Below, piece after piece: positions 1 to 64,000 of a stretch of DNA of 64,000 nucleotides. The stretch lies in assembly GCA_001687465.1 (NCBI GenBank), contig LVLI01000084.1, positions 62,001-126,000 of the forward strand. The letters run 5' to 3'. This DNA is from Halocafeteria seosinensis (taxonomy: Eukaryota; Sar; Bigyra; Bicosoecida). A program made the translations under genes and the position numbers. Each line of letters starts with the position of its first letter. Positions within the stretch are counted from its first letter, which is position 1. Below the pieces are notes generated by a model. The model was not told the DNA's origin, did no database searches, and saw nothing but the letters and a program-made list of their open reading frames with translations.

Positions 1-1828
1 CAAAGCGATCATTACTTCCCGTTTCCTTGTCTGGGTGATGAACTTGTGAAAGTCTGTGATACAACTTCCGACGTTGTTTAGGATCAGCGTGCCATGAAGT
101 AGCGTCGAGAACTCGGGAGAGCTCTTCCCAGTGGTAACTGATATCGGAATTGCTGCGGAGACGAGCAAGAGCAGGAAACTCACTATGAGCAGCAGAATTA
201 CGAACTAGTTCGTCAGCTGCCGAGATCGCTGAAATTAGCTTCTTTCCAGCATTAAGAGTAATTAATAGCACGGGGAGGGCTGCATCGTCAGGATCGCTTC
301 TTTCTACTGCAGCCGCTGGCACATGTATTAAACCAAGTTCATTGTTGACTACGATCATAGCAGCCGCTCCGGCAGTTCTGACATAGTGTTGTTTCTCGCC
401 AAAGGGACAGACTCCTCGAAGGACTACCACGAATGCATTCTCCGTTTCCTCCGGGTCGTTTTTCAAAGGTTCGCATGCTAATTGCGGATCACCGAGCACA
501 ATCCTCAGTGGATTCACAGGATATCTATCTCCAAACTCACCCCTCAAAAATTCATCCTCAATATCGAATTTCCAGTTGTCTGGATCTTCAGCCTCATCCT
601 CATCATCGTCTTCTGACATTGAAAGACGATGCGTTTCTCCATCTGCATCCTTCCAAATGAGATCTCCATTTTGATCCATCTCTACTTCTTCTGCATCCAG
701 CTCGTTCATACTTGAAGTCATATCTCCCTTAGTTGCCTGAAGTATAGCCCGGCGTTTATTCTCTTCAATACTGACTTTCTTTTCATATTCCTGTTTTCGT
801 GTTTGGGGAAGCTGAACTCGCAAGAGGCCAGAAGTAGAGTTTCCATCATCCTCTTCCTTCCGAGGATCTTCATCGACTTGGTCATCAGGATGCAGTGACT
901 TACAGTATTGACCATCTCTGGGGATTCTTGCAGCAAGTTCACCGGAGTCCTGCTGAAGCTCCGCAAGAATCTTTAGTGCTTCACTTCCTACCATGACCAC
1001 AGGAAGGTCAATATCCTGAGTTTCTGTTTCCGTTAGCGGCATTCTGAAAGGTTCACCAAAATCGTTTACGACGATCACTCCTAAAGCAATCTGGGATTGC
1101 GCGATGAGTGCTTTGTCACTAAACGAGCATGTCCCCCGTTGGACTACAACAAAACTATTCGCCACTTCCTCCTGATTCTTGTATACACTGCAGCCATGAG
1201 GAGGGTCTGCTTGAACCAAAGGGGCTCTTTTACAGAATGCTGGCCCTCCAAACAAAGCTTTCACGTAGGGAATCGAAGTCACAGGATAGTCATCTTTGAC
1301 TATTTCTACCTTTCCGGTGGAACCGTCAATACGATTGGTTCCGTAGAGGAGATTCATCATAATCTCTGTCCTGTTTTCGCCATTTGGAGCTCGGAATGTT
1401 AAGGTCTTGGGAATATCAGCTTCGTGAATCATTTGAACGACATCCATTACCGGGAGTTCTTTGATGTCTTCACCATTCACAGCCACTAAAGCGTCTCCGG
1501 CTTTTAGCCATCCCTTTACTTCTCCTTGACCCATTTTCCCGTTTATTTTCGAAAACCCCACTATTTGTAACCTCTCATCAAACCGTATACCCAAAGGATC
1601 ATGAGAGAAAAATTCCACATTGAAAAGCCCTGCATCCAGTAATTCATCATCTTCATCGAATGCAGCGCGTCGTGTCATATCTCGTTGTGACAGGGAATTC
1701 GGCGGAGCGCCATGGCTTGGAGTGCAGCACAGGGAAGCTGATGTTGCCAGCCATGCCATTACTAGAATCCGTGTCCCAGAAAACGTTAGAATTGGGCATT
1801 GCTTCGTCTTGGCAGGAAATAGCGCCAT
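1..1828 (-). CDS. Secreted PDZ-PA-PA-J-domain protein (3' end beyond window)
   Basis: An open frame runs on the minus strand from an ATG at 1828 off the left edge (609 codons visible, no intron needed). An in-frame stop at 1868-1870 supports this start. Residues 20-43 form a hydrophobic signal peptide. Residues about 65-155 resemble a PDZ domain (GWLKAGDALVAVNGEDI). Two protease-associated (PA) domains follow, at about 175-305 and 425-545, with paired signatures FVVVQRGTCSFSDK and FVVVLRGVCPFGEK. An acidic linker separates them. The last visible part, from about 565, looks like a J domain with HPD at residues 598-600. PA domains usually bind or gate substrates in secreted or lumenal proteins, and J domains activate Hsp70, so an ER or endomembrane quality-control role is an inference. 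Domain calls rest on motif recognition; the J domain is incomplete here. Confidence 0.75.
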   Translation of the reverse strand, partial: MALFPAKTKQCPILTFSGTRILVMAWLATSASLCCTPSHGAPPNSLSQRDMTRRAAFDEDDELLDAGLFNVEFFSHDPLGIRFDERLQIVGFSKINGKMGQGEVKGWLKAGDALVAVNGEDIKELPVMDVVQMIHEADIPKTLTFRAPNGENRTEIMMNLLYGTNRIDGSTGKVEIVKDDYPVTSIPYVKALFGGPAFCKRAPLVQADPPHGCSVYKNQEEVANSFVVVQRGTCSFSDKALIAQSQIALGVIVVNDFGEPFRMPLTETETQDIDLPVVMVGSEALKILAELQQDSGELAARIPRDGQYCKSLHPDDQVDEDPRKEEDDGNSTSGLLRVQLPQTRKQEYEKKVSIEENKRRAILQATKGDMTSSMNELDAEEVEMDQNGDLIWKDADGETHRLSMSEDDDEDEAEDPDNWKFDIEDEFLRGEFGDRYPVNPLRIVLGDPQLACEPLKNDPEETENAFVVVLRGVCPFGEKQHYVRTAGAAAMIVVNNELGLIHVPAAAVERSDPDDAALPVLLITLNAGKKLISAISAADELVRNSAAHSEFPALARLRSNSDISYHWEELSRVLDATSWHADPKQRRKLYHRLSQVHHPDKETGSNDRF

Positions 1829-2737
1829 TCTGGATGAAATTCCAAGTATACAGTCACTTGATGCGTTTCACGCCTACTTCACAAGCCCCTCTTCGTGTCC
1901 CATTAGGGTGCAAAAGAGCCACTGTGTATACTGGACTACAATATTTTCAAATTATCTATCAGCGTAATTTGAAGCTCATAGTACAAGGGAGTAGAATATG
2001 TCTATACTGAAGAAACAGCACTGGTAGTAACAGTGGGCAGTTGGTTGAAGTTAGACAATTCAAATGAGGGGGGAATGACCAATGTCCGCGTCCTAAGCAC
2101 CCATGGCCTGGAATGAAATATGTGCGTATCAGAATCTGTACTACACGAGATGATTCCCGTGTTACCGTCTTCTCTGGTGCGCAGCAAAGGCGCTTGCGTA
2201 GAGAACAAGCTTGATGGACCAATCCATGATGGTGTTCATCTTTCCACTGCTTCACAAAGAGGAGGCGCTCAAAGGGTTCATTTATGTGTGTGTAATGGCC
2301 TATTTCCTTCCTGCAAAACCGGATGAAGTGTTGTACTTGTTATTAACTTGTCATGGCCCTCTAAATAGTTGGTCCACAACCCCAAGGTGCTCTGGAAGTC
2401 CCCGCTGCCATTGCTCATTGATCGACTCATACAGGTCTGTACTGTATTCGCCCAATACCTTGTTTCAATTGAATGGTGCGCTATCTTCTTCATCTGCTCT
2501 TGTTGACTTCCCGGTTTATGGTCCAGTTGCAAGTTGCAACTTGCGCGTTTCCAGTCGCAAGCCCTTGGGTCGCACTCCAGGGGCTCGCACGTTTAGCCTT
2601 GTATTCCATTGTGTGTACCGCCTGGACAATATACACCGGCGATGAGGGGTTGTTATGGCCCATTACTATTCTCATCTAGTACACACGAAGGGAGAGCGTA
2701 TTTCTGCATTCGTCAAACGAGGGAATAGACGGGAACT
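1829..2737. other. Gap between two divergent starts
   Basis: About 0.9 kb between the start of the PDZ-PA-J gene (minus) and DRC2 (plus). The open frames here are short and have no recognisable protein features. It presumably holds both promoters; I see no clear motif. Confidence 0.5.
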
Positions 2738-4982
2738 ATGGGACTTGGAGGCGCGAATCTCGGCAAGACCATGAAGGGTGGCGCCAAGAAGGGGAAAGAA
2801 GGCTCAGGTGGTGAAGCAGCCGCCCCTGCAGGGAGAATGGATGCTACTGTACTAGCTCAAGCACAGGTGGAAAGAGAAGCCGAATATTTGAAGAAATTAG
2901 CAGAGCATACGAAAAAAATGTTAAAGGTACGTTGAGCGACCCGCTCTTCAACTTTAAGGATTCAGAGTTCCTGCATGAACACTTGAAGTCCTGTATACTG
3001 TATACAATAATTAGAGAATAATGTCGTGCGACCTCTGCAGGAACGATTAGAAAAGGAAAAGGAGTACACTCGGGTCAACAAGAAAAAAATCGAAAACGCC
3101 TGGTTACGAATTATGCGCAAGACAAAAGTGGACGAGCTGAAGAAAGACTTAGAAATTATCGCACAAAATCATGAACGTGAAGTTGATAGACGAGATGCTA
3201 TCCTGCAAATGCTCGACAGAGATCTGGATGAAGCCGAAGAGCAGTATCAAACAGCCATTCGTGCCAACTTATTACATATGGACAAGTAAGCGTTCTTTGG
3301 TGGCCAGGTACAAGACTTAATCCACGTGGCTTCTGTTCCTCACCACGTCTGCAGACTGATTGAACTACAAGATTCCAGGCTAAATGCTTTGGAGACGGAA
3401 TTCGAGGAGCAGTTGCAGACTATTCAGGAGGAATATACCGAGGAACGGAAAGAAATTGAGGATAACGTAAGTGCAAAACCCAAGGTAAGGGGACTAAGTA
3501 ATGCTGATGGTTTAGTGGGAATGCAGCATGCCAAAGCGGTACACGAAATCACTGCCGTAATCAACACGATTAAGGAACAAGAAGAAAATAAGGCGGCTGT
3601 AGCCCGCAACAATTACGAAACTGCTAGAGAAGAATTGAGAAATCGAAGTATTGAGAGAATTCAAGAACTCAGTAGGACTTTGGATGACGAGATATCGGTA
3701 AGACCTCTAACTAGTAACAGCTGGAAGCGATATTGCTCATGTTTTGTTGTGTGTTCAGGAATTGGAGAGTGAGTTTGAACAAGCCCATCTGAATTATCTT
3801 CAAAATACCGACGCGAAAACTGAAGAATTCAAGAAATTGACCCTATGTGACCAGAAAGCTACCAAAGAAATTGAAAAGTATGTGAAGCGCTTCAACTCCC
3901 CCCAGCAGTCTTCTCTGATATTCCTTCTGTTTGCTTGACCCTACAGGAAAATGCGCGAAATCGACAAGTTACAGGCTCAGTTGGCTTCCTGGAGGGCGAA
4001 AATGAGTGCTAATTCTAGAGACTACAACGATCGCAATGAGTCCCTTGTAAAAGAACGAGATCACATGGCTTCCCATGTTAATGAGCTGAAGAAGCGCATG
4101 GAGAACCGGAGACAGACAGCGGTACGTCCATCAACTCATAATCTCCGTTAATGAGAACGTAATCCGTTTCAATGGTAGTTTGTGCAGAGTCAGCGTCTAT
4201 CTGAAATATCGAAGGCTGCGCAAGAATCGAAAAATAAAATTGGCGAAAACTTGAGGTTGGCTGAACGAATTTTGCAACTCTCGGAACGAAGCCGACAACT
4301 GATGAATGATGAAGAAAAAGTCATGCCTTTTTCCACGAACGAAAGCAATGATGAAGATCGTCCTTCATGGACCCGTGGGTTTAAAACTGTACAAGACAGC
4401 CCCGGTACCTTCGAAGTACAAAGAACAACAACAGGTTCGTCACATCGAGGACAATGGTCGAAATTGATGTCACCCACAGCTGAACGGTCGAGAGAACTTG
4501 CGGCTGATATTCGAGCTCGCACGGGAGAACAAGCGCCAGCACTGAGAAACATGCCGACGGATTCAGACGAAGACGAGGGTGCGCAACCGGCCCATATGCA
4601 CCCACTTCCGACCGAGACGGGAGAACAGAAGGAAGATGATTTGAATGTTGCAGAAGCGTTCGATAGTGGGCAAATAGAAGCCTTAGAAAACTTCCACCAG
4701 GTCTACAATCGCGCCTTAATGGATGAATTAACAATGGAAGCTGAGCGTGATCGCTTGCGACAGGAGAACCAGCAGTTACAGTATTTGGTACAGCATTATC
4801 TTGAGGGCGTACGAGTAAAAGAGGATACTGTAGATGATGATAATCCTTTGTTAGTGGTTAATGGACGAACAGGAACGGATCAGCTTCCTGTGAGGACCAC
4901 AGCCAGAGGTGGGTCTCCGGTGGCAGTGAATGCTGCCGAAACAGTCGGGAAGGCTAAGATGCACAGTACTCGCCGTGGTTAA
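2738..4982 (+). CDS. DRC2: Dynein regulatory complex subunit 2 (CCDC65 family)
   Basis: Seven exons: 2738-2926, 3041-3285, 3355-3466, 3527-3697, 3759-3877, 3947-4121, 4188-4982. All junctions are GT-AG and phases agree, giving 601 residues. DRC2 pairs with DRC1 as a coiled-coil scaffold of the nexin-dynein regulatory complex on motile-cilium doublet microtubules. The family is recognised from its collinear landmarks: the N-terminal Lys-rich start, the KVDELKKDLEIIAQ and LDEAEEQYQTAIR segments, the EKVMPF motif after the central coil, and the C-terminal ENFHQVYNRALMDE and QHYLEGVRV blocks. It is somewhat longer than animal DRC2 (about 480) because of an acidic insert around residues 380-470. 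The 60-nt intron 3467-3526 is in frame and has no stop, so its retention would be silent to ORF finding. Confidence 0.9.
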
Positions 4983-5639
4983 GAGTCTAAGGCCATCCTA
5001 GAACGTGTTCGATGCCTGTAGTATGGTGCATTGTTCCATGGCCATTTAAGTGGCTCTTCCTGGAGCAAGTTTTGTAAAATATCACATACAGAGTCAGATA
5101 TGACATCGTGGCTGGAGTTGCGAATCCGATGGAATCACATCGGAATCACTTGAACCACACAATTAGCAATCCTAGAATACAATCTGACCATACTGCTCAC
5201 ATTGGCCCCACTTGTTAGAGCAATTGCACAAGTAACTGCAGATTTCCCCCCACAACGCTTCGCCGATTCCTGACTGACGGAGTGTATCGCGAAGTATCAA
5301 CTTCGCTGAACTTAAGTCTTAGGTTAACTCGAACTTGTCGCACTTCCCGTTCGCACTCCCGTCAAGAAGCGTGGGAGGTCACCCGCTGAGCCCTCGAAGA
5401 GTGGGAGAGTTCCCCAGTGAAAATGGAAAACCCCACGGCGCATACAAACTGCACACCGTACGTGAAGTGCGGCGTAGCCAGACTCTGGGAAGACTCTGGG
5501 GTCAAACTTCAACTTGAGTGTTATAGTGCTGTTGTATCACTTGTACGCTTCGTCTCTTGATTGTATGCGCACGAGCGTATATCGCCTTTGCTGTTCTTGT
5601 CTCTCTTTGTCTCTCTGGATTGTAGGTGGACCGCAGGAG
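4983..5639. other. Gap between DRC2 and the FBF1-like gene
   Basis: About 650 bp between two co-oriented genes. Nothing recognisable. The next frame stays open upstream of its ATG to about 5514, so a 5' UTR or an upstream start lies here. Confidence 0.4.
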
Positions 5640-8600
5640 ATGTCGTTGTCGGGGTTGGCGGACGCCCCGCCGTTAACGGCCAAGAAGTCGTCCTCGCGGC
5701 AGCAGAGAGCTTCGGATCGCTTATCCAGGGAAAGTCGGACCAAGTTCGATCTTGGCTTAGAAGATGACAACACCATTGGCGAAAGTGCAGCCGCGAGCAG
5801 AGCTTCAGCCGGGCATCGTACGAACCCCAATTCGCGTGGTTGGGATTGGGACGACGAGATGGAGGAAGAGGGAGACGCCGGAGGAGAATCGAGGGATCTC
5901 ACGCAGCAAGACGATGAATTGAGTGCCGGCGGGGACTCATTCGACGAAGCATTTGGTGCTCTCTTAGAAGCCACGCCGTCGAGTTCGTCCTCGTCCAAAC
6001 AAAAAAAGAGAAACCTTAAGGGTAGTAAAGGTAAGTCCTTCGACCAGCACACTAGTGGCGTTAGGAAGATGAGCTATCGTTCGAAACAAAACCTACGCTC
6101 ACGTGTTATGCTATCGGGATTACGTTCTATGTACTGTAAACGAGTACAGGAAAACGCTCGGGACAGCTGAAACGGAAAGATAAGGTATGTGCAGCTGTAA
6201 TACCATTGTCCAAAGGCATCTACAGGTAGTTTGCTGGGTGCTTGAGCTGTCGTTTCAGGATCATCAGGGCAAGGACAAGCCTCTGCGTTCGGCGTTGAAG
6301 AGTGATAAACAGTCTCATAAGTCAAAGTCTGTTTCATTTACGGGAGCTGAAGATGAGGAAGCCGGTTCAGCAACCCACCGAGGGACTTCCCGGAAAGAAG
6401 GTCATCGAACTACCCGAGACCCTGCAGCTGCAGCTGAGGATGCGTTGTCTTCATTGGATCCGAGCGTGGCAAAAACGGAAAGCAAGAAAAATGTGCAACC
6501 TAGTCGTGCAGGTATGGCAGAGTTATTGGCTTTTTGTTAGAACTGGCGAAAGGGAACTACACTTTGTCGTTTCTATTAACTGCAGACGACGAGGACTTTG
6601 AGAAGCTATTCTCTGCAGTTGGTTTGGAAGTAGAAGACGAGCCTGTAAAACGACGCGATTCGTCAAAGCAAAATGCTAAAGCTGTGTCGCATACAGGTTT
6701 ATCGGCTTCGACGACTAAATCCGTCATGGCTTACTCCGTGGCTTCATCTCCTTCTCGTTCGTCTCATCACGGCGAGGATGGACGTGAGGATACCAGCAGT
6801 TTGGGTGACAGTTGGGGAGATGAAGAACTTCCATTAATGGACGACGACTCTCCTCCCAAGAAAACCAAGGAAAGAAAAGCCGTATCTCCCGGCTTTCAAG
6901 ATTCGGATCAAAGAGGGACACACCACTCTGCTCCATCCGCAGCAAGAGACGAGGTCTCTACCCCGAGTTCGGGGCATGCAGATTCGAGTGTTTCCTCAAG
7001 AGGTGATAAGGATGCCAGTCAGTCACATGGCCGCTTGGTCGAATCATACCAAGGCGAGGCGGCTGGGCATGAAAACCGAGGAAGCTATGATAACAAGCAG
7101 GATTTTACGGACTCCAAGACTCAAGGGGCCCACCTTTCGCGTATGGAATATCGCGACCCAATTTCGTATGAACGACCGCCATACGACAGCAGTTCACAAG
7201 TAAACTCTATGAAGGAGTACTACGAAAACCACTTACGACAAATGAGGGAGAAAACAGATGCGCAAACCTATGAGATGCAACAAAAATTAGTTGAAGACTC
7301 GGAACGCAGCAGACAAGCTGCGGAATCTCGAATAGCAGCTGCTGAGGCAGAAGCAACTAAATTAAGGGCAACGATGGATTCCCGAATCAACGAGGCCGTA
7401 TCTCGGGCAAGAAAGGAAGAGCGAGAAGTGGCCGAATCAATGAAACAGCGGGCTGTAAGCGATGTTCGGGAAGAATATCGAGAAGAAATCAAAAGAATTC
7501 AACAACAGGCGGAAGAGGATATGGCGACGATAAAGCGCAGACATAATCAGGAGCTTGCTGAGATTCGGCGTCGTGGAGATGAAGCCAGCGCTCTGGGGGA
7601 TCTGGCTTCCAAATTAAGGACCGCAACATCTGAACTTGGGGATATACAAGCACGTCTAGACAGTGCAAGCCAAAGCGTCTCGTCCACCGCTAGCCGCCAC
7701 CTACAAGCTCGTGAGGAAGCTGCTCATAAGAGTGAAAAAAACGCACGCGATCAAGTTCAACAAATAAGCGAACAGGTATCACGACTGCAATCTCTTCTTT
7801 CTGCTTTCGAAGAAGGCAACAATGCCATACGGAATGGTCTAGAAACCGATAGGGCCAGATTGCAAAATGAAACAGAGTCGTTAAGGTCGCTCCAGGAAAC
7901 CTTTAAGGAAGGAATGAAGTCGATGCGGTCTACGGTTACTGAAGAAAGGGGTGCCATGCAACAACAGAGACGAGACATAGAACATGAAAGACAGAGGATT
8001 CTACGCGAAGCCGAGGAGGAACGAGAGGCCGCTACCGTTGCTCGTAAAGAAGCAGAGACAATGAAAGAAGAGGCCTACCGGTTCAAAGAAAACAAATTGA
8101 CAGAGATTAAGAAGGAATACGAACAATTGAGACCTGCGGCGAATGATTATTTAAAGAAGGTGCAGGAGGCTGCGAAGGAGAAGGCAGAAGTCTCTCAATC
8201 AAAGCAAGAGTTAGAACAGCAAAGAGAAGGTCTGGAGCAAAGGAAGAAAGAACTTGAGAAAGCGGAAAACCAATACCAGGAACGTGCGCGCAAACTCGAA
8301 AAAATGTCGAATGATATACAAAATGAAGCGAAGTACGTCAATGAGCAACGAGAGTATTCAGAGAAGATGCTCAATGAAGCGAAGGAAAAAGAACGGCAAG
8401 CACACCAAACGAGGCAGTACTACGAAGGCAAATGGAAAGAACTGGAACAGACAGCAAAATCCATCGAAAACGAAAAGAATAGCATTGCGAACGCACGGGT
8501 TTCTCTTGCTGAAGAGCAGCAGAAGTTTCACCAGGAAAGGGCGAACGCGACCAAGAGCTCCCTCCGTGTAAAGCAATTAGAGTTTGAATGGCAGAAGCGT

Positions 8601-9077
8601 TTGCTTCCAGAGGATAACGCCATGGAGGTGCCCAATGCAGGAAGCGTCCCGGAGCAGGAGCAAAAGCATGCACCTTCGTCAGATGCAGCTCTTCTGGCTC
8701 GTTATTCAACGAACCCTCAGGACGGAGAAGCTGTTGGCCGGCACGATGCGAAGACAAAAGCATGGCAACCGAACGACGTCCAAAGACAGGTTCAGGATTG
8801 GAACAATCGTGCTCAGACAAATCGCTCATATCTTCGTGACTCTATGATTGCAAGCTTAACGCATCGACCAGTTAACAGAGGCGAGCAGTCCCAGGGTGAT
8901 CACGGAGGCCTGTCCAATTATAGCCGTGTTGGTAATGAAAACTCCAAGCTGAACCAAACGATAGCGGGTTCTACCTATGCTTCATCACGGTATCGAGGAT
9001 ATGAGGACGCAAGGCACTCGACGTCCCGGTTAGGAGATACTACTTTTAAAACTCTCTCAACGCTGTCTACCGAGTGA
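5640..9077 (+). CDS. Coiled-coil protein, FBF1-like candidate
   Basis: Four exons: 5640-6030, 6150-6184, 6259-6511, 6586-9077 (1056 residues). The 35-nt second exon is required to keep phase: without it the frame breaks. The N-terminal 350 residues are acidic, Ser-rich and low complexity, with DxFDEAFGALL and DDEDFEKLF motifs. Residues about 380-840 form a long coiled coil rich in Glu, Lys, Arg and Gln, ending near EWQKRLLPEDNAM; the tail is hydrophilic. Acidic N-terminus plus long C-terminal coil, and a length near 1100, resemble FBF1, a distal-appendage (transition fibre) protein at the ciliary base. That match is weak because coiled coils look alike. It sits just downstream of DRC2 on the same strand, in a cilia-rich neighbourhood. 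Gene structure is firm; the name is tentative. Confidence 0.7.
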
Positions 9078-9159
9078 TACGGTATAGGCCGCTGCTTATA
9101 GAGTTTTTGTATACATTCCAATGTCGTCCAACGTGGAACTACATCTAGTACATGTCAAT

Positions 9160-11109
9160 CTAGGATGTATTAGCTACAAAAAACACTTTCTCCGGTCGCT
9201 GATCTTCCGGAAGTGCCTCCAAAACGAACTTAAAGGAGCGAAAGATGCTATCTCTACTTACTAAGTGAATCGTTCTGCCTTTGAGCTCGCGTCTACCTGC
9301 CCTTGAAAACAGAATATAGGCTGCCCAGCAGTCTGCCTCGTCCTTGACACCTTCACTGGAGCGAATGACGGTGCCTAATGCAGGGCCACTGTACGCTGCC
9401 CCGCAGACCGAAACGATCTCCCAATGGTCTGGTTCACGGCACTTAACTTCGTTAAACACGTCAACGTTGTGAGCCATGTTGTCCAAGTCAATAATGACAA
9501 GGTTTTTCGCACTATAAGCGCCGGGCCGAGCAACTTTCTCGACTTCTTTCTTGTTTTGCGCCGTTTGCCCGTCGGCATGCGTATTCATATACGGCAATAT
9601 TTCGTGAGCGGTTTGTGAACCGGAAGATTGATTTTGGGTGGCTGCAGTTGCACTTGATGCCGCATTACTCTTATATGCTTCAATTGAGGTAGACCCAGCT
9701 CCATTGGTTGCACTGTTATGATTGTACGTCACAAGTTGTGAGCTGTTTTCGCTATCACTCGGTTTTGCGTCTTCAAGTTGCGGTAATCCACTATGACCAG
9801 CTTCTGACGTAGCTGGTTGAGTAGCCATTATAGGGTAATAGACAGGCTGCGAACCCCCACTTGGGAAAGCTTCCTCCACGTATCTGCCCACCAAACTTTT
9901 CAACTTTTCTCTTATAGTCTGTAGGGGAAAACTCTGGTATTGTGGGGGCATACGAGCTTTGACATTCACGGGCGTTGCTCCTCCTTCACAACAAGGTAGG
10001 AGCACCTCTGGAGGTATATCATCAGGGGTCGGAGCCGCCGTCGTGGCTCTTGCACGGAAGAAAGGGGGCTTGTGCCCCCACGGGTGAGCCATATCAACCA
10101 ACCCAACATCTCTCAATTCTCGGAGCATTTTCAAAATCTTCTTCTTGGAATACTGTGCATACTGCGGTGGCAGCTGGGGTTTCAGATCGTCGGCGCTAAT
10201 CCAGTCTTGACATAGAGAAAGAAGAACGTCGTCTGGGATTAGCATGGTTGACCTTGTTATTTGCTGTTGCACTGGGGCACCACCAGTGGTAGAATTCATT
10301 GCCATACTAGGAGGAACTATGTTGCGATCCAATTCTTGCCGCTCTTGAAACGAAAACGACTCCGTCTGTGAAGCACCAGCTGGTAGAGGCTGCTGAGGAG
10401 CCGGTGGTGCCTGTGGGCCTTGCATAATAGGAACAGTTTGGGCAGTTGGAGGGGCTTGCGAAACGGCGTAATAGGGATGACCCCCCGCATACATTGGTTC
10501 CCCCGGAGGCGCCCAAGGCTGGCCCCCTTGATAAGCATACTCCACTTGATACTGCGGTTGCGGGGCCATTTGCATCTGGGGGTAAGCTTCCATAGGCGGT
10601 CGAGATGGAGGCCCAACAGGCGGATAGCGTTCTGGTGGATATTCGTCTCGAGGGGGAGAACGAGGTTCTCTAACATATGGACGAGGACCTGTGTCCCTTC
10701 GACGGGGTGGTGGCTCAAATTCATCCGGTTCAGGGCTTTCAGTGCGTCTGTATCGTTTCTCGAGCCTCGGGTATTCTTCTTCCACTGGCTCTCTTCTTGG
10801 CCTCATAACTCCTCTATCATGTTCATCTGCCATTGTAGGACTATCCTCTTCGGAGTCTCTGTCAATGCTTCCTTCCTCCCGGTCTCGGCTGGCTCTGCGT
10901 CTCCGTTCCCGTCGTTCTGCAGCCGTGGTCGGTCTTCGACTAACTTCCTTTCTTCTTTCTCTCCGCCGTTCTTCTCGACTTTCCCCAGCGTACCGCTGAT
11001 TTTCCGGAGGAGCTTCGTCGTAATCATCTTCGAGAGCTCTTGGGGGAGCCCTCTTTCCACCGGGAGCTGGAGGTGGAGGAATTGGCATCTGGGAATAGCG
11101 CTTTTGCAT
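9160..11109 (-). CDS. Pro-rich protein with C-terminal NYN/PIN-like nuclease domain
   Basis: Single exon, 649 residues from the ATG at 11109. The frame is open upstream to 11259, but that stretch looks like 5' UTR. Residues 1-250 are basic, then Pro/Tyr/Arg-rich and disordered. Residues about 280-420 hold two related winged-helix-like segments, each with a 'PPQYxxx' core and a Leu-rich helix (KKKILKMLRELRDVGLV and LQTIREKLKSLVGRYV). Residues 536-649 resemble a NYN domain: a first strand VIIDLDNM with paired Asp, KDEAD in the middle and LVSRDSIF near the end, the usual positions of the metal-binding acids. Such domains cleave RNA. The HTH-plus-NYN layout recalls MARF1/limkain proteins, but that is inference. 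It ends 82 bp from the convergent FBF1-like gene. Confidence 0.7.
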   Translation of the reverse strand: MQKRYSQMPIPPPPAPGGKRAPPRALEDDYDEAPPENQRYAGESREERRRERRKEVSRRPTTAAERRERRRRASRDREEGSIDRDSEEDSPTMADEHDRGVMRPRREPVEEEYPRLEKRYRRTESPEPDEFEPPPRRRDTGPRPYVREPRSPPRDEYPPERYPPVGPPSRPPMEAYPQMQMAPQPQYQVEYAYQGGQPWAPPGEPMYAGGHPYYAVSQAPPTAQTVPIMQGPQAPPAPQQPLPAGASQTESFSFQERQELDRNIVPPSMAMNSTTGGAPVQQQITRSTMLIPDDVLLSLCQDWISADDLKPQLPPQYAQYSKKKILKMLRELRDVGLVDMAHPWGHKPPFFRARATTAAPTPDDIPPEVLLPCCEGGATPVNVKARMPPQYQSFPLQTIREKLKSLVGRYVEEAFPSGGSQPVYYPIMATQPATSEAGHSGLPQLEDAKPSDSENSSQLVTYNHNSATNGAGSTSIEAYKSNAASSATAATQNQSSGSQTAHEILPYMNTHADGQTAQNKKEVEKVARPGAYSAKNLVIIDLDNMAHNVDVFNEVKCREPDHWEIVSVCGAAYSGPALGTVIRSSEGVKDEADCWAAYILFSRAGRRELKGRTIHLVSRDSIFRSFKFVLEALPEDQRPEKVFFVANTS

Positions 11110-12302
11110 TTTTTTTTTCTTTTTCCGTGTGTGATTTTCTTCAAACTTGCTCAGCCAATGGGGAAGATCGAGGAAGAACGAGCTCGGCGAATCAGTGCAA
11201 AAAAAAGAATAGATGCCGTGTATGTAGTCCCTTGAATGCAAGGAGAAAACCAAGCACAATTCTTTTTTGAGTACTGTTCGTCGTATTTCAGAAAGAAAGC
11301 GGAAAGAAAGAAAGAAGCAAATGTCAGTTTTGATGTGTTTCTCACGCTCTTTGTATCAGAATAGCCTGCATATCATCATACAAAAGCACACAGGACATGC
11401 AATCTCAAGCTCCTTTTCGATTCCTTCGGATACTTCCGAATCCTTTCGTATTCCCGTAAGTACGCACCTTACCTCGCTCTCCCGATCTGGAAATCCTTAG
11501 GCCCAACGAGGCGAATCAAAACATGGCATGTATCAACAATCTACGTATCCACACTGAGCTCAACTAGCAGCCCTTCCATGTGTCCGTCAACAAGAACTTC
11601 TGAAGAAGAGACAAACATATCTTTCAGAGTGCGTTTGTGAAGTTGGCCACCGAATGGTCTCTTGTTGAGCGGGGACGAATGTCGTAGACGAAGGAGACAC
11701 CATGAGTGAGGCCGGTTCGATGGAACTAGAACCACGGGCAAGGTACTGCAGTCCTACGTCTTTGCGCGCGTAAAATTGGTACGTTTAGTCAAGTGGCAAA
11801 TGATCACGTCCGTTGGACACATCGGCTGTAGACGAATACCTAAACACACGATGGGACTTCGAGATGAACCGTACCAGATACTATAGTCAAATGTTATCAA
11901 GCAAAAATGTATAACCGCCCCTCTCTTCTTAATTTCGATATTTGTGCGTGCGCCACAACAACGTACTGCTACGTACCTCAGTGCAGTTAGAAGTCAGATA
12001 TCATGAAGTTGAACCATTCCAGAGCTTCAATGGTGGTCCAAATTGTGGGATTATGATGACGACGACCTTATGCATGAATGGTGGCGGGTGACGTGCGTTC
12101 AACGGCAGAGCCGATTCGTAGATGGGCTGTGCAGAACTGCAACAGTCTCACCCTGAACTTCACAGACCGGAAGTCTGACTCGCAGCGTTATGAGGTGAAT
12201 GGCCATGTACAAGGGGTTGTTGGCATGAAATAGACTCTAGTTAGGAGTCAATACATCATACACCTTGGGTTGTAGTAGAACGTGTTTGCAGGGGAAAATA
12301 TA
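11110..12302. other. Divergent gap without recognisable gene
   Basis: About 1.2 kb between the starts of the NYN-like gene (minus) and the PLA2-like gene (plus). Open frames are short and lack protein-like composition. Polypyrimidine and A-rich runs near 11105-11120 belong to the leader of the minus-strand gene. Confidence 0.4.
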
Positions 12303-13033
12303 ATGGGAGGACGGCGACTGATCCTTGTACTTCTCGTGGTCGTATACCAGTCTTCTACAACACATGCATGGTTCGGCTGGGGTAGCTCTGCTTCCTCAGA
12401 AAATGTGAGGAAGCAGGAAGGGCTGGTCAGTCGGGCGAATCAAATAAGGCGATCGGTATTCAAACGCTTGGGGTTGACGGATGGCTTCCCGAAAAGGACG
12501 GAACGAGGCCCGGACTGCAGCTTTCAGCATGAGGTGTGCGTGAGCAGAAAATATCCAGATTCTTCTCAAGGAATGAATATTTCGGAAGTCTTGTTTACGA
12601 AGGCGTTCTTGTCCCCTGCACGGAAGTATGGACTGACGCACTGCTTGGACCAACGACGCGAGGTAAGTGAGTCCATTAACTCCCTACAACTTCCGTACAA
12701 TTCATAGAGACATAATGGAACTAAGTGCAGTGCTACGATAAGTGTGAAACCAAGTTTGGAGAGTGCGAAAAGCAGCTGCAGCGATGTATCTTGGACAGGT
12801 GCATGCTTCTGAAAACGGAGAAAGCAGGCAACCGATGTAGAGACTTTCAGCAACAGGTCACAAGTATTACCGGGAGTAGTGGTTGCAACGAGTTCCTACT
12901 GGCAAAAATGCGTTCATGCTCCTGTTCGCCAACTGATACACTACTGGAAAGCAGTTCTGTCCTTCCTGAAGTAAAGGCCTCGGGACACAGCCCTAGACTG
13001 GAAGACCATGAGGTCAGTGAAGAGGGGAGTTGA
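12303..13033 (+). CDS. Secreted group XII phospholipase A2-like protein, catalytic pair lost
   Basis: Two exons, 12303-12662 and 12731-13033, joined in phase 0 to give 220 residues. The ATG at 12303 opens a clear signal peptide (LILVLLVVVYQ, then THA). The C-terminal half follows the group XII sPLA2 cysteine pattern: C-x6-C-Y-x2-C, then C-E-x-Q-L-Q-x-C, C-R, G-C and C-x-C in the same order and near the same spacing. In active members the first block reads CCNQHDRC. Here residues 114-121 read CLDQRREC, so catalytic His and Asp are both Arg (118 and 119). The glycine-rich calcium loop is also not visible. It is therefore predicted to be a secreted non-catalytic relative, as GXIIB is in animals. 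An N-glycosylation sequon (NIS) occurs at about residue 97. The splice junction lies right after the catalytic pair, so transcript support would settle that point. Confidence 0.7.
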
Positions 13034-13468
13034 GAGAGCTGCAACTTGAGAAGGAGGGAAAATTATTTTTGAGTTCAAGACCCCTATCCACAGGGTTGTG
13101 CAGGTGGTCCTGCATTGCTGCGAAATACGTGGCCTATGCATTGCTGCGAAATACGTGGCACCGCTATCTAGTCGGGCAGAGACAAGGAGAGTAGTGAACA
13201 GTCTATCGATAGTCCCAGCGGTACGTGCGTAGCTTCGATGTATACATTTTCTCTGTATCGATAGATGGGCGTACCATGTAGGGCAAATGGTTTATCTAGA
13301 ACCTTCACCGACAGTGATTCCTAGAACCGCCCGTCCCGACAGTGATGCTGCTAGCATGCTTTTGTGGTGTCGTCACTATATAGGTAATTAAAGGAAAGAA
13401 AACTCGAAAAATGCATGCTATTCTGGGGTAGCAATAGCGTGTGGTTATTTGGATTAGGAGGAATGGAT
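13034..13468. other. Convergent gap with a short direct repeat
   Basis: 435 bp between two converging genes. Besides the direct repeat at 13111-13160 it holds two CTATCGATAG-like palindromes (near 13202 and 13256). No coding signal. Confidence 0.5.
13111..13160. repeat. Tandem direct repeat, 23 bp, two copies
   Basis: Positions 13111-13133 and 13137-13159 are identical (starting TGCATTGCTGCG, ending TACGTGGC), separated by 3 bp. They lie in the 3' flank shared by two convergent genes. Confidence 0.9.
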
Positions 13469-14386
13469 CTACTTTTTGGTCGGTGCCGCCAACAGGTCCT
13501 CTAATTGACCCTTCAATTGGTTATTTATATCCGTAAGCCGCTGAACCTCGGTCTGGTGTTCATCTTCTTCCTGTTTCGCTTTTCGTTCCTCGTCTTGCTG
13601 CATTTGATCAAGCTTTTGTCGAAGGGATTCAACTTGCTGTTGTAAGTCTGATTTTTCGCTGCGTAGCTGCTCGAGCTTTTCTTTGAGATGAGCCCGACGT
13701 TGTTCCGCCATGAGAGCTTTTCTCATACCAAAAGCTATACTGCTTTCATATAATGTTTGGTAGGCCGCAATAGTCATTCGGATTTCATCTCGTACTCGAA
13801 GCAAGAGCAGTCCCCTTTCGGCACAGTTGATCGTCACTTGGCGTATCAATTCATCTGAAAAAAAAAGAAAGAAAACTCACAGTACAGGTACTTTACAGAC
13901 ATACACACAAACAGGCCACTTGAAATATAATAACCTACCAAAGCATTGTGCATACAATTCTTCTCGAATTGGGCAAATACCCGTTTCTCGGGCTTGCCGT
14001 TGTTGCAGTCTCATGTCAAGCTGCTCCTGTAAGTTTATCACGTCCAACCGCGTTGCGGGTGTACTCGATACGTATTGTACCCATAGCTGTCCGTCCGCCG
14101 TCCATTCCCGAGGTGGTAAAATGGAGTTTAAAATGTCTTCTGTTTGACTAGACGTTTGTTTTGTATCGACGGGCGGTAATTGCTGTTGATGCTGTTGACG
14201 TTTACTGGTTTTCCCTAGAGACTGTTGTTGCTGCGACGAACGCCCTCGGGCGTTCGAAGCTAAAACGGGCGTGTCATACTTGACCAAAGACGCTGAGACG
14301 GCATTGCTCCCTTGGGCTTTCTTACTGCCTCCGTTATCTTGATTGCCTTTCTGCGTCGTGCGACTTCCTCCTCCACTCGTGTTCAT
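13469..14386 (-). CDS. DNALI1: Axonemal dynein light intermediate chain p28
   Basis: Two exons on the minus strand, 13939-14386 and 13469-13854, phase 1, 277 residues. p28 is the light chain of single-headed inner-arm dyneins in motile cilia. The match is very strong: EDILNSILPPREW, QARETGICPIREELY, the junction-spanning CFDELIRQVTINCAERG, and LLLLRVRDEIRMTIAAYQ are near-invariant family blocks, followed by the C-terminal coiled coil. Length is typical (about 260-280). The N-terminal 80 residues are Gln/Ser-rich and variable, as usual. It is head-to-head with the 1640-residue coiled-coil gene, 400 bp start to start, which suggests shared ciliary regulation (inference). Confidence 0.96.
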
Positions 14387-14786
14387 TTTCTCTCTCTCGC
14401 TCGCTGATGAACTCGCACGGCAGCTTGGCCCTTTAGATTGAAGAAACCAAAATGGACAAAATTACACTCGTGGCATGGTAGCAAACCCTGTAATACCTTC
14501 ATAGAATGGCCTTGGGGATGGATCCGTTGACCCCATCCGGGCGTTTCGCCCGGATTGACGCGCGCCCGGTCCGGGCTGGCAAATTTCAAAACACTCCCCA
14601 GGGCGGTATGTGCTATTTGCCAAGGGTTTATGAGGTGATATACGTGATACAAGTGGTGCGTAAGGTAGTATACCAGCTTATCTTTCAGATGGTGAAGCGG
14701 TTGTGTCTGTGGAGACATGAGAAAGCAATGATATAGGGAGCTGAAAGTTGCAAAACTTCATTATTGTGGATGTTTTATGCCCCATA
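14387..14786. promoter_or_regulatory. Divergent promoter region of DNALI1 and the coiled-coil gene
   Basis: 400 bp between two opposing ATGs. It contains the perfect hairpin at 14535-14555. I saw no convincing RFX X-box. Promoter function is inferred from position only. Confidence 0.5.
14535..14555. repeat. Perfect 9-bp-arm hairpin with 3-nt loop
   Basis: Arms ATCCGGGCG and CGCCCGGAT flank TTT. It is preceded by CCCC and nearly matches the hairpin at 56437-56457, which also lies in a divergent gap. Confidence 0.85.
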
Positions 14787-17700
14787 ATGGCCTCTACGAC
14801 CGCCCCTGCACGCTCATATCGAGTGGCTACGACGACTACCGCCACCGGCGGTAGCACGGCTAGCACTAGTGGCAGCAGCAGCGTGAATCTGGAGGAAGCA
14901 GAGGAGGGATACGACAATGACGGAGGCATGTGGAAGGCTTTGGAAAGCGCTAAACACACTTTACAAAGGAATGCGCATGAATATTTCACCGAGACACAGT
15001 CTCTTCAAAGGGAGCAAATGCAGTAAGTCAACAGAGAAGACGGTGGAGTGTCTTGTTGAGGGGTGATAAGTTTTTAAGTTATTTGCATTTTGGACGGACA
15101 GTGTAATCAAAGCACTCATCGAACATGTGTTGAATCTTCGGAACAAATTACATCGTCGACAGCTTCATAAGATTCATAATGCGTCGATGTCCCAACAACA
15201 GAGAGGAGACGGCGCGAGCCAACAGATTATCTCCGATAGCGATGAGGACGATGGGCAAGGTGGAGCCGGAGCTTTGGATGTGACAACTTCTCATTCGGCG
15301 ATCGAGGCGAATGAGAGTGGAATGACAACAGTTTCTAGTGATGATAAAGAAAACTCTGTTCAATATCACTTATCGGATCTTTCAGTAAGTCTTGTGCTAC
15401 GCTCTAGGTTCTCGTCTTGCAATAAGACAACGGTCCTTTCTTCCTCCTGTGTCAGAATTCGGAATTACAGAACCTGGTGTTGATCCATTCCCGGGATTCG
15501 CATTTGTTTCAACGCTCCTACAAAGAGACCGCTGACTTGTTGCAACAGACGCAAAAGTAAGCCCAAGAGGAAAAGACCCTTGGGGCTACGCAATTCTTTA
15601 CTGCTTTCATTTGAATCGTGCAGCTTGCTAACAAAATTGGAAGAGGACCGGTACCGCCTTCAGGAGGACGCTGCGAACCATCACGACCAACGTGTCGCGT
15701 TGGAAATTGAACTTAATAGACTTCGTGAACTCGTGCATAATGACAGTAGTGGCTCTACGCAAGCAAATGAGGAAGATCAAGCGGAACTGTTGAAGAAGAT
15801 GAACAACTTGATTGAGCAACGCGGTGTTTCGCAGAAATTCAACCTTCGGAGTCGACTAGAGCATGTGATGACTCAAGTTGCAGACTCCAAGGAAGAAATT
15901 GATAGTATACGGTCTAAACACCAGTCTATATCTTCCAGCGCTACGGGGTTCTTGTCCCAAATGAGTACCCATTTGGAGGAAAGACTAGATTCTCTGGCGA
16001 CAAGTTACACTGCTTTGAAAGGAGAGCGTGATGGTTTGCGGAACGAAAATGCCGAACTAAATTCGCAATTGTCTACTGCAAGGAAAGAAGTGGAGAGATT
16101 GCGTCAAGCCATCGATAGTTTGGAAACCCGTGATACGAGTGTCAATGAAGAGTTGAGCAAAGTTGGTGAGGAACGGAAGGATTTACAGAGACGTCTGAAC
16201 GAAAGCAACGAATATATTGACACCTTGCGTGCTTCTAATGAACAGTTGCAGCAACAGATAGCTGAGAGCAGGTACGAGTTGAATATACTCCAGCGCTCTG
16301 TCAGGACCAAAGAAAATTCCGTGCAAGAGGCGAATAAACGTCTTGCCAACTCTAAAGGATACCTTCAGGAATTTGTCAATACTTTGAGGTCCCAGCTTTC
16401 TGATTTAAAACTCTCAATCCCCTCATCGGTAGATGGTGTACAAAGGGACAGCGATCGAGTTGCTGGATACGTGCACTTACTATTATCACAGTACTCCTCC
16501 CTTCAGGGTGGCGTCGAGAGTAAGAAGGAGTTACTTTCGAATTTTCAGAATATGCTAGATGAAGAAAGGCATAATTATCAAGATCAAAGGCAAAGGGCTG
16601 AAAGACTACAACAGAAGAACGATGAACTGATGCGAGACTACTCATCTCTCGAAGAGCAGTTGAACACAGAACGACGGCAACATGAATTGCAGCAACAAAA
16701 GCTGGAAGACAAGTGCGAGCGATTAACATCAGAGCATAAATTAATCGAGCGTCAGTTGCAACAAGAGCGCGACGATCGAGAGTCATGGTATTCTTCTCTC
16801 AATGCCAGAGAGCAGTGGTACGAGAACCAGTTGACTACGCTGCGCAAAGAATACGAAACTGTTCAGCGGGCCGGTGAACAGAAAGAAATGGAGCTGTCTC
16901 GTCTCCAGAGACGCTTAAAGGAAGAATTGAAAGACAAAGAAAGCGCAGTGGATGAAAATCGCCGGTTAAAGGATGACCTAGATCGGCAAGAAGAACAATA
17001 TGGTTCTCGTGAGGAACAGTTGAGAACCCAAGTCGAGCGTTTACACGAAGAACTGAAACGATATGACGTCTCCAACCGTCGCAACCAACAAGAGAGAAAT
17101 ATGTGGCTACAGAGTAGGCAAAATCAGCTGTGGGAGCAACTTCAAATGCAACGAGAAGATTTTTCTGTGCGTGAATCCCAGTTACATGATCAAGTAGCGG
17201 AGCTTCATAAGCGCTGCACCGAATACGAAGAAGAAATTGAGCAGTGGCATTCCAAAGTGCAAGAAATTGAGGAAAGACGATCCCAGACTGTAAAGCAATT
17301 ACAAAGTGCAAGAGAAAAAGAAAAGGCCTTTAAAGAAGAATACACTCGCACCAAGGAATCGAATGAACTGTTGTACAACAGACTTTCCGAGATCAATCAA
17401 TTGACTCAGTCTCTTAAGGAAAGCAAGAAGGAGGCCGAAACCTTAGGTCAGGCGCTAGAGGAAGAACGAAGGCGTAGCGAGTCTCTGAACTCACAGTTGT
17501 TGGAGCTCCGCGAATCGAATAATAGACTTAGAAATGACTCATACTCTCGAGAGCAGTTGGAAAAAGAACTCTCGGAGAGTCAAATGGAATGGCAGAAGCT
17601 GTCTAAAGAATTGGATCAGGAAAAAGACCACAATAAGGAACTTAAGTCCCAAATGCAAGAGCTGCGTGGATCTAATGAACGGCTTCAAGAAGAGTTACGT

Positions 17701-19926
17701 AGCTCTCAAGAAGAGCTCAGAAATGCTTACCGAGATTTTCGTGAGAGGGAACGGCAATCCTTGAACAAATACTACCAAGTGCGTGACGAAGTATCGTTCC
17801 TGAAGAAGAGAAAGGTGGAGTTGTCCAACAGGTTGTTTTCAAGAGCTAGTTCACTCTACCAAGAATGTAATGACGTTAAGCGGGCGTTTTACGAGATTCA
17901 AGGAGAGGTAGAGTCTGCCTTACATGGTTTGTCAACTTCTATGCTTGATGATGCTGCTGGGCTTGTACGAAATGTACAGCGAGCCCAGAAAGGGCAGTCT
18001 TCCAGGATGTCAGCTCGCCATCCCTATGAAACCCGCACAAGAGAACTGCAACAAGAAAATGATTTGCTGTATCAGAAACTAAGTAAAATGAAGACCCGGC
18101 TCCAGTCTGAAGAGAATGAGAAGAATCACTATGCGAATGAGCTGACCACAGCTCGTGGCGTTCTTTCGAGTATAACCAATGCTTCTCATAGCACAAGCCA
18201 CCAGGACTCATTGGTCACTCAGCTACAGGGACTGGTGGAGGAATACAACTACTGCCTCCAGCAATTGCAAAATGCGAGAGATTACAGCGAGGGAGCGAGT
18301 TCTGTTTCGGAGGAACAAGTAGTTCGTGAAGGCGGTGCTCTTGCCGGTGTTCGTGATATTTTGCGTGATTTCAGTGACATGGATAATCCATCAAGTTTGA
18401 ACAATGATGATATGGTCTCACACCTTCGAGAACTGATATCTAGAGCATGGTCGAACTGGTCGGCATTACGACGCCAGGTGGATCAAATGGAGGGTAATTT
18501 ACTTCAATGGAAGGAGAAAAAGCGCACTACCGTTAAGAACAGGGATAATAGGATCGAGCAGTTGACGAACCAAGTCAGATCTCAACAGAGGCACATTGAG
18601 GATTTGAGGTCCACAACACAAGGTGCAGAAAGGAAGATTGATCAAATGTCGTCGACAATACAAAATCAGAAGGCTGTCATTGGGCGTCTGCGTTCTACTG
18701 TTCAGAACGTGAATACAGAAAACGAGTCACTGAAGATGAAGTTGGAGAGAGTGCGTTCTAAGCCGAAGCCGCATACTGGAGTCGGCGTGAAGAAAAACGT
18801 GATCAGGGGTCTTCAGCATACACTTGAAATTGTTCGTTCTATGAAGAAATGCGTGAAAAGCACCGGTAGGAGCGTTTCCGACAACTTGATATCAAGTCAA
18901 GAATTTTGTTATCTCGCGCAGTCTCGTTTGAAAGCTGGAGTTCGCTCTGCATTTGTTTCTGCTGGCTTTGACGCCTCTAAGGAGCCAAAACACCTACAGA
19001 ACCATGGAGCTGATATTTATGGCATGGTCGGTCATCCCCAAACGGCGACTGCTACGGACAGTAATGTGTTCTTAGAGATGTTCAAGTTACTGCTTCATTC
19101 CCGAAATGGGGGAGATGAAGTAGTGACCAAGCGATACCTTCGCCGGGCTGTGAAGTACCTTCTGACACAACTACGAGAAGGCGTGAATGCGAATGCGTAT
19201 TCAGATTTCGCAAGGCAGCTTGAGGCACTTAGGAGCGAGCTATCACAGCAAGGGACACCTGCAACGCAGCAAAACGTATCCAGGGGATATTCCAAACGAT
19301 CCGCGGGCCATCACCACCCTCAGCCAGGTATCCCTAGTGACGTCTCTGGAACCGAGGACAGCAAGGAAGAGTTACAAGAAACATACAGATTCGCTAAGAA
19401 ATTAAAAGCAGAGCTCTCAAAGAACAGCGACACTAGTAACGAAAAGAAGGAATTTGAAAAAGAGTTAGATTATGCAATGGAGCGACTGGGGAGAGAGTAT
19501 AAGAGTGCCAGTAGAAGTGTAGCAACAAGAGATCCTGCAACAGAAGGAACGGGCGCTGAAGCTGATCCTGCTCGCTATGCCGCGACTACGGAAGGCGAAT
19601 CAATACGAATACCTATCAAAGTGTTGGCACGTTTATCTAAGCGTTTCAGCTGGAGGAGAGATCCTTCAGATGGAACAGGAGGTTCTTCAGGACACGGCTA
19701 CGAGTCAGATGATACAAATGAGTACACAGAGGTTTACAGAACGTCTGCATCGTTACCGGTACCAGCTGCGGACGATACATCCCGTTTTTTCAGATATGAT
19801 CTAAAAGCGGGAAGACCCCTGGATCAAAATGACTTGGCGAGCGCAGCTACTCCTGCAACTAAAGTGGCACACAGTGTGAGGCATGGAAGGGTACATTACT
19901 CCGGATCAAACCCTGTAGCAACATAG
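14787..19926 (+). CDS. Giant coiled-coil protein, 1640 residues, probably ciliary or centrosomal
   Basis: Four exons: 14787-15022, 15102-15384, 15456-15556, 15624-19926; phases agree at each GT-AG junction. The first ATG in frame is at 14787. Residues 1-50 are Thr/Ser-rich. Almost all of residues 60-1200 is predicted coiled coil, with continuous Leu/Glu/Gln/Arg heptads and no tail-like breaks apart from a looser stretch around 740-830. A conserved-looking segment near residues 1190-1320 (FLEMFKLLLHSRNGG, then KRYLRRAVKYLLTQL) may be a folded helical module. The C-terminus is hydrophilic. I cannot assign a family from the coil. Its head-to-head pairing with DNALI1 and the surrounding cilia genes suggest a centriole, basal body or axoneme scaffold, which is inference. 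Confidence 0.8.
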
Positions 19927-20444
19927 TTGGTATTATAGACTCATGTTGATTTAAGATAGTTTCCATTTTTTCCTTCCTTCCACCCCTAGTAGGTTTTTTC
20001 CCTACGCGCACACGGCAGAATTCTTAAATATTAAATGCGTTCGAAACTTCTCAAGATAGATAGAATTAATGGTATCCATTTATACGCTTGCCAACTATCT
20101 GCAATGATAAGTTCCGTTCCCAGGAATGTTACCGTTTCGAGGAGTCGAAACTCCGACCCCCAGTTTTTGCGCGCGTGGGTGCCATGCGGTTTGCTGCACT
20201 AGCATGCATCGTATACCCTACCAACCTCGACGTGTATTGTCAGAACAAACATTGGTTGGTACCATTGTCTGCGTTTCACGTTGTTTGGAAAGAGACGTGG
20301 ATTGATACCAGTGATGTCGGCATGGAAGTCGACAGGACGTCGGTTGTAAGGACGTTGATCCTGATGTTTTGTGGCCACAGTTGCAATTGAAAAAAAAAAA
20401 ACGAGGAAGTCCATAGGTGGCAGAAAAGCAGAACTGATCCGGAA
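19927..20444. other. Gap between coiled-coil and STPGR genes
   Basis: About 520 bp between co-oriented genes. Nothing recognisable apart from an A11 tract just before the STPGR start (about 20389-20401). Confidence 0.4.
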
Positions 20445-22764
20445 ATGGAGAATAAACGTGAAAATGGAAAGGCAACCCCTATACGAAGCTCCAGTTCTCG
20501 AGTACGCTTGCAACGACGGAACTTGGCCAGTTCTGGGGCTTCCAGAGCATCAAGCGCTTTCGAACGACGCGATGTCAAAACAACTCATGTACCTAGCGTT
20601 GGCAAGATAGAAGATGAAGAGGAGGATTTTGAAGACTCAGTGTTTCTCCAGGAGTCGTCACTATTGGATTCACTAAGTCAACACGCGGCGTCAACCGTCT
20701 CATCAATCAGTGCTGTCAACGAAATTGTAGCTCCCGATGGAAGTCCCTTGCGGGATGAGTATTCACGGAAGCATCAGGAGCAGAAGAAGTCTCACCTACA
20801 CGTAGGCATGGTATATACAGGTAGGCTAGCGAGTTGCATGATATTCGGTTATTTAACAGGTCCATTCAGGAGGACATCATTTTTTCAGGTAACATACTAT
20901 CCCAGAAAAAGTTTAGACAGGAGACTCAGAGAAAGTATAGGGAAAGACCTACAATATTCGATGCAATCCAGGAAGAGTACAGACGCTCTCACACTAGTGA
21001 CTGTTGCATACCATCCGAAAGTACATGTAAGACCTCTAGTTTGAATTGGAGTCGCACTTGTCCGTATATCAAGCGTTGTAGCTTTTAACGACAGGGCACG
21101 TTGATCAAACATATGAGCCACCCAGTAATGAGAATTCCGAGCAAGTACGTAATTTCACCAAGAGAAGACCCATCTCTAAATGGTAGGGTTTCACATCTTT
21201 GTTTGGTTCAGCTACTATCCAGTTCCACATTTGATTCCAAGGAAGCACACCTCAGTGGGGAGCCCCTAAGACATTCGTTGACAACAGTAAGTCTTCTGTC
21301 TACCAGTAAGACGAACCTCCACGGTATCGAGTTTCCGTCTATCTTTTCTTGTTGCAGCACTCTGTTTCTCGGATGGACTCTCATCGCTACATGCGTCGGC
21401 GCAGACCGGGATACAGTATCTCGCAAATCCCACGTTTCAACTACCTGGCGGAGGAAACCAAAGTGAACTCCAAACCCGGCCCCGATGCGTACACTCTACC
21501 AGGTTCATTTCAGAAGCAACCAAAGTCACGACCATCCAGCGGATTCGCCCCACCTGTACAGTACAATCATTATAGAGGCTACGTAGGCGAATACTGGGAT
21601 AGTGAGCCGGGTCCAGGAGCATATCTCGGAGCAGGGGATTCCAAATGGAGTGGCCCCGACCCACTTCGTCCATCGAGCCTGGCAAAGCAGAGGGTCGTAG
21701 CCCTGGGTAATTCTCCTGGGACAGGGGGATGTAGAAGTCTCGGCAGTATTTTCGGGCGCTTCGTCGAATCACACGTTGGTAGCGGGAAAACCTCATCGAG
21801 GCACCAGAAATTACTGCATGAGCTACAATCGACTGGCAGACCTCGTTCAACAGGAAGAACTCGACCCCACACCTCCCCCGAAAACACACGGAACACATCT
21901 CTTGTGTGCCGGGAAGACTTTGAGAGCACGAATGTTATCCGTAAACCCTCCTATAAGAAATACCATATTGGAGAGCAAGGATCATCATCTTTCAAGGGTA
22001 TTGAGAGGCCCGAGCTGTTCAAACCTAAGGCGGATGTCCCTCCTACAGGTGCTTATCATAAAGACTTGGGATGGGAACATGGAACAGCCGTACTAACGTC
22101 TAAGACTAGCAGACCAAGAACAGTTTCAGTAGCGACCAGGTCCCGCGGTGTCAGGGATACAGGAAGCAGAACTAGCGGCTTCAATACTCCTAGCGTCTCA
22201 GAAGAGTCGTGGGTATTTCGCAGTAACACCCAAAGGAGTCCGACACATTTCCAGGAAACGAACCCCTCTGCTGACGATGAACTGTGTACGGATTCCGAAC
22301 TGAATCAGCAGTCATCATTGCAAGAGCAGCAAGGAGAATTCCAGGCTAATAACAGCATGGACTTCCCCTATGGGGAATCTACTTTGTCGAGTGAGGTAGT
22401 AGAAATTCCGTCGTTTTCTTTCAATACCGACGATCTGAGACAGCGCGACCCGGCGGTACAAGATCCAAAAGACGGAAGTAAATCGAACAGATCAAGGCTA
22501 CGAGTTGGAACTCCAGCTAGCACCCAGCACAATTCCTCATCGCGCCCGAAAACCGGATCTACTCGCCCGTCTGGTCGCTTTACGTTTCGTTACAGTGACT
22601 CTAATAACCTCTCCAAGAGCAGTCGTCTCTTGCCATTGAGGAAGAGGACGAAGAGTCTGGAAAACAGCCGTCGCTTGCCAAGGGTACCTCACACACCTAC
22701 GACAGTATCCACCTACTTTCAAACTTCATCGATGAATAGAAATCCCAAAAAGCGGTGGATTTGA
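20445..22764 (+). CDS. STPGR-repeat (SHIPPO/ODF3-like) protein
   Basis: Five exons: 20445-20820, 20889-21026, 21095-21144, 21212-21286, 21358-22764 (681 residues). The exon 2 frame chosen (NILSQKKF to FDAIQEEY) fits phase on both sides and has protein-like composition. The hallmark is Pro-Gly-Pro-x-x-Tyr motifs: SKPGPDAYTLP, SEPGPGAYLG and a looser PPTGAYHKDLG. These STPGR/SHIPPO repeats are typical of filamentous microtubule-associated proteins on axonemal doublets. The C-terminal 250 residues are Ser/Arg/Thr-rich and disordered. Its stop is 36 bp from that of the converging transporter gene. Family assignment is by repeat motif only; a specific orthologue is not evident. Confidence 0.7.
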
Positions 22765-22800
22765 AGAACTCCACGACAGTGCCAGTCTCTCGAGACTGTT

Positions 22801-24669
22801 TCATATATTGACCGCGATGATCCTAGTAGCATCAGCCGTATTGTTCTCGGACGTAGTTCCACTGGCCATTGCACTGTTCGTATCGCGTCTAGTTGGGGAG
22901 CGAGACTGATGCTTTGACTTCTCGGTCGGGCGACTTTGACCTCGACGGAATGTTTTCGCTTTCATCCAGAGAATACTTCCCAGAAATATGCCATTCATAG
23001 CAATAGTGACATAGCACACACACACGCAGACCCCGGTGAAACCCTTCTTGTCGACGACATACGCGGCAAACAATGGTCCGACAGTTATTCCAAGGGATGA
23101 GAACAATGATATCCATTTACAAACTACTTCCAAAGCTCCTCTACCAAGTTGTTTGGTGTTCCTTATCATTGTACGCAAGGAGGCAGGAAATGCCAGGCCA
23201 AACCCACCTCCAATTGTGGCCAAGGAAATCATCTGGAGAACTAATGTCAGCTTCATCCATTGGAAAATCGGTGCCAAGATGGACCATCCAATTGTCAGAC
23301 CACCAAGTCCAAAGAGTACCCAGTAATGGCGCATATGTTGAACCAAACTTGCAGACACCAGAGCGCCTAGCATGCACGCGGCAAAAGCGAGTCCAAAGAG
23401 GAGGCCAATGAGGGCGGGCTGCAAACCAAACTTACTTAGATGCGGAGAGACGATGGGATGCAGCGAAGTCACAGAGAAAAAGCAGATGGACGTTATCAGC
23501 AGAGAGACCACCACTCCGGGAGCACCAATCACTTTACTTGAAGTGATGAAGAGTCCATCATTGCTCAAGTTATAGAAAGCCGTGGAAACATCGGCGTGAG
23601 GATGCTCGCGAGAACTGGATTTCCGATCATTATCTTGAGAACCTGCATTTGAGTGTATCCTACGACGATTTTCGTCGGCCTCTCCTTCCTGTGCTTTGGT
23701 TGATACCTGGCCTAACGATCCCATGTTTTCAATAGACTCTCTCAAAAGTTTTTCATGCAAAGAATTGATTTTGCTGGAATCAAATCGTACCCGCTTCACG
23801 TTCTCTGTAGTGTTGGGTTGGAACGTCGATCTCTCGGGGTGATGTTTTGTTTCAGTTGTGTTGATACTCGAAGCACGCTTTTGAGACCCTAGAGGAAACG
23901 CTTGCAAGGAAATCCCACCTTGGGATTGTTCAGCCGAATTTTTTCTTTCGGCGTCTTCTACGCCTCGATAGTTGTTGTCCTCGTAAGGATCATCGAACGC
24001 CGTAAATTGATCATCTATAATTGGGTTATTCGCGGTGCTTGGTACTCTTGGCAAAGCCCACGCTAAGGCAAATGTTAGCACTGCGTACAAACATGCTATC
24101 GTAATTGAAGGTAGAATGAATGCTCCAGCCCATTGATAGAATACACCCCCGTAAGGTGGTCCGATCATGACCCCCAAAGCGGACGCTAAGTGAACCGCAA
24201 ACACAACCGTCGTAAGACTACCTTCTTTCTCCAGCATTGCTGCCACAGCCAACACAGCAGAGCGTTCCGCCATTCGCGATGCCACGCCTTGGAGCGCTCG
24301 AAGCACCAGTAACGCCGTGAAGAAGTCGCCGAAGTGATTGTAGATCAGGTCCACTCCAGCAAAGAGAGCAGTGACGATGGTCATCGCGAAGAGACCTCCG
24401 ACGACCACGTACTTTGGAGAGATACATTTCAGCAATTGCGCAACGACGAGTTCTGCTAAGAAAGCTGCGATCCCGAAACTCGCCATGACCAATCCGATTT
24501 CGAGCAAAGTGAGTCCGCGTTTCGACGCGACTTGAGGCAGGAAGGGTGCCACAAAACTAAATGTCGCGTAGTTGAGAAAGTGCAGGAAGTACAGCCCGGC
24601 ACGCATAGTCCGCTGCTGGGACTTTTTCCGGGTCATAAAGTTCTGACCGGCTACCGTCGACGACCACAT
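22801..24669 (-). CDS. MFS transporter, SLC18B1-like
   Basis: Single exon, 622 residues. Two bundles of six membrane helices (about 25-210 and 375-575) are separated by a long hydrophilic loop at about 215-370. Helix 1 begins FLHFLNYATFSFVAPFLPQ, helices 2-3 show a weak MFS motif, and helix 5 has the antiporter-type GVMIGPPYGGVFYQ signature that fits drug:H+ antiporter and SLC18 members. The overall pattern most resembles SLC18B1 (a polyamine/amine vesicular carrier in animals), but substrate cannot be read from sequence. The oversized central loop is unusual; most relatives have a short one. Methionines at residues 12 and 22 are alternative starts. It is head-to-head with the RCC1 gene across 520 bp. 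Confidence 0.8.
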   Translation of the reverse strand: MWSSTVAGQNFMTRKKSQQRTMRAGLYFLHFLNYATFSFVAPFLPQVASKRGLTLLEIGLVMASFGIAAFLAELVVAQLLKCISPKYVVVGGLFAMTIVTALFAGVDLIYNHFGDFFTALLVLRALQGVASRMAERSAVLAVAAMLEKEGSLTTVVFAVHLASALGVMIGPPYGGVFYQWAGAFILPSITIACLYAVLTFALAWALPRVPSTANNPIIDDQFTAFDDPYEDNNYRGVEDAERKNSAEQSQGGISLQAFPLGSQKRASSINTTETKHHPERSTFQPNTTENVKRVRFDSSKINSLHEKLLRESIENMGSLGQVSTKAQEGEADENRRRIHSNAGSQDNDRKSSSREHPHADVSTAFYNLSNDGLFITSSKVIGAPGVVVSLLITSICFFSVTSLHPIVSPHLSKFGLQPALIGLLFGLAFAACMLGALVSASLVQHMRHYWVLFGLGGLTIGWSILAPIFQWMKLTLVLQMISLATIGGGFGLAFPASLRTMIRNTKQLGRGALEVVCKWISLFSSLGITVGPLFAAYVVDKKGFTGVCVCVCYVTIAMNGIFLGSILWMKAKTFRRGQSRPTEKSKHQSRSPTRRDTNSAMASGTTSENNTADATRIIAVNI

Positions 24670-25189
24670 CCCTCACTGTGTACGCTTCCTCAATTCCAAC
24701 CGTCACTTTGCGCGGTGCGGTACGCGCACGAATACACGAAAACTCTGTGTCGCGGCGCGCCCTTCATGGCGACGGCACAAACAGAGATACCACCATCCTC
24801 GTCAGTCTTCTTCTACGACGACTGCTCTGAACATTGGACATTGTCAATCAATCCGTGCCGATGTTCCGCGGATCGATCGATTTCAACGCGACAATCTTTT
24901 CGTTGACTCGAGTAGCCAGCAGCGCACATAGCCGCCCACGCTTATCACGCATGCACATGCACACATGCTCGGGGTTTGATGTCTCTTTGAATTGAATATA
25001 GAGTGTGTGCTGTACAGTGCGTGTTTGCCGTCTGTTCTGAGGAGCACTTTGGCTGTGTACTTGAACCACGCATGCGACCATCCTCGCCTTCGGAGGAAGT
25101 TTGCGGGGGGAGTTTGTCTACCTTAAGCTGCTGTAGTAGAACGAGTGCCCTCTCGTTCGCGGGTTTTGCCGGATTGTCGCGGGGGCAGC
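24670..25189. other. Divergent gap between MFS and RCC1 genes
   Basis: 520 bp, presumably with both promoters. It has a CG-rich stretch at 24715-24765 and a CA-rich stretch near 24950-24970. No gene or clear motif. Confidence 0.4.
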
Positions 25190-28100
25190 ATGGCCGCACC
25201 TTTTGTGGTACCGCCGTCGGGTACGAGTGCGCCATCGATACGTGCGAATCAGGGGACTATGGAGAGAAAACGTGTCTCGATCGGGGAAGCCCGGGATGGG
25301 TTTCGACCTTTACAGTGGTTCATGGAGCGCGTTGACGTGTCGGAACCGTGCGCATATGTGCAGCAATTCAGTACGTACCTTATCGGCTTCTTAGAATGGG
25401 AAGAATGCATCTCATTGCCGTCGTTCATGGTTCCGTTCTACAGAATTGCCGGTGGTGTGGACTTCCCGGGAAGTTCCAGATGCTATGTTTGTGACCCTTA
25501 TGACCCAGGACCTGCAAAACGCTGAGCTGACTGCAGCTGCACGAGGGTATACACTGATCGATGAAAGTGCGCCTTCACCGACTAACGTGATTTCCGTACC
25601 AGCTGGCGGCACTGCGGTGGTAGAGGGTACTGAGGCGACAAGTACTGGAGCTTTGGCAAGACAGCATACTGGATCCGGTAACGATCTTAACCAATCGGAG
25701 CATGTCGATGAGAATATTGGAACAGGTACAGGTGTCGGATCAGGCACTCAAGGGCATATGGGAGACGCTCCTTTGGCACGACAATACACTCAATCAAATG
25801 ATGATTCGAACAAAGCAGGTATTGACGGAGGCACAGATCTCGGCACTGGTGTTCAGTACCAGGGAGGTCGTGAACATGTATATCGGTTGTATACGAAGTC
25901 TGGAGATGAACCGACTACAGAGGAGGCTAATGCTGGTACGGAAATTGGAGATGAGAATGGTACTGGCGTAGGGACGGAGGCAAACCAGGGAGGCGCCAAT
26001 GGGCTCCTAGCCCGACAATATACTGAATCAGGAGACGAGGCAGTCCAAGAAGAAGGTTTTGACCAACCAGTTTTAAATGATGGGCATCCGCCACGTAAAA
26101 CCATACTCCTAAACCAGCAGCATACAGGGTCGCGAAATGAAAACGGCTGGTCTAATGGTCTCAGTGCATCCGAGTCCAGTGCGGCCGAGACTACCGACTC
26201 GGAAACCCGGCAAACAACTCACGGTGTCTTGACGAGACAGTATACGAGCCAGTCGGATGTGCCCCTCGCTAACGAGAACACCAAAAGATCCAGATTCGAG
26301 AGCTCGAGTTCTGGGATGAAAGGCTCTGAGGAATCGAACCATGCTAATGGAGATCAAATAGTGAGTAATCACGTTCCATCAACTATCGAGGAGATCATCG
26401 AAAAGGTTTCCGAATATCCGCATCACATGGGCAAGCTACAGTCAATTTACATCGAACAAGATTCGGAAGGTATATACTGGTTGAAATTACCAATCCAATA
26501 CCCATCTGCCGGATCGGATGGCGGCCAGGCGCATATGAAGGCTTTAGAGCTGCGCAGCACCAGCGTAACGGCGTTACACCGACAGTTGATTGCCTTGACG
26601 AAACCAGCGGCGGCTCTGGATATGCTTAGGAATATCAAACGCTCTCCGCCGGCAAGGTGGCTCCAGAGGTATGGGGTAATGAGTTTCGGGAGAGGAAATG
26701 AAGGGCAGCTGGGCCTTGGGTTGGCTTGTGCGTCTCATGCACCCTCACTCATCGATGCGGGCTGGTTTGGTGGCTGTTCTCGGCCTGACTTATCCCGATC
26801 ATTGCTCCATGAATCCGGTGGAAAAAGAAGTAAATGTCATGGGGATGTGACGGCGATAGCTGTGGGACGTCGCCATACTTTATACCAAACCCGTGGACAG
26901 GGAGTGTATGCTTCAGGGTTCAATGGATCCGGACAACTCGGAATTGGATCGACTCGTTCTGTGCGATTGGCCCCCTCAGAAATCCCATCGCTCCATCGGC
27001 GCCAGGTTATCAGTATTGCTGCAGGGCAAGTTCACTCGTTATGCGTAACTAGTGAAGGGATCGTCTACTCCTGGGGGTCAGGGCGCTGTGGTCAATTGGG
27101 TCTGGGATCCAAGCTACCCAGTGGTTTCAAGTCTCCGACACCTGTGCCTTTCTTTAGGCCCCAGAGCCGTGCGACAGGAAAGAGTGCGTCGGATATAAAG
27201 ATATTGGGTAGTGATGATCCTGAGTCATGGTTGAATTCACAACTTGCGTATACGATGTCGCATTTGCGAGAAAGTGGACAGTCTGAGTTACTCTCTCGTC
27301 GGCACAATACGGATGCTGACGAGTTGGGGCATATTATAGCAGTTCGAGCCGGTGGAGATACAAGTGCGGCAATAACATCTGACGGGACTGTTTTTATGTG
27401 GGGCAGCAATAAAGCGGGACAATGTGGTGTAGGTAGCAGCGAGGATGTTGTCCTACCGTCTAAACTAACAAGCTTGTATGACTGGAATATTTCAGATGTC
27501 TCATTGGGAGAGGAACATGTTCTCGCCCTAAGCGATTCCGGGAAACTCTTCTCTTGGGGTAAGGGGCTGTATGGTCGACTGGGTCTAGGGGATGAGCAAA
27601 ACCGGCTGAGTCCCGTTAGAATCCGCGAACCTCAGGAGTTGAATAAAGTTCGAATAGCGGCCATTTCTGCCGGTTTCACCCACTCATTAGCTCTAGACGT
27701 CAGCGGTAATATATGGTCATGGGGGGATGCCTCGGATCACAAGTTGGCTCGAGTGAAGACTCCTGAGGGCAATGTGCTATTTCCCCATCGAATGGACTTT
27801 CCTATGGGCGATGTTCTTCAGGAATATCGAGATTGCACTCCTCAACCGAAGGTTGCAGGGGTTCGTGCTGGCGAGAAGCACAGTGTAGCGTGGACATCTG
27901 TGGAAGAAGTAGAGACAACAGGCGCAGGACATGAGTCTCCGGGACTGGTGACGGAAACAGGGTCACGCAAATTGATAGGTGGACATGTATTCGTGTGGGG
28001 AAACAACCGATTTCGGGCTCTAGGACTAGGAGAGATGTCAATGAAGTGGCTAGATGAGTCAAACGTGGAGAATTCCGATATACACGATGTTGATTCAATC

Positions 28101-28904
28101 AGCGACATGTCCCTCACGATACAAAACCAGCCATGGGACAAAGTCGACCAACCAACCGTGGTTCCCGGCATAGGCATACCAACACCCGGAAACTCCGTTG
28201 AAATGCAAGGCACATCAGACGGGAAACTGAATATGCTCGAAAATTCCATGCTGCGAGTTGCTGCAGATGTTGTCACAGGATACAAGCATACGCATTGTAT
28301 CACAAAGCTGGTCTATCCTACAGTTGCTCGGGACACTACTCCGGACTCTGACATTGATTCCACACCTGATATACCGCTATACTGTTCTCACTTGACAGGT
28401 AGCCAACCAGATGGAGAAACCTACTCCGCAGTATTGCCGCCTCCACTCTCTCCGTTGCACGAGATGTGCTTTGCATCATCCAGGGTACGGACAAACCAGT
28501 TAACCAAGGAGGAATACGTCCGGCTATTGGAAACGCTTGAAGACATAGGAAGCCTCCACTTTGCATGGAGGGTTGCTCGAGAACATATCAACTCCGAGAG
28601 AATCAAGACAAGCGGTGTCAGCCTGGATCCGGGAGAGAAATATAAGACTTTAGTAGACACACCTCGCATCCCAAAGGCACGACACAACGACGAGGAGACA
28701 AGCAGTGAAGAACGAATTCTAAGTACTGGGGCTAACGAGGCAACTCAGGCAAATCACACAGATAAGCCTCCAGAGACTGACGAACATCGCGCCGCTCGGC
28801 CACCAGACGAAATAGCGGATAGGCCTAAGAGAGGTTTCTGGAGTAAATTCTTCGGTGCTTTGAGTTGCGGAGCTTGTGGAGTCTCCACGATGCCCAAAGA
28901 ATAA
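25190..28904 (+). CDS. RCC1-repeat protein with novel N-terminal repeat
   Basis: Two exons, 25190-25370 and 25444-28904, phase 1, 1213 residues. The short first exon ends at VQQF and joins LPVVW. Residues about 125-345 carry six spaced copies of a motif close to LARQYTxSGD in an acidic Gly/Thr-rich background. Residues about 465-1010 hold RCC1-type blades with the usual signatures: YSWGSGRCGQLGLGS, FMWGSNKAGQCGVGS, FSWGKGLYGRLGLGD, WSWGDASDHKL and VFVWGNNRFRALGLGE, each with a following AGxxHSL-type strand. RCC1 propellers bind proteins or act as exchange factors; partners here are unknown. The tail ends in a basic, Cys-containing segment (KRGFWSKFFGALSCGAC). The last blades are interrupted by inserts. 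It is a member of the RCC1 superfamily, not RCC1 itself. Confidence 0.85.
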
Positions 28905-28984
28905 ACGACATAACAAATAAGAACCCGTCACGTTCAAATAGGCGTTTCTCGTGCATTGGAAGGAACTGCATATTTGTAGCTTCG

Positions 28985-30944
28985 TCATGTGCCACTACTG
29001 TTACCTGAGTCGCCACTCGTAAACGGCTTCCTCGAATGAGAGGAATAAAGCCGGCTCTTGCGAGCCTTGTCCATCTCTGCACGGACACGATCACGCTCTT
29101 CGGCGTTTCGCAGCCATTCATCCAGCCGATCCTGTTCTTTGAGCATCTCCGGGTCATCAGGACGTGAGTCCTTGCGGCTCTTCAGCATTGTGGACAGAAG
29201 AGACCATAATCTTTTCACTTCTGCTGTCTTCGCCCCTTTATCTTTCATAAATCGGATCATTGGTAAATCAGTGTCTTTCGAATCCGGCTCCAGTTCTATG
29301 AAGACGGCGCTAGGATGTTTCTTTTGGATTGCTAACTCAACATCCTTAAGCTCCCGTTCAACAAGACGTGTGACGTCCTCCGCATAACTGCAAAAAGCCA
29401 CCAGGGGGTGAAGTATTCTGCTATGCCTACACAAACTATTGCTATGGGCGGCAGGACATACTAGCTAAGGAGTATTGGGAGTTCATGAGCCAAATCTCCC
29501 TTGGTAGCGGCCTCGACAAACAGCTTCCGATAACTGCTCTGCAACTTGGCGCTCAAATATGTACCGTCAAAGTCCACTTCAGCTTTATAGGCAAAGGCAG
29601 TTGGTCCGATCCATTGAGACTGCACATGGCTCACAGCTTCTATCGATGGAAAATTCAATATTATGTTCCGAATATCCTCGGTCGTTCCTGCACAAACCAT
29701 ATGCGTACCGGAAGCAGCACCAGAGATTTCTTATTTGTAATACACCTACCAGAGTCTACCGCTTGCCCAACGAGATATGCTTTGTTTAAATTGACCAAAC
29801 GGATTGCAACAGCCCCTAGCATTCCACCAATGAGGATGCTAGCCCCGTGATCCCACATGGGATTGCCAGTGAAATATGCCATGGATATCCCACCTGCTGC
29901 GACCAGTACACCCGAGCAGGCTGTCAAATCTTCCATGAAAACAGCCGCCATAAATGGATCCCTAGTTTTCCGCATAAAGTGATACATCGCCTTGGCTCTT
30001 ACAGTCACGTATTCGAAGGAGTTTTTCAGTTTGAATCCATCTTTCAATCGTGGATCTGCCGACGCTTTACTCGATGCGCGGGATACAATTTCTTTGGCTG
30101 CCCTATGTAGTACATAGCCATCTATAATAAACGCTGTACCCAAGACAAACGCGGCTTCCGATGTCGGTTGCATGGGTGCATTCGCGATAATTCCCTCGAT
30201 ACCTGTTCAAGAGACACATGGCTTCTTGAAAACGACAGATGTATTTTTTCTGTACACCAAATAAATTACATACCATGAAAGATACTCACACCGGCTCCGC
30301 ACCTGCAAAGTAAAGCGTTAAGCATCCACCACAGCATGAGTTTTTATTCCAAGTACCTTCCCTCTTGACCATAGTTTCTCCACGACTTACCAGAAAAGTC
30401 CTAGGGCACTCACCAAGCCCCAAAAGTACGCTGCACGTCCATATCCGTAAGGGTGATCAGCATCGGCCCGAACTTGGCTTTGACGAAGTCCCAGAGCCAA
30501 GAAGGCTTGATTCAGCGTATCTACCAGTGTGTGTATCGATTCAGCCATCATAGCACTGCTTCCCGTCCGAATGTACACGATCGTCTTGAGAGCGGTAATG
30601 ATGGCATTGCCTACCATAGCCATGACCACCGTCTTTTCTGTCCCTTGGGGCAATCGACGTGGCGTAGGGAATTCCTCCTCCTCCGACTCTGTCCACCGCG
30701 ATTCGTAATAAGTCGGAGACGGGGCAGGTCCTTCCTGGGGCTCCATAGTATCACCATAAGGCCCTCGTACGGGCGTCGACTTTGATTTATCACCATCGGA
30801 CGAGAAAAACACGCCCAAAGAGGCAGAGGGCCTCCAAATCCCCACCCCAATTCCTCGATTCCTTTCCACGAATATCCCATTCATGCCACGCAGGTATGGC
30901 CTCCATAATCTGCCCGATGATCCTAATGTCCTCAAGGACAGCAT
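28985..30944 (-). CDS. SLC30A9 (ZnT9)-like cation diffusion facilitator
   Basis: Five exons on the minus strand: 30391-30944, 30274-30302 (29 nt), 29750-30202, 29462-29687, 28985-29387; 554 residues with phases consistent. The ATG at 30944 opens an Arg-rich, acid-free leader (MLSLRTLGSSGRLWRPYLRG), a good mitochondrial presequence. TM2 carries ESIHTLVDTLNQ with the H-x3-D metal site, then HPYGYGRAAYFWG. TM5 has VFMEDLTACSG, with Glu-Asp in place of the His-Asp of canonical zinc CDFs, as in SLC30A9. A cytosolic/matrix ferredoxin-like domain follows, with a charged helical tail. SLC30A9 exports zinc from mitochondria. It ends 80 bp from the convergent RCC1 gene. Confidence 0.87.
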
Positions 30945-33487
30945 GATGTTAATACGACAGGTGTACCGGATACCTCTACTACTACATGTGCAATGTGGCA
31001 AGGCAGTCTCCCCGCTCCTAAACCACCCACTACTGGTACATGATACTCAAGCAAACGCCATGCGTAGTGTCAATATATTGTCAGTGGATTCGAGACTCTC
31101 GAACTTAAAATTCACCGTGTGTGTAATTCCTACACAGCACAGTGTGAAGGTGAATGAACCCTCAGTTCACACAGCCGGCTTGGCGGAACTGGGAATTGAA
31201 GACAACTCTCCGGGATCAAGAAGCATACAGTAGAAAAGGTGATTGATGACATGAATTTGTAAGTCGATTTACAGATTTTTGGAGGCGCAGATGGAGGTGT
31301 ACGATCCAGTCGGAAAGAAAGACCAACTGCATATGTGCGTGTGTGGGTTGTATGTGTGTTCCGGCAAAGACAGAAATAGCCTGGCTTGGTCTTTTTGAAT
31401 GTTGTGAGCATCGCTGGAAGCTCAGTCAATCTGCTGGCATGGGGTTCGTCGTGGGGCGGCAGGAGGCTAACTGGATCCCAGCACATTGCTTGACAAGACC
31501 CCCACTCTGGACTCTACCTTGCCGACATTGCATCCGCTGGAAACATACTTCTACGAATCAATCTGCCGTAGTCAACTGAGCTGTTGCACGGTGACCGAAG
31601 AGCATCATGGAGTATGGGTCAATGATGTTCTCGAAGGTTAGACCCGCCAATAACCGGTACGATCCAGTATTTAGTCATTTAAGTCTGTGTTCCTGACTCA
31701 GGAATCCTGAGGTGTGGCTCCTTCTTTTTCAATTCCAAGTTCGTTTTTTCCGCGTGCAGGGTCCTCAGTGCGGACCCCGCACTAAGTCTTACCGGCACAG
31801 GCCCGTGTGACAGGGCCAAGCCTGTGTGTATTAGTGTTGCTCCTACCGAAAGACGTCTAGTCTACAGGCTACGCTAGGCCGGGTGTGGGGTGAACCCTAC
31901 CGCCAACATCTTCACGTTGTGGCGCATCAACGTGACAGACACCGTCATCAGTGTTCGAAAGTTCTGCATCTCCCTTGTTCTTCAGCCAAAGAACCCGGTG
32001 CTTCCCTGACAAGTCTCTTTAGGAACTTACTCGAGTCCCCCGTCCCTTCTATCACGAACAGGACACCTTCCGTGCGGTGATCCCTCAGATATCTGAATTT
32101 TCTCCGTTTCATCTTCTCCGATTCTGCCGCGATGGTGAAACGTTTCCCTGCTGGCCTAGCTAGTCTGTCTCCTGTGAGTCGATTTGGAACTGTTACGTCG
32201 ACATAAACTGTGCTGGTTGAGCCTTTTGCTACCAGGTCCATGACTGGCCTCGCTTCTTCTTCATTTCGCGGGTCTACGAGCACCTCTCTCTACACTGGCG
32301 TTTGACCCATGCGGATGTAATTCTCCAGTTCCACTGCTATCCTGTCATGACGGCGGATCCTTTGCGTGGCGTTCCCTTCTTTGCCGCATCCCAGTAGGGC
32401 GTTGCCTGGGAATCAGAGAAATGCAAACAGTGGGCGGTATGGTTGATGCTTGTACTGTACATCCCCATGCAATCATGCACAATTATGGAAATGTGTTGAA
32501 ACACCCAGCTTGCCCCCTACCAGCCCCTACCGAATGACTTGAACCAAGTGCCATGCAACCGGCTGTCAGGTCAGGCAGACGGATTCTTTGCGGACTCCGA
32601 TTTCGCTGTCGGCTCCGCGTCTTCGAGTTGATTCACACATATGACGCATCATGCGAAGCAGCAGAAAAACAGGATGCGATCTGCCAGGTACAACTCCGCG
32701 TAGAGTCAGCGTGAAGTGGGTACAGAGTGACTGGTCAGGGAGCAGGAAACAGAAGACACAAGGAAGCCGATGAAGGCCACCACCGGCCAGCTGGGAGCAT
32801 ACGACGCTACCTAGACTGAGGTAGGTGCGTTGCATCCCAGGGGAGGAGACGGCACCCAAAAGATTGAAGTGAGAAAGAAGTGCTTTGCTTGTAGTTCTGA
32901 GTCGTCAACCCCTCTTCCCGGGCCGGATTCCCCGTAACCGTCTTTTGTCTGGTTTTTTGCGGACCTCAAATTCGGTGTAACCGTGTAGCTCTCTCCTTTG
33001 GACGCTATGGTATGAGTACATGCTTTCTCCATCGTACATAGAACTGTCCACTCGTTAATAGGCCTTTTTCCGCTAACTTGAACCTCCAATGGCTCACATT
33101 CAACGTAAGTACCAACTGCTTCCGAGGAGCCACACTGCTTCACAGGAGGATTTATTCTGCAGGACTCCGCCTCTAGTCGTGAGGGGGATATACACGGGAT
33201 ACAATGTATATATCTCCATCCGCAGGTGGGAGCAAGAGCGCTTATGTAGGCTTATACGCGGAGATAAGGAACCGGCGGAGGCAGTGCAGCAGGGTCGCAC
33301 TCCAGCTCCCAATGCTCGTATGTCTGTTAGGATACTAAAGATAATGGCTTGTGGATTGTAAATTCGGAGCATCGGTCAGAGCGTCGCAAACAAGCGCATC
33401 CGTGTTTGGTCTGCATTTCGTTTGCTGTGAGTTTTTCTTAGTTGGCTTATATTGCTTCCTTGGTGCCCTGGTTGAAGGACAAGAAAA
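30945..33487. other. 2.5-kb gene-free stretch with retroelement debris
   Basis: Apart from the non-LTR relic at 31948-32400 I see no gene. Hairpins occur at 31767-31783 (AGTGCGG-ACC-CCGCACT) and 31797-31830 (CACAGGC arms). Remaining open frames are short and compositionally random. The last part should hold the promoter of the first lipoxygenase-like gene. Confidence 0.5.
31948..32400 (-). mobile_element. Non-LTR retrotransposon relic, C-terminal end
   Basis: Read on the minus strand, the segment resembles the region after reverse transcriptase in LINE-type ORF2: a CG-x-RRHDRIAVELENYI block, then VYVDVTVPN, then a run of Glu/Lys/Arg ending LFVIEGTGDSSKFL. The order R-H-D, D-V-T-V, and 'E.tG' is typical of the 3' end of many LINEs. 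A TAG interrupts the frame just before the 112-codon open part, and no reverse transcriptase core is found upstream. It is a dead fragment. Confidence 0.5.
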
Positions 33488-35490
33488 ATGGCAGGTCGTT
33501 CCCCTCAAGCTCACCCGAGGCGAACTTGGCCCTGGAAGACGATGTTTGTCGCACTCGTTGCTGTCTCTGCAAGCAGTTATAATATCCCCAAGGGACTCGT
33601 CTGGAATGTTCTTGTTCATTATGTCCCGAACCTGGCTGCTCTGTCTACCGTGGGACTTTTATCAACGGTAGGTAGTGGCGTCAGAACACCTGTTTTTCTT
33701 TTATCCGCTTCCCGCCTTTCACGGGGAATCGGAATATGCATAAGTGACTCATCGGTACTTTAAAGGAGTCAGTTGTGTGTCGCGTGTCGTGTTTATTGTC
33801 TGGGAGTGTCACATGTATACTCTTTCATGTCATGCAGCTTCATCCTGTAGCCCCTGTAGATTACCTCGCTGAGGAAACGGTGCCTAACTTCCTCAAGTCG
33901 GTTCAAGATAGGTACTTCGATCAATCCCCGCCAGATCCGCGAGTGGTTTACCCCAATACAGCACCAACGATCCTTAATGTACCGATATTAGAAAGGATAG
34001 AATTCTTCATATTTCGTTTCTGGAACTTCTTTGCTTTACAGTTCATCAATATGCCGTTCAATCTGTGGTATTCACAGCTGAACTACCAAACTACACCGGT
34101 GCGGGACGACGAACTGGCTACTCTATTCACGCATCACTGGCCGTCATTTTTCCTCCGGTCACTGAACTACACTTCTCCCACCGGAACAGCTGAAGGATTT
34201 CCCGAATTTGTAGAGGCTCTAGACATCTCCAGCAGGGGAGGAAGAATCTTCGAATGGTACTACGCTCAGTTCCCCGGGATGGCTACGTTCGAGTACACGC
34301 AAAATAGCGAAAATATGTTCTATGGGGCGGGCTCATTTATCATCCTACGCCGCCCAAAGGGAAGTCCAGAAGAGCTGGAACCATATGCTATTGAGCTCTT
34401 TGGTGAATGCATGAACTCTTCCAACAAGAACGACGGGAATCATCCGCGATTTCCCTCTATCATTACAAGACCTGGTGATCCTGCATGGGACGCCAGTAAG
34501 ACCTTCCTGATCCATGGTGCACAACACTACTATGTCCTGGCGGAGCACTCGATGTCCCATTTCCCCTTCGATATTATCAACGCCGCTACCAAAGATCGCC
34601 GACTGGTGCCCCTGTTTCACCCGATCCAAAGTCTGTTGCAGCCTCACTTCAGATTCACCTTATCACTCAACGACTTCGTCATGAACAGTTTTGCAACGAG
34701 CATCTTATTGAATGACCATCTAGTGCACTGCTTTGACGCAAGCGGACCAGCGATCTTCCAGCTAACTCAAGAGTATACTAAGGAATTTAGTTTCAGTAAC
34801 CACAAAGTGGAATACTTTCCACCCCGCAATCCGTCGAACATAACGATCTTCCTCTTGGAATACCGCCCAATCATCGGAAAGTTTGTTCGACGAGTAGTCG
34901 AGGAGCATCGGTCAACTGGAGAATTTCGCGATGTTTACATGCAAAAATGGGCCGATCACATTGCTGCGTATGTTCCTGGGTTCCCCAATGGAGAGCAGAT
35001 TCAGAATGAAGCAGTTATGATCGAAGCGCTCACTGAAATAATCTTTGATTTATCCGTACACCATAGTACACAGCATTGGAATTATCATACGTCGCTTGAG
35101 ATGAAGAAGAGACCATGGCGTATTCGTCATCGCCCGCCTCTTTCCAAAGAAGAGCACTGGGACTGGGATGAAGGCAGTCACACAAGCGGAGATATGTTCA
35201 CATACTCTCAGACTGAGATTATGTTCTTCTTTCCTGGTAAGTTTCATCCTTGTTTCTTTTTTGGACCGGTAATGCCACTGTTTAGCCGATATCTACTTTG
35301 TTCGTCGAACACAGGACCCTACAATAGTCTTAAAGAGACTAAGTATAGCTTCTCGCGTCCGAAAGTAAACGATTATGCCCGGGAATTCATCCAGGATTTG
35401 AAGGCGAAAGATAAGAAGCTTGAGAAGGAAGGAGATCCGGTGTATCAGCTAGTCCCCTTCGACAAGATGGGCCCCTCAATTGACTGCTGA
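33488..35490 (+). CDS. Secreted lipoxygenase-like protein, copy 1
   Basis: Three exons, 33488-33667, 33838-35236, 35315-35490 (584 residues). The first exon encodes a hydrophobic leader (FVALVAVSASSYN). There is no N-terminal PLAT barrel. Lipoxygenase-fold signatures run in order: MFYGAGSFIILRR then PYAIELFG (compare the PLAIEL block), W277-x3-K, the helix YYVLAEH (291-297), FHPIQSLLQPHFR (320-332), and VHHSTQH (467-473). By alignment H297 matches the second iron His, and H469 and H473 match the third and fourth ligand positions. The first iron His is Tyr292. The chain ends GPSIDC, not in Ile. Lipoxygenases oxygenate polyunsaturated fatty acids; activity here is uncertain. It is the first of three tandem paralogues. 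Confidence 0.8.
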
Positions 35491-36287
35491 AGAAGGCAGT
35501 GAACGGCTGATGGCATCTAGTGAATTGCATATTATGTATTCTGTATAGAAGTTGGAGGAACTTTAGTTGAGTCAAACGGCAAAGACCGATTCGTAGCCAA
35601 CCTGGACAGTGGCCAAACCGTCGGGGCTTTACTGTGCTGGATTCGAAATATGGATAAAGTAAGCTAACATGTATAAGGTAGCAAAGGTGGTCGGTCTTAC
35701 CACGGGTAGTTCGTTTGGCAGCGTAGAGGTCCCTCTTATAGCCTGGATAGATAACAGTTCCTTTGTTGCTCCAATCAAATGACCCAACACTCCAACTCCT
35801 CTCGTTTGAGAGTACGCTGTAGCGATTCTGAAGAACCTGGTGCATTGAGAAAATATGAGAGAACTAAAATCTTGTCTCCGCAGTCTTCTCAAGGACGTTA
35901 GTCAGCTGGATTCTTGGAGTCCCAAGAGTCAGCAGATGCTACTCGGGGGCACATTGTGCGTCTTGACCCGAGGCAACGCATGTGTATATGCCTTGCATAA
36001 CGGTAACGGGCAAATCACTTATCGCATCATCATGACGGGAGAATTCTTCTCCGCAGGCGGCCGTAAAGGATGGTGTTATTCGGGCTTTCGGTGTTGGATC
36101 GGAATCCATCCCCGCACCGCGGATCCAACGCCCAGTTCCCCGCCACAGAGGTGGGAAGTGTTCGACACTGGTTGAGTTGAGAGAAGGTTTGATGATGGGG
36201 CGCGGTACGAGGTAGCCTGCTTTGTATTTCTTTCGCAATTATCCTGGTTGTATTAGGTGAGCTTGAGTCCCCAAAACTCCGGAGGAA
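35491..36287. other. Gap between lipoxygenase-like copies 1 and 2
   Basis: About 800 bp. A hairpin with 8-bp arms GTTGGATC/GATCCAAC (36093-36100 and 36122-36129) lies about 160 bp before the start of copy 2. No other feature. Confidence 0.4.
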
Positions 36288-38189
36288 ATGCCTGCACAAG
36301 CCCAGCAGCCACCAGTGCCTTGGAGGACACTTATCGCAGTGCTTGTTGCTATGTCAGCTAGTAGCTACAACATACCCACCGATGTCGTCGTAGATACGTT
36401 CACGCACTATCTGCCCAACTTGGCGGCACTCTCCAGCGTCGGCGTCCTTACAACGGTAGGTTCTGAATTGGCGATCTTCTATCCTCCTCGCGGGCGCCCC
36501 GCGCCCGAGGGTCCCTACACGGATATCGTTCACAATGTACTCCTTCTTGCAGTTTCATCCAATTGCTCCGGTAGATTATGTCGCCAAACAAACGATACCA
36601 AACTTTTTGGAGACTGTGGAAGACAGATATTTCGACCATTCTCCTCCGGATCCGCGGGTCGTCTACCGTCATACTGTGCCAACCGTTCTCAACGTCCCGC
36701 TGCTCGAACGAATTGAGTTCTTTGTGCTCCGCTTCTGGAACTATTTTGCATTGCAGTTTCTCAACATGCCGTTCAATATGTGGTACTCGCGATTCAACCA
36801 TCGGACGACTCCTATAGAAGACGAAGAATTCAGTGCTTTATTTATGCACCATTGGCCATCGGCATTCCTTCAGACCTTGAACTACAGTTCACCACCTCAA
36901 ACAGCCGAAGGACTACCGGAATTCATCAAGGCGTTGCGTATCTCCGAACATGGAGGGGAAATCTTTGAATGGTACTACGTCCAATTTCCAGGAATGGCAA
37001 CCTGGGCATATACCAGGGAGCACAATAAGATGTTTTATGGTGCGGGCTCCTTCGTCATCTTCCGGCGTCCAAGAGGAAGTGCAGAAAATCTAGAACCGTA
37101 CGCCATTGAGTTGTTTGGTGAGTGTATGCGTGAATCATACAAAAATGATGGGAACCATCCCCGGTATCAGTCCATAATCGTCCGGCCAGGAGATCCTGCA
37201 TGGGATGCCAGCAAAACTTTTGTCATACATGGTGCCTCGCACTACTACGTGTTGGCTGAACATCCCATGGCTCATTTCCCTTTCGACGTTATTAACGGCG
37301 GAATAAAAGACCGACGCATAATGCCCGTTTTTCATCCTCTACGGCCGCTCCTGAAGCCGCATTTCAGATTCACTTTGACATTAAACGATTTCGTGATGAA
37401 CAGTTTCGCAACAAGTATAGCACTGAATGAGTACTTGGTGCACTGCTTTGATGCCAGCGGTCCGGAGAGCTTCCAACTCATTCAAGAGTATACGAAAAAG
37501 TATAACTTCTCCGAACACAGGATCCAGTATTTTCCTCCTCAGAATCCGTCGAATATGAGTGTATTCCTGTTAGAATACCGGTCTATCATTGAAAATTTTG
37601 TACGACGAGTTGTCGAGTATCATCGACCTACTGGTGAATTTCAGGATGCTTATGTTCAAGACTGGGCTGACCATGTCTCAAAGCACCTTCCGGGCTTTCC
37701 CAACGGGCGCGAAATCCTGGATGAAGAAGTGATGATTGACACTCTCACGGAGATCATATTTGACCTTTCCGTACATCACAGCACTCAGCATTGGAATTAT
37801 CACACTTCCTTGGAGATGAAGAAACGGCCTTGGCGTATTCGACACCGACCGCCACTGTCGAAAGACGACCCGTGGGACTGGAAAGCCGGTAGCCACACTC
37901 AAGAGGATGTGTTTACATACGCACAGACAGAAATCATGTTTTTCTTTCCGGGTAAGGACTTCAACTTAGTTCAGCTAGGCCATTTGTCTCAACCATACTT
38001 TTCCCGTACGCAGGTCCCTACACTATCCTCCAAGAGGTCGAGTATCAGTTCGATGACCCACAACTGCAAGCGATAGCCAAGGACTTCGCCCAGCAGCTGA
38101 AGGTGAAGGACAACCAGTTAAAGAAGACAAAGACACCTGTATATCAGCTAGCTCCTTTAGACAAACTTGGGCCATCCATCGACTATTGA
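36288..38189 (+). CDS. Secreted lipoxygenase-like protein, copy 2
   Basis: Three exons, 36288-36455, 36553-37951, 38014-38189 (580 residues). Exons 2 and 3 have exactly the same lengths as in copies 1 and 3 (1399 and 176 nt). The leader reads TLIAVLVAMSASSYN. The core keeps YGAGSFVIFRR, PYAIELFG, YYVLAEH with Tyr288 at the first iron-ligand position and His293 at the second, FHPLRPLLKPHFR, and VHHSTQH with His465 and His469. The C-terminus is GPSIDY. It is the most diverged of the three around the helix after the iron site (NGGIKDRRIMPV). Intron 1 contains a GC-rich hairpin (GGGCGC-CCC-GCGCCC at about 36491-36505). Function is inferred from fold only. Confidence 0.8.
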
Positions 38190-40330
38190 CTCTTTCATTG
38201 GGGGAGGAAGTGTGCTCCCATACCGTATGGCTAGTTGGCATTGGTTTCGAGTGTAGAGCCTACCTCTCGACTCGAAGCTCTGGACTTTACAGAGCATAAT
38301 AGGAGAGATTCCACGCCTAAATAAATGCACACAAGTCTCCTTGGAGTTTGGTGATTTAATAACATGATAAGCTACTGTCTCCAGGGCGGGCCCGCAACTC
38401 GGCCCTGAGTCAACGTCGACATCCGAGGTTCACAAGTCTCTCTATTGCGTTGTCTATTATCTTCTCTCCAGCAGTAGCTCGTCATATCGGTAGTTTGGTA
38501 GATCCACTCCTTGGTTTACCAGAGGTTATGGAGGGAAAATTGGGCTGTGATATTAATTGAAGCACGCCTCTGCCAGGAACGCGCGGCCGTTTAGATCCCT
38601 CCGCGGAGTCGCATGCAGCATGATGCAGTGTAAGTTCCAAGAGGTCCTTTTTATATGCTACATTACACGCACATTTGCTAATCTATTGTACAGTGCTATA
38701 TTCATTATGTCTGTTCATTCTGGGAACTCCCTCCTCTTGTGCAGAAGAAGGAGTCTAGATATCCAGACAGAGCGGCCCATCCTGAACTTTTTTGACAGAG
38801 GCCCCGTAATAGGTGCAGCAAGGTTGTTGCACCGCTGGAGTAATTTGTTGGAATGGCGATAAGCTCCTGCACTTGGAGAAGTGGCGGTGCAAGTTCCTGA
38901 GCTCAGGAAATTGGAAGCGCTCGAGCTCGAGCTGAACTTCGAGGCTCGAAGATATAGGGGGAAAACAGGTGGATCAACGATATAAATGCGTCTAGTGCTG
39001 CTCGCAGGGACTATCCAGATAGAGATCTCAGTGTGAGGCGAAGGGTACATTCTATCGTAAGTCTCAACCAACTCCAACAACCGCGTTAGGAAATCTGGAC
39101 ACTTCGACCAGCTTATTGCTAAGCAGACAAACGTTCTGCTCCTGGAATCTGATCTGACTGTATGATCCTTCAACATTATCTAATCGGAGAAATGCAGTGT
39201 GTGGTTTAACTTCATCGACCGTGAAACTGTGTGTGGTTTCTCCAGGATTGACGGAATTGCCCTAACTCGGAGCATCAGACGCAGAAGATGGGTCAGCGCG
39301 AAACTCTTGCATAAATAGTGCCTAGATGATATGCTAATTACCAACAGGTCACTTGGAATAACAATATAGGAAATCGAAAACGATATGCCGAGGTTTGAAT
39401 ACTCAATTTATAACTCGATGGCAGCCATGCTGAAACTAGCATCTATGCCACTGCATACCTGCCGATCTGATCGAAGGAAAAAGCCCGGCTTTCATAAAGC
39501 AACCTAGCAAGGTTTGAGGAAGACGTCTCAGCTGAAACCGCAGAAGCTGCGGACATTCGCGGCCAAATCGATACGCGGATGTGTTTGCGGAGTTGAGGAA
39601 TTCCATGACCATGGAGGTTCAACTCTGTTACATGGACGGATGTAGCTTGCGCGCTATTCATCCCGACATTGTGGAGGAAGGAATGTACTTAAGCACGCGT
39701 ATTGCAGCGTGTGTCTCCAGGATGAAACCGTGAATGACGCAGACAGCGGTGAACGAGCAAGCGGCGAGGCTTCGAGCTGTAGTCTGGGCGCACACAAACA
39801 AATTCCATGGACCGAATGGAGGGCGGCTTGGCCAGTGACTCAGAATTCGTGGTTCAAATGTAGCTTTCCGCATTGTAACATGATACTATTTGGGTGTAAC
39901 TGTGTATAAGCTCCGAGTGTACAGGTTGAAGTTTTTCTCCGGAAGCTAACGGAAACTAGATGGAGTCTGTTCTGCTGCATTCTACGCTCCGGAACGCGCC
40001 ACAGGTACCATACGCGCTTTCTATGGCATATATAGAAGTATTCCCGAGAAGGGGAGCGCTTGTGCGTGCATAGGTTGTTCACGACAAAATACACCTGTTT
40101 TTTTTTATCCGGTGACCTGGAGACGCGGTCTGCTTTCCGCAGCCAGGGATCTTTTGGGATCCGCCGCTGAGTAGCTGTTGTATATTCCATAGTGTTGATC
40201 CACTGCGATACTGAGCTTCGTCCTTTTGCCGTCATTTCTCTGCCCGGTTCAGTCCACGTGCGTTTGTGTGGTAGAAAATCTCAGGATATCTTGTTCTCAC
40301 AACAGTCGCTCGCTCGCTCCAACAGAAAAA
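38190..40330. other. Gap between lipoxygenase-like copies 2 and 3
   Basis: 2.1 kb with no recognisable gene, RNA or mobile element. Open frames are short and lack protein-like composition. There is no remnant of a fourth copy that I can see. Confidence 0.4.
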
Positions 40331-42252
40331 ATGAGGTGGAAGACACTGTTGGCCGTTCTGGTGGCGATTACTGCTAGCAGCTACAATATCCCCAAGGGGC
40401 TCGTTGTGGATATATTCACCTACTATGTCCCGAATTTCGCGGCGCTTTCAGGTGTGGGACTCTTGACGACGGTAAGTGGCACGCAAAAGGCCCCAGCCAA
40501 GCCAACTTGGGCCTGGGAAGAGGTTGAAGTGGATGTTGGATGTACGGCGGAGATAGTTGTGACTCATCGTAACCTAGTGAGCGTATTTGTGTATGTGTGT
40601 GCAGTTCCACCCCATTGCCCCGGTAGATTACGTTGTGGAGGAAACTTTGCCCAATTTTCTCAAGTCACTTCAAGATAGGTACTTCGATGGATCTCCGCCG
40701 GATCCTCGAATTATTTACCCAAACACAGTTCCTACGATTCTCAACGTGCCATATTTAGAGCGAATTGAGTTTTTCTTGTTCCGATTCTGGAATTACTTTG
40801 CGCTGGACTTCATCAATATGCCATTCAACTACTGGTACTCCCGGTACCGTTACAAGACAACCCCGATGCCGGATGAACAACTTGCAGCCTTGTTTTCGCA
40901 CCAATGGCCTTCGTCTTTTCTATTGACCCTCAACTACACATCTCCTGCTAAAACCGCGGAAGGTCTCCCAGAATTCATCAGGGCCCTGAAAATTCCAGAG
41001 CACGGTGGGGAAAAATACCATTGGTACTATGCACAGTTCCCCGGTATGGCCACGTTTGCCTACAACCAAGAGCATAACAAGATGTTCTACGGGGCCGGCT
41101 CCTTCATTGTCTTCCGTCGCTCGAAGGGCAGTGAAGAAGATCTAGAACCTTTTGCGATCGAGCTTTTTGGAGAATGCATGCGCAATTCTACAAAGAACGA
41201 TGGGAATCACCCGCAGTTTCAATCCATAATCGTTCGGCCTGGAGACCGTGCATGGGAAGCTAGCAAGACGTTTGTTATCCACGGTGCCCAACATTACTAT
41301 GTGCTGGCAGAACATCCCATGGCTCATTTTCCTTTTGATGTAATCAACGGAGCAACAAAGGATCGTCGGTTGGTTCCTCTCTTTCATCCGATTCAGTCGC
41401 TTCTCCAGCCTCACTACAGGTTCCATTTGACTTTGAATGATTTCGTGATGAACAGTTTCGCAACAAGCATCTTGCTTAACGATCATTTAGTCCATTGCTT
41501 CGATGCAAGTGGTCCTGAGATTCTGCAATTAGCACAGGAGTACACGATGAAGTTCAGTTTCACCGGCCACAAAGTGAAGTATTTCCCACCTGAAAAACCC
41601 TCTAACTTGAGTGTGTTCCTTCTGGAGTACCGTCCTATCGTTGAAAGGTTCGTGCGCAATGTGGTGGAATTCCACCGCCCTACCGGTGAGTTCCGCGACG
41701 GATATATGCGAAAATGGGCAGACCACATCTCCAGTCACATTCCGGGATTCCCCAACGGAGAGGAGATCATGGATGAGGAAGTGATGATTGATACACTTAC
41801 GGAGATCATCTTTGACCTGTCGATTCACCACAGTACGCAGCACTGGAACTACCATAGTGCGTTTGAGATGAACAAGCGGCCATGGCGTATGCGCCACCCA
41901 CCGCCAATGTCAAAGGACGATCCGTGGGACTGGGAGAAGGGTAGTCAAACTAGTGATGATATGAGCACATATGCTAAGACAGAGATTATGTTCTTCTATG
42001 CCGGTAAGTTGTACGGTCGTGGCCTGTTTTATTATCAAGTCGTGTTGACATTCAGACGTGCTTTGATGAACTGCAGGGCCGTACAACAGCGTAAAAGACA
42101 CTAAATACAGTTTTCAAGCACCAAAGTTAAAAGAATACGCGAAACAATTTACTGACGAATTAAAGCAGAAGGATGACCAACTGAGCAAGACCGGTGACCC
42201 TGTCTACCAGTTAGCGCCATTGGATAAGTTAGGACCATCAATTGATTACTAG
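40331..42252 (+). CDS. Secreted lipoxygenase-like protein, copy 3
   Basis: Three exons, 40331-40471, 40605-42003, 42077-42252 (571 residues). The ATG at 40331 opens directly into the leader (TLLAVLVAITASSYN). Core motifs match the other copies: FYGAGSFIVFRR, PFAIELFG, YYVLAEH with Tyr279 at the first and His284 at the second iron-ligand position, FHPIQSLLQPHYR, and IHHSTQH with His456 and His460. The C-terminus is GPSIDY. Adjacent to the iron-site helix it is closer to copy 1 (NGATKDRRLVPL) than to copy 2. Shared intron positions (phase 0 after exon 1, phase 1 after exon 2) show that all three arose by tandem duplication. Confidence 0.8.
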
Positions 42253-45200
42253 AGGTGCCTTCTACGTGTCAGCTGACACTGGCGGTGATAGTATGATAGC
42301 ATTTCTATGGTTTGATCTGCCGCCGTTCAGGTGTAAACCAACGTAGCTCAGGAGCTCCGCTCTCAGTCCTGGCCGTGTCATCGGGTTCGGCCCATTTTCT
42401 GCTCGAGGACCGTAGTTCTGGTTTACCATGTACAGAAAAGCTGTGCCAAAGAACTGGAATCTTGTTTGACCTAGAAGGCAATGGATTAATACACGTTTTG
42501 TACTCTTTAAAGGTTGCTCGGAATTCCCTTGTCTATTCTGTCTGCGGCGACAAAGATAAAATCCGTGTGTAACCAAACAGGGATCGTAAGACTTCAAAGC
42601 GCACCGGAAAGGTCCGCCCGTTTGCTGTTTGTTCCGAACTAGCTGCTTGTTTGTTTAGGAATGTGATCCAACAAAGGGACCGTACCAGTACCACCTTCCT
42701 TTGCATTCTTCCTGTGGTTAACCGTATATGCAGTAAACTCTTCAACCGAGAACCAACGGAAACATAACAAGATTTACCTACTATGCATCATACTGTTTCC
42801 GAACGAAGATATAGTAAAACCACGCTTCTGCACAGCCTTGTACTCACAGTCATCGTCATCTTCATGGTCACCTAATAATTCCACTTCTGCATACCCCATA
42901 AGAGACCCTCATTCGATAGAGTACCCGCACTATAGACATTGATATTATGTACGCACAGTCCATACATACATACGTTGTAACTTACGACTTGTAAGGTGGT
43001 GGCAGGCACCGTAGTGGCAGTGGCAGACTTTAACTCGTCTACCACCACCAAGCAAGCAATCATTCCGTCGACGTGGACGCCATGGACCATGGTTGAGCCC
43101 GCGTAGTCCTTCATCACGTACACGTACACACGGTTTGAAAGACAGATGTGGGGGAAACAAAAAAGAAAAATGAACCAAGCAAGGAAAGGGCCTGCTTCCT
43201 GGCATACTAGAGCAACCTTCGGCTTTCTTCCTGGGGACCTTCACATCACCTGTTTTGTTTGCTCGAAAACGAATGCACAAGCATAGTAGCTTGTTGTACA
43301 ACGGTAGACGGAGTGGAGTGGTTGGTTGAAACGACCCAATCCATACATGCATGCAAAACGTACGAGCATTGGCTGGCTAGACAAGTACAGTACAATACAG
43401 CCTGAGAAGTCCGTCTCCCACGAAAGAAAGGAGCTGAAAATATGCATTCAACTCGTTTGGATGCATTGTGCTTGTACTATACAGCACTCTATTCCGGATC
43501 TTAGAGTAGATTGGCTCTCCAAGCGATTGAGTGGTGCCGTCGTTGTTGGTGGCCAGCAATGGGTACGGTACATATATTACGTTACAGGAAGCGACTTCCT
43601 TGCCACCAGGTGGTGGGGTGAACAAGCGAAGATCGTCCCATCAAGGGTGTTTACATCGAACCATGAACGGACCAATTCATGCACTGGCTCGGTGATACAT
43701 GTATGTGTGACGGGAGGGGGAAGAACAGTTGGAAAGATACACCCGCGTTGCTCGGAAGTACACTTCCTATTGAGGCGAAAAATGAAAAGAACAAGAGACG
43801 TACAAAGAGAGAAGAATTTGATTGTCCTTGCAGGATGTGTGGATGCATATGAAAGAGTTCTGTGAAAATGCCAGAAAAATCTGAACGCATACTGTACAGT
43901 ATTGCAAAGACCGGGTTGGATTGGAAAAGGCTAGACGAGCAGTTAGAATCACTCTCGGAGATCAGAGGTAGTATTGGGAATTGTTGCACAGCAACGGAAT
44001 TGTACCTGTCACGTTACAGACCCTCCCTATATAGGGCCTTTAGGAGTCTTACGTTCCGGAAAAAGGGATAAAGTGGGAGCTGACAAACTCGGGTGAGGAA
44101 GGGCGAAGAAATCCCTGGGACAAGCCAGAGCATTGATCCTCAACCTGATGTTTCGAAAATGCATCAGAAGCAATCGTACTAGCTGCGAAAGGTCAACGTC
44201 TACCCCTATAAGTTTGGGAAGTAGTCCAGTCCAACACATGGAGTGATGCTACATGATTTGCAGGTACTGGTACTTAAGAAAGAGTCTACTGAAGACGAAA
44301 AGAAGATACGCAAGAATAAAGACCAGTCGCATGAAGGAGTTCTCTGTGATGATTCGGCAGATCAGCTATTGCAAAGATGATAACATAAAGCGAATTCGCC
44401 CTCTCGCATCAGTTGCATACCATATGCTTATTTGGACTGAAGTATTCAAATGTCCACCAAGAACTGAAACAATCCTCCACCGTGCTCATCGGAGAGTGTA
44501 CGCGCCTGCCAAGAACCGGAAGAGGGCGCTAGCCAAACAGGACAACGAAAGAAAGAGATATGAGACTCCCTTATGCAAGAGAATCGGAGGCAACAAAGCT
44601 GTAATAAGATGCTTAAGAGAAGAAGCACGCCTGAAAGCAGTATGAGCCGTACTTGTGAGCGAAGAATATTTCTCCCCAGCAAACGCCTTATTATGTGTAT
44701 TCAGTGGAGCTATTCCTCTTGACGATCTGCTTGTCCCCTCTCCAAAGGCGAAGGCTCGAATTCACAAGCGAGCTGTTCGTGATGGCCGGAAACGAGTTTA
44801 GAGGGTAGAACTATTGGCACGTGAGGACGGGAAATGATGAAATGATGCTCATGGGCTGTACTTGATAAGTATCGTGGGCAAAGAAACCACTTTAATTGCA
44901 TCACCCAACTATGCTATTTCCCAGGGGCAATCAATGTGTAATGCGGGAGGACGTCGATTTTTCTGATGATGGCTTGTGAGCACTTGCTGACGGCCTGTCC
45001 ACCATTTCCATGCTAGCAACCAGAGACCGCTCGCCGAACCGTCAGAGTCATAGTGCTTTCGGGAAGTGCTAGGCTAACAGGAAGAAAACCTTTCATCATT
45101 GCTGCTACAGGTGTCGCCATTGTTACTGCTACTAAGTCGCCGACGCCGCATCATAGTCCATCCATTCCGGGAAAGTTATAAGCGAGCTAGACCTACTGGT

Positions 45201-45576
45201 GGTGTTACTCGAGGATGAGACTACATCTGTACAGTTGGCGTTTCTCCCGTGGCTTTTTAATTCGCAGAATTATTTGCATCAGTCCAAAAATAAGCCGTGG
45301 ATAAAGGGAGGGCTGAACACTACAGTATGGAACTACTGAGTCAAACGAAGCCGAGCTTCATGTGCTTCCCAGATAAGTTGGAAGGCTCAGTGCGGATGAA
45401 CTCGTATCATATTGCATTAAATAAAAGTCAACACTGCTGTTGGGTACATACTTAATTTAGGTAAGATTGTTAAGCTTTGAGTCCCGCCACTGCAAAAAAT
45501 ATCACTCATTAACTATATTAGGCTACGCCTCCACATTTCTCTTGATTCATTCCTTGAAATGCTTTGCCAAACATCT
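42253..45576. other. 3.3-kb stretch without recognisable gene
   Basis: Several open frames occur, the longest at 43326-43865 (+), with basic ones at 43868-44071 and 44253-44645 (+). None shows a known motif, a convincing start or flanking splice sites that would join them. They could be decayed mobile-element or orphan sequence. I make no gene call. Confidence 0.4.
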
Positions 45577-48285
45577 TCAGCCTTTGACCGTGCGCATGGG
45601 TCTTTGAGCAGGCAGTACAATGACCTTGTCAGGCTGATTGTTTGGTTTACTCGCAACCGAAGCACTATTTGTTGCAGAAGCTGTCGGCATGGAACTTCGT
45701 GTTGGAGCCAAGCTCGACGATGACGTTCTTGTCATAGTCGGAGAACTAATGGTAGAAAATGAAGCCGAGGGGGTTGGTGTCAAAGTTGGCGTGGGGCTTG
45801 CCGTTCCAGTTGGAGTCCTTATTTGGCTGTGCGACGACGATGACGATGACGATGGGGTGACACTCGCAGATGGTGTAAAGCTGCTTGAAGGAGCCTCCGA
45901 GCTTGTCGTTGTCGATAATGGCGTCCACGTGGGTGTAGGAGCAGGGGATGACGGTGGCAATTGAAAGCGTAGAATCGGCAGCAGATTCTCTTCTTCATCG
46001 TCGTCACTTGATCCTCTATTTAAAGCCCATACGTCGTCCGACCACCCTCCCAGTTGATACAGTTGTCCCTGTATATCGCTTAAATCATCTGAATTGTCCG
46101 TTTCTGCAAGATTGTCGATAGTAGGAATGACTCCTACTATCGGCTCTCCATTTCCGTTGTATACCGAATATTTCACGTGGATTGTACCGCTTGCTTCGCT
46201 TAATATAGATCCCATAATCCCACCAGCATTCGTCCCAGTGACTGAACCTGATGCATATGTATTTGTGATGTAGACATCACCTGTCGCACCACCTGATTGC
46301 CCTCCTGTCTGGTATCCTGTAATACCTCCTGCTTGGGTGCCAATAATATCTCCTCGTGTATAACAATCTATGAGATGTGCTTCACCGCGTCTATCTGCTG
46401 TATCCCCTCCACTCATCCCTCCACTATAATCTGCAGATATTTGTCCCATATTATAACATTCCTTGATATAAACGAATCCATTGTTCCAACCAGCATTGCC
46501 ACCCACAATACCACCACTGTATGGACCACTAGGAATGATATCTCCTGTGGAATAGGAACGAGTTACATACACTTGACCATTCGTCTGACCAGCAGCATTT
46601 CCACAAATACCACCTGCATATTGTCCTTCAATATTCCCAGTGGAGTAACAACCCGTGATATTGACAATCCCATCATTGGATCCTACACTTTGTCCTGCAA
46701 TACCACCTGCACTATCCAGTATCCTCCCTGTCGAATACGAATTCGATATCTTGATTTGACCATGATCATAACCACTTTGCAAACCACATATACCACCACC
46801 TTGGCTACCAGCAATATCTCCTGATGAGCTACATGAATCTATGATAAAGAATTTCTGATGTGATTGGACAATAAATCCACCACCGGATGCAGTTTTCCCA
46901 TTCCTAACATCAAGATTCCGGATCAAGGGAGCTTCATCAAATGATACAACACTACCCAGTATAGTAAACAATCCTTCGAAATCTGTTATCCCGTTCAGAT
47001 CTATGAAGTCCCCATTTTGCCGACCACCATCAAATGTCTCATTCGCATCCAACGAGATGTAGTCTTGGTTCGTATAGCCATGATCATCACCCCAAGCCAA
47101 CACACTACAATTCATTTCAAACTGGTGTTGAGCCGCATTATAATGAAAGCAGGATTCGTCACCATTTAAAATCGCAGGTCGTAAATCTGTTGCTGATACT
47201 ACCTCGTTCAAAAGAATGCAACCGGAAAACAATGTCACCAACATTCCTGTCGTGAGTGACGAAATATTACCACTCCTATTTTGGAGTCTGTACGCCAGAG
47301 ACCCCTTTCCATGCGCTAGGAGTTTCATTCTCCTAGAAGGGGATAGCCACGTCAGTGTCTTGAATGGAAATTCATATCTCAAGGGAGAAGCCTTTTCCAA
47401 TGAGTTGCTGGGAGTTGCGGAAAATTCTTCATCCCCTGGAGTTGTAAACTTCCAACTCAATGCTTGCAAAACCAGGACTGATGCGATCAGCAGGCTGAAT
47501 AAAACAAGAAGTGATTTTTCCTTTGGGACAGTCAAGGCGTGGAATCTGAGGTGTGTCATGTAATCACAAAAGCGAAATATCTCTCGGACACTACGGAGTG
47601 GATTTATATCCCTCGCTACAGTGCTGGCAGTCGTTAGAGCAGCACCGTCTCGTCCACTCTTAACCAGCTTGTTCCACCAGTAAACATAGTTGGTCGTTGG
47701 CCAGTGAACTCTTGGACAAAAGTCATTTTTGACATCGAGATGTGCGTGCGTCTCAGACGTGAACAACCCATTGGAATGACCCATCAACTTCATGTCACTA
47801 GTACTCTCCCGCACCAAGTTAATCGCTGGAAGATTTTTCATTGCAGCTGGATCTTCGGGGAGAGTTATACTTAGACACTGCAACCTTCTTCCCGTATTTT
47901 CAAGTATGTAGTAGTCATAAGATAACATCTTGTGGACCCATCCTCCTCGTGACCACGCGCCAAACTGAACCGGCATCGGAAGACAAGAGACATGTTTGCT
48001 ACGAACCGAATAAGATGACGGCACGATGCGAGCAGAGGAGGCAAAGCGACGCAGCCTCTGACGAGATCCATACACCAGGAAAGTATCACACTGAGAAGAG
48101 AATCCTGGTACGCGATGCGCTACCGATACGCATGGCTCACTGGGTTTGGGACCGTCCGCTTGCTTTGGCTCCTTGTCGGATATCAAGAGAGGACGGACAG
48201 CAACGAAAGCAACCCCAACCCCAATCAACATCAGCGTCCATTGCAAGGTCAGCGAAGATGATATACGCTGTGTGGGTCGTTTCAT
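45577..48285 (-). CDS. GLUG-repeat membrane/surface protein with Ser/Thr/Pro tail
   Basis: Single open frame of 902 residues. Hydrophobic segments lie at about 14-33, 256-278 and 348-368. Residues about 400-720 hold some seven GLUG-type repeats of roughly 36-40 residues, of the form CYSTGNI...AGGICG, which fold as a beta-helix in surface adhesins. The last 150 residues are a Pro/Ser/Thr mucin-like stalk (SPTPTLTPTPSASF). The third hydrophobic segment starts at a Met (residue 348, codon 47242-47244) and looks exactly like a signal peptide followed by the mature GLUG domain. The 347 residues before it have no known domain. The frame may be a fusion, or the real surface protein may start at 47244. 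No C-terminal anchor is visible. Confidence 0.7.
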   Translation of the reverse strand: MKRPTQRISSSLTLQWTLMLIGVGVAFVAVRPLLISDKEPKQADGPKPSEPCVSVAHRVPGFSSQCDTFLVYGSRQRLRRFASSARIVPSSYSVRSKHVSCLPMPVQFGAWSRGGWVHKMLSYDYYILENTGRRLQCLSITLPEDPAAMKNLPAINLVRESTSDMKLMGHSNGLFTSETHAHLDVKNDFCPRVHWPTTNYVYWWNKLVKSGRDGAALTTASTVARDINPLRSVREIFRFCDYMTHLRFHALTVPKEKSLLVLFSLLIASVLVLQALSWKFTTPGDEEFSATPSNSLEKASPLRYEFPFKTLTWLSPSRRMKLLAHGKGSLAYRLQNRSGNISSLTTGMLVTLFSGCILLNEVVSATDLRPAILNGDESCFHYNAAQHQFEMNCSVLAWGDDHGYTNQDYISLDANETFDGGRQNGDFIDLNGITDFEGLFTILGSVVSFDEAPLIRNLDVRNGKTASGGGFIVQSHQKFFIIDSCSSSGDIAGSQGGGICGLQSGYDHGQIKISNSYSTGRILDSAGGIAGQSVGSNDGIVNITGCYSTGNIEGQYAGGICGNAAGQTNGQVYVTRSYSTGDIIPSGPYSGGIVGGNAGWNNGFVYIKECYNMGQISADYSGGMSGGDTADRRGEAHLIDCYTRGDIIGTQAGGITGYQTGGQSGGATGDVYITNTYASGSVTGTNAGGIMGSILSEASGTIHVKYSVYNGNGEPIVGVIPTIDNLAETDNSDDLSDIQGQLYQLGGWSDDVWALNRGSSDDDEEENLLPILRFQLPPSSPAPTPTWTPLSTTTSSEAPSSSFTPSASVTPSSSSSSSHSQIRTPTGTASPTPTLTPTPSASFSTISSPTMTRTSSSSLAPTRSSMPTASATNSASVASKPNNQPDKVIVLPAQRPMRTVKG

Positions 48286-50609
48286 GGTTACAGTATTAGC
48301 CTGAGAAACAGGCGATGAATCACGCGCTACTATTTCTTGCCCTTGTTCTTTCTAGTAGTAGAGTCGTAGCTGTCCGACACCTTGGTATGGCTTCGGGAGA
48401 AAACCTCAGTTTAATTAACGAGCACCTGCTCCGGTCTCTGGTTTGTTCGTCAATACTGTACTCTATACAACTTCTGTATACAATGCAGGAAGCGCCGTGG
48501 AGCGCACACGAGCGCGGCGGGTCACCGCCGGTGACTCACCGGGAGCCCGACCTGTTCAGCAGAGTAGAAGATTTCCCCGACTGCGTTTTCTTAAGCCTTT
48601 GCTGCCAAAAAAAAGCCAGTTGTGTGCAGAGGTTGGTGGTAAAAGCACTACGCTTGAGGGTCTTCTCTCAAAGGTTGGAGGTAGACTTTTACGCACACTG
48701 GAATGATGAACTTGTACATCCGCCATCTTGAGGGCGGCAGTTTGGAATCCTTGGATTCTCGATGAAGAATTGAACAAGGTCTTGAGGCCCATATTCGTAA
48801 CCCATTCAAGGTTATGGATACATTACTGTGTGTTCGTGGTTGCTGTTGTAAAGCAGTACCTGCCAAACTCATACGGGATAATAATTTAAGACGACTACGG
48901 TAGATGCAGGCAAAGCACTTGACACACCACAGACTGTTGACAATTAAGGCACTGCCTCCGCTTCTAATAACTCAAATAACCAAACTATAGATACGTAGGG
49001 CTAGCATTCCAGGAGAGTCGCGGCCGGCAACCAGCAGCAGCGTCTGCGAGAGCTGAATCGTAACGTCTCGCTGCGGAATTCCTTCCCAGCCGTTCCTAGC
49101 TTCAGTACCTTTAGCGCTGCTATATAGTGTATCAGAATCCTGATGTTCCACCAAATTCAGCACTCTGTCCCTAGCCTCCCTGACAAGACCCAACTTCCCT
49201 TGAAGTCTCTTATGAATGTCGCTCTGTTCAAGAAAGGATCTATCCATGGTGAGTTCGAAAGCGGAATGGCTTCATCATACTCTGATATGGCGTCCGAAAA
49301 TTTGTTTGGTTACCGCTTGATGGCCCTTTCCAGTAGCAACAACTGCGTTCTCGCTTCTGCAAGAGCTCCCAGGCACGGGTTAAGTACTGTTTCAGCTGGG
49401 GATACCTCAGCTGGCACTGATGCAGCCTCATTGCGGTTTACGAGTTCCTCAACTTGATCCAGTTTGCCCATACTCCGATGATACCTTGGCTTCGCCGTAC
49501 AGTATTCTATGCAATTTCACTTTGCACACTTTGTTGCTCAGATTGCTGGTATCAGTGGTAGGGGTTGCTCGATACGCCGCTTGGAGCAAGCGTCGGGGTA
49601 GCCGTCGTCCTTGATACCTCGCAAAAGGCGTTTTGGTCATCGACAGTCCCGGTTGTTGTGCCTTTCTCAGAGCCTGGACTCTCGCTACCTACTCGCGCAC
49701 TCTAAATGGAACATTCTACAGGGTTTAATTACCCCGTACTTCCAGTTTAACCAACAGCCAAATATTTGCTCCTTGGGATCCAAGCCGATTCGCCATGCGG
49801 CTCAATCCCTGCTCACAGGGTATTACTATTGAACAACCGCCAGGAAAACATATCTACGAGTCCTCTACAACGGTGACGGAAGACCGAAATTCAGAGACCC
49901 CACCTACTTCGTACCCCGCGTTTTCTGCTGCTCCAGCTTTCTGAACGCATCGGACGGCGTCATTGTATCTTGTTTGCTCTGTACAAACTCCTCCATGTTA
50001 TATACAATAGTGTATCCGGATCCTGTGCTTCCAAATGCAACGCTTTGTCCATAGCTTTTCTGGAGGGGCCCAATTTCCCGTCTCTCCACAACGGTAATAT
50101 ATATGGAAGGCTAAAATTGACCGACGCGACGTACTTCGTATCCGAGTTCTCCAGTGCTCATACAGGCCTGCAATCGAGTTTCGAGCACTAGCATGATAGG
50201 GCGTTACTTGCTGGAACAATGCATCTGATATTCCAACCATTTTCGTTGATGCACATAGCTACTCTCACTCACCGATGCCACACTATAGACGATCTTCCGG
50301 CCTGGTCGACCAAGCCCGTTCTAACGGCTCCATGATTCCCTCTGGATATCATCCAGAAGTAAATCCAATCCGGACTTACACCCTCCAGCTTCACTGATGC
50401 TGCTTCAGCTTCACAAACCACACTCGGCGGCTTCACAACAACAACAAGAAGTTCACTCACTTCACATGGTACGACGATATGACTTCGATGACGTGACGTC
50501 ATTACCGCGGGTTCGGAAAACACCGATCCGGTGGTAGCAGATCCCATTTATGGGTATAGTTTGTCTTGTCAACGTGGCTCGATTGTGCTGCAAGGAAGGG
50601 AGAGAAGGA
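48286..50609. other. Divergent gap containing decayed TPR gene
   Basis: 2.3 kb between GLUG (minus) and XPC (plus) starts. It contains a perfect hairpin GTCACC-GCC-GGTGAC at 48521-48535 and the TPR relic at 49110-50090. No intact gene. Confidence 0.5.
49110..50090 (-). pseudogene. Decayed TPR-repeat gene
   Basis: On the minus strand two stretches encode related helical repeats in different frames: GKLGPSRKAMDKALHL followed by AQDPDTLLY (about 49990-50090) and GKLGLVREARDRVLNL followed by HQDSDTLY (about 49110-49199). The second is preceded, in another frame, by AISEYDEAIPLSNSPW and PFLNRATFIRDF, a typical TPR helix pair, with a stop at 49310-49312. Frameshifts and stops show that the gene is broken. 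Read together they point to a lost tetratricopeptide-repeat protein; its parent cannot be named. Confidence 0.45.
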
Positions 50610-53373
50610 ATGGATCCTGCGACCTCGGAGGTGGCTGCAGCCAGTGCCTCCTCAATACCAACCTCAAAGACTGCCCCCTCGGAGGAGAATGAGGGCTCAT
50701 CAGAGGGGTGGGAGTCTGGGTCATCCGATTCGGAGGAGAATGATGATGCAATGCCCCCAAGCTTGAGCTTGCGTCAGCCGAAGGAGAATTTCACCACGGC
50801 TGAGGAAGAGGAGGATGGTATTTCCATTTCATTTTCACGTCAAGACGAGGAAGTCGACAACTCGAGGTCCAGTTCCAAATCGGCGTCCAAGCAGAAAAAA
50901 ACTCGCACACGGAAATCTAAAGATGAAATCGAGCTTGCGAAAACGGTGCACCGCGTACATTTACTGACGCTACTCTGTCGACAACAATGGCTCTCTGATG
51001 CTTCAGACGACCCATTAGTACAAGCCGCAGCTATGTCCTACTTCTGTTCAAAAGTAAGATGATTGCTCGTCATAAAATATTGGTGTTGCTGTGATCTTGA
51101 TAATATGGCCACTATACACATGGTGCAGGAACTACTAAATGCGGTCTCAGACGGACTCAAGGCGACGCATAAGAGTCTACCTACAATTCCGCTCTTGAAA
51201 CGAATAGCTCGTTCGATGAGCGAAAAAATACGAGTGGTGCCTGCACAATTTGATTATTCATCATCAACTCTCGGTATCAGTAGACGCCTTCTTCGCAAGG
51301 CCCGAAAGCTGCTGGACCCAAGTGATGTGGTCCTGTCCCGATTACAAGCACATTCGACGGCGGAACACTTGGTAGGAAAATTAAACTCTATGCGAGGACA
51401 AGATAGAGTATACCAAGAACAGGAAGAAGACGAAGTGTTGTATTGCAGTCAAGAGGAAGCCTCACAACTTCTCGCGGCTATCACGCGGGGCCTAGGGATT
51501 CGAACACGGCTGATTTGCTCTCATGCACCGCTGCCTGTTCACACAACAAAGAAGAACGAGATTCAACTAGATGATGATGACAATTTATCAAAGCTAGAAT
51601 ATTGTGATGCCCACCCTGTAACCCTATCACGCGTTAAGGGTCTCCTTCAAAGTGTACAACCGTACGTCTCTGTGGGATCTACCTCGAACGGTCTTAAACA
51701 CCTCCAGTCATTAGGTCTGCCATTCATTTGGCTTGAAGTTTGGGGAATCGATTCCTCAAAAGCGAAGAAAGAGAGGTGGATTCCTGTAGAACCATGTCGT
51801 TGCCTAATCGATGTCACAGGTTTGGTTGAGGCCCTTGCGGCGAAGAAACATTTTCCAGCGTACGTCGTCTCTTGCGAGCCTGCGGTTGGTGGCTTCAGGT
51901 CGTATACAGATACCACACCGCGGTACTTATCAAAATGGTCTCATGCCCACCGGGTGCGAGAGCATTCTGGGACAACGACATGGGTGATGGATACTCTTAG
52001 CCGGCTTAGTGCTCGGTATGAGGGCCCTACCGTTGAAGCAAGCACCTCTTTGAAAATAGCAGATGCGGGCGGCTTTGTTAACATCCTTACTCAGTGGTGC
52101 GAAGGTGTTGGCATCCCATTCGACCAGTTGCTGACTAATGTAGCAGAGGGAGGAGGGACGTTTGAAGCAAGGTTTGCTCCTTCCTCTGATTCTCGGGAGC
52201 CACGTGGACAGGAAAACTTCGACCATGTCAAAGAGAATGAACGTAAGTCGTTGGCAAGGCTTTGTTTTGAAAACCTACGTATCCTTTAGCCACTGAGAAC
52301 TTGCTTTATCCACAGCATTGCCGACTTCCCTTTCGGACTTTTCTTCTCATCCAACTTACTGTCTTCCTTCACAGCTTAAAGTGGATGAAGCGGTTGATAG
52401 GTCGCATGCCGGGAAACGGGCGTATATTCAAGGTTTCTTCAACGGAGAACCTGTGTACAAGCGAACTAGCGTAGTAAAATTGAAATCGAAGGAAAAGTGG
52501 TTGAAAGAGGAAGGCAGGCAAATCAAACATGATCAAATTGACAAGCCCATCAGGAGTCTTGAGAGAACCCGAAGAAAACCCAGCAATCAAGCCAGTTCGT
52601 CTACGCCAGTTTCTTCTGCCTCACAACCAAATCTGGGTCAGTATAATAGAGGAGACAGACATTATTGGACGGCTTATGACAGAGATATCTCATCAAAGAT
52701 CGCAAGTTCTAAGTCCGGAAGCAAGAAGTTGGATAAAGGAAATTCAAATAGGGATTCTCAAGCGATGGAGTCAGAAAGCCCTAAGGATACATACACGATT
52801 CCTCTCTACAGCTATCAGCAAACTGAACCCTTTGATCCTCCACAGGTCGAAGATGGTAAGATTCCTCGTAACAAGTACGGAAATGTGGAATTGTTGAATA
52901 GAGTGTGTTTGCCTCATGGAGCCGAGTATCTTCCGGACATGCCCAGACGAGCTCGGAGCGTTATTCGCAAAGCTGGGGTTGACGCAGTAGAAGCTGTTAC
53001 TGGCTTCGAGTATAAACGAGGAGAGATGGTCCCAGTGAAAGAAGGAATTATTGTGCCTGCTGAGATGAAAGATGCAGCTCTGCAAGCATGGAACGAGCAC
53101 GAACAAGCGCGGATCTCGCGAGAAGAAGAGAAACGCTTAAATGCAGTATACGAACGTTGGTCTAAACTCGTTCGAGCTGCACTGGTGCGACATCGACTCC
53201 GAAGCGAATATTACGGGGAAAAGGACAAAAGTGAGCACTACTCAAAGCTGAACCCTAATTTACAACAATCGAAAATGACTGAACGTAAACGCAAGAAGCC
53301 GGAAAGACATAGCAGCGCCTCAAGTGATAAACGGCCTAGACGAAGCGCGCGACAACATGATCCGTCAACATAA
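50610..53373 (+). CDS. XPC: XPC/Rad4 DNA-damage recognition protein
   Basis: Three exons, 50610-51053, 51129-52242, 52316-53373 (871 residues). The acceptor at 52315, not the stronger-looking one at 52374, keeps phase and restores the PLPTSLSDFSSHPTY start of beta-hairpin domain 1. XPC/Rad4 binds helix-distorting lesions in global nucleotide excision repair. Visible parts: acidic/Ser-rich N-terminus; HRVHLLTLLCRQQWL; a transglutaminase-like domain with LPFIWLEVWG and RWIPVEPCRCLIDV; BHD1 with GEPVYKRTSVV and EEGRQIK; and BHD3 with IPRNKYGNVELLN, AVTGFEYKRG and IIVPAEMKDAALQAWNE. The C-terminal tail is Lys/Arg-rich. A Met at 50550 is an in-frame alternative start. Confidence 0.93.
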
Positions 53374-53470
53374 GTTCCTGCTGAGAAATCCTCGATTGGA
53401 GGCGTCTACAGTGCTTGAAATCTCCATTTGTAGTCAGACTTTGTCGCAACATTCCAACAAGAGTTAGCTT

Positions 53471-56331
53471 CTATGGCCTTGGCATCTCTGCGTCTCCGTA
53501 CCGGACATCTTCCCCGTATTCGTCTTCCATGAGTTTGAGTGTCTCCTTCAGATCGTCTACCAGCCCTTGGATCAAGTTATAGGCGGGNAGATCCTTTTTG
53601 ATTTCTTTTCTTACTCTTAGCGTGTCTCTTTCTGTGCAGTATTCCCCTTCTGCCTCCGGCGTGACGTAAAATGGGTTATCCTTAAGGTATTCTTGCCTTT
53701 CTCGTTCAGTTTTGAATGTATCGGCGGACCATTTTCCATCGGTGCCTTGCTTTATCCATTCTGCACATCTTTCCCGAAGTTGCAGACAGAACCTCGCTCT
53801 CTTGGGGTGGACACGGAAATTGAGGTCTTCCTCGCCTTCAAGACCCTTGGTACACTCCTCCTGCAAATCAATCATTAAGGGTCAGGTCGAATAATCATGA
53901 TCGAGTAATTTGTATAGACAGATACATACATCTAATTGTTCGAAAAAGCGCTGTAAGCTTGATGGATCAATGACGGTGGAACTTATGGCGTAGCTAACCG
54001 GTGAGAGATTCCACGGCATCGTCCATTCTTCAGATTGAGGGGTTTGGAACGTAGATCCTGATCCTGGTTGTGTTTGATACAAAGTTTGGTGCCAATATCC
54101 TTGAGGGTAATACAAAAACTGTCCTGGGTATAACTGCATGGAAGTTGCAGCGACGGTCATAGGGTTTGGGGTACACCATGCATTGGCTGCCAAACTTACT
54201 GTGCCGTTATAGCACGATGCTACAGCGAACTCTGAGGTCTTATTAAGGTCTGGTTTGTGTCCATCGACCTCATCATCTCCTCCGATGTACGGGTTCTCTG
54301 ACCGCGGGCATATGAACCATGTCTTCGCCCCTAGAGTTTGGAGTTGCCAAGAGCCTACTTTTAACCAATCAGTATGTAAATACATGCCCCCTAAATGACC
54401 GCCTGCAAGTGTGGTACAAAAGCAGTGCACCGAGGTGAGGTCGCTGTACAGATGTAGGCTTCGACATGAGATAAACCGGTTACCTAGAGCCATCAGACGC
54501 CATCTAGTAGCGTCTTCGAAATTTCCACGGGATTCCATATCAGGGAAACAAGCACCGGCATTTAGCCAATGGTTGTCGTCTCGAAAGAGTGGAGGCATTA
54601 ACTTGTTATCGAGTTCGAGGAAGTTCCATACAGAGTACCATTCGTACCACGTTGGGTTCCATCTGCAACAAGAATCGGGAGATTCATTCGACGCTTACTG
54701 AGCCACCGTTACTGTACTTACAGAATGTTTTGTCCTCGATGAGTCCTACTGAAGATGCGGTGTAGAATGACAAGCGCAATTTTTGTGATGCATAACCAAG
54801 GTTGCGTTCGGAGGGCTCTAAGTTTTCTTACCTCAAGTTGAACCTCGAATCATCGATAGGCATGGAAGCTGTGTGTTCAATGGATTTGAGCGCTCGACGC
54901 TGCAAATTCACACGTTCTTCACTAACGGCGGTACTTTTGTTCATATCATCATCAAAACTTACTAAACTCATCAGTGCATGTGGCTGTCCGTCAGCCAAAT
55001 GGGAACCAAATGGAATGTAGTCAACTTGCGTCTTGTCTCCATAATATTGTAGCACTGCCTCGCTCTTACGCTGTAACAATCTCAGCTTCTCTTTGGCGAA
55101 CACATCGACTAAGATGAAAGGTTTCTTGCCTTCTAGAAAGCGGGCGTTTTGGGGAGAATAAAGTTCATCCAACGTAAGTCGAGGAAAATCAACAGTTGTT
55201 CTCGGTTTGAGCGGTCGATTCCGGTCTACGGACTTCCTATAAACTTTCTTGCCGTATGCACGAGCAATCGCCTGTTTCAGTTGCTTCATGTTTTCTTGAA
55301 AATTTTCTTGAATATTTGGAGCATCTGGGTCATTATCTAACTCCCTTTTCAGTACATCATACGCTTTTTCCCGTTGCCCTAGTCTCATAAGAGATACACC
55401 AAGATTTACTTGTTCCCGTTGGCCCTGTGTGTTCAAGCATCGGCATATTTAGCGAGTATTGTGTACGGACAGGTGAGCATTTTAAGCTACCTACCGTAGG
55501 ATGAAGCTCTGCAGCTGTGTCGAATAACGCCCATGCTGTAAAGACCCTTCCTTTTCCAGCTATTTGAATTGCGCGGTCTGTAAGCTCGGCCACGAGGTCT
55601 CCGTGCTGGGAAGCGTCCTGTCGAGCTTGCTCTAGGGCCTCCTCAGCTTCCTTGTATTGGTCTCTGGGAATCGTCAATCCACGAAACTCTACGGTGTCGG
55701 TTCCTGGATCGACGGCAAGGTCGTCGTTTGTTTTTGGCTTCAGTTTCTTCGGAGGATCTTCTATCCATTTCTGCCACATCCGTTCCACTTGCCAGTGGAA
55801 GGTGGCTGGACTCATGTCGCCGTGTCCACTCCAGAAAGGGCCCTCTTCTGGACCATAGTCGCCGAATAAAGTGATGTCCACATTTGCTCGTTCGTATTCT
55901 TTCTCGATTACTCTCAGTACGCGCTGTACAGGATAGCTGGTGTTATGGATTCCGTAGGTCTTTGCTTCCAAGATCTCTTTCGGAAGCGTCACCTCTTCCG
56001 AAGGAAACCCATCCATTAGAGGATCCAGGAATCCGTCAGGCTCATTGCGTTCTGGTTGTGACTTGGCAACCTCTTGGAAGAGGTCATTATTTCGTGCCTC
56101 GAGGTACGTATTACGGATCACGTCCCTACGCTTCTGAATAAAGTCGGGTGCTGATGCACCATCCACGTTTCCGAACAAAGCCACGCAGACTATGATTACA
56201 AACAACTGCTCTGCGTTTCCTTTCCTTCCACCATACTCTAAGATGTCCATCGTTGACTCCCACCAACTTGTTCCCCAAGTTGTACTTCCGTTCGTCAGCT
56301 TTTCCAAGTCAGCTAACTGAGACAATTCCAA
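53471..56331 (-). CDS. Secretory-pathway JmjC/cupin protein with TPR-like region
   Basis: Five exons on the minus strand: 55495-56331, 54832-55424, 54722-54748 (27 nt), 53930-54662, 53471-53860; 859 residues. A hydrophobic segment (LFVIIVCVALFGNVDGASA) lies at residues 47-65; a Met at 56244 would make it a standard signal peptide, so the start is open. Residues about 255-320 look like TPR helices (GVSLMRLGQREKAYDVL). The catalytic part is JmjC-like: HTD at 582-584, GSWQLQTLGAKTWF, and distal His677 in YYPQGYWHQT. H-x-D...H is the Fe(II)/2-oxoglutarate site, so hydroxylase activity is plausible. Two Trp-rich segments (NPTWYEWYSVWNF) precede it. One base at 53588 is ambiguous. Confidence 0.77.
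53588..53588. other. Ambiguous base (N)
   Basis: A single N lies in the last exon of the JmjC gene. It makes one codon undetermined but does not shift the frame. Confidence 0.99.
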
Positions 56332-56436
56332 CTGCGTTCAGACCGGCGTTTCCTCTTTCCTGGATCTGCGCATGGGTACAACCAGACTCTCACGTTCATT
56401 ACCAAATGTAGCACGTTGCATGGAAGGGAAAACCCC

Positions 56437-56457
56437 ATCCGGGCCATCGGCCCGGAT
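56437..56457. repeat. Perfect 9-bp-arm hairpin with 3-nt loop, second copy
   Basis: Arms ATCCGGGCC and GGCCCGGAT flank ATC, again preceded by CCCC. It lies between the JmjC (minus) and DZIP1-like (plus) genes and nearly matches 14535-14555. Confidence 0.85.
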
Positions 56458-56476
56458 CGGCTTAACGGTGTGGATA

Positions 56477-56566
56477 CAACTTCAAGAAGAATTCTAGTGG
56501 ACAGCATACCAGTAGGATCGTCAATACCAGAGCGTCCTGGTATCGCAACTTCAACAAGAATTCTAG
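56477..56566 (+). repeat. Two 21-bp direct repeats before the DZIP1-like start
   Basis: Positions 56477-56497 and 56546-56566 share the core AAGAATTCTAG with CAACTTCAA before it. The 69-bp spacing is a multiple of three and both lie in the open frame that continues into the gene, so this stretch may be coding in a longer isoform. Confidence 0.7.
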
Positions 56567-56586
56567 GGGATGGGATCGCAGGAATT

Positions 56587-59500
56587 ATGTCGACTCGTTT
56601 ATTAACACTGACAGGGCCTGCTCCTCGCGAGGAACCATCTGAGACGCAGCTTCACACACGGCGACGACGAGATGGAAGGAAGCAAGACGACCGCGAGGAA
56701 GAGAATCTCTTGAGTCTGCCTAATACCGATGCGACCGCGAAACATCGCTCATTTGGTACATCCCAACAACAGGAGAGTACTCATACGGAAGCAGACGATG
56801 CAGAGGAGGAAGACGAGGTGCAGCGATGGTGGGCTCTCCAGTTCAGCCCTCGCGAACGGCCTCTCGACTGGCACCACCTTCATCGAACATCGATACAGGA
56901 TGTCATAGAAAAATGCCAGTCTATAACCTCGTCAATGCCACGTCAGAACTCTGTAGAGGATTTACATCGATATTTTTGCGACCGCTCATCGGGACTGCTA
57001 TGGACGTTAGCCATGGCCAGAGTCTCCCACGGGGACCTTACACGACAAACTTCCGGAGATATACTGCACTATATTCGTCTCTCCCAATTGGCCATGGAAT
57101 TCGCCGGAAAGTTTGGGAATATTGAGAAAGAAAACTATGAAACTCTGCGAAACAAATACGAGACTCAACAGAAGAAACTGGAAACGGCACAACGTGACCA
57201 GCTTAGAGTTCAGAAGCAGAATGCTGAGTTGCGCAGCTTAACAAAGGATCTTTTTTCAATATTGGAGATCTGTAGACAATGTGTCATGTCTGAACAAATG
57301 AAGTACAAGTTTCAGCATCTTACCAGCAAACTTGACAGAAAGTTCCAGAGACTCTTTCCAGAAGACAGTAGCAAAGCACCGCAGCAAGCCGGGGCCAACG
57401 TTGTATGCCCCTTGGACGGAAAATCTTTTGGTAGCACACAAGAGCTGAAGCATCATTTTGATATGGTGCATTTATCGAAGAAACACGAAACTCCAGTCTC
57501 AGTGAAGGACTCAGAGGGGAAGCACGCATCGGCGACTACTGGAGACGCTTCAGTGTCCCGTGAACGAATGCGAGTTCAGGCAGTTCGTTATCCAATGAGT
57601 ACGCCAAGACCCTTTGCGACGGAACAAGGACACAAGAAAGGCAGTACTGGATATGAAGAAAGTGGGGTGCTTGAACACAAGAGTGAGGCGCCCACCCAGA
57701 GAGCGGAAGATACCGAAGATATGTCTTTTAAAGAAGCGGTTGCAAGAGTAAAGCGACAAGTTCGCCAAGATTATAGCATCAGACTCCAAGAATTGGAACA
57801 AGAGAACCGCCGACTTAGAGCAGAGTCAGAGGATTACTATCAACGATACCAGGACGCTGTTAGTTCGTCCACTCAGCTGGTTACACAGCGGTTGTCTAGT
57901 CACTTCGACGAACAGGCATCTATCGTCAAGGAATTGGAATCTGCCGTGCAAACCGAGTCTTGCGAAAGGCAAAAATGCGAAAGTTGGGCTCGTGAGGAAC
58001 GCGAGAAACGACATCAGTTAGAGTCTCAGTTAAATCTAGTAAGAAATGACTTTCATACCAAACATTCTGAACTACAAAGGAGTTATAAAACCGAGAAAGA
58101 CCGTCGTTTGGCACTTGAGCGCTCTTCCAAAGGCTTTGCTGTGTATCTTGCGATACGCAGATGGCAACATAGAGCAGTAACTGAAGCTTGGAGTCGCTGG
58201 CGTCAACAAGTGACTGGAGAGCGAATGAATCAGTGGCTAGATATGCTTGATAAGAATGAATCCGATAAAGGAGAGCTTCTCTCTGAAATTAATACTTTGA
58301 AGGCGAGGGAAAATCGTCTTCGTGAGGAAATCCGCCTCAAAGAACTCGCTCGTCGGGAGTCAGTACGACGGGATCTTGATAAGCAACTGGACTATCAGGA
58401 TGAGGATACTATTGAAGCAGTAGTCGACCAGTACAAACGATACACGCCTCTTATCAAAGAGTCCATGGAAACCGACAATGCGGTTTTTCCACATCCTCAA
58501 TCTGCGGAAATGCAAGACGCGCTTCACAGTGTAGAAAGATTAATTTCGTTGAAGGCGAGGAAGCTCTGGAAGGGCTATCATCCTGACGCTTCCGAAATCA
58601 ATTCCTGGAGCCCCTCTACGGCGTCCACAATTGAGTCTTTGAAAAAGTTCTATGGATTATATGTCTCCGTTTACTCTAGGACTGCTGCTACAGCGAACTC
58701 CCAAGATGAAATTGAATTTAGCGTCGATCCAAGGCTGCTGACAGATGACCAAAAACCATATTCCCCTGTGTTCTTCCCACTGGGGAGCCTCCACCCGGAA
58801 GTGCAAAGCCGAAAATGGCATTCTCGTGAGGAGATCTCCAGGAAGAGGGAGTCCTTATCGGTTTTTGTCACCAATCTAGCCGAGGATATTAAACGAAGAG
58901 GCACAGGATTGTCCAAAACAGCAGATCGACAACAAACGGTTTGTCGCTTCCGGAGAAGCTATCTGCCAGCGTGGTGCATGGATACCACCTCCAAGCATGA
59001 TGCTCAGCTCTGTACTCTGACTCCCGAGACGCTTGCATCGCTGAAGTCTACAAACTACCTGGTGGAATGCTTGGCTTATCCCACGCAGCAGCCAGGTTCT
59101 ACAGTGGCCACTGAATTTTCCCTCGCTAAACAGGTAGGATCCTGGATATATCCCGTGCAAGCAAACCTATCCAGTTCAGCTTCCGCTGACTCAACAATCG
59201 ACCGCTTGGTGCAAGACCGCCAGCATCTTGAAAACCTCACCGGTATTTCTTTGAACGGATCGGCCGCATCGACAGTCGTACCGGCGAGGAAGGGTGGCTT
59301 CTTAAACCAGCTGAGCATACATCGGGATTCCGTTTCTGAATGTGTAAGCTCGGCAACCACGCTTCCATCTTCTTCAGCATCCAACTTGATACGGGGAAGC
59401 ATCACTGTCAGTCACACAACACGGGAAGCAACTGAGGGTGATACGCAAGCCACAGCACGCTTCGCTCCACGTGATATCGCTGACGACTCTTCCGTATCTC

Positions 59501-60342
59501 CGTTACCTACCAGTTTGAGTGACGGACGAGGTTCTCCAGCAGTGGGGGCCCACCGGGAGGAATATACTTCCTCCGAGACTCAAACAGGTGCTTTAGCTCA
59601 GCAATCTAGCGATCAGCAACAGCAAGAAACAGCTCCCGCCAGTTCCACAGTACCTACTGTTAGCGTCCAAACACAATCGCTGAGTGAGGGTACACCGTCG
59701 CTGATCTCCGTGGGAGCAACAAGGCTGGAGACTGTTGAAGTAATAGATTCGACTACTGCCTCTTCAGAAGCCACATCTGGTGCCCTTGCGCCCACGACAC
59801 CTTCTGGCACACAAGTGGCAGAAACTCACAGTGTGACCGAAGCTGATCGCACAGCAAGGAGTGAGCGAACAGTAGTATCGGTTACGAACACCTCGTCGAG
59901 GAACACATTTGCAGGATCTGGCTACCTTAATGCTCCACAGCAATATAGTATTCCAAGGGGAAGTGGAAGATTGAATGCCTACGGAACTGGTACCCACAGG
60001 CGAATAGGTGTCGGGGTGTCGTATAGCTTGGGGTTCGGAAACAGCCGCGTAGGCTTGCGGGCTCAACACAGACCCATTCCTTCTCCATCGACAACCCATG
60101 GGACAGCCACGTCCTCTGATAGTGTAGTCACAGAAGAAAGGGGGGATTCTGCTTCCAGCAGTGAAAGTACCAAAGTCACTCAGACGAGGGAGACTCCTGG
60201 TAATGTCAGTGTTTCTACTACATTCACCGAAGAAACTGGCGTATCCAGTGAAACGAGCTACAATACCGCAACCGCCCCGGCAGCCACCGCTACTGCTGAA
60301 GATGAAAACGAAGATTCAGATATCAGTGTAGAAGAATTGTAA
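56587..60342 (+). CDS. DZIP1-like basal-body coiled-coil protein
   Basis: Single exon, 1251 residues from the first ATG (56587); the frame is open upstream to 56416. The N-terminal module matches DZIP1/Iguana in order: FSPRERPLDWHHL, an LSQLAMEF helix, a coiled coil, then one zinc-finger-like segment at residues 274-295 (CPLDGKSF ... HHFDMVH) with the same spacing as the DZIP1 C2H2 finger. The second Cys is Asp277, so zinc binding may be altered. Coiled coils follow to about residue 640. A conserved-looking region at 600-900 has no known domain. The C-terminal 330 residues are Ser/Thr-rich and disordered. DZIP1 acts at the ciliary base and transition zone. It is head-to-head with the JmjC gene and 59 bp from the convergent SCAMP gene. 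Confidence 0.72.
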   Translation: MSTRLLTLTGPAPREEPSETQLHTRRRRDGRKQDDREEENLLSLPNTDATAKHRSFGTSQQQESTHTEADDAEEEDEVQRWWALQFSPRERPLDWHHLHRTSIQDVIEKCQSITSSMPRQNSVEDLHRYFCDRSSGLLWTLAMARVSHGDLTRQTSGDILHYIRLSQLAMEFAGKFGNIEKENYETLRNKYETQQKKLETAQRDQLRVQKQNAELRSLTKDLFSILEICRQCVMSEQMKYKFQHLTSKLDRKFQRLFPEDSSKAPQQAGANVVCPLDGKSFGSTQELKHHFDMVHLSKKHETPVSVKDSEGKHASATTGDASVSRERMRVQAVRYPMSTPRPFATEQGHKKGSTGYEESGVLEHKSEAPTQRAEDTEDMSFKEAVARVKRQVRQDYSIRLQELEQENRRLRAESEDYYQRYQDAVSSSTQLVTQRLSSHFDEQASIVKELESAVQTESCERQKCESWAREEREKRHQLESQLNLVRNDFHTKHSELQRSYKTEKDRRLALERSSKGFAVYLAIRRWQHRAVTEAWSRWRQQVTGERMNQWLDMLDKNESDKGELLSEINTLKARENRLREEIRLKELARRESVRRDLDKQLDYQDEDTIEAVVDQYKRYTPLIKESMETDNAVFPHPQSAEMQDALHSVERLISLKARKLWKGYHPDASEINSWSPSTASTIESLKKFYGLYVSVYSRTAATANSQDEIEFSVDPRLLTDDQKPYSPVFFPLGSLHPEVQSRKWHSREEISRKRESLSVFVTNLAEDIKRRGTGLSKTADRQQTVCRFRRSYLPAWCMDTTSKHDAQLCTLTPETLASLKSTNYLVECLAYPTQQPGSTVATEFSLAKQVGSWIYPVQANLSSSASADSTIDRLVQDRQHLENLTGISLNGSAASTVVPARKGGFLNQLSIHRDSVSECVSSATTLPSSSASNLIRGSITVSHTTREATEGDTQATARFAPRDIADDSSVSPLPTSLSDGRGSPAVGAHREEYTSSETQTGALAQQSSDQQQQETAPASSTVPTVSVQTQSLSEGTPSLISVGATRLETVEVIDSTTASSEATSGALAPTTPSGTQVAETHSVTEADRTARSERTVVSVTNTSSRNTFAGSGYLNAPQQYSIPRGSGRLNAYGTGTHRRIGVGVSYSLGFGNSRVGLRAQHRPIPSPSTTHGTATSSDSVVTEERGDSASSSESTKVTQTRETPGNVSVSTTFTEETGVSSETSYNTATAPAATATAEDENEDSDISVEEL

Positions 60343-60401
60343 TGAGTGGGATGCACACTGCCCTCCATTTCTAAGAAACAACCACAATTGTGACATTTAG
60401 T

Positions 60402-61773
60402 TTAGCGTCGTTGTTGCTCTCTAGCCACTTCTCTGAATGCATCCCGTTTAGTTTCATCTTTCAAGAGGCTCTCTCGCAGCGCTTCTCCATCTTCCCCCGT
60501 CATTATTTTCCTTGCTTCGTCTCGCATCTCACCGCGGACAAGATCTTCCAATCCTCTTTTCTTATACACGTTATGAACCTGCAACAAACAAGAGATGGGT
60601 AGGCCATACTATTGTGATTTAGCAAGGGAGCTTGTAACGGTTGCCAGTACATACCCTCCATATAATAAAGCATCCAAGGGCTAGTCCCACCATGAATAGA
60701 ACAAGTGTGATCAACGCCATGACGAGCAATCCTTCTTGCGAATAGCCTTTGTGAACTGCAATGATGCATACAAAAACATCTTGTGAAACTAACAACTTGG
60801 GCGGTACATTACGCATGAAGTTTCGTACCATCTAAGGTTGAAAGGATACCTACCATCCCACTCTTATCAAACCCAATGATGCAAGCGCACAGAAAACCTG
60901 AGGAGACGTTTACACGAGAGAAATGACGTCCTCTGGAAGAGCTCCTGTAACGTAGCATGACTTACCTAGTGTAAGCGAAAACTGGATGAAGAAACATATA
61001 AAATTGTATCCCTTATCACGTGCCATTCCATTGTATAGTTGCTTAAACCAGAACCATCCAAAGATGAGTATCGCGAAAAAGTAAGCTATCGAGATGCCAA
61101 ATTCTGTTCCAGATCCCACATCACTACTGCCACCCGCGGCAAGAAGAGATAGTTCTGTGATCATGTTGAAAAACATGGCGGATAGGCATACTGCAATGCA
61201 ATTAGACATACAATACGCACGACGAATTTAATGTTGGCAAGAATTAGGTGCGGGTTGGGAACCCATTTTGGAAGTATCAAAGATAAAACCCCAAAGACTG
61301 TGCAACAACGCCAGCACCACGTACACAAGTATTCGAATAAAAGCAGCTTCACTAGCCGCCGATTCTGTTGGGGTACATCGTCCTCAATATACAGTCGAAC
61401 CAAGGGATAGCACTTGGGGAAATTTTTCTTCCGCTCCCCGGTTGGTCTTCTCACTTCCTCTCCTTCTTCCTTCTCTTGTTTAGAAGCTCCACCACTTCCC
61501 TGTTGCACACGCATAAAAGATTCGACAATGATAACAACAATGGAACTCATCGTCCCCTTATTGAAATGAGCCTACTTTTTCCATATCCGCAAAGACATTG
61601 GAGGATTCCTCAGAGTTATCAAAGGCTCTCGTCCCTCCCGTGTTGCCTTTATACCCACCAGAGGAGCTAGCACCACCGGTATTACGAGCTGTATGGGTAG
61701 GAGAATTGCCAAAGGACTCGGCAGGCTCATCATCTCCAAATGGATTGGAGTTGAAATCGTCGTAGCTTGACAT
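60402..61773 (-). CDS. SCAMP: Secretory carrier membrane protein
   Basis: Six exons on the minus strand: 61576-61773, 61325-61499, 60966-61190, 60850-60897, 60655-60755, 60402-60578; 307 residues, typical for the family. SCAMPs are four-helix membrane proteins of endosomes, trans-Golgi and secretory vesicles. The N-terminus has an NPF motif (SNPFGDD), which in SCAMPs binds EH-domain proteins. A charged helix leads into the cytosolic NFPKCYPLVRLYIEDDVPQQ, the family's signature before TM1. Four hydrophobic segments follow, with the amphipathic WFWFKQLYNG between TM2 and TM3. The tail is helical and charged. The donor at 61324 inside a codon run was preferred because it restores continuous TM1. 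Confidence 0.9.
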
Positions 61774-62653
61774 TCTCTTGCTTTTTCACACCTTTCCAGA
61801 CCAGTATACAGCCCAATTTATACATCAATCGATTCCTCATTCAATTCTCTATCGATAGATATACTACAGGGCGTCATACAATCCTGATGAATATGTATAA
61901 AATGGACCTGACAAATGCGGAATCCGGGTCCTCAAGCGGCACAAGAACTTTGTCAAGAAGCCAAACCACGCCCCCAAGGATGTAAAACAGCGATTAACGA
62001 AATTTTGACCAAGGAATGTACAGGAGATCTATGTGACTCGAAAAAATTGACAACCATGTGTTACAGTGGTACGGGATTGATTGTGTCGCGCATTCCGCTC
62101 CGCAGGAATTCCGGAATGGGACTGCTCACATGCGGGCCAGGAACTCCTGCCAGGAAGTTGACACCGCAACCTCTAAGCGAGGAGTAGTATTCGCTCGTGT
62201 TAAGCAGCGATTGAACTACAAATGTTAACCAGTACCCTTCCAGCGGTCAATCTCAATGAATGAACATGTGTCAGAATCTGTCGGACTATTCACACTGCGA
62301 GTTCGATACGAACAAGCAAGGAAAAGAGGAGAGCAGAAAAGAAAACACAAAAACCTGGACGATAGAAAGAGGCCAATAAAGAGATAGGCAGTCAACGCTT
62401 AGCTGATGAACTGGATGAGACTGGTCCACAAGGTGCGTGTTATCATACTGCTTCACGTCTATTGCGTGTCTATGAGACATGCGACAAAAAATGCAGGGTG
62501 GTTCTCTTTCTCCGGATTCCAGATTCATTCGAGACACCATTCTTGAGCTTGGAGCGTCCTCATTGGCTCCGGCAAATATATGCAGCAGTAGTGACTGAGA
62601 ATTTGCTCATTCCGTGATGAACAAGTTGCTTACGCCCATTTTAGTTATATATC
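61774..62653. other. Gap between SCAMP and F-box genes
   Basis: 880 bp between two minus-strand genes. A 90-codon plus-strand frame (61915-62187) has six Cys but no known pattern. I do not call it. An imperfect hairpin with CATTCCG/CGGAATG arms lies near 62090-62118. Confidence 0.4.
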
Positions 62654-63890
62654 TTAGAGGATAGAACACCGCTCGCTGTGAACTCTCTGAGGTTGTGCGT
62701 TCGTAGAAGTGTAAGGGTCTTGGTTCCAATCTATTCGACGAAAACGCCGTGATACAAACTTTTTCAATCTCTGACCCTTGGGTAGTTTTCGAGCTCGTCT
62801 TACGAGGCGCAACTTCTCACGGGGAACCGCGGAATCTGTCAGCATTTCTTTTCCGACCTGCATCGAAATAAACATAATTGAAGGTCAAGATGTAAGTTCA
62901 AGTCTGTTTGACACATACTATGTAATTGGCCCCATTGAGACGGCGCGCTATTTCAGTCACGAGCCAAGGGCTTCTCCCATACGAGGACGTGCATTTCAGC
63001 TCCACTCCATCGCCCGCTTCTAGTGGCTGCCATGACAATAACAGACACAGACATAACCAGCGCGTTATTGTTGATGGTGAACAATTCTAATGGAAGGTAA
63101 AACGACTGCTTGAACCTACCTCAAAGTGTGATTCTTGCCGAGGCGGCCAGCGTATGCGATCACGTGGTACCCATTCATCCCAAGTAGATTCGTCCCACAT
63201 TTCGTAATGAACTAAATAAATATCTTCATCCTCGTCCTTATCTATGATGAAAGCAGTCCACCTGCACACAGGGAACTCGGACTTGTTACATAATTGGTCG
63301 GGTTCCAGATGGGTCCAGTTCTATCATGAGCATACCATGCTAAGCCCCGATAGGCCACGGTTGAGTTACCATTCACAAGATTAAAAGATCCCTTCCAGCA
63401 CACTTCTACCTGATCACCCCGTTCGGGACTGAGGACTCGTTCTCTATACCGCTCGTAGAAATCATGCGTCAGCGGTTCGACGTTGAATCTGCGAAATACA
63501 CATGCATCACTTTCACTCTCCCCCAAATTCTCGACTATCTCATCGCTATGCAACACACCTTTGAACATATAGGGGCCTCCATATGGCGTTAGCCCTCGCC
63601 AGCATCAACATTGTCTTACTTGCCCCGCTTAACTGAAGGATGTCCTTCAAGTTTAGAAACGAAGCAATATGTATTTGTACCCCTTGGGAAATCTTATGCC
63701 AGAATAGGAATTGGTCCTTTGGAGTTGCGATTGGCTGAGTCTCTGCTAAATCCAGCGCCGATATATTTGGATTGTTGTTCTGCCTGTGTCTGTTTTTCCG
63801 CAATGCCTTGCGTATTTTGAACGAAAAACTTCTGGATGGATGTGTAGCGGAGGCTTGTTCATCCTCTAGGCACAGGCCAGTGTAATCCAT
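62654..63890 (-). CDS. F-box protein with two Tudor/Agenet-like segments
   Basis: Five exons on the minus strand: 63559-63890, 63336-63488, 63120-63261, 62919-63026, 62654-62857; 312 residues, phases consistent. The F-box lies at about residues 65-110 (FLNLKDILQLSGASKTM, then ANAIWRPLY). A first chromo/Agenet-like segment follows: GDQVEVCWKG, GLAWWTAFIID rebuilt across an intron, and the Y-L-V-H-Y plus W-D-E-W strand pattern. The 108-nt exon 62919-63026 adds a second one: AGDGVELKCTSSYGRSPW. F-box proteins recruit substrates to SCF ubiquitin ligases, and Tudor/Agenet folds bind methylated histones or DNA, so a chromatin-directed ligase adaptor is a fair inference. The C-terminus is Lys/Arg-rich. 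Confidence 0.72.
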
Positions 63891-64000
63891 TGAGCAACTG
63901 CGAAGCTTTGCCCGTGTTTGCGCTCTTCCTCGTAAGCCCTTTTTTCCCCCAAAAGTTGAATTTGAACTAGCTGAGTTCGAGCTAAAACGATTGTGTCGTT

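Follow-up and report, generated by a model that had tools for sequence, protein, structure and literature searches.

Three tandem genes in the window, the 64,000-nucleotide stretch of DNA that was analysed, belong, as eukaryotic members, to a distinct and unnamed clade within the lipoxygenase superfamily that is mainly bacterial. The tyrosine that these genes carry in place of the first iron histidine is a local detail; the larger fact is a clade with no first histidine, a shortened histidine spacing and a protein end other than isoleucine or valine. The conserved residues of this clade suggest that its metal site is a rearranged form of that of lipoxygenases. The data given here support the homology, the predicted fold, the invariance of certain residues, the fixed C-terminal position, transcription and purifying selection.

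The assembly containing the window comprises 605 contigs with a total of 30.6 Mb. The introns present in the window show that it is eukaryotic. Each of the three genes has three exons, separated by GT-AG introns of 62-170 bases. Residues are numbered after copy 3 (P0001) throughout, unless another copy is named.

33488-35490, + strand: copy 1, exons 33488-33667, 33838-35236 and 35315-35490; 584 amino acids, equal to transcript protein P0003
34531-34533, + strand: codon of Tyr292 in copy 1
34546-34548 and 34558-34560, + strand: histidine codons of HxxxH in copy 1
35062-35064 and 35074-35076, + strand: histidine codons of HSTQH in copy 1, whose C-terminal residue is Cys
36288-38189, + strand: copy 2, exons 36288-36455, 36553-37951 and 38014-38189; 580 amino acids, equal to transcript protein P0002
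37246-37248, + strand: codon of Tyr288 in copy 2, whose C-terminal residue is Tyr
40331-42252, + strand: copy 3, exons 40331-40471, 40605-42003 and 42077-42252; 571 amino acids, equal to transcript protein P0001
40331-40471, + strand: exon 1 of copy 3, encoding a hydrophobic N-terminal segment (47-60 amino acids across the copies; similar in copies 1 and 2)
41298-41300, + strand: codon of Tyr279 in copy 3
41313-41315 and 41325-41327, + strand: codons of His284 and His288 in copy 3
41829-41831 and 41841-41843, + strand: codons of His456 and His460 in copy 3
42247-42249, + strand: codon of the last residue of copy 3, Tyr571

The spliced proteins match the EukProt transcript proteins letter for letter; thus, all three genes are transcribed. 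In pairwise comparisons between copies, pN is 0.16-0.18 and pS is 0.84-0.87, which is saturated. The copies are therefore old duplicates under strong purifying selection, and a preliminary description of this DNA was right to argue that the substitution of the first histidine is not random decay. The segment encoded by exon 1 lacks a counterpart in most bacterial alignment rows and is predicted with low model confidence; its hydrophobic sequence makes a signal or membrane anchor possible.

PF00305 (Lipoxygenase) is the sole Pfam match of the three copies at E <= 1, and at the same threshold it matches only these three genes in the whole assembly. The long exon frames score 24.7, 21.4 and 25.8 bits over partial length against a cut-off of 23.6, two of them above it and one below. 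No NCBIfam family matched P0001, P0004 or P0005 at E <= 1. The predicted model has the lipoxygenase catalytic-domain fold at residues 75-571, and a profile-profile comparison against 16 bacterial lipoxygenases in which the first histidine is retained gave a probability of 99.4% (E 7.4e-22). The lipoxygenase homology proposed earlier is upheld. This comparison pairs W264 with the corresponding Trp, Tyr279 with the first histidine, His284 with the second and, after a one-residue gap, His288 with the third. It thereby reproduces the ungapped helix alignment, anchored on W-x3-K, from which the tyrosine had first been placed. Because no gap separates W264-x3-K268 from His284 relative to ordinary lipoxygenases, Tyr279 truly occupies the first-ligand place; the spliced proteins and their coordinates confirm the tyrosine at residues 292, 288 and 279 of copies 1, 2 and 3. 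The spacing of the second and third histidines, H-x4-H in ordinary lipoxygenases, is HxxxH here (His284, His288), one residue being missing. The HSTQH motif aligns without gaps to HSSNH of porcine 12-LOX; hhalign instead places a gap beside His460. The C-terminal end falls at the same place as in lipoxygenases in 49 of 50 rows. Two lipoxygenase features are absent: the first iron histidine of HxxxxH, which is Tyr in 3/3 copies, and the C-terminal Ile (rarely Val), which is found neither in the three copies nor in any of the 150 aligned members. The preliminary description mentions neither the residue missing between the second and third histidines nor the changed C-terminal residue.

In bacterial and archaeal genomes, 32 clade loci were identified, whose hosts, by titles and tree labels, are Bdellovibrionota, Myxococcota, Bacteroidota, Pseudomonadota and one planctomycete. 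A protein search with L013 as query returned 405 relatives. The alignment of 150 rows combines 26 loci with 124 proteins (the best 120 of the 405 L013 relatives, P0001-P0003 and P0005); this sample leans to L013 relatives and includes near-duplicates, and some of its proteins repeat loci. The structure alignment took 119 of the 150. The alignments exclude six of the 32 loci (L007, L019, L028, L035, L037 and L038) because of an uncertain start, a broken or fragmentary frame or near-identity to other members. HxxxH is present in all six; a frame change interrupts L019, and the L038 fragment has Asn at the place of Asp292. In the tree, a branch with support 100/100 separates the 31 clade rows from the rest. 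Within the clade, the three eukaryotic proteins form the sister group of the remaining 28 rows, on long branches whose join may be false. The clade profile matched in 14 of 191 Bdellovibrionota-type genomes (the phylum of G002). A second, more distant clade member apparently exists at L043 (genome G006) and in genomes G002 and G310. Judging by titles and the starts of abstracts, no paper on this clade was recognised, and no activity of any member was found in the same literature.

His284, His288, Pro290, Asp292, His317, His456 and His460 are each present in 150/150 rows. The second iron histidine, stated in the preliminary description to be kept, is thus retained in all three copies and throughout the sampled clade, as are the two histidines of HSTQH, which it had taken as the third and fourth ligand positions. 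All 150 proteins stop at the same alignment column, with Phe (96), Tyr (44), Ser (9) or Cys (1) as last residue and never Ile or Val. The column of Tyr279, by comparison, holds Ala (94), Ser (33), Ile (11), Leu (4), Tyr (3), Met (2), Thr, Gly and Cys (one each) and His in 0/150. Tyr occurs in no row other than the three window copies, and the idea that it makes a new metal centre by itself is not supported by the comparison with relatives, 147 of which carry other residues. Extra histidines at W+9, W+13 and W+24 had also been put forward as alternative ligands. W+24 is His288 and stands as a candidate, being His, like W+20 (His284), in 150/150 rows; W+9 (position 273; His in 3/31 rows) and W+13 (position 277; 7/150) are not clade features. 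As a whole, the earlier interpretation is partly supported.

The frozen site and the fixed protein end argue for a metal enzyme, and the variability of position 279 in relatives, set against four other histidines and a protein end that are fixed, suggests that Tyr is probably no new metal ligand. We therefore lean, at somewhat better than even chances, towards a lipoxygenase-fold oxidase whose metal site consists of three histidines (His284, His456 and His460) together with the C-terminal carboxylate, probably joined by His288, and in which Tyr279 is a non-ligand. In such a site, the first three histidines and the carboxylate would hold the metal, most likely Fe (or Mn). The one-residue deletion would set His288 at HxxxH spacing with His284, so that His288 most likely completes the site, and Tyr279 would sit in the vacated first-ligand position, where relatives mostly have Ala, Ser or Ile. 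Unsaturated fatty acyl chains would most likely be oxidised, and the product may perhaps be a lipid signal. The last residue, never Ile or Val among the 150, counts against this reading. A more far-reaching form of it is proposed tentatively and with more doubt than conviction: the deletion may have recruited the third histidine, giving four histidines in two HxxxH motifs plus a mostly aromatic C-terminal carboxylate, a chemistry unlike that of known lipoxygenases, and a part in lipid signalling in bacteria and at least one eukaryote.

Rather unlikely, though the strongest alternative, is a site of three histidines and a carboxylate only (His284, His456, His460 and the C-terminus) with an open coordination position, His288 remaining in the second shell as in ordinary lipoxygenases. 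The third histidine is not known to act as a metal ligand in ordinary bacterial lipoxygenases. His288 aligns with it, and it is conserved in 32/32 proteins of a control set of distinct bacterial PF00305 proteins (36 frames minus 4 duplicates, with weak PF00305 matches included and some proteins cut at locus ends). Since the third histidine is kept in every control, the invariance of His288 alone cannot decide between ligand and second shell. The second histidine is likewise present in 32/32 controls and the first in 20/32 (L068 among the latter). The 12 proteins that miss the first histidine (the second frames of L040 and L063, L067, L069, L070, L071, L073, L074, L075, L076 and L077, with L041 uncertain) keep the second and third at normal spacing, which also speaks for the three-histidine site. 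Loss of the first histidine is thus not unique to the clade. These other proteins resemble its members in having Ala, Gly, Ser, Thr or Gln at the first histidine, with the second and third kept, but differ in the normal five-residue step from second to third; the eight placed in the tree fall outside the clade. What weighs against a second-shell His288 is the spacing in the clade itself, where one residue has been lost between His284 and His288, giving i,i+4 spacing, which on a helix is a common metal-binding spacing.

In one group of such proteins (L073:736-2502, L071, L074 and L070), Thr or Ala replaces the first histidine and the fourth ligand position is occupied by Gly or Ala, yet the second and third histidines are kept. 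Among five inspected pairs of nearby lipoxygenase genes (L040 in G001; L058/L077 in G087; L063 in G145; L056/L076 in G096, on opposite strands with about 4 kb between them; L065/L078 in G125), four combine one gene with the first iron histidine and one without, while both genes of the G125 pair have it. The mixed pairs are possibly an active enzyme and a partner.

It is improbable that the clade consists of conserved non-enzymes, that is, lipoxygenase-fold proteins binding lipid without metal. The first ligand and the Ile/Val end are gone and the Pfam scores are near or below the cut-off, which speaks for this reading; however, metal-free lipid binding would not demand four histidines, Asp292 and an exact C-terminal position in 150/150 members. 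Least credible is a lineage-specific gain of a phenolate ligand, with Tyr279 forming a His/Tyr ferric site in the three eukaryotic copies: Tyr does lie exactly at the first-ligand position, ungapped from W-x3-K, and is retained despite saturated synonymous sites, but the other members have Ala, Ser, Ile, Leu or others there, and the stretch HYYVLAEH is wholly identical in the three copies, so that Tyr is not singled out, and its use as a ligand is unlikely.

The preferred rearranged site can be set beside those of PF00305 lipoxygenases (animal 12/15-LOX and 5-LOX, P. aeruginosa LOX, CspLOX2, soybean LOX-1 and fungal MnLOX). The clade shares with them the catalytic fold, the second and third histidines, an HxxxH/N motif on a later helix and a free C-terminus at the same place. 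Unlike them, it has no first iron histidine, one residue fewer between the second and third histidines, an HFPxD-type motif after these, a PF00305 signal near the cut-off, and Phe, Tyr, Ser or Cys rather than Ile or Val as last residue. Myxococcus fulvus LOX1, compared by description only, is likewise bacterial and has two ligand clusters, His372 with His376 at a distance of four residues and His549 with Asn553, but has 676 amino acids and is described as an arachidonate 12S-lipoxygenase with a low iron load (PMC6612559). According to a recent review, all lipoxygenases have in common three fixed histidines and a terminal carboxyl group, contributed usually by Ile and in very few cases by Val (PMC13059375). 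Every clade member examined breaks both points, at the first histidine and at the Ile/Val end, with the rest of the site frozen. The clade is thus a direct test of the ligands required by the lipoxygenase fold, and of the ability of the third histidine to act as a substitute. The labels 'lipoxygenase' and 'hypothetical protein' among the L013 matches obscure a class whose members may not form ordinary hydroperoxides.

From fold and homology, oxidation of unsaturated acyl chains is predicted as the likeliest reaction; the host assembly has eight desaturase matches. Ten neighbouring genes of clade loci, picked by eye, were scanned for domains: five are of signalling type, one is a flagellin, one is HlyD-type and three had no match. 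Directly downstream of L015 lies a kinase-AAA-GAF-cyclase fusion, relatives of which adjoin L014 and L019, and a histidine kinase adjoins L025, with relatives adjoining L011, L018, L026 and L033. Other neighbours include a SpoIIE-type protein (L012) and an ECF sigma factor (L007), and L038 has a cyclic-nucleotide-binding, patatin-type protein beside it. Oxylipin cell-to-cell communication has been reported in P. aeruginosa (PMC6377657), which makes a role of the clade in lipid signalling a reasonable proposal.

Other features of the window are as follows.

29661-31001, - strand: pair of open frames, apparently two exons encoding a cation-efflux family protein
45577-48285, - strand: 902-amino-acid open frame without a Pfam match at E <= 0.001; it has repeated glycine-rich units containing CYSTGNI-like stretches, and its tail is rich in Ser, Thr and Pro
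51063-53373, + strand: gene for a Rad4-like DNA repair protein, split between two open frames, with a transglutaminase-like domain followed by BHD1, BHD2 and BHD3
6534-9077 and 56416-60342, + strand: a match to FBF1 (58.9 bits, cut-off 45) and a weak Dzip1-like match below the cut-off of that family

The FBF1 and Dzip1-like families, which we take to be ciliary, hint at a ciliated or flagellate organism.
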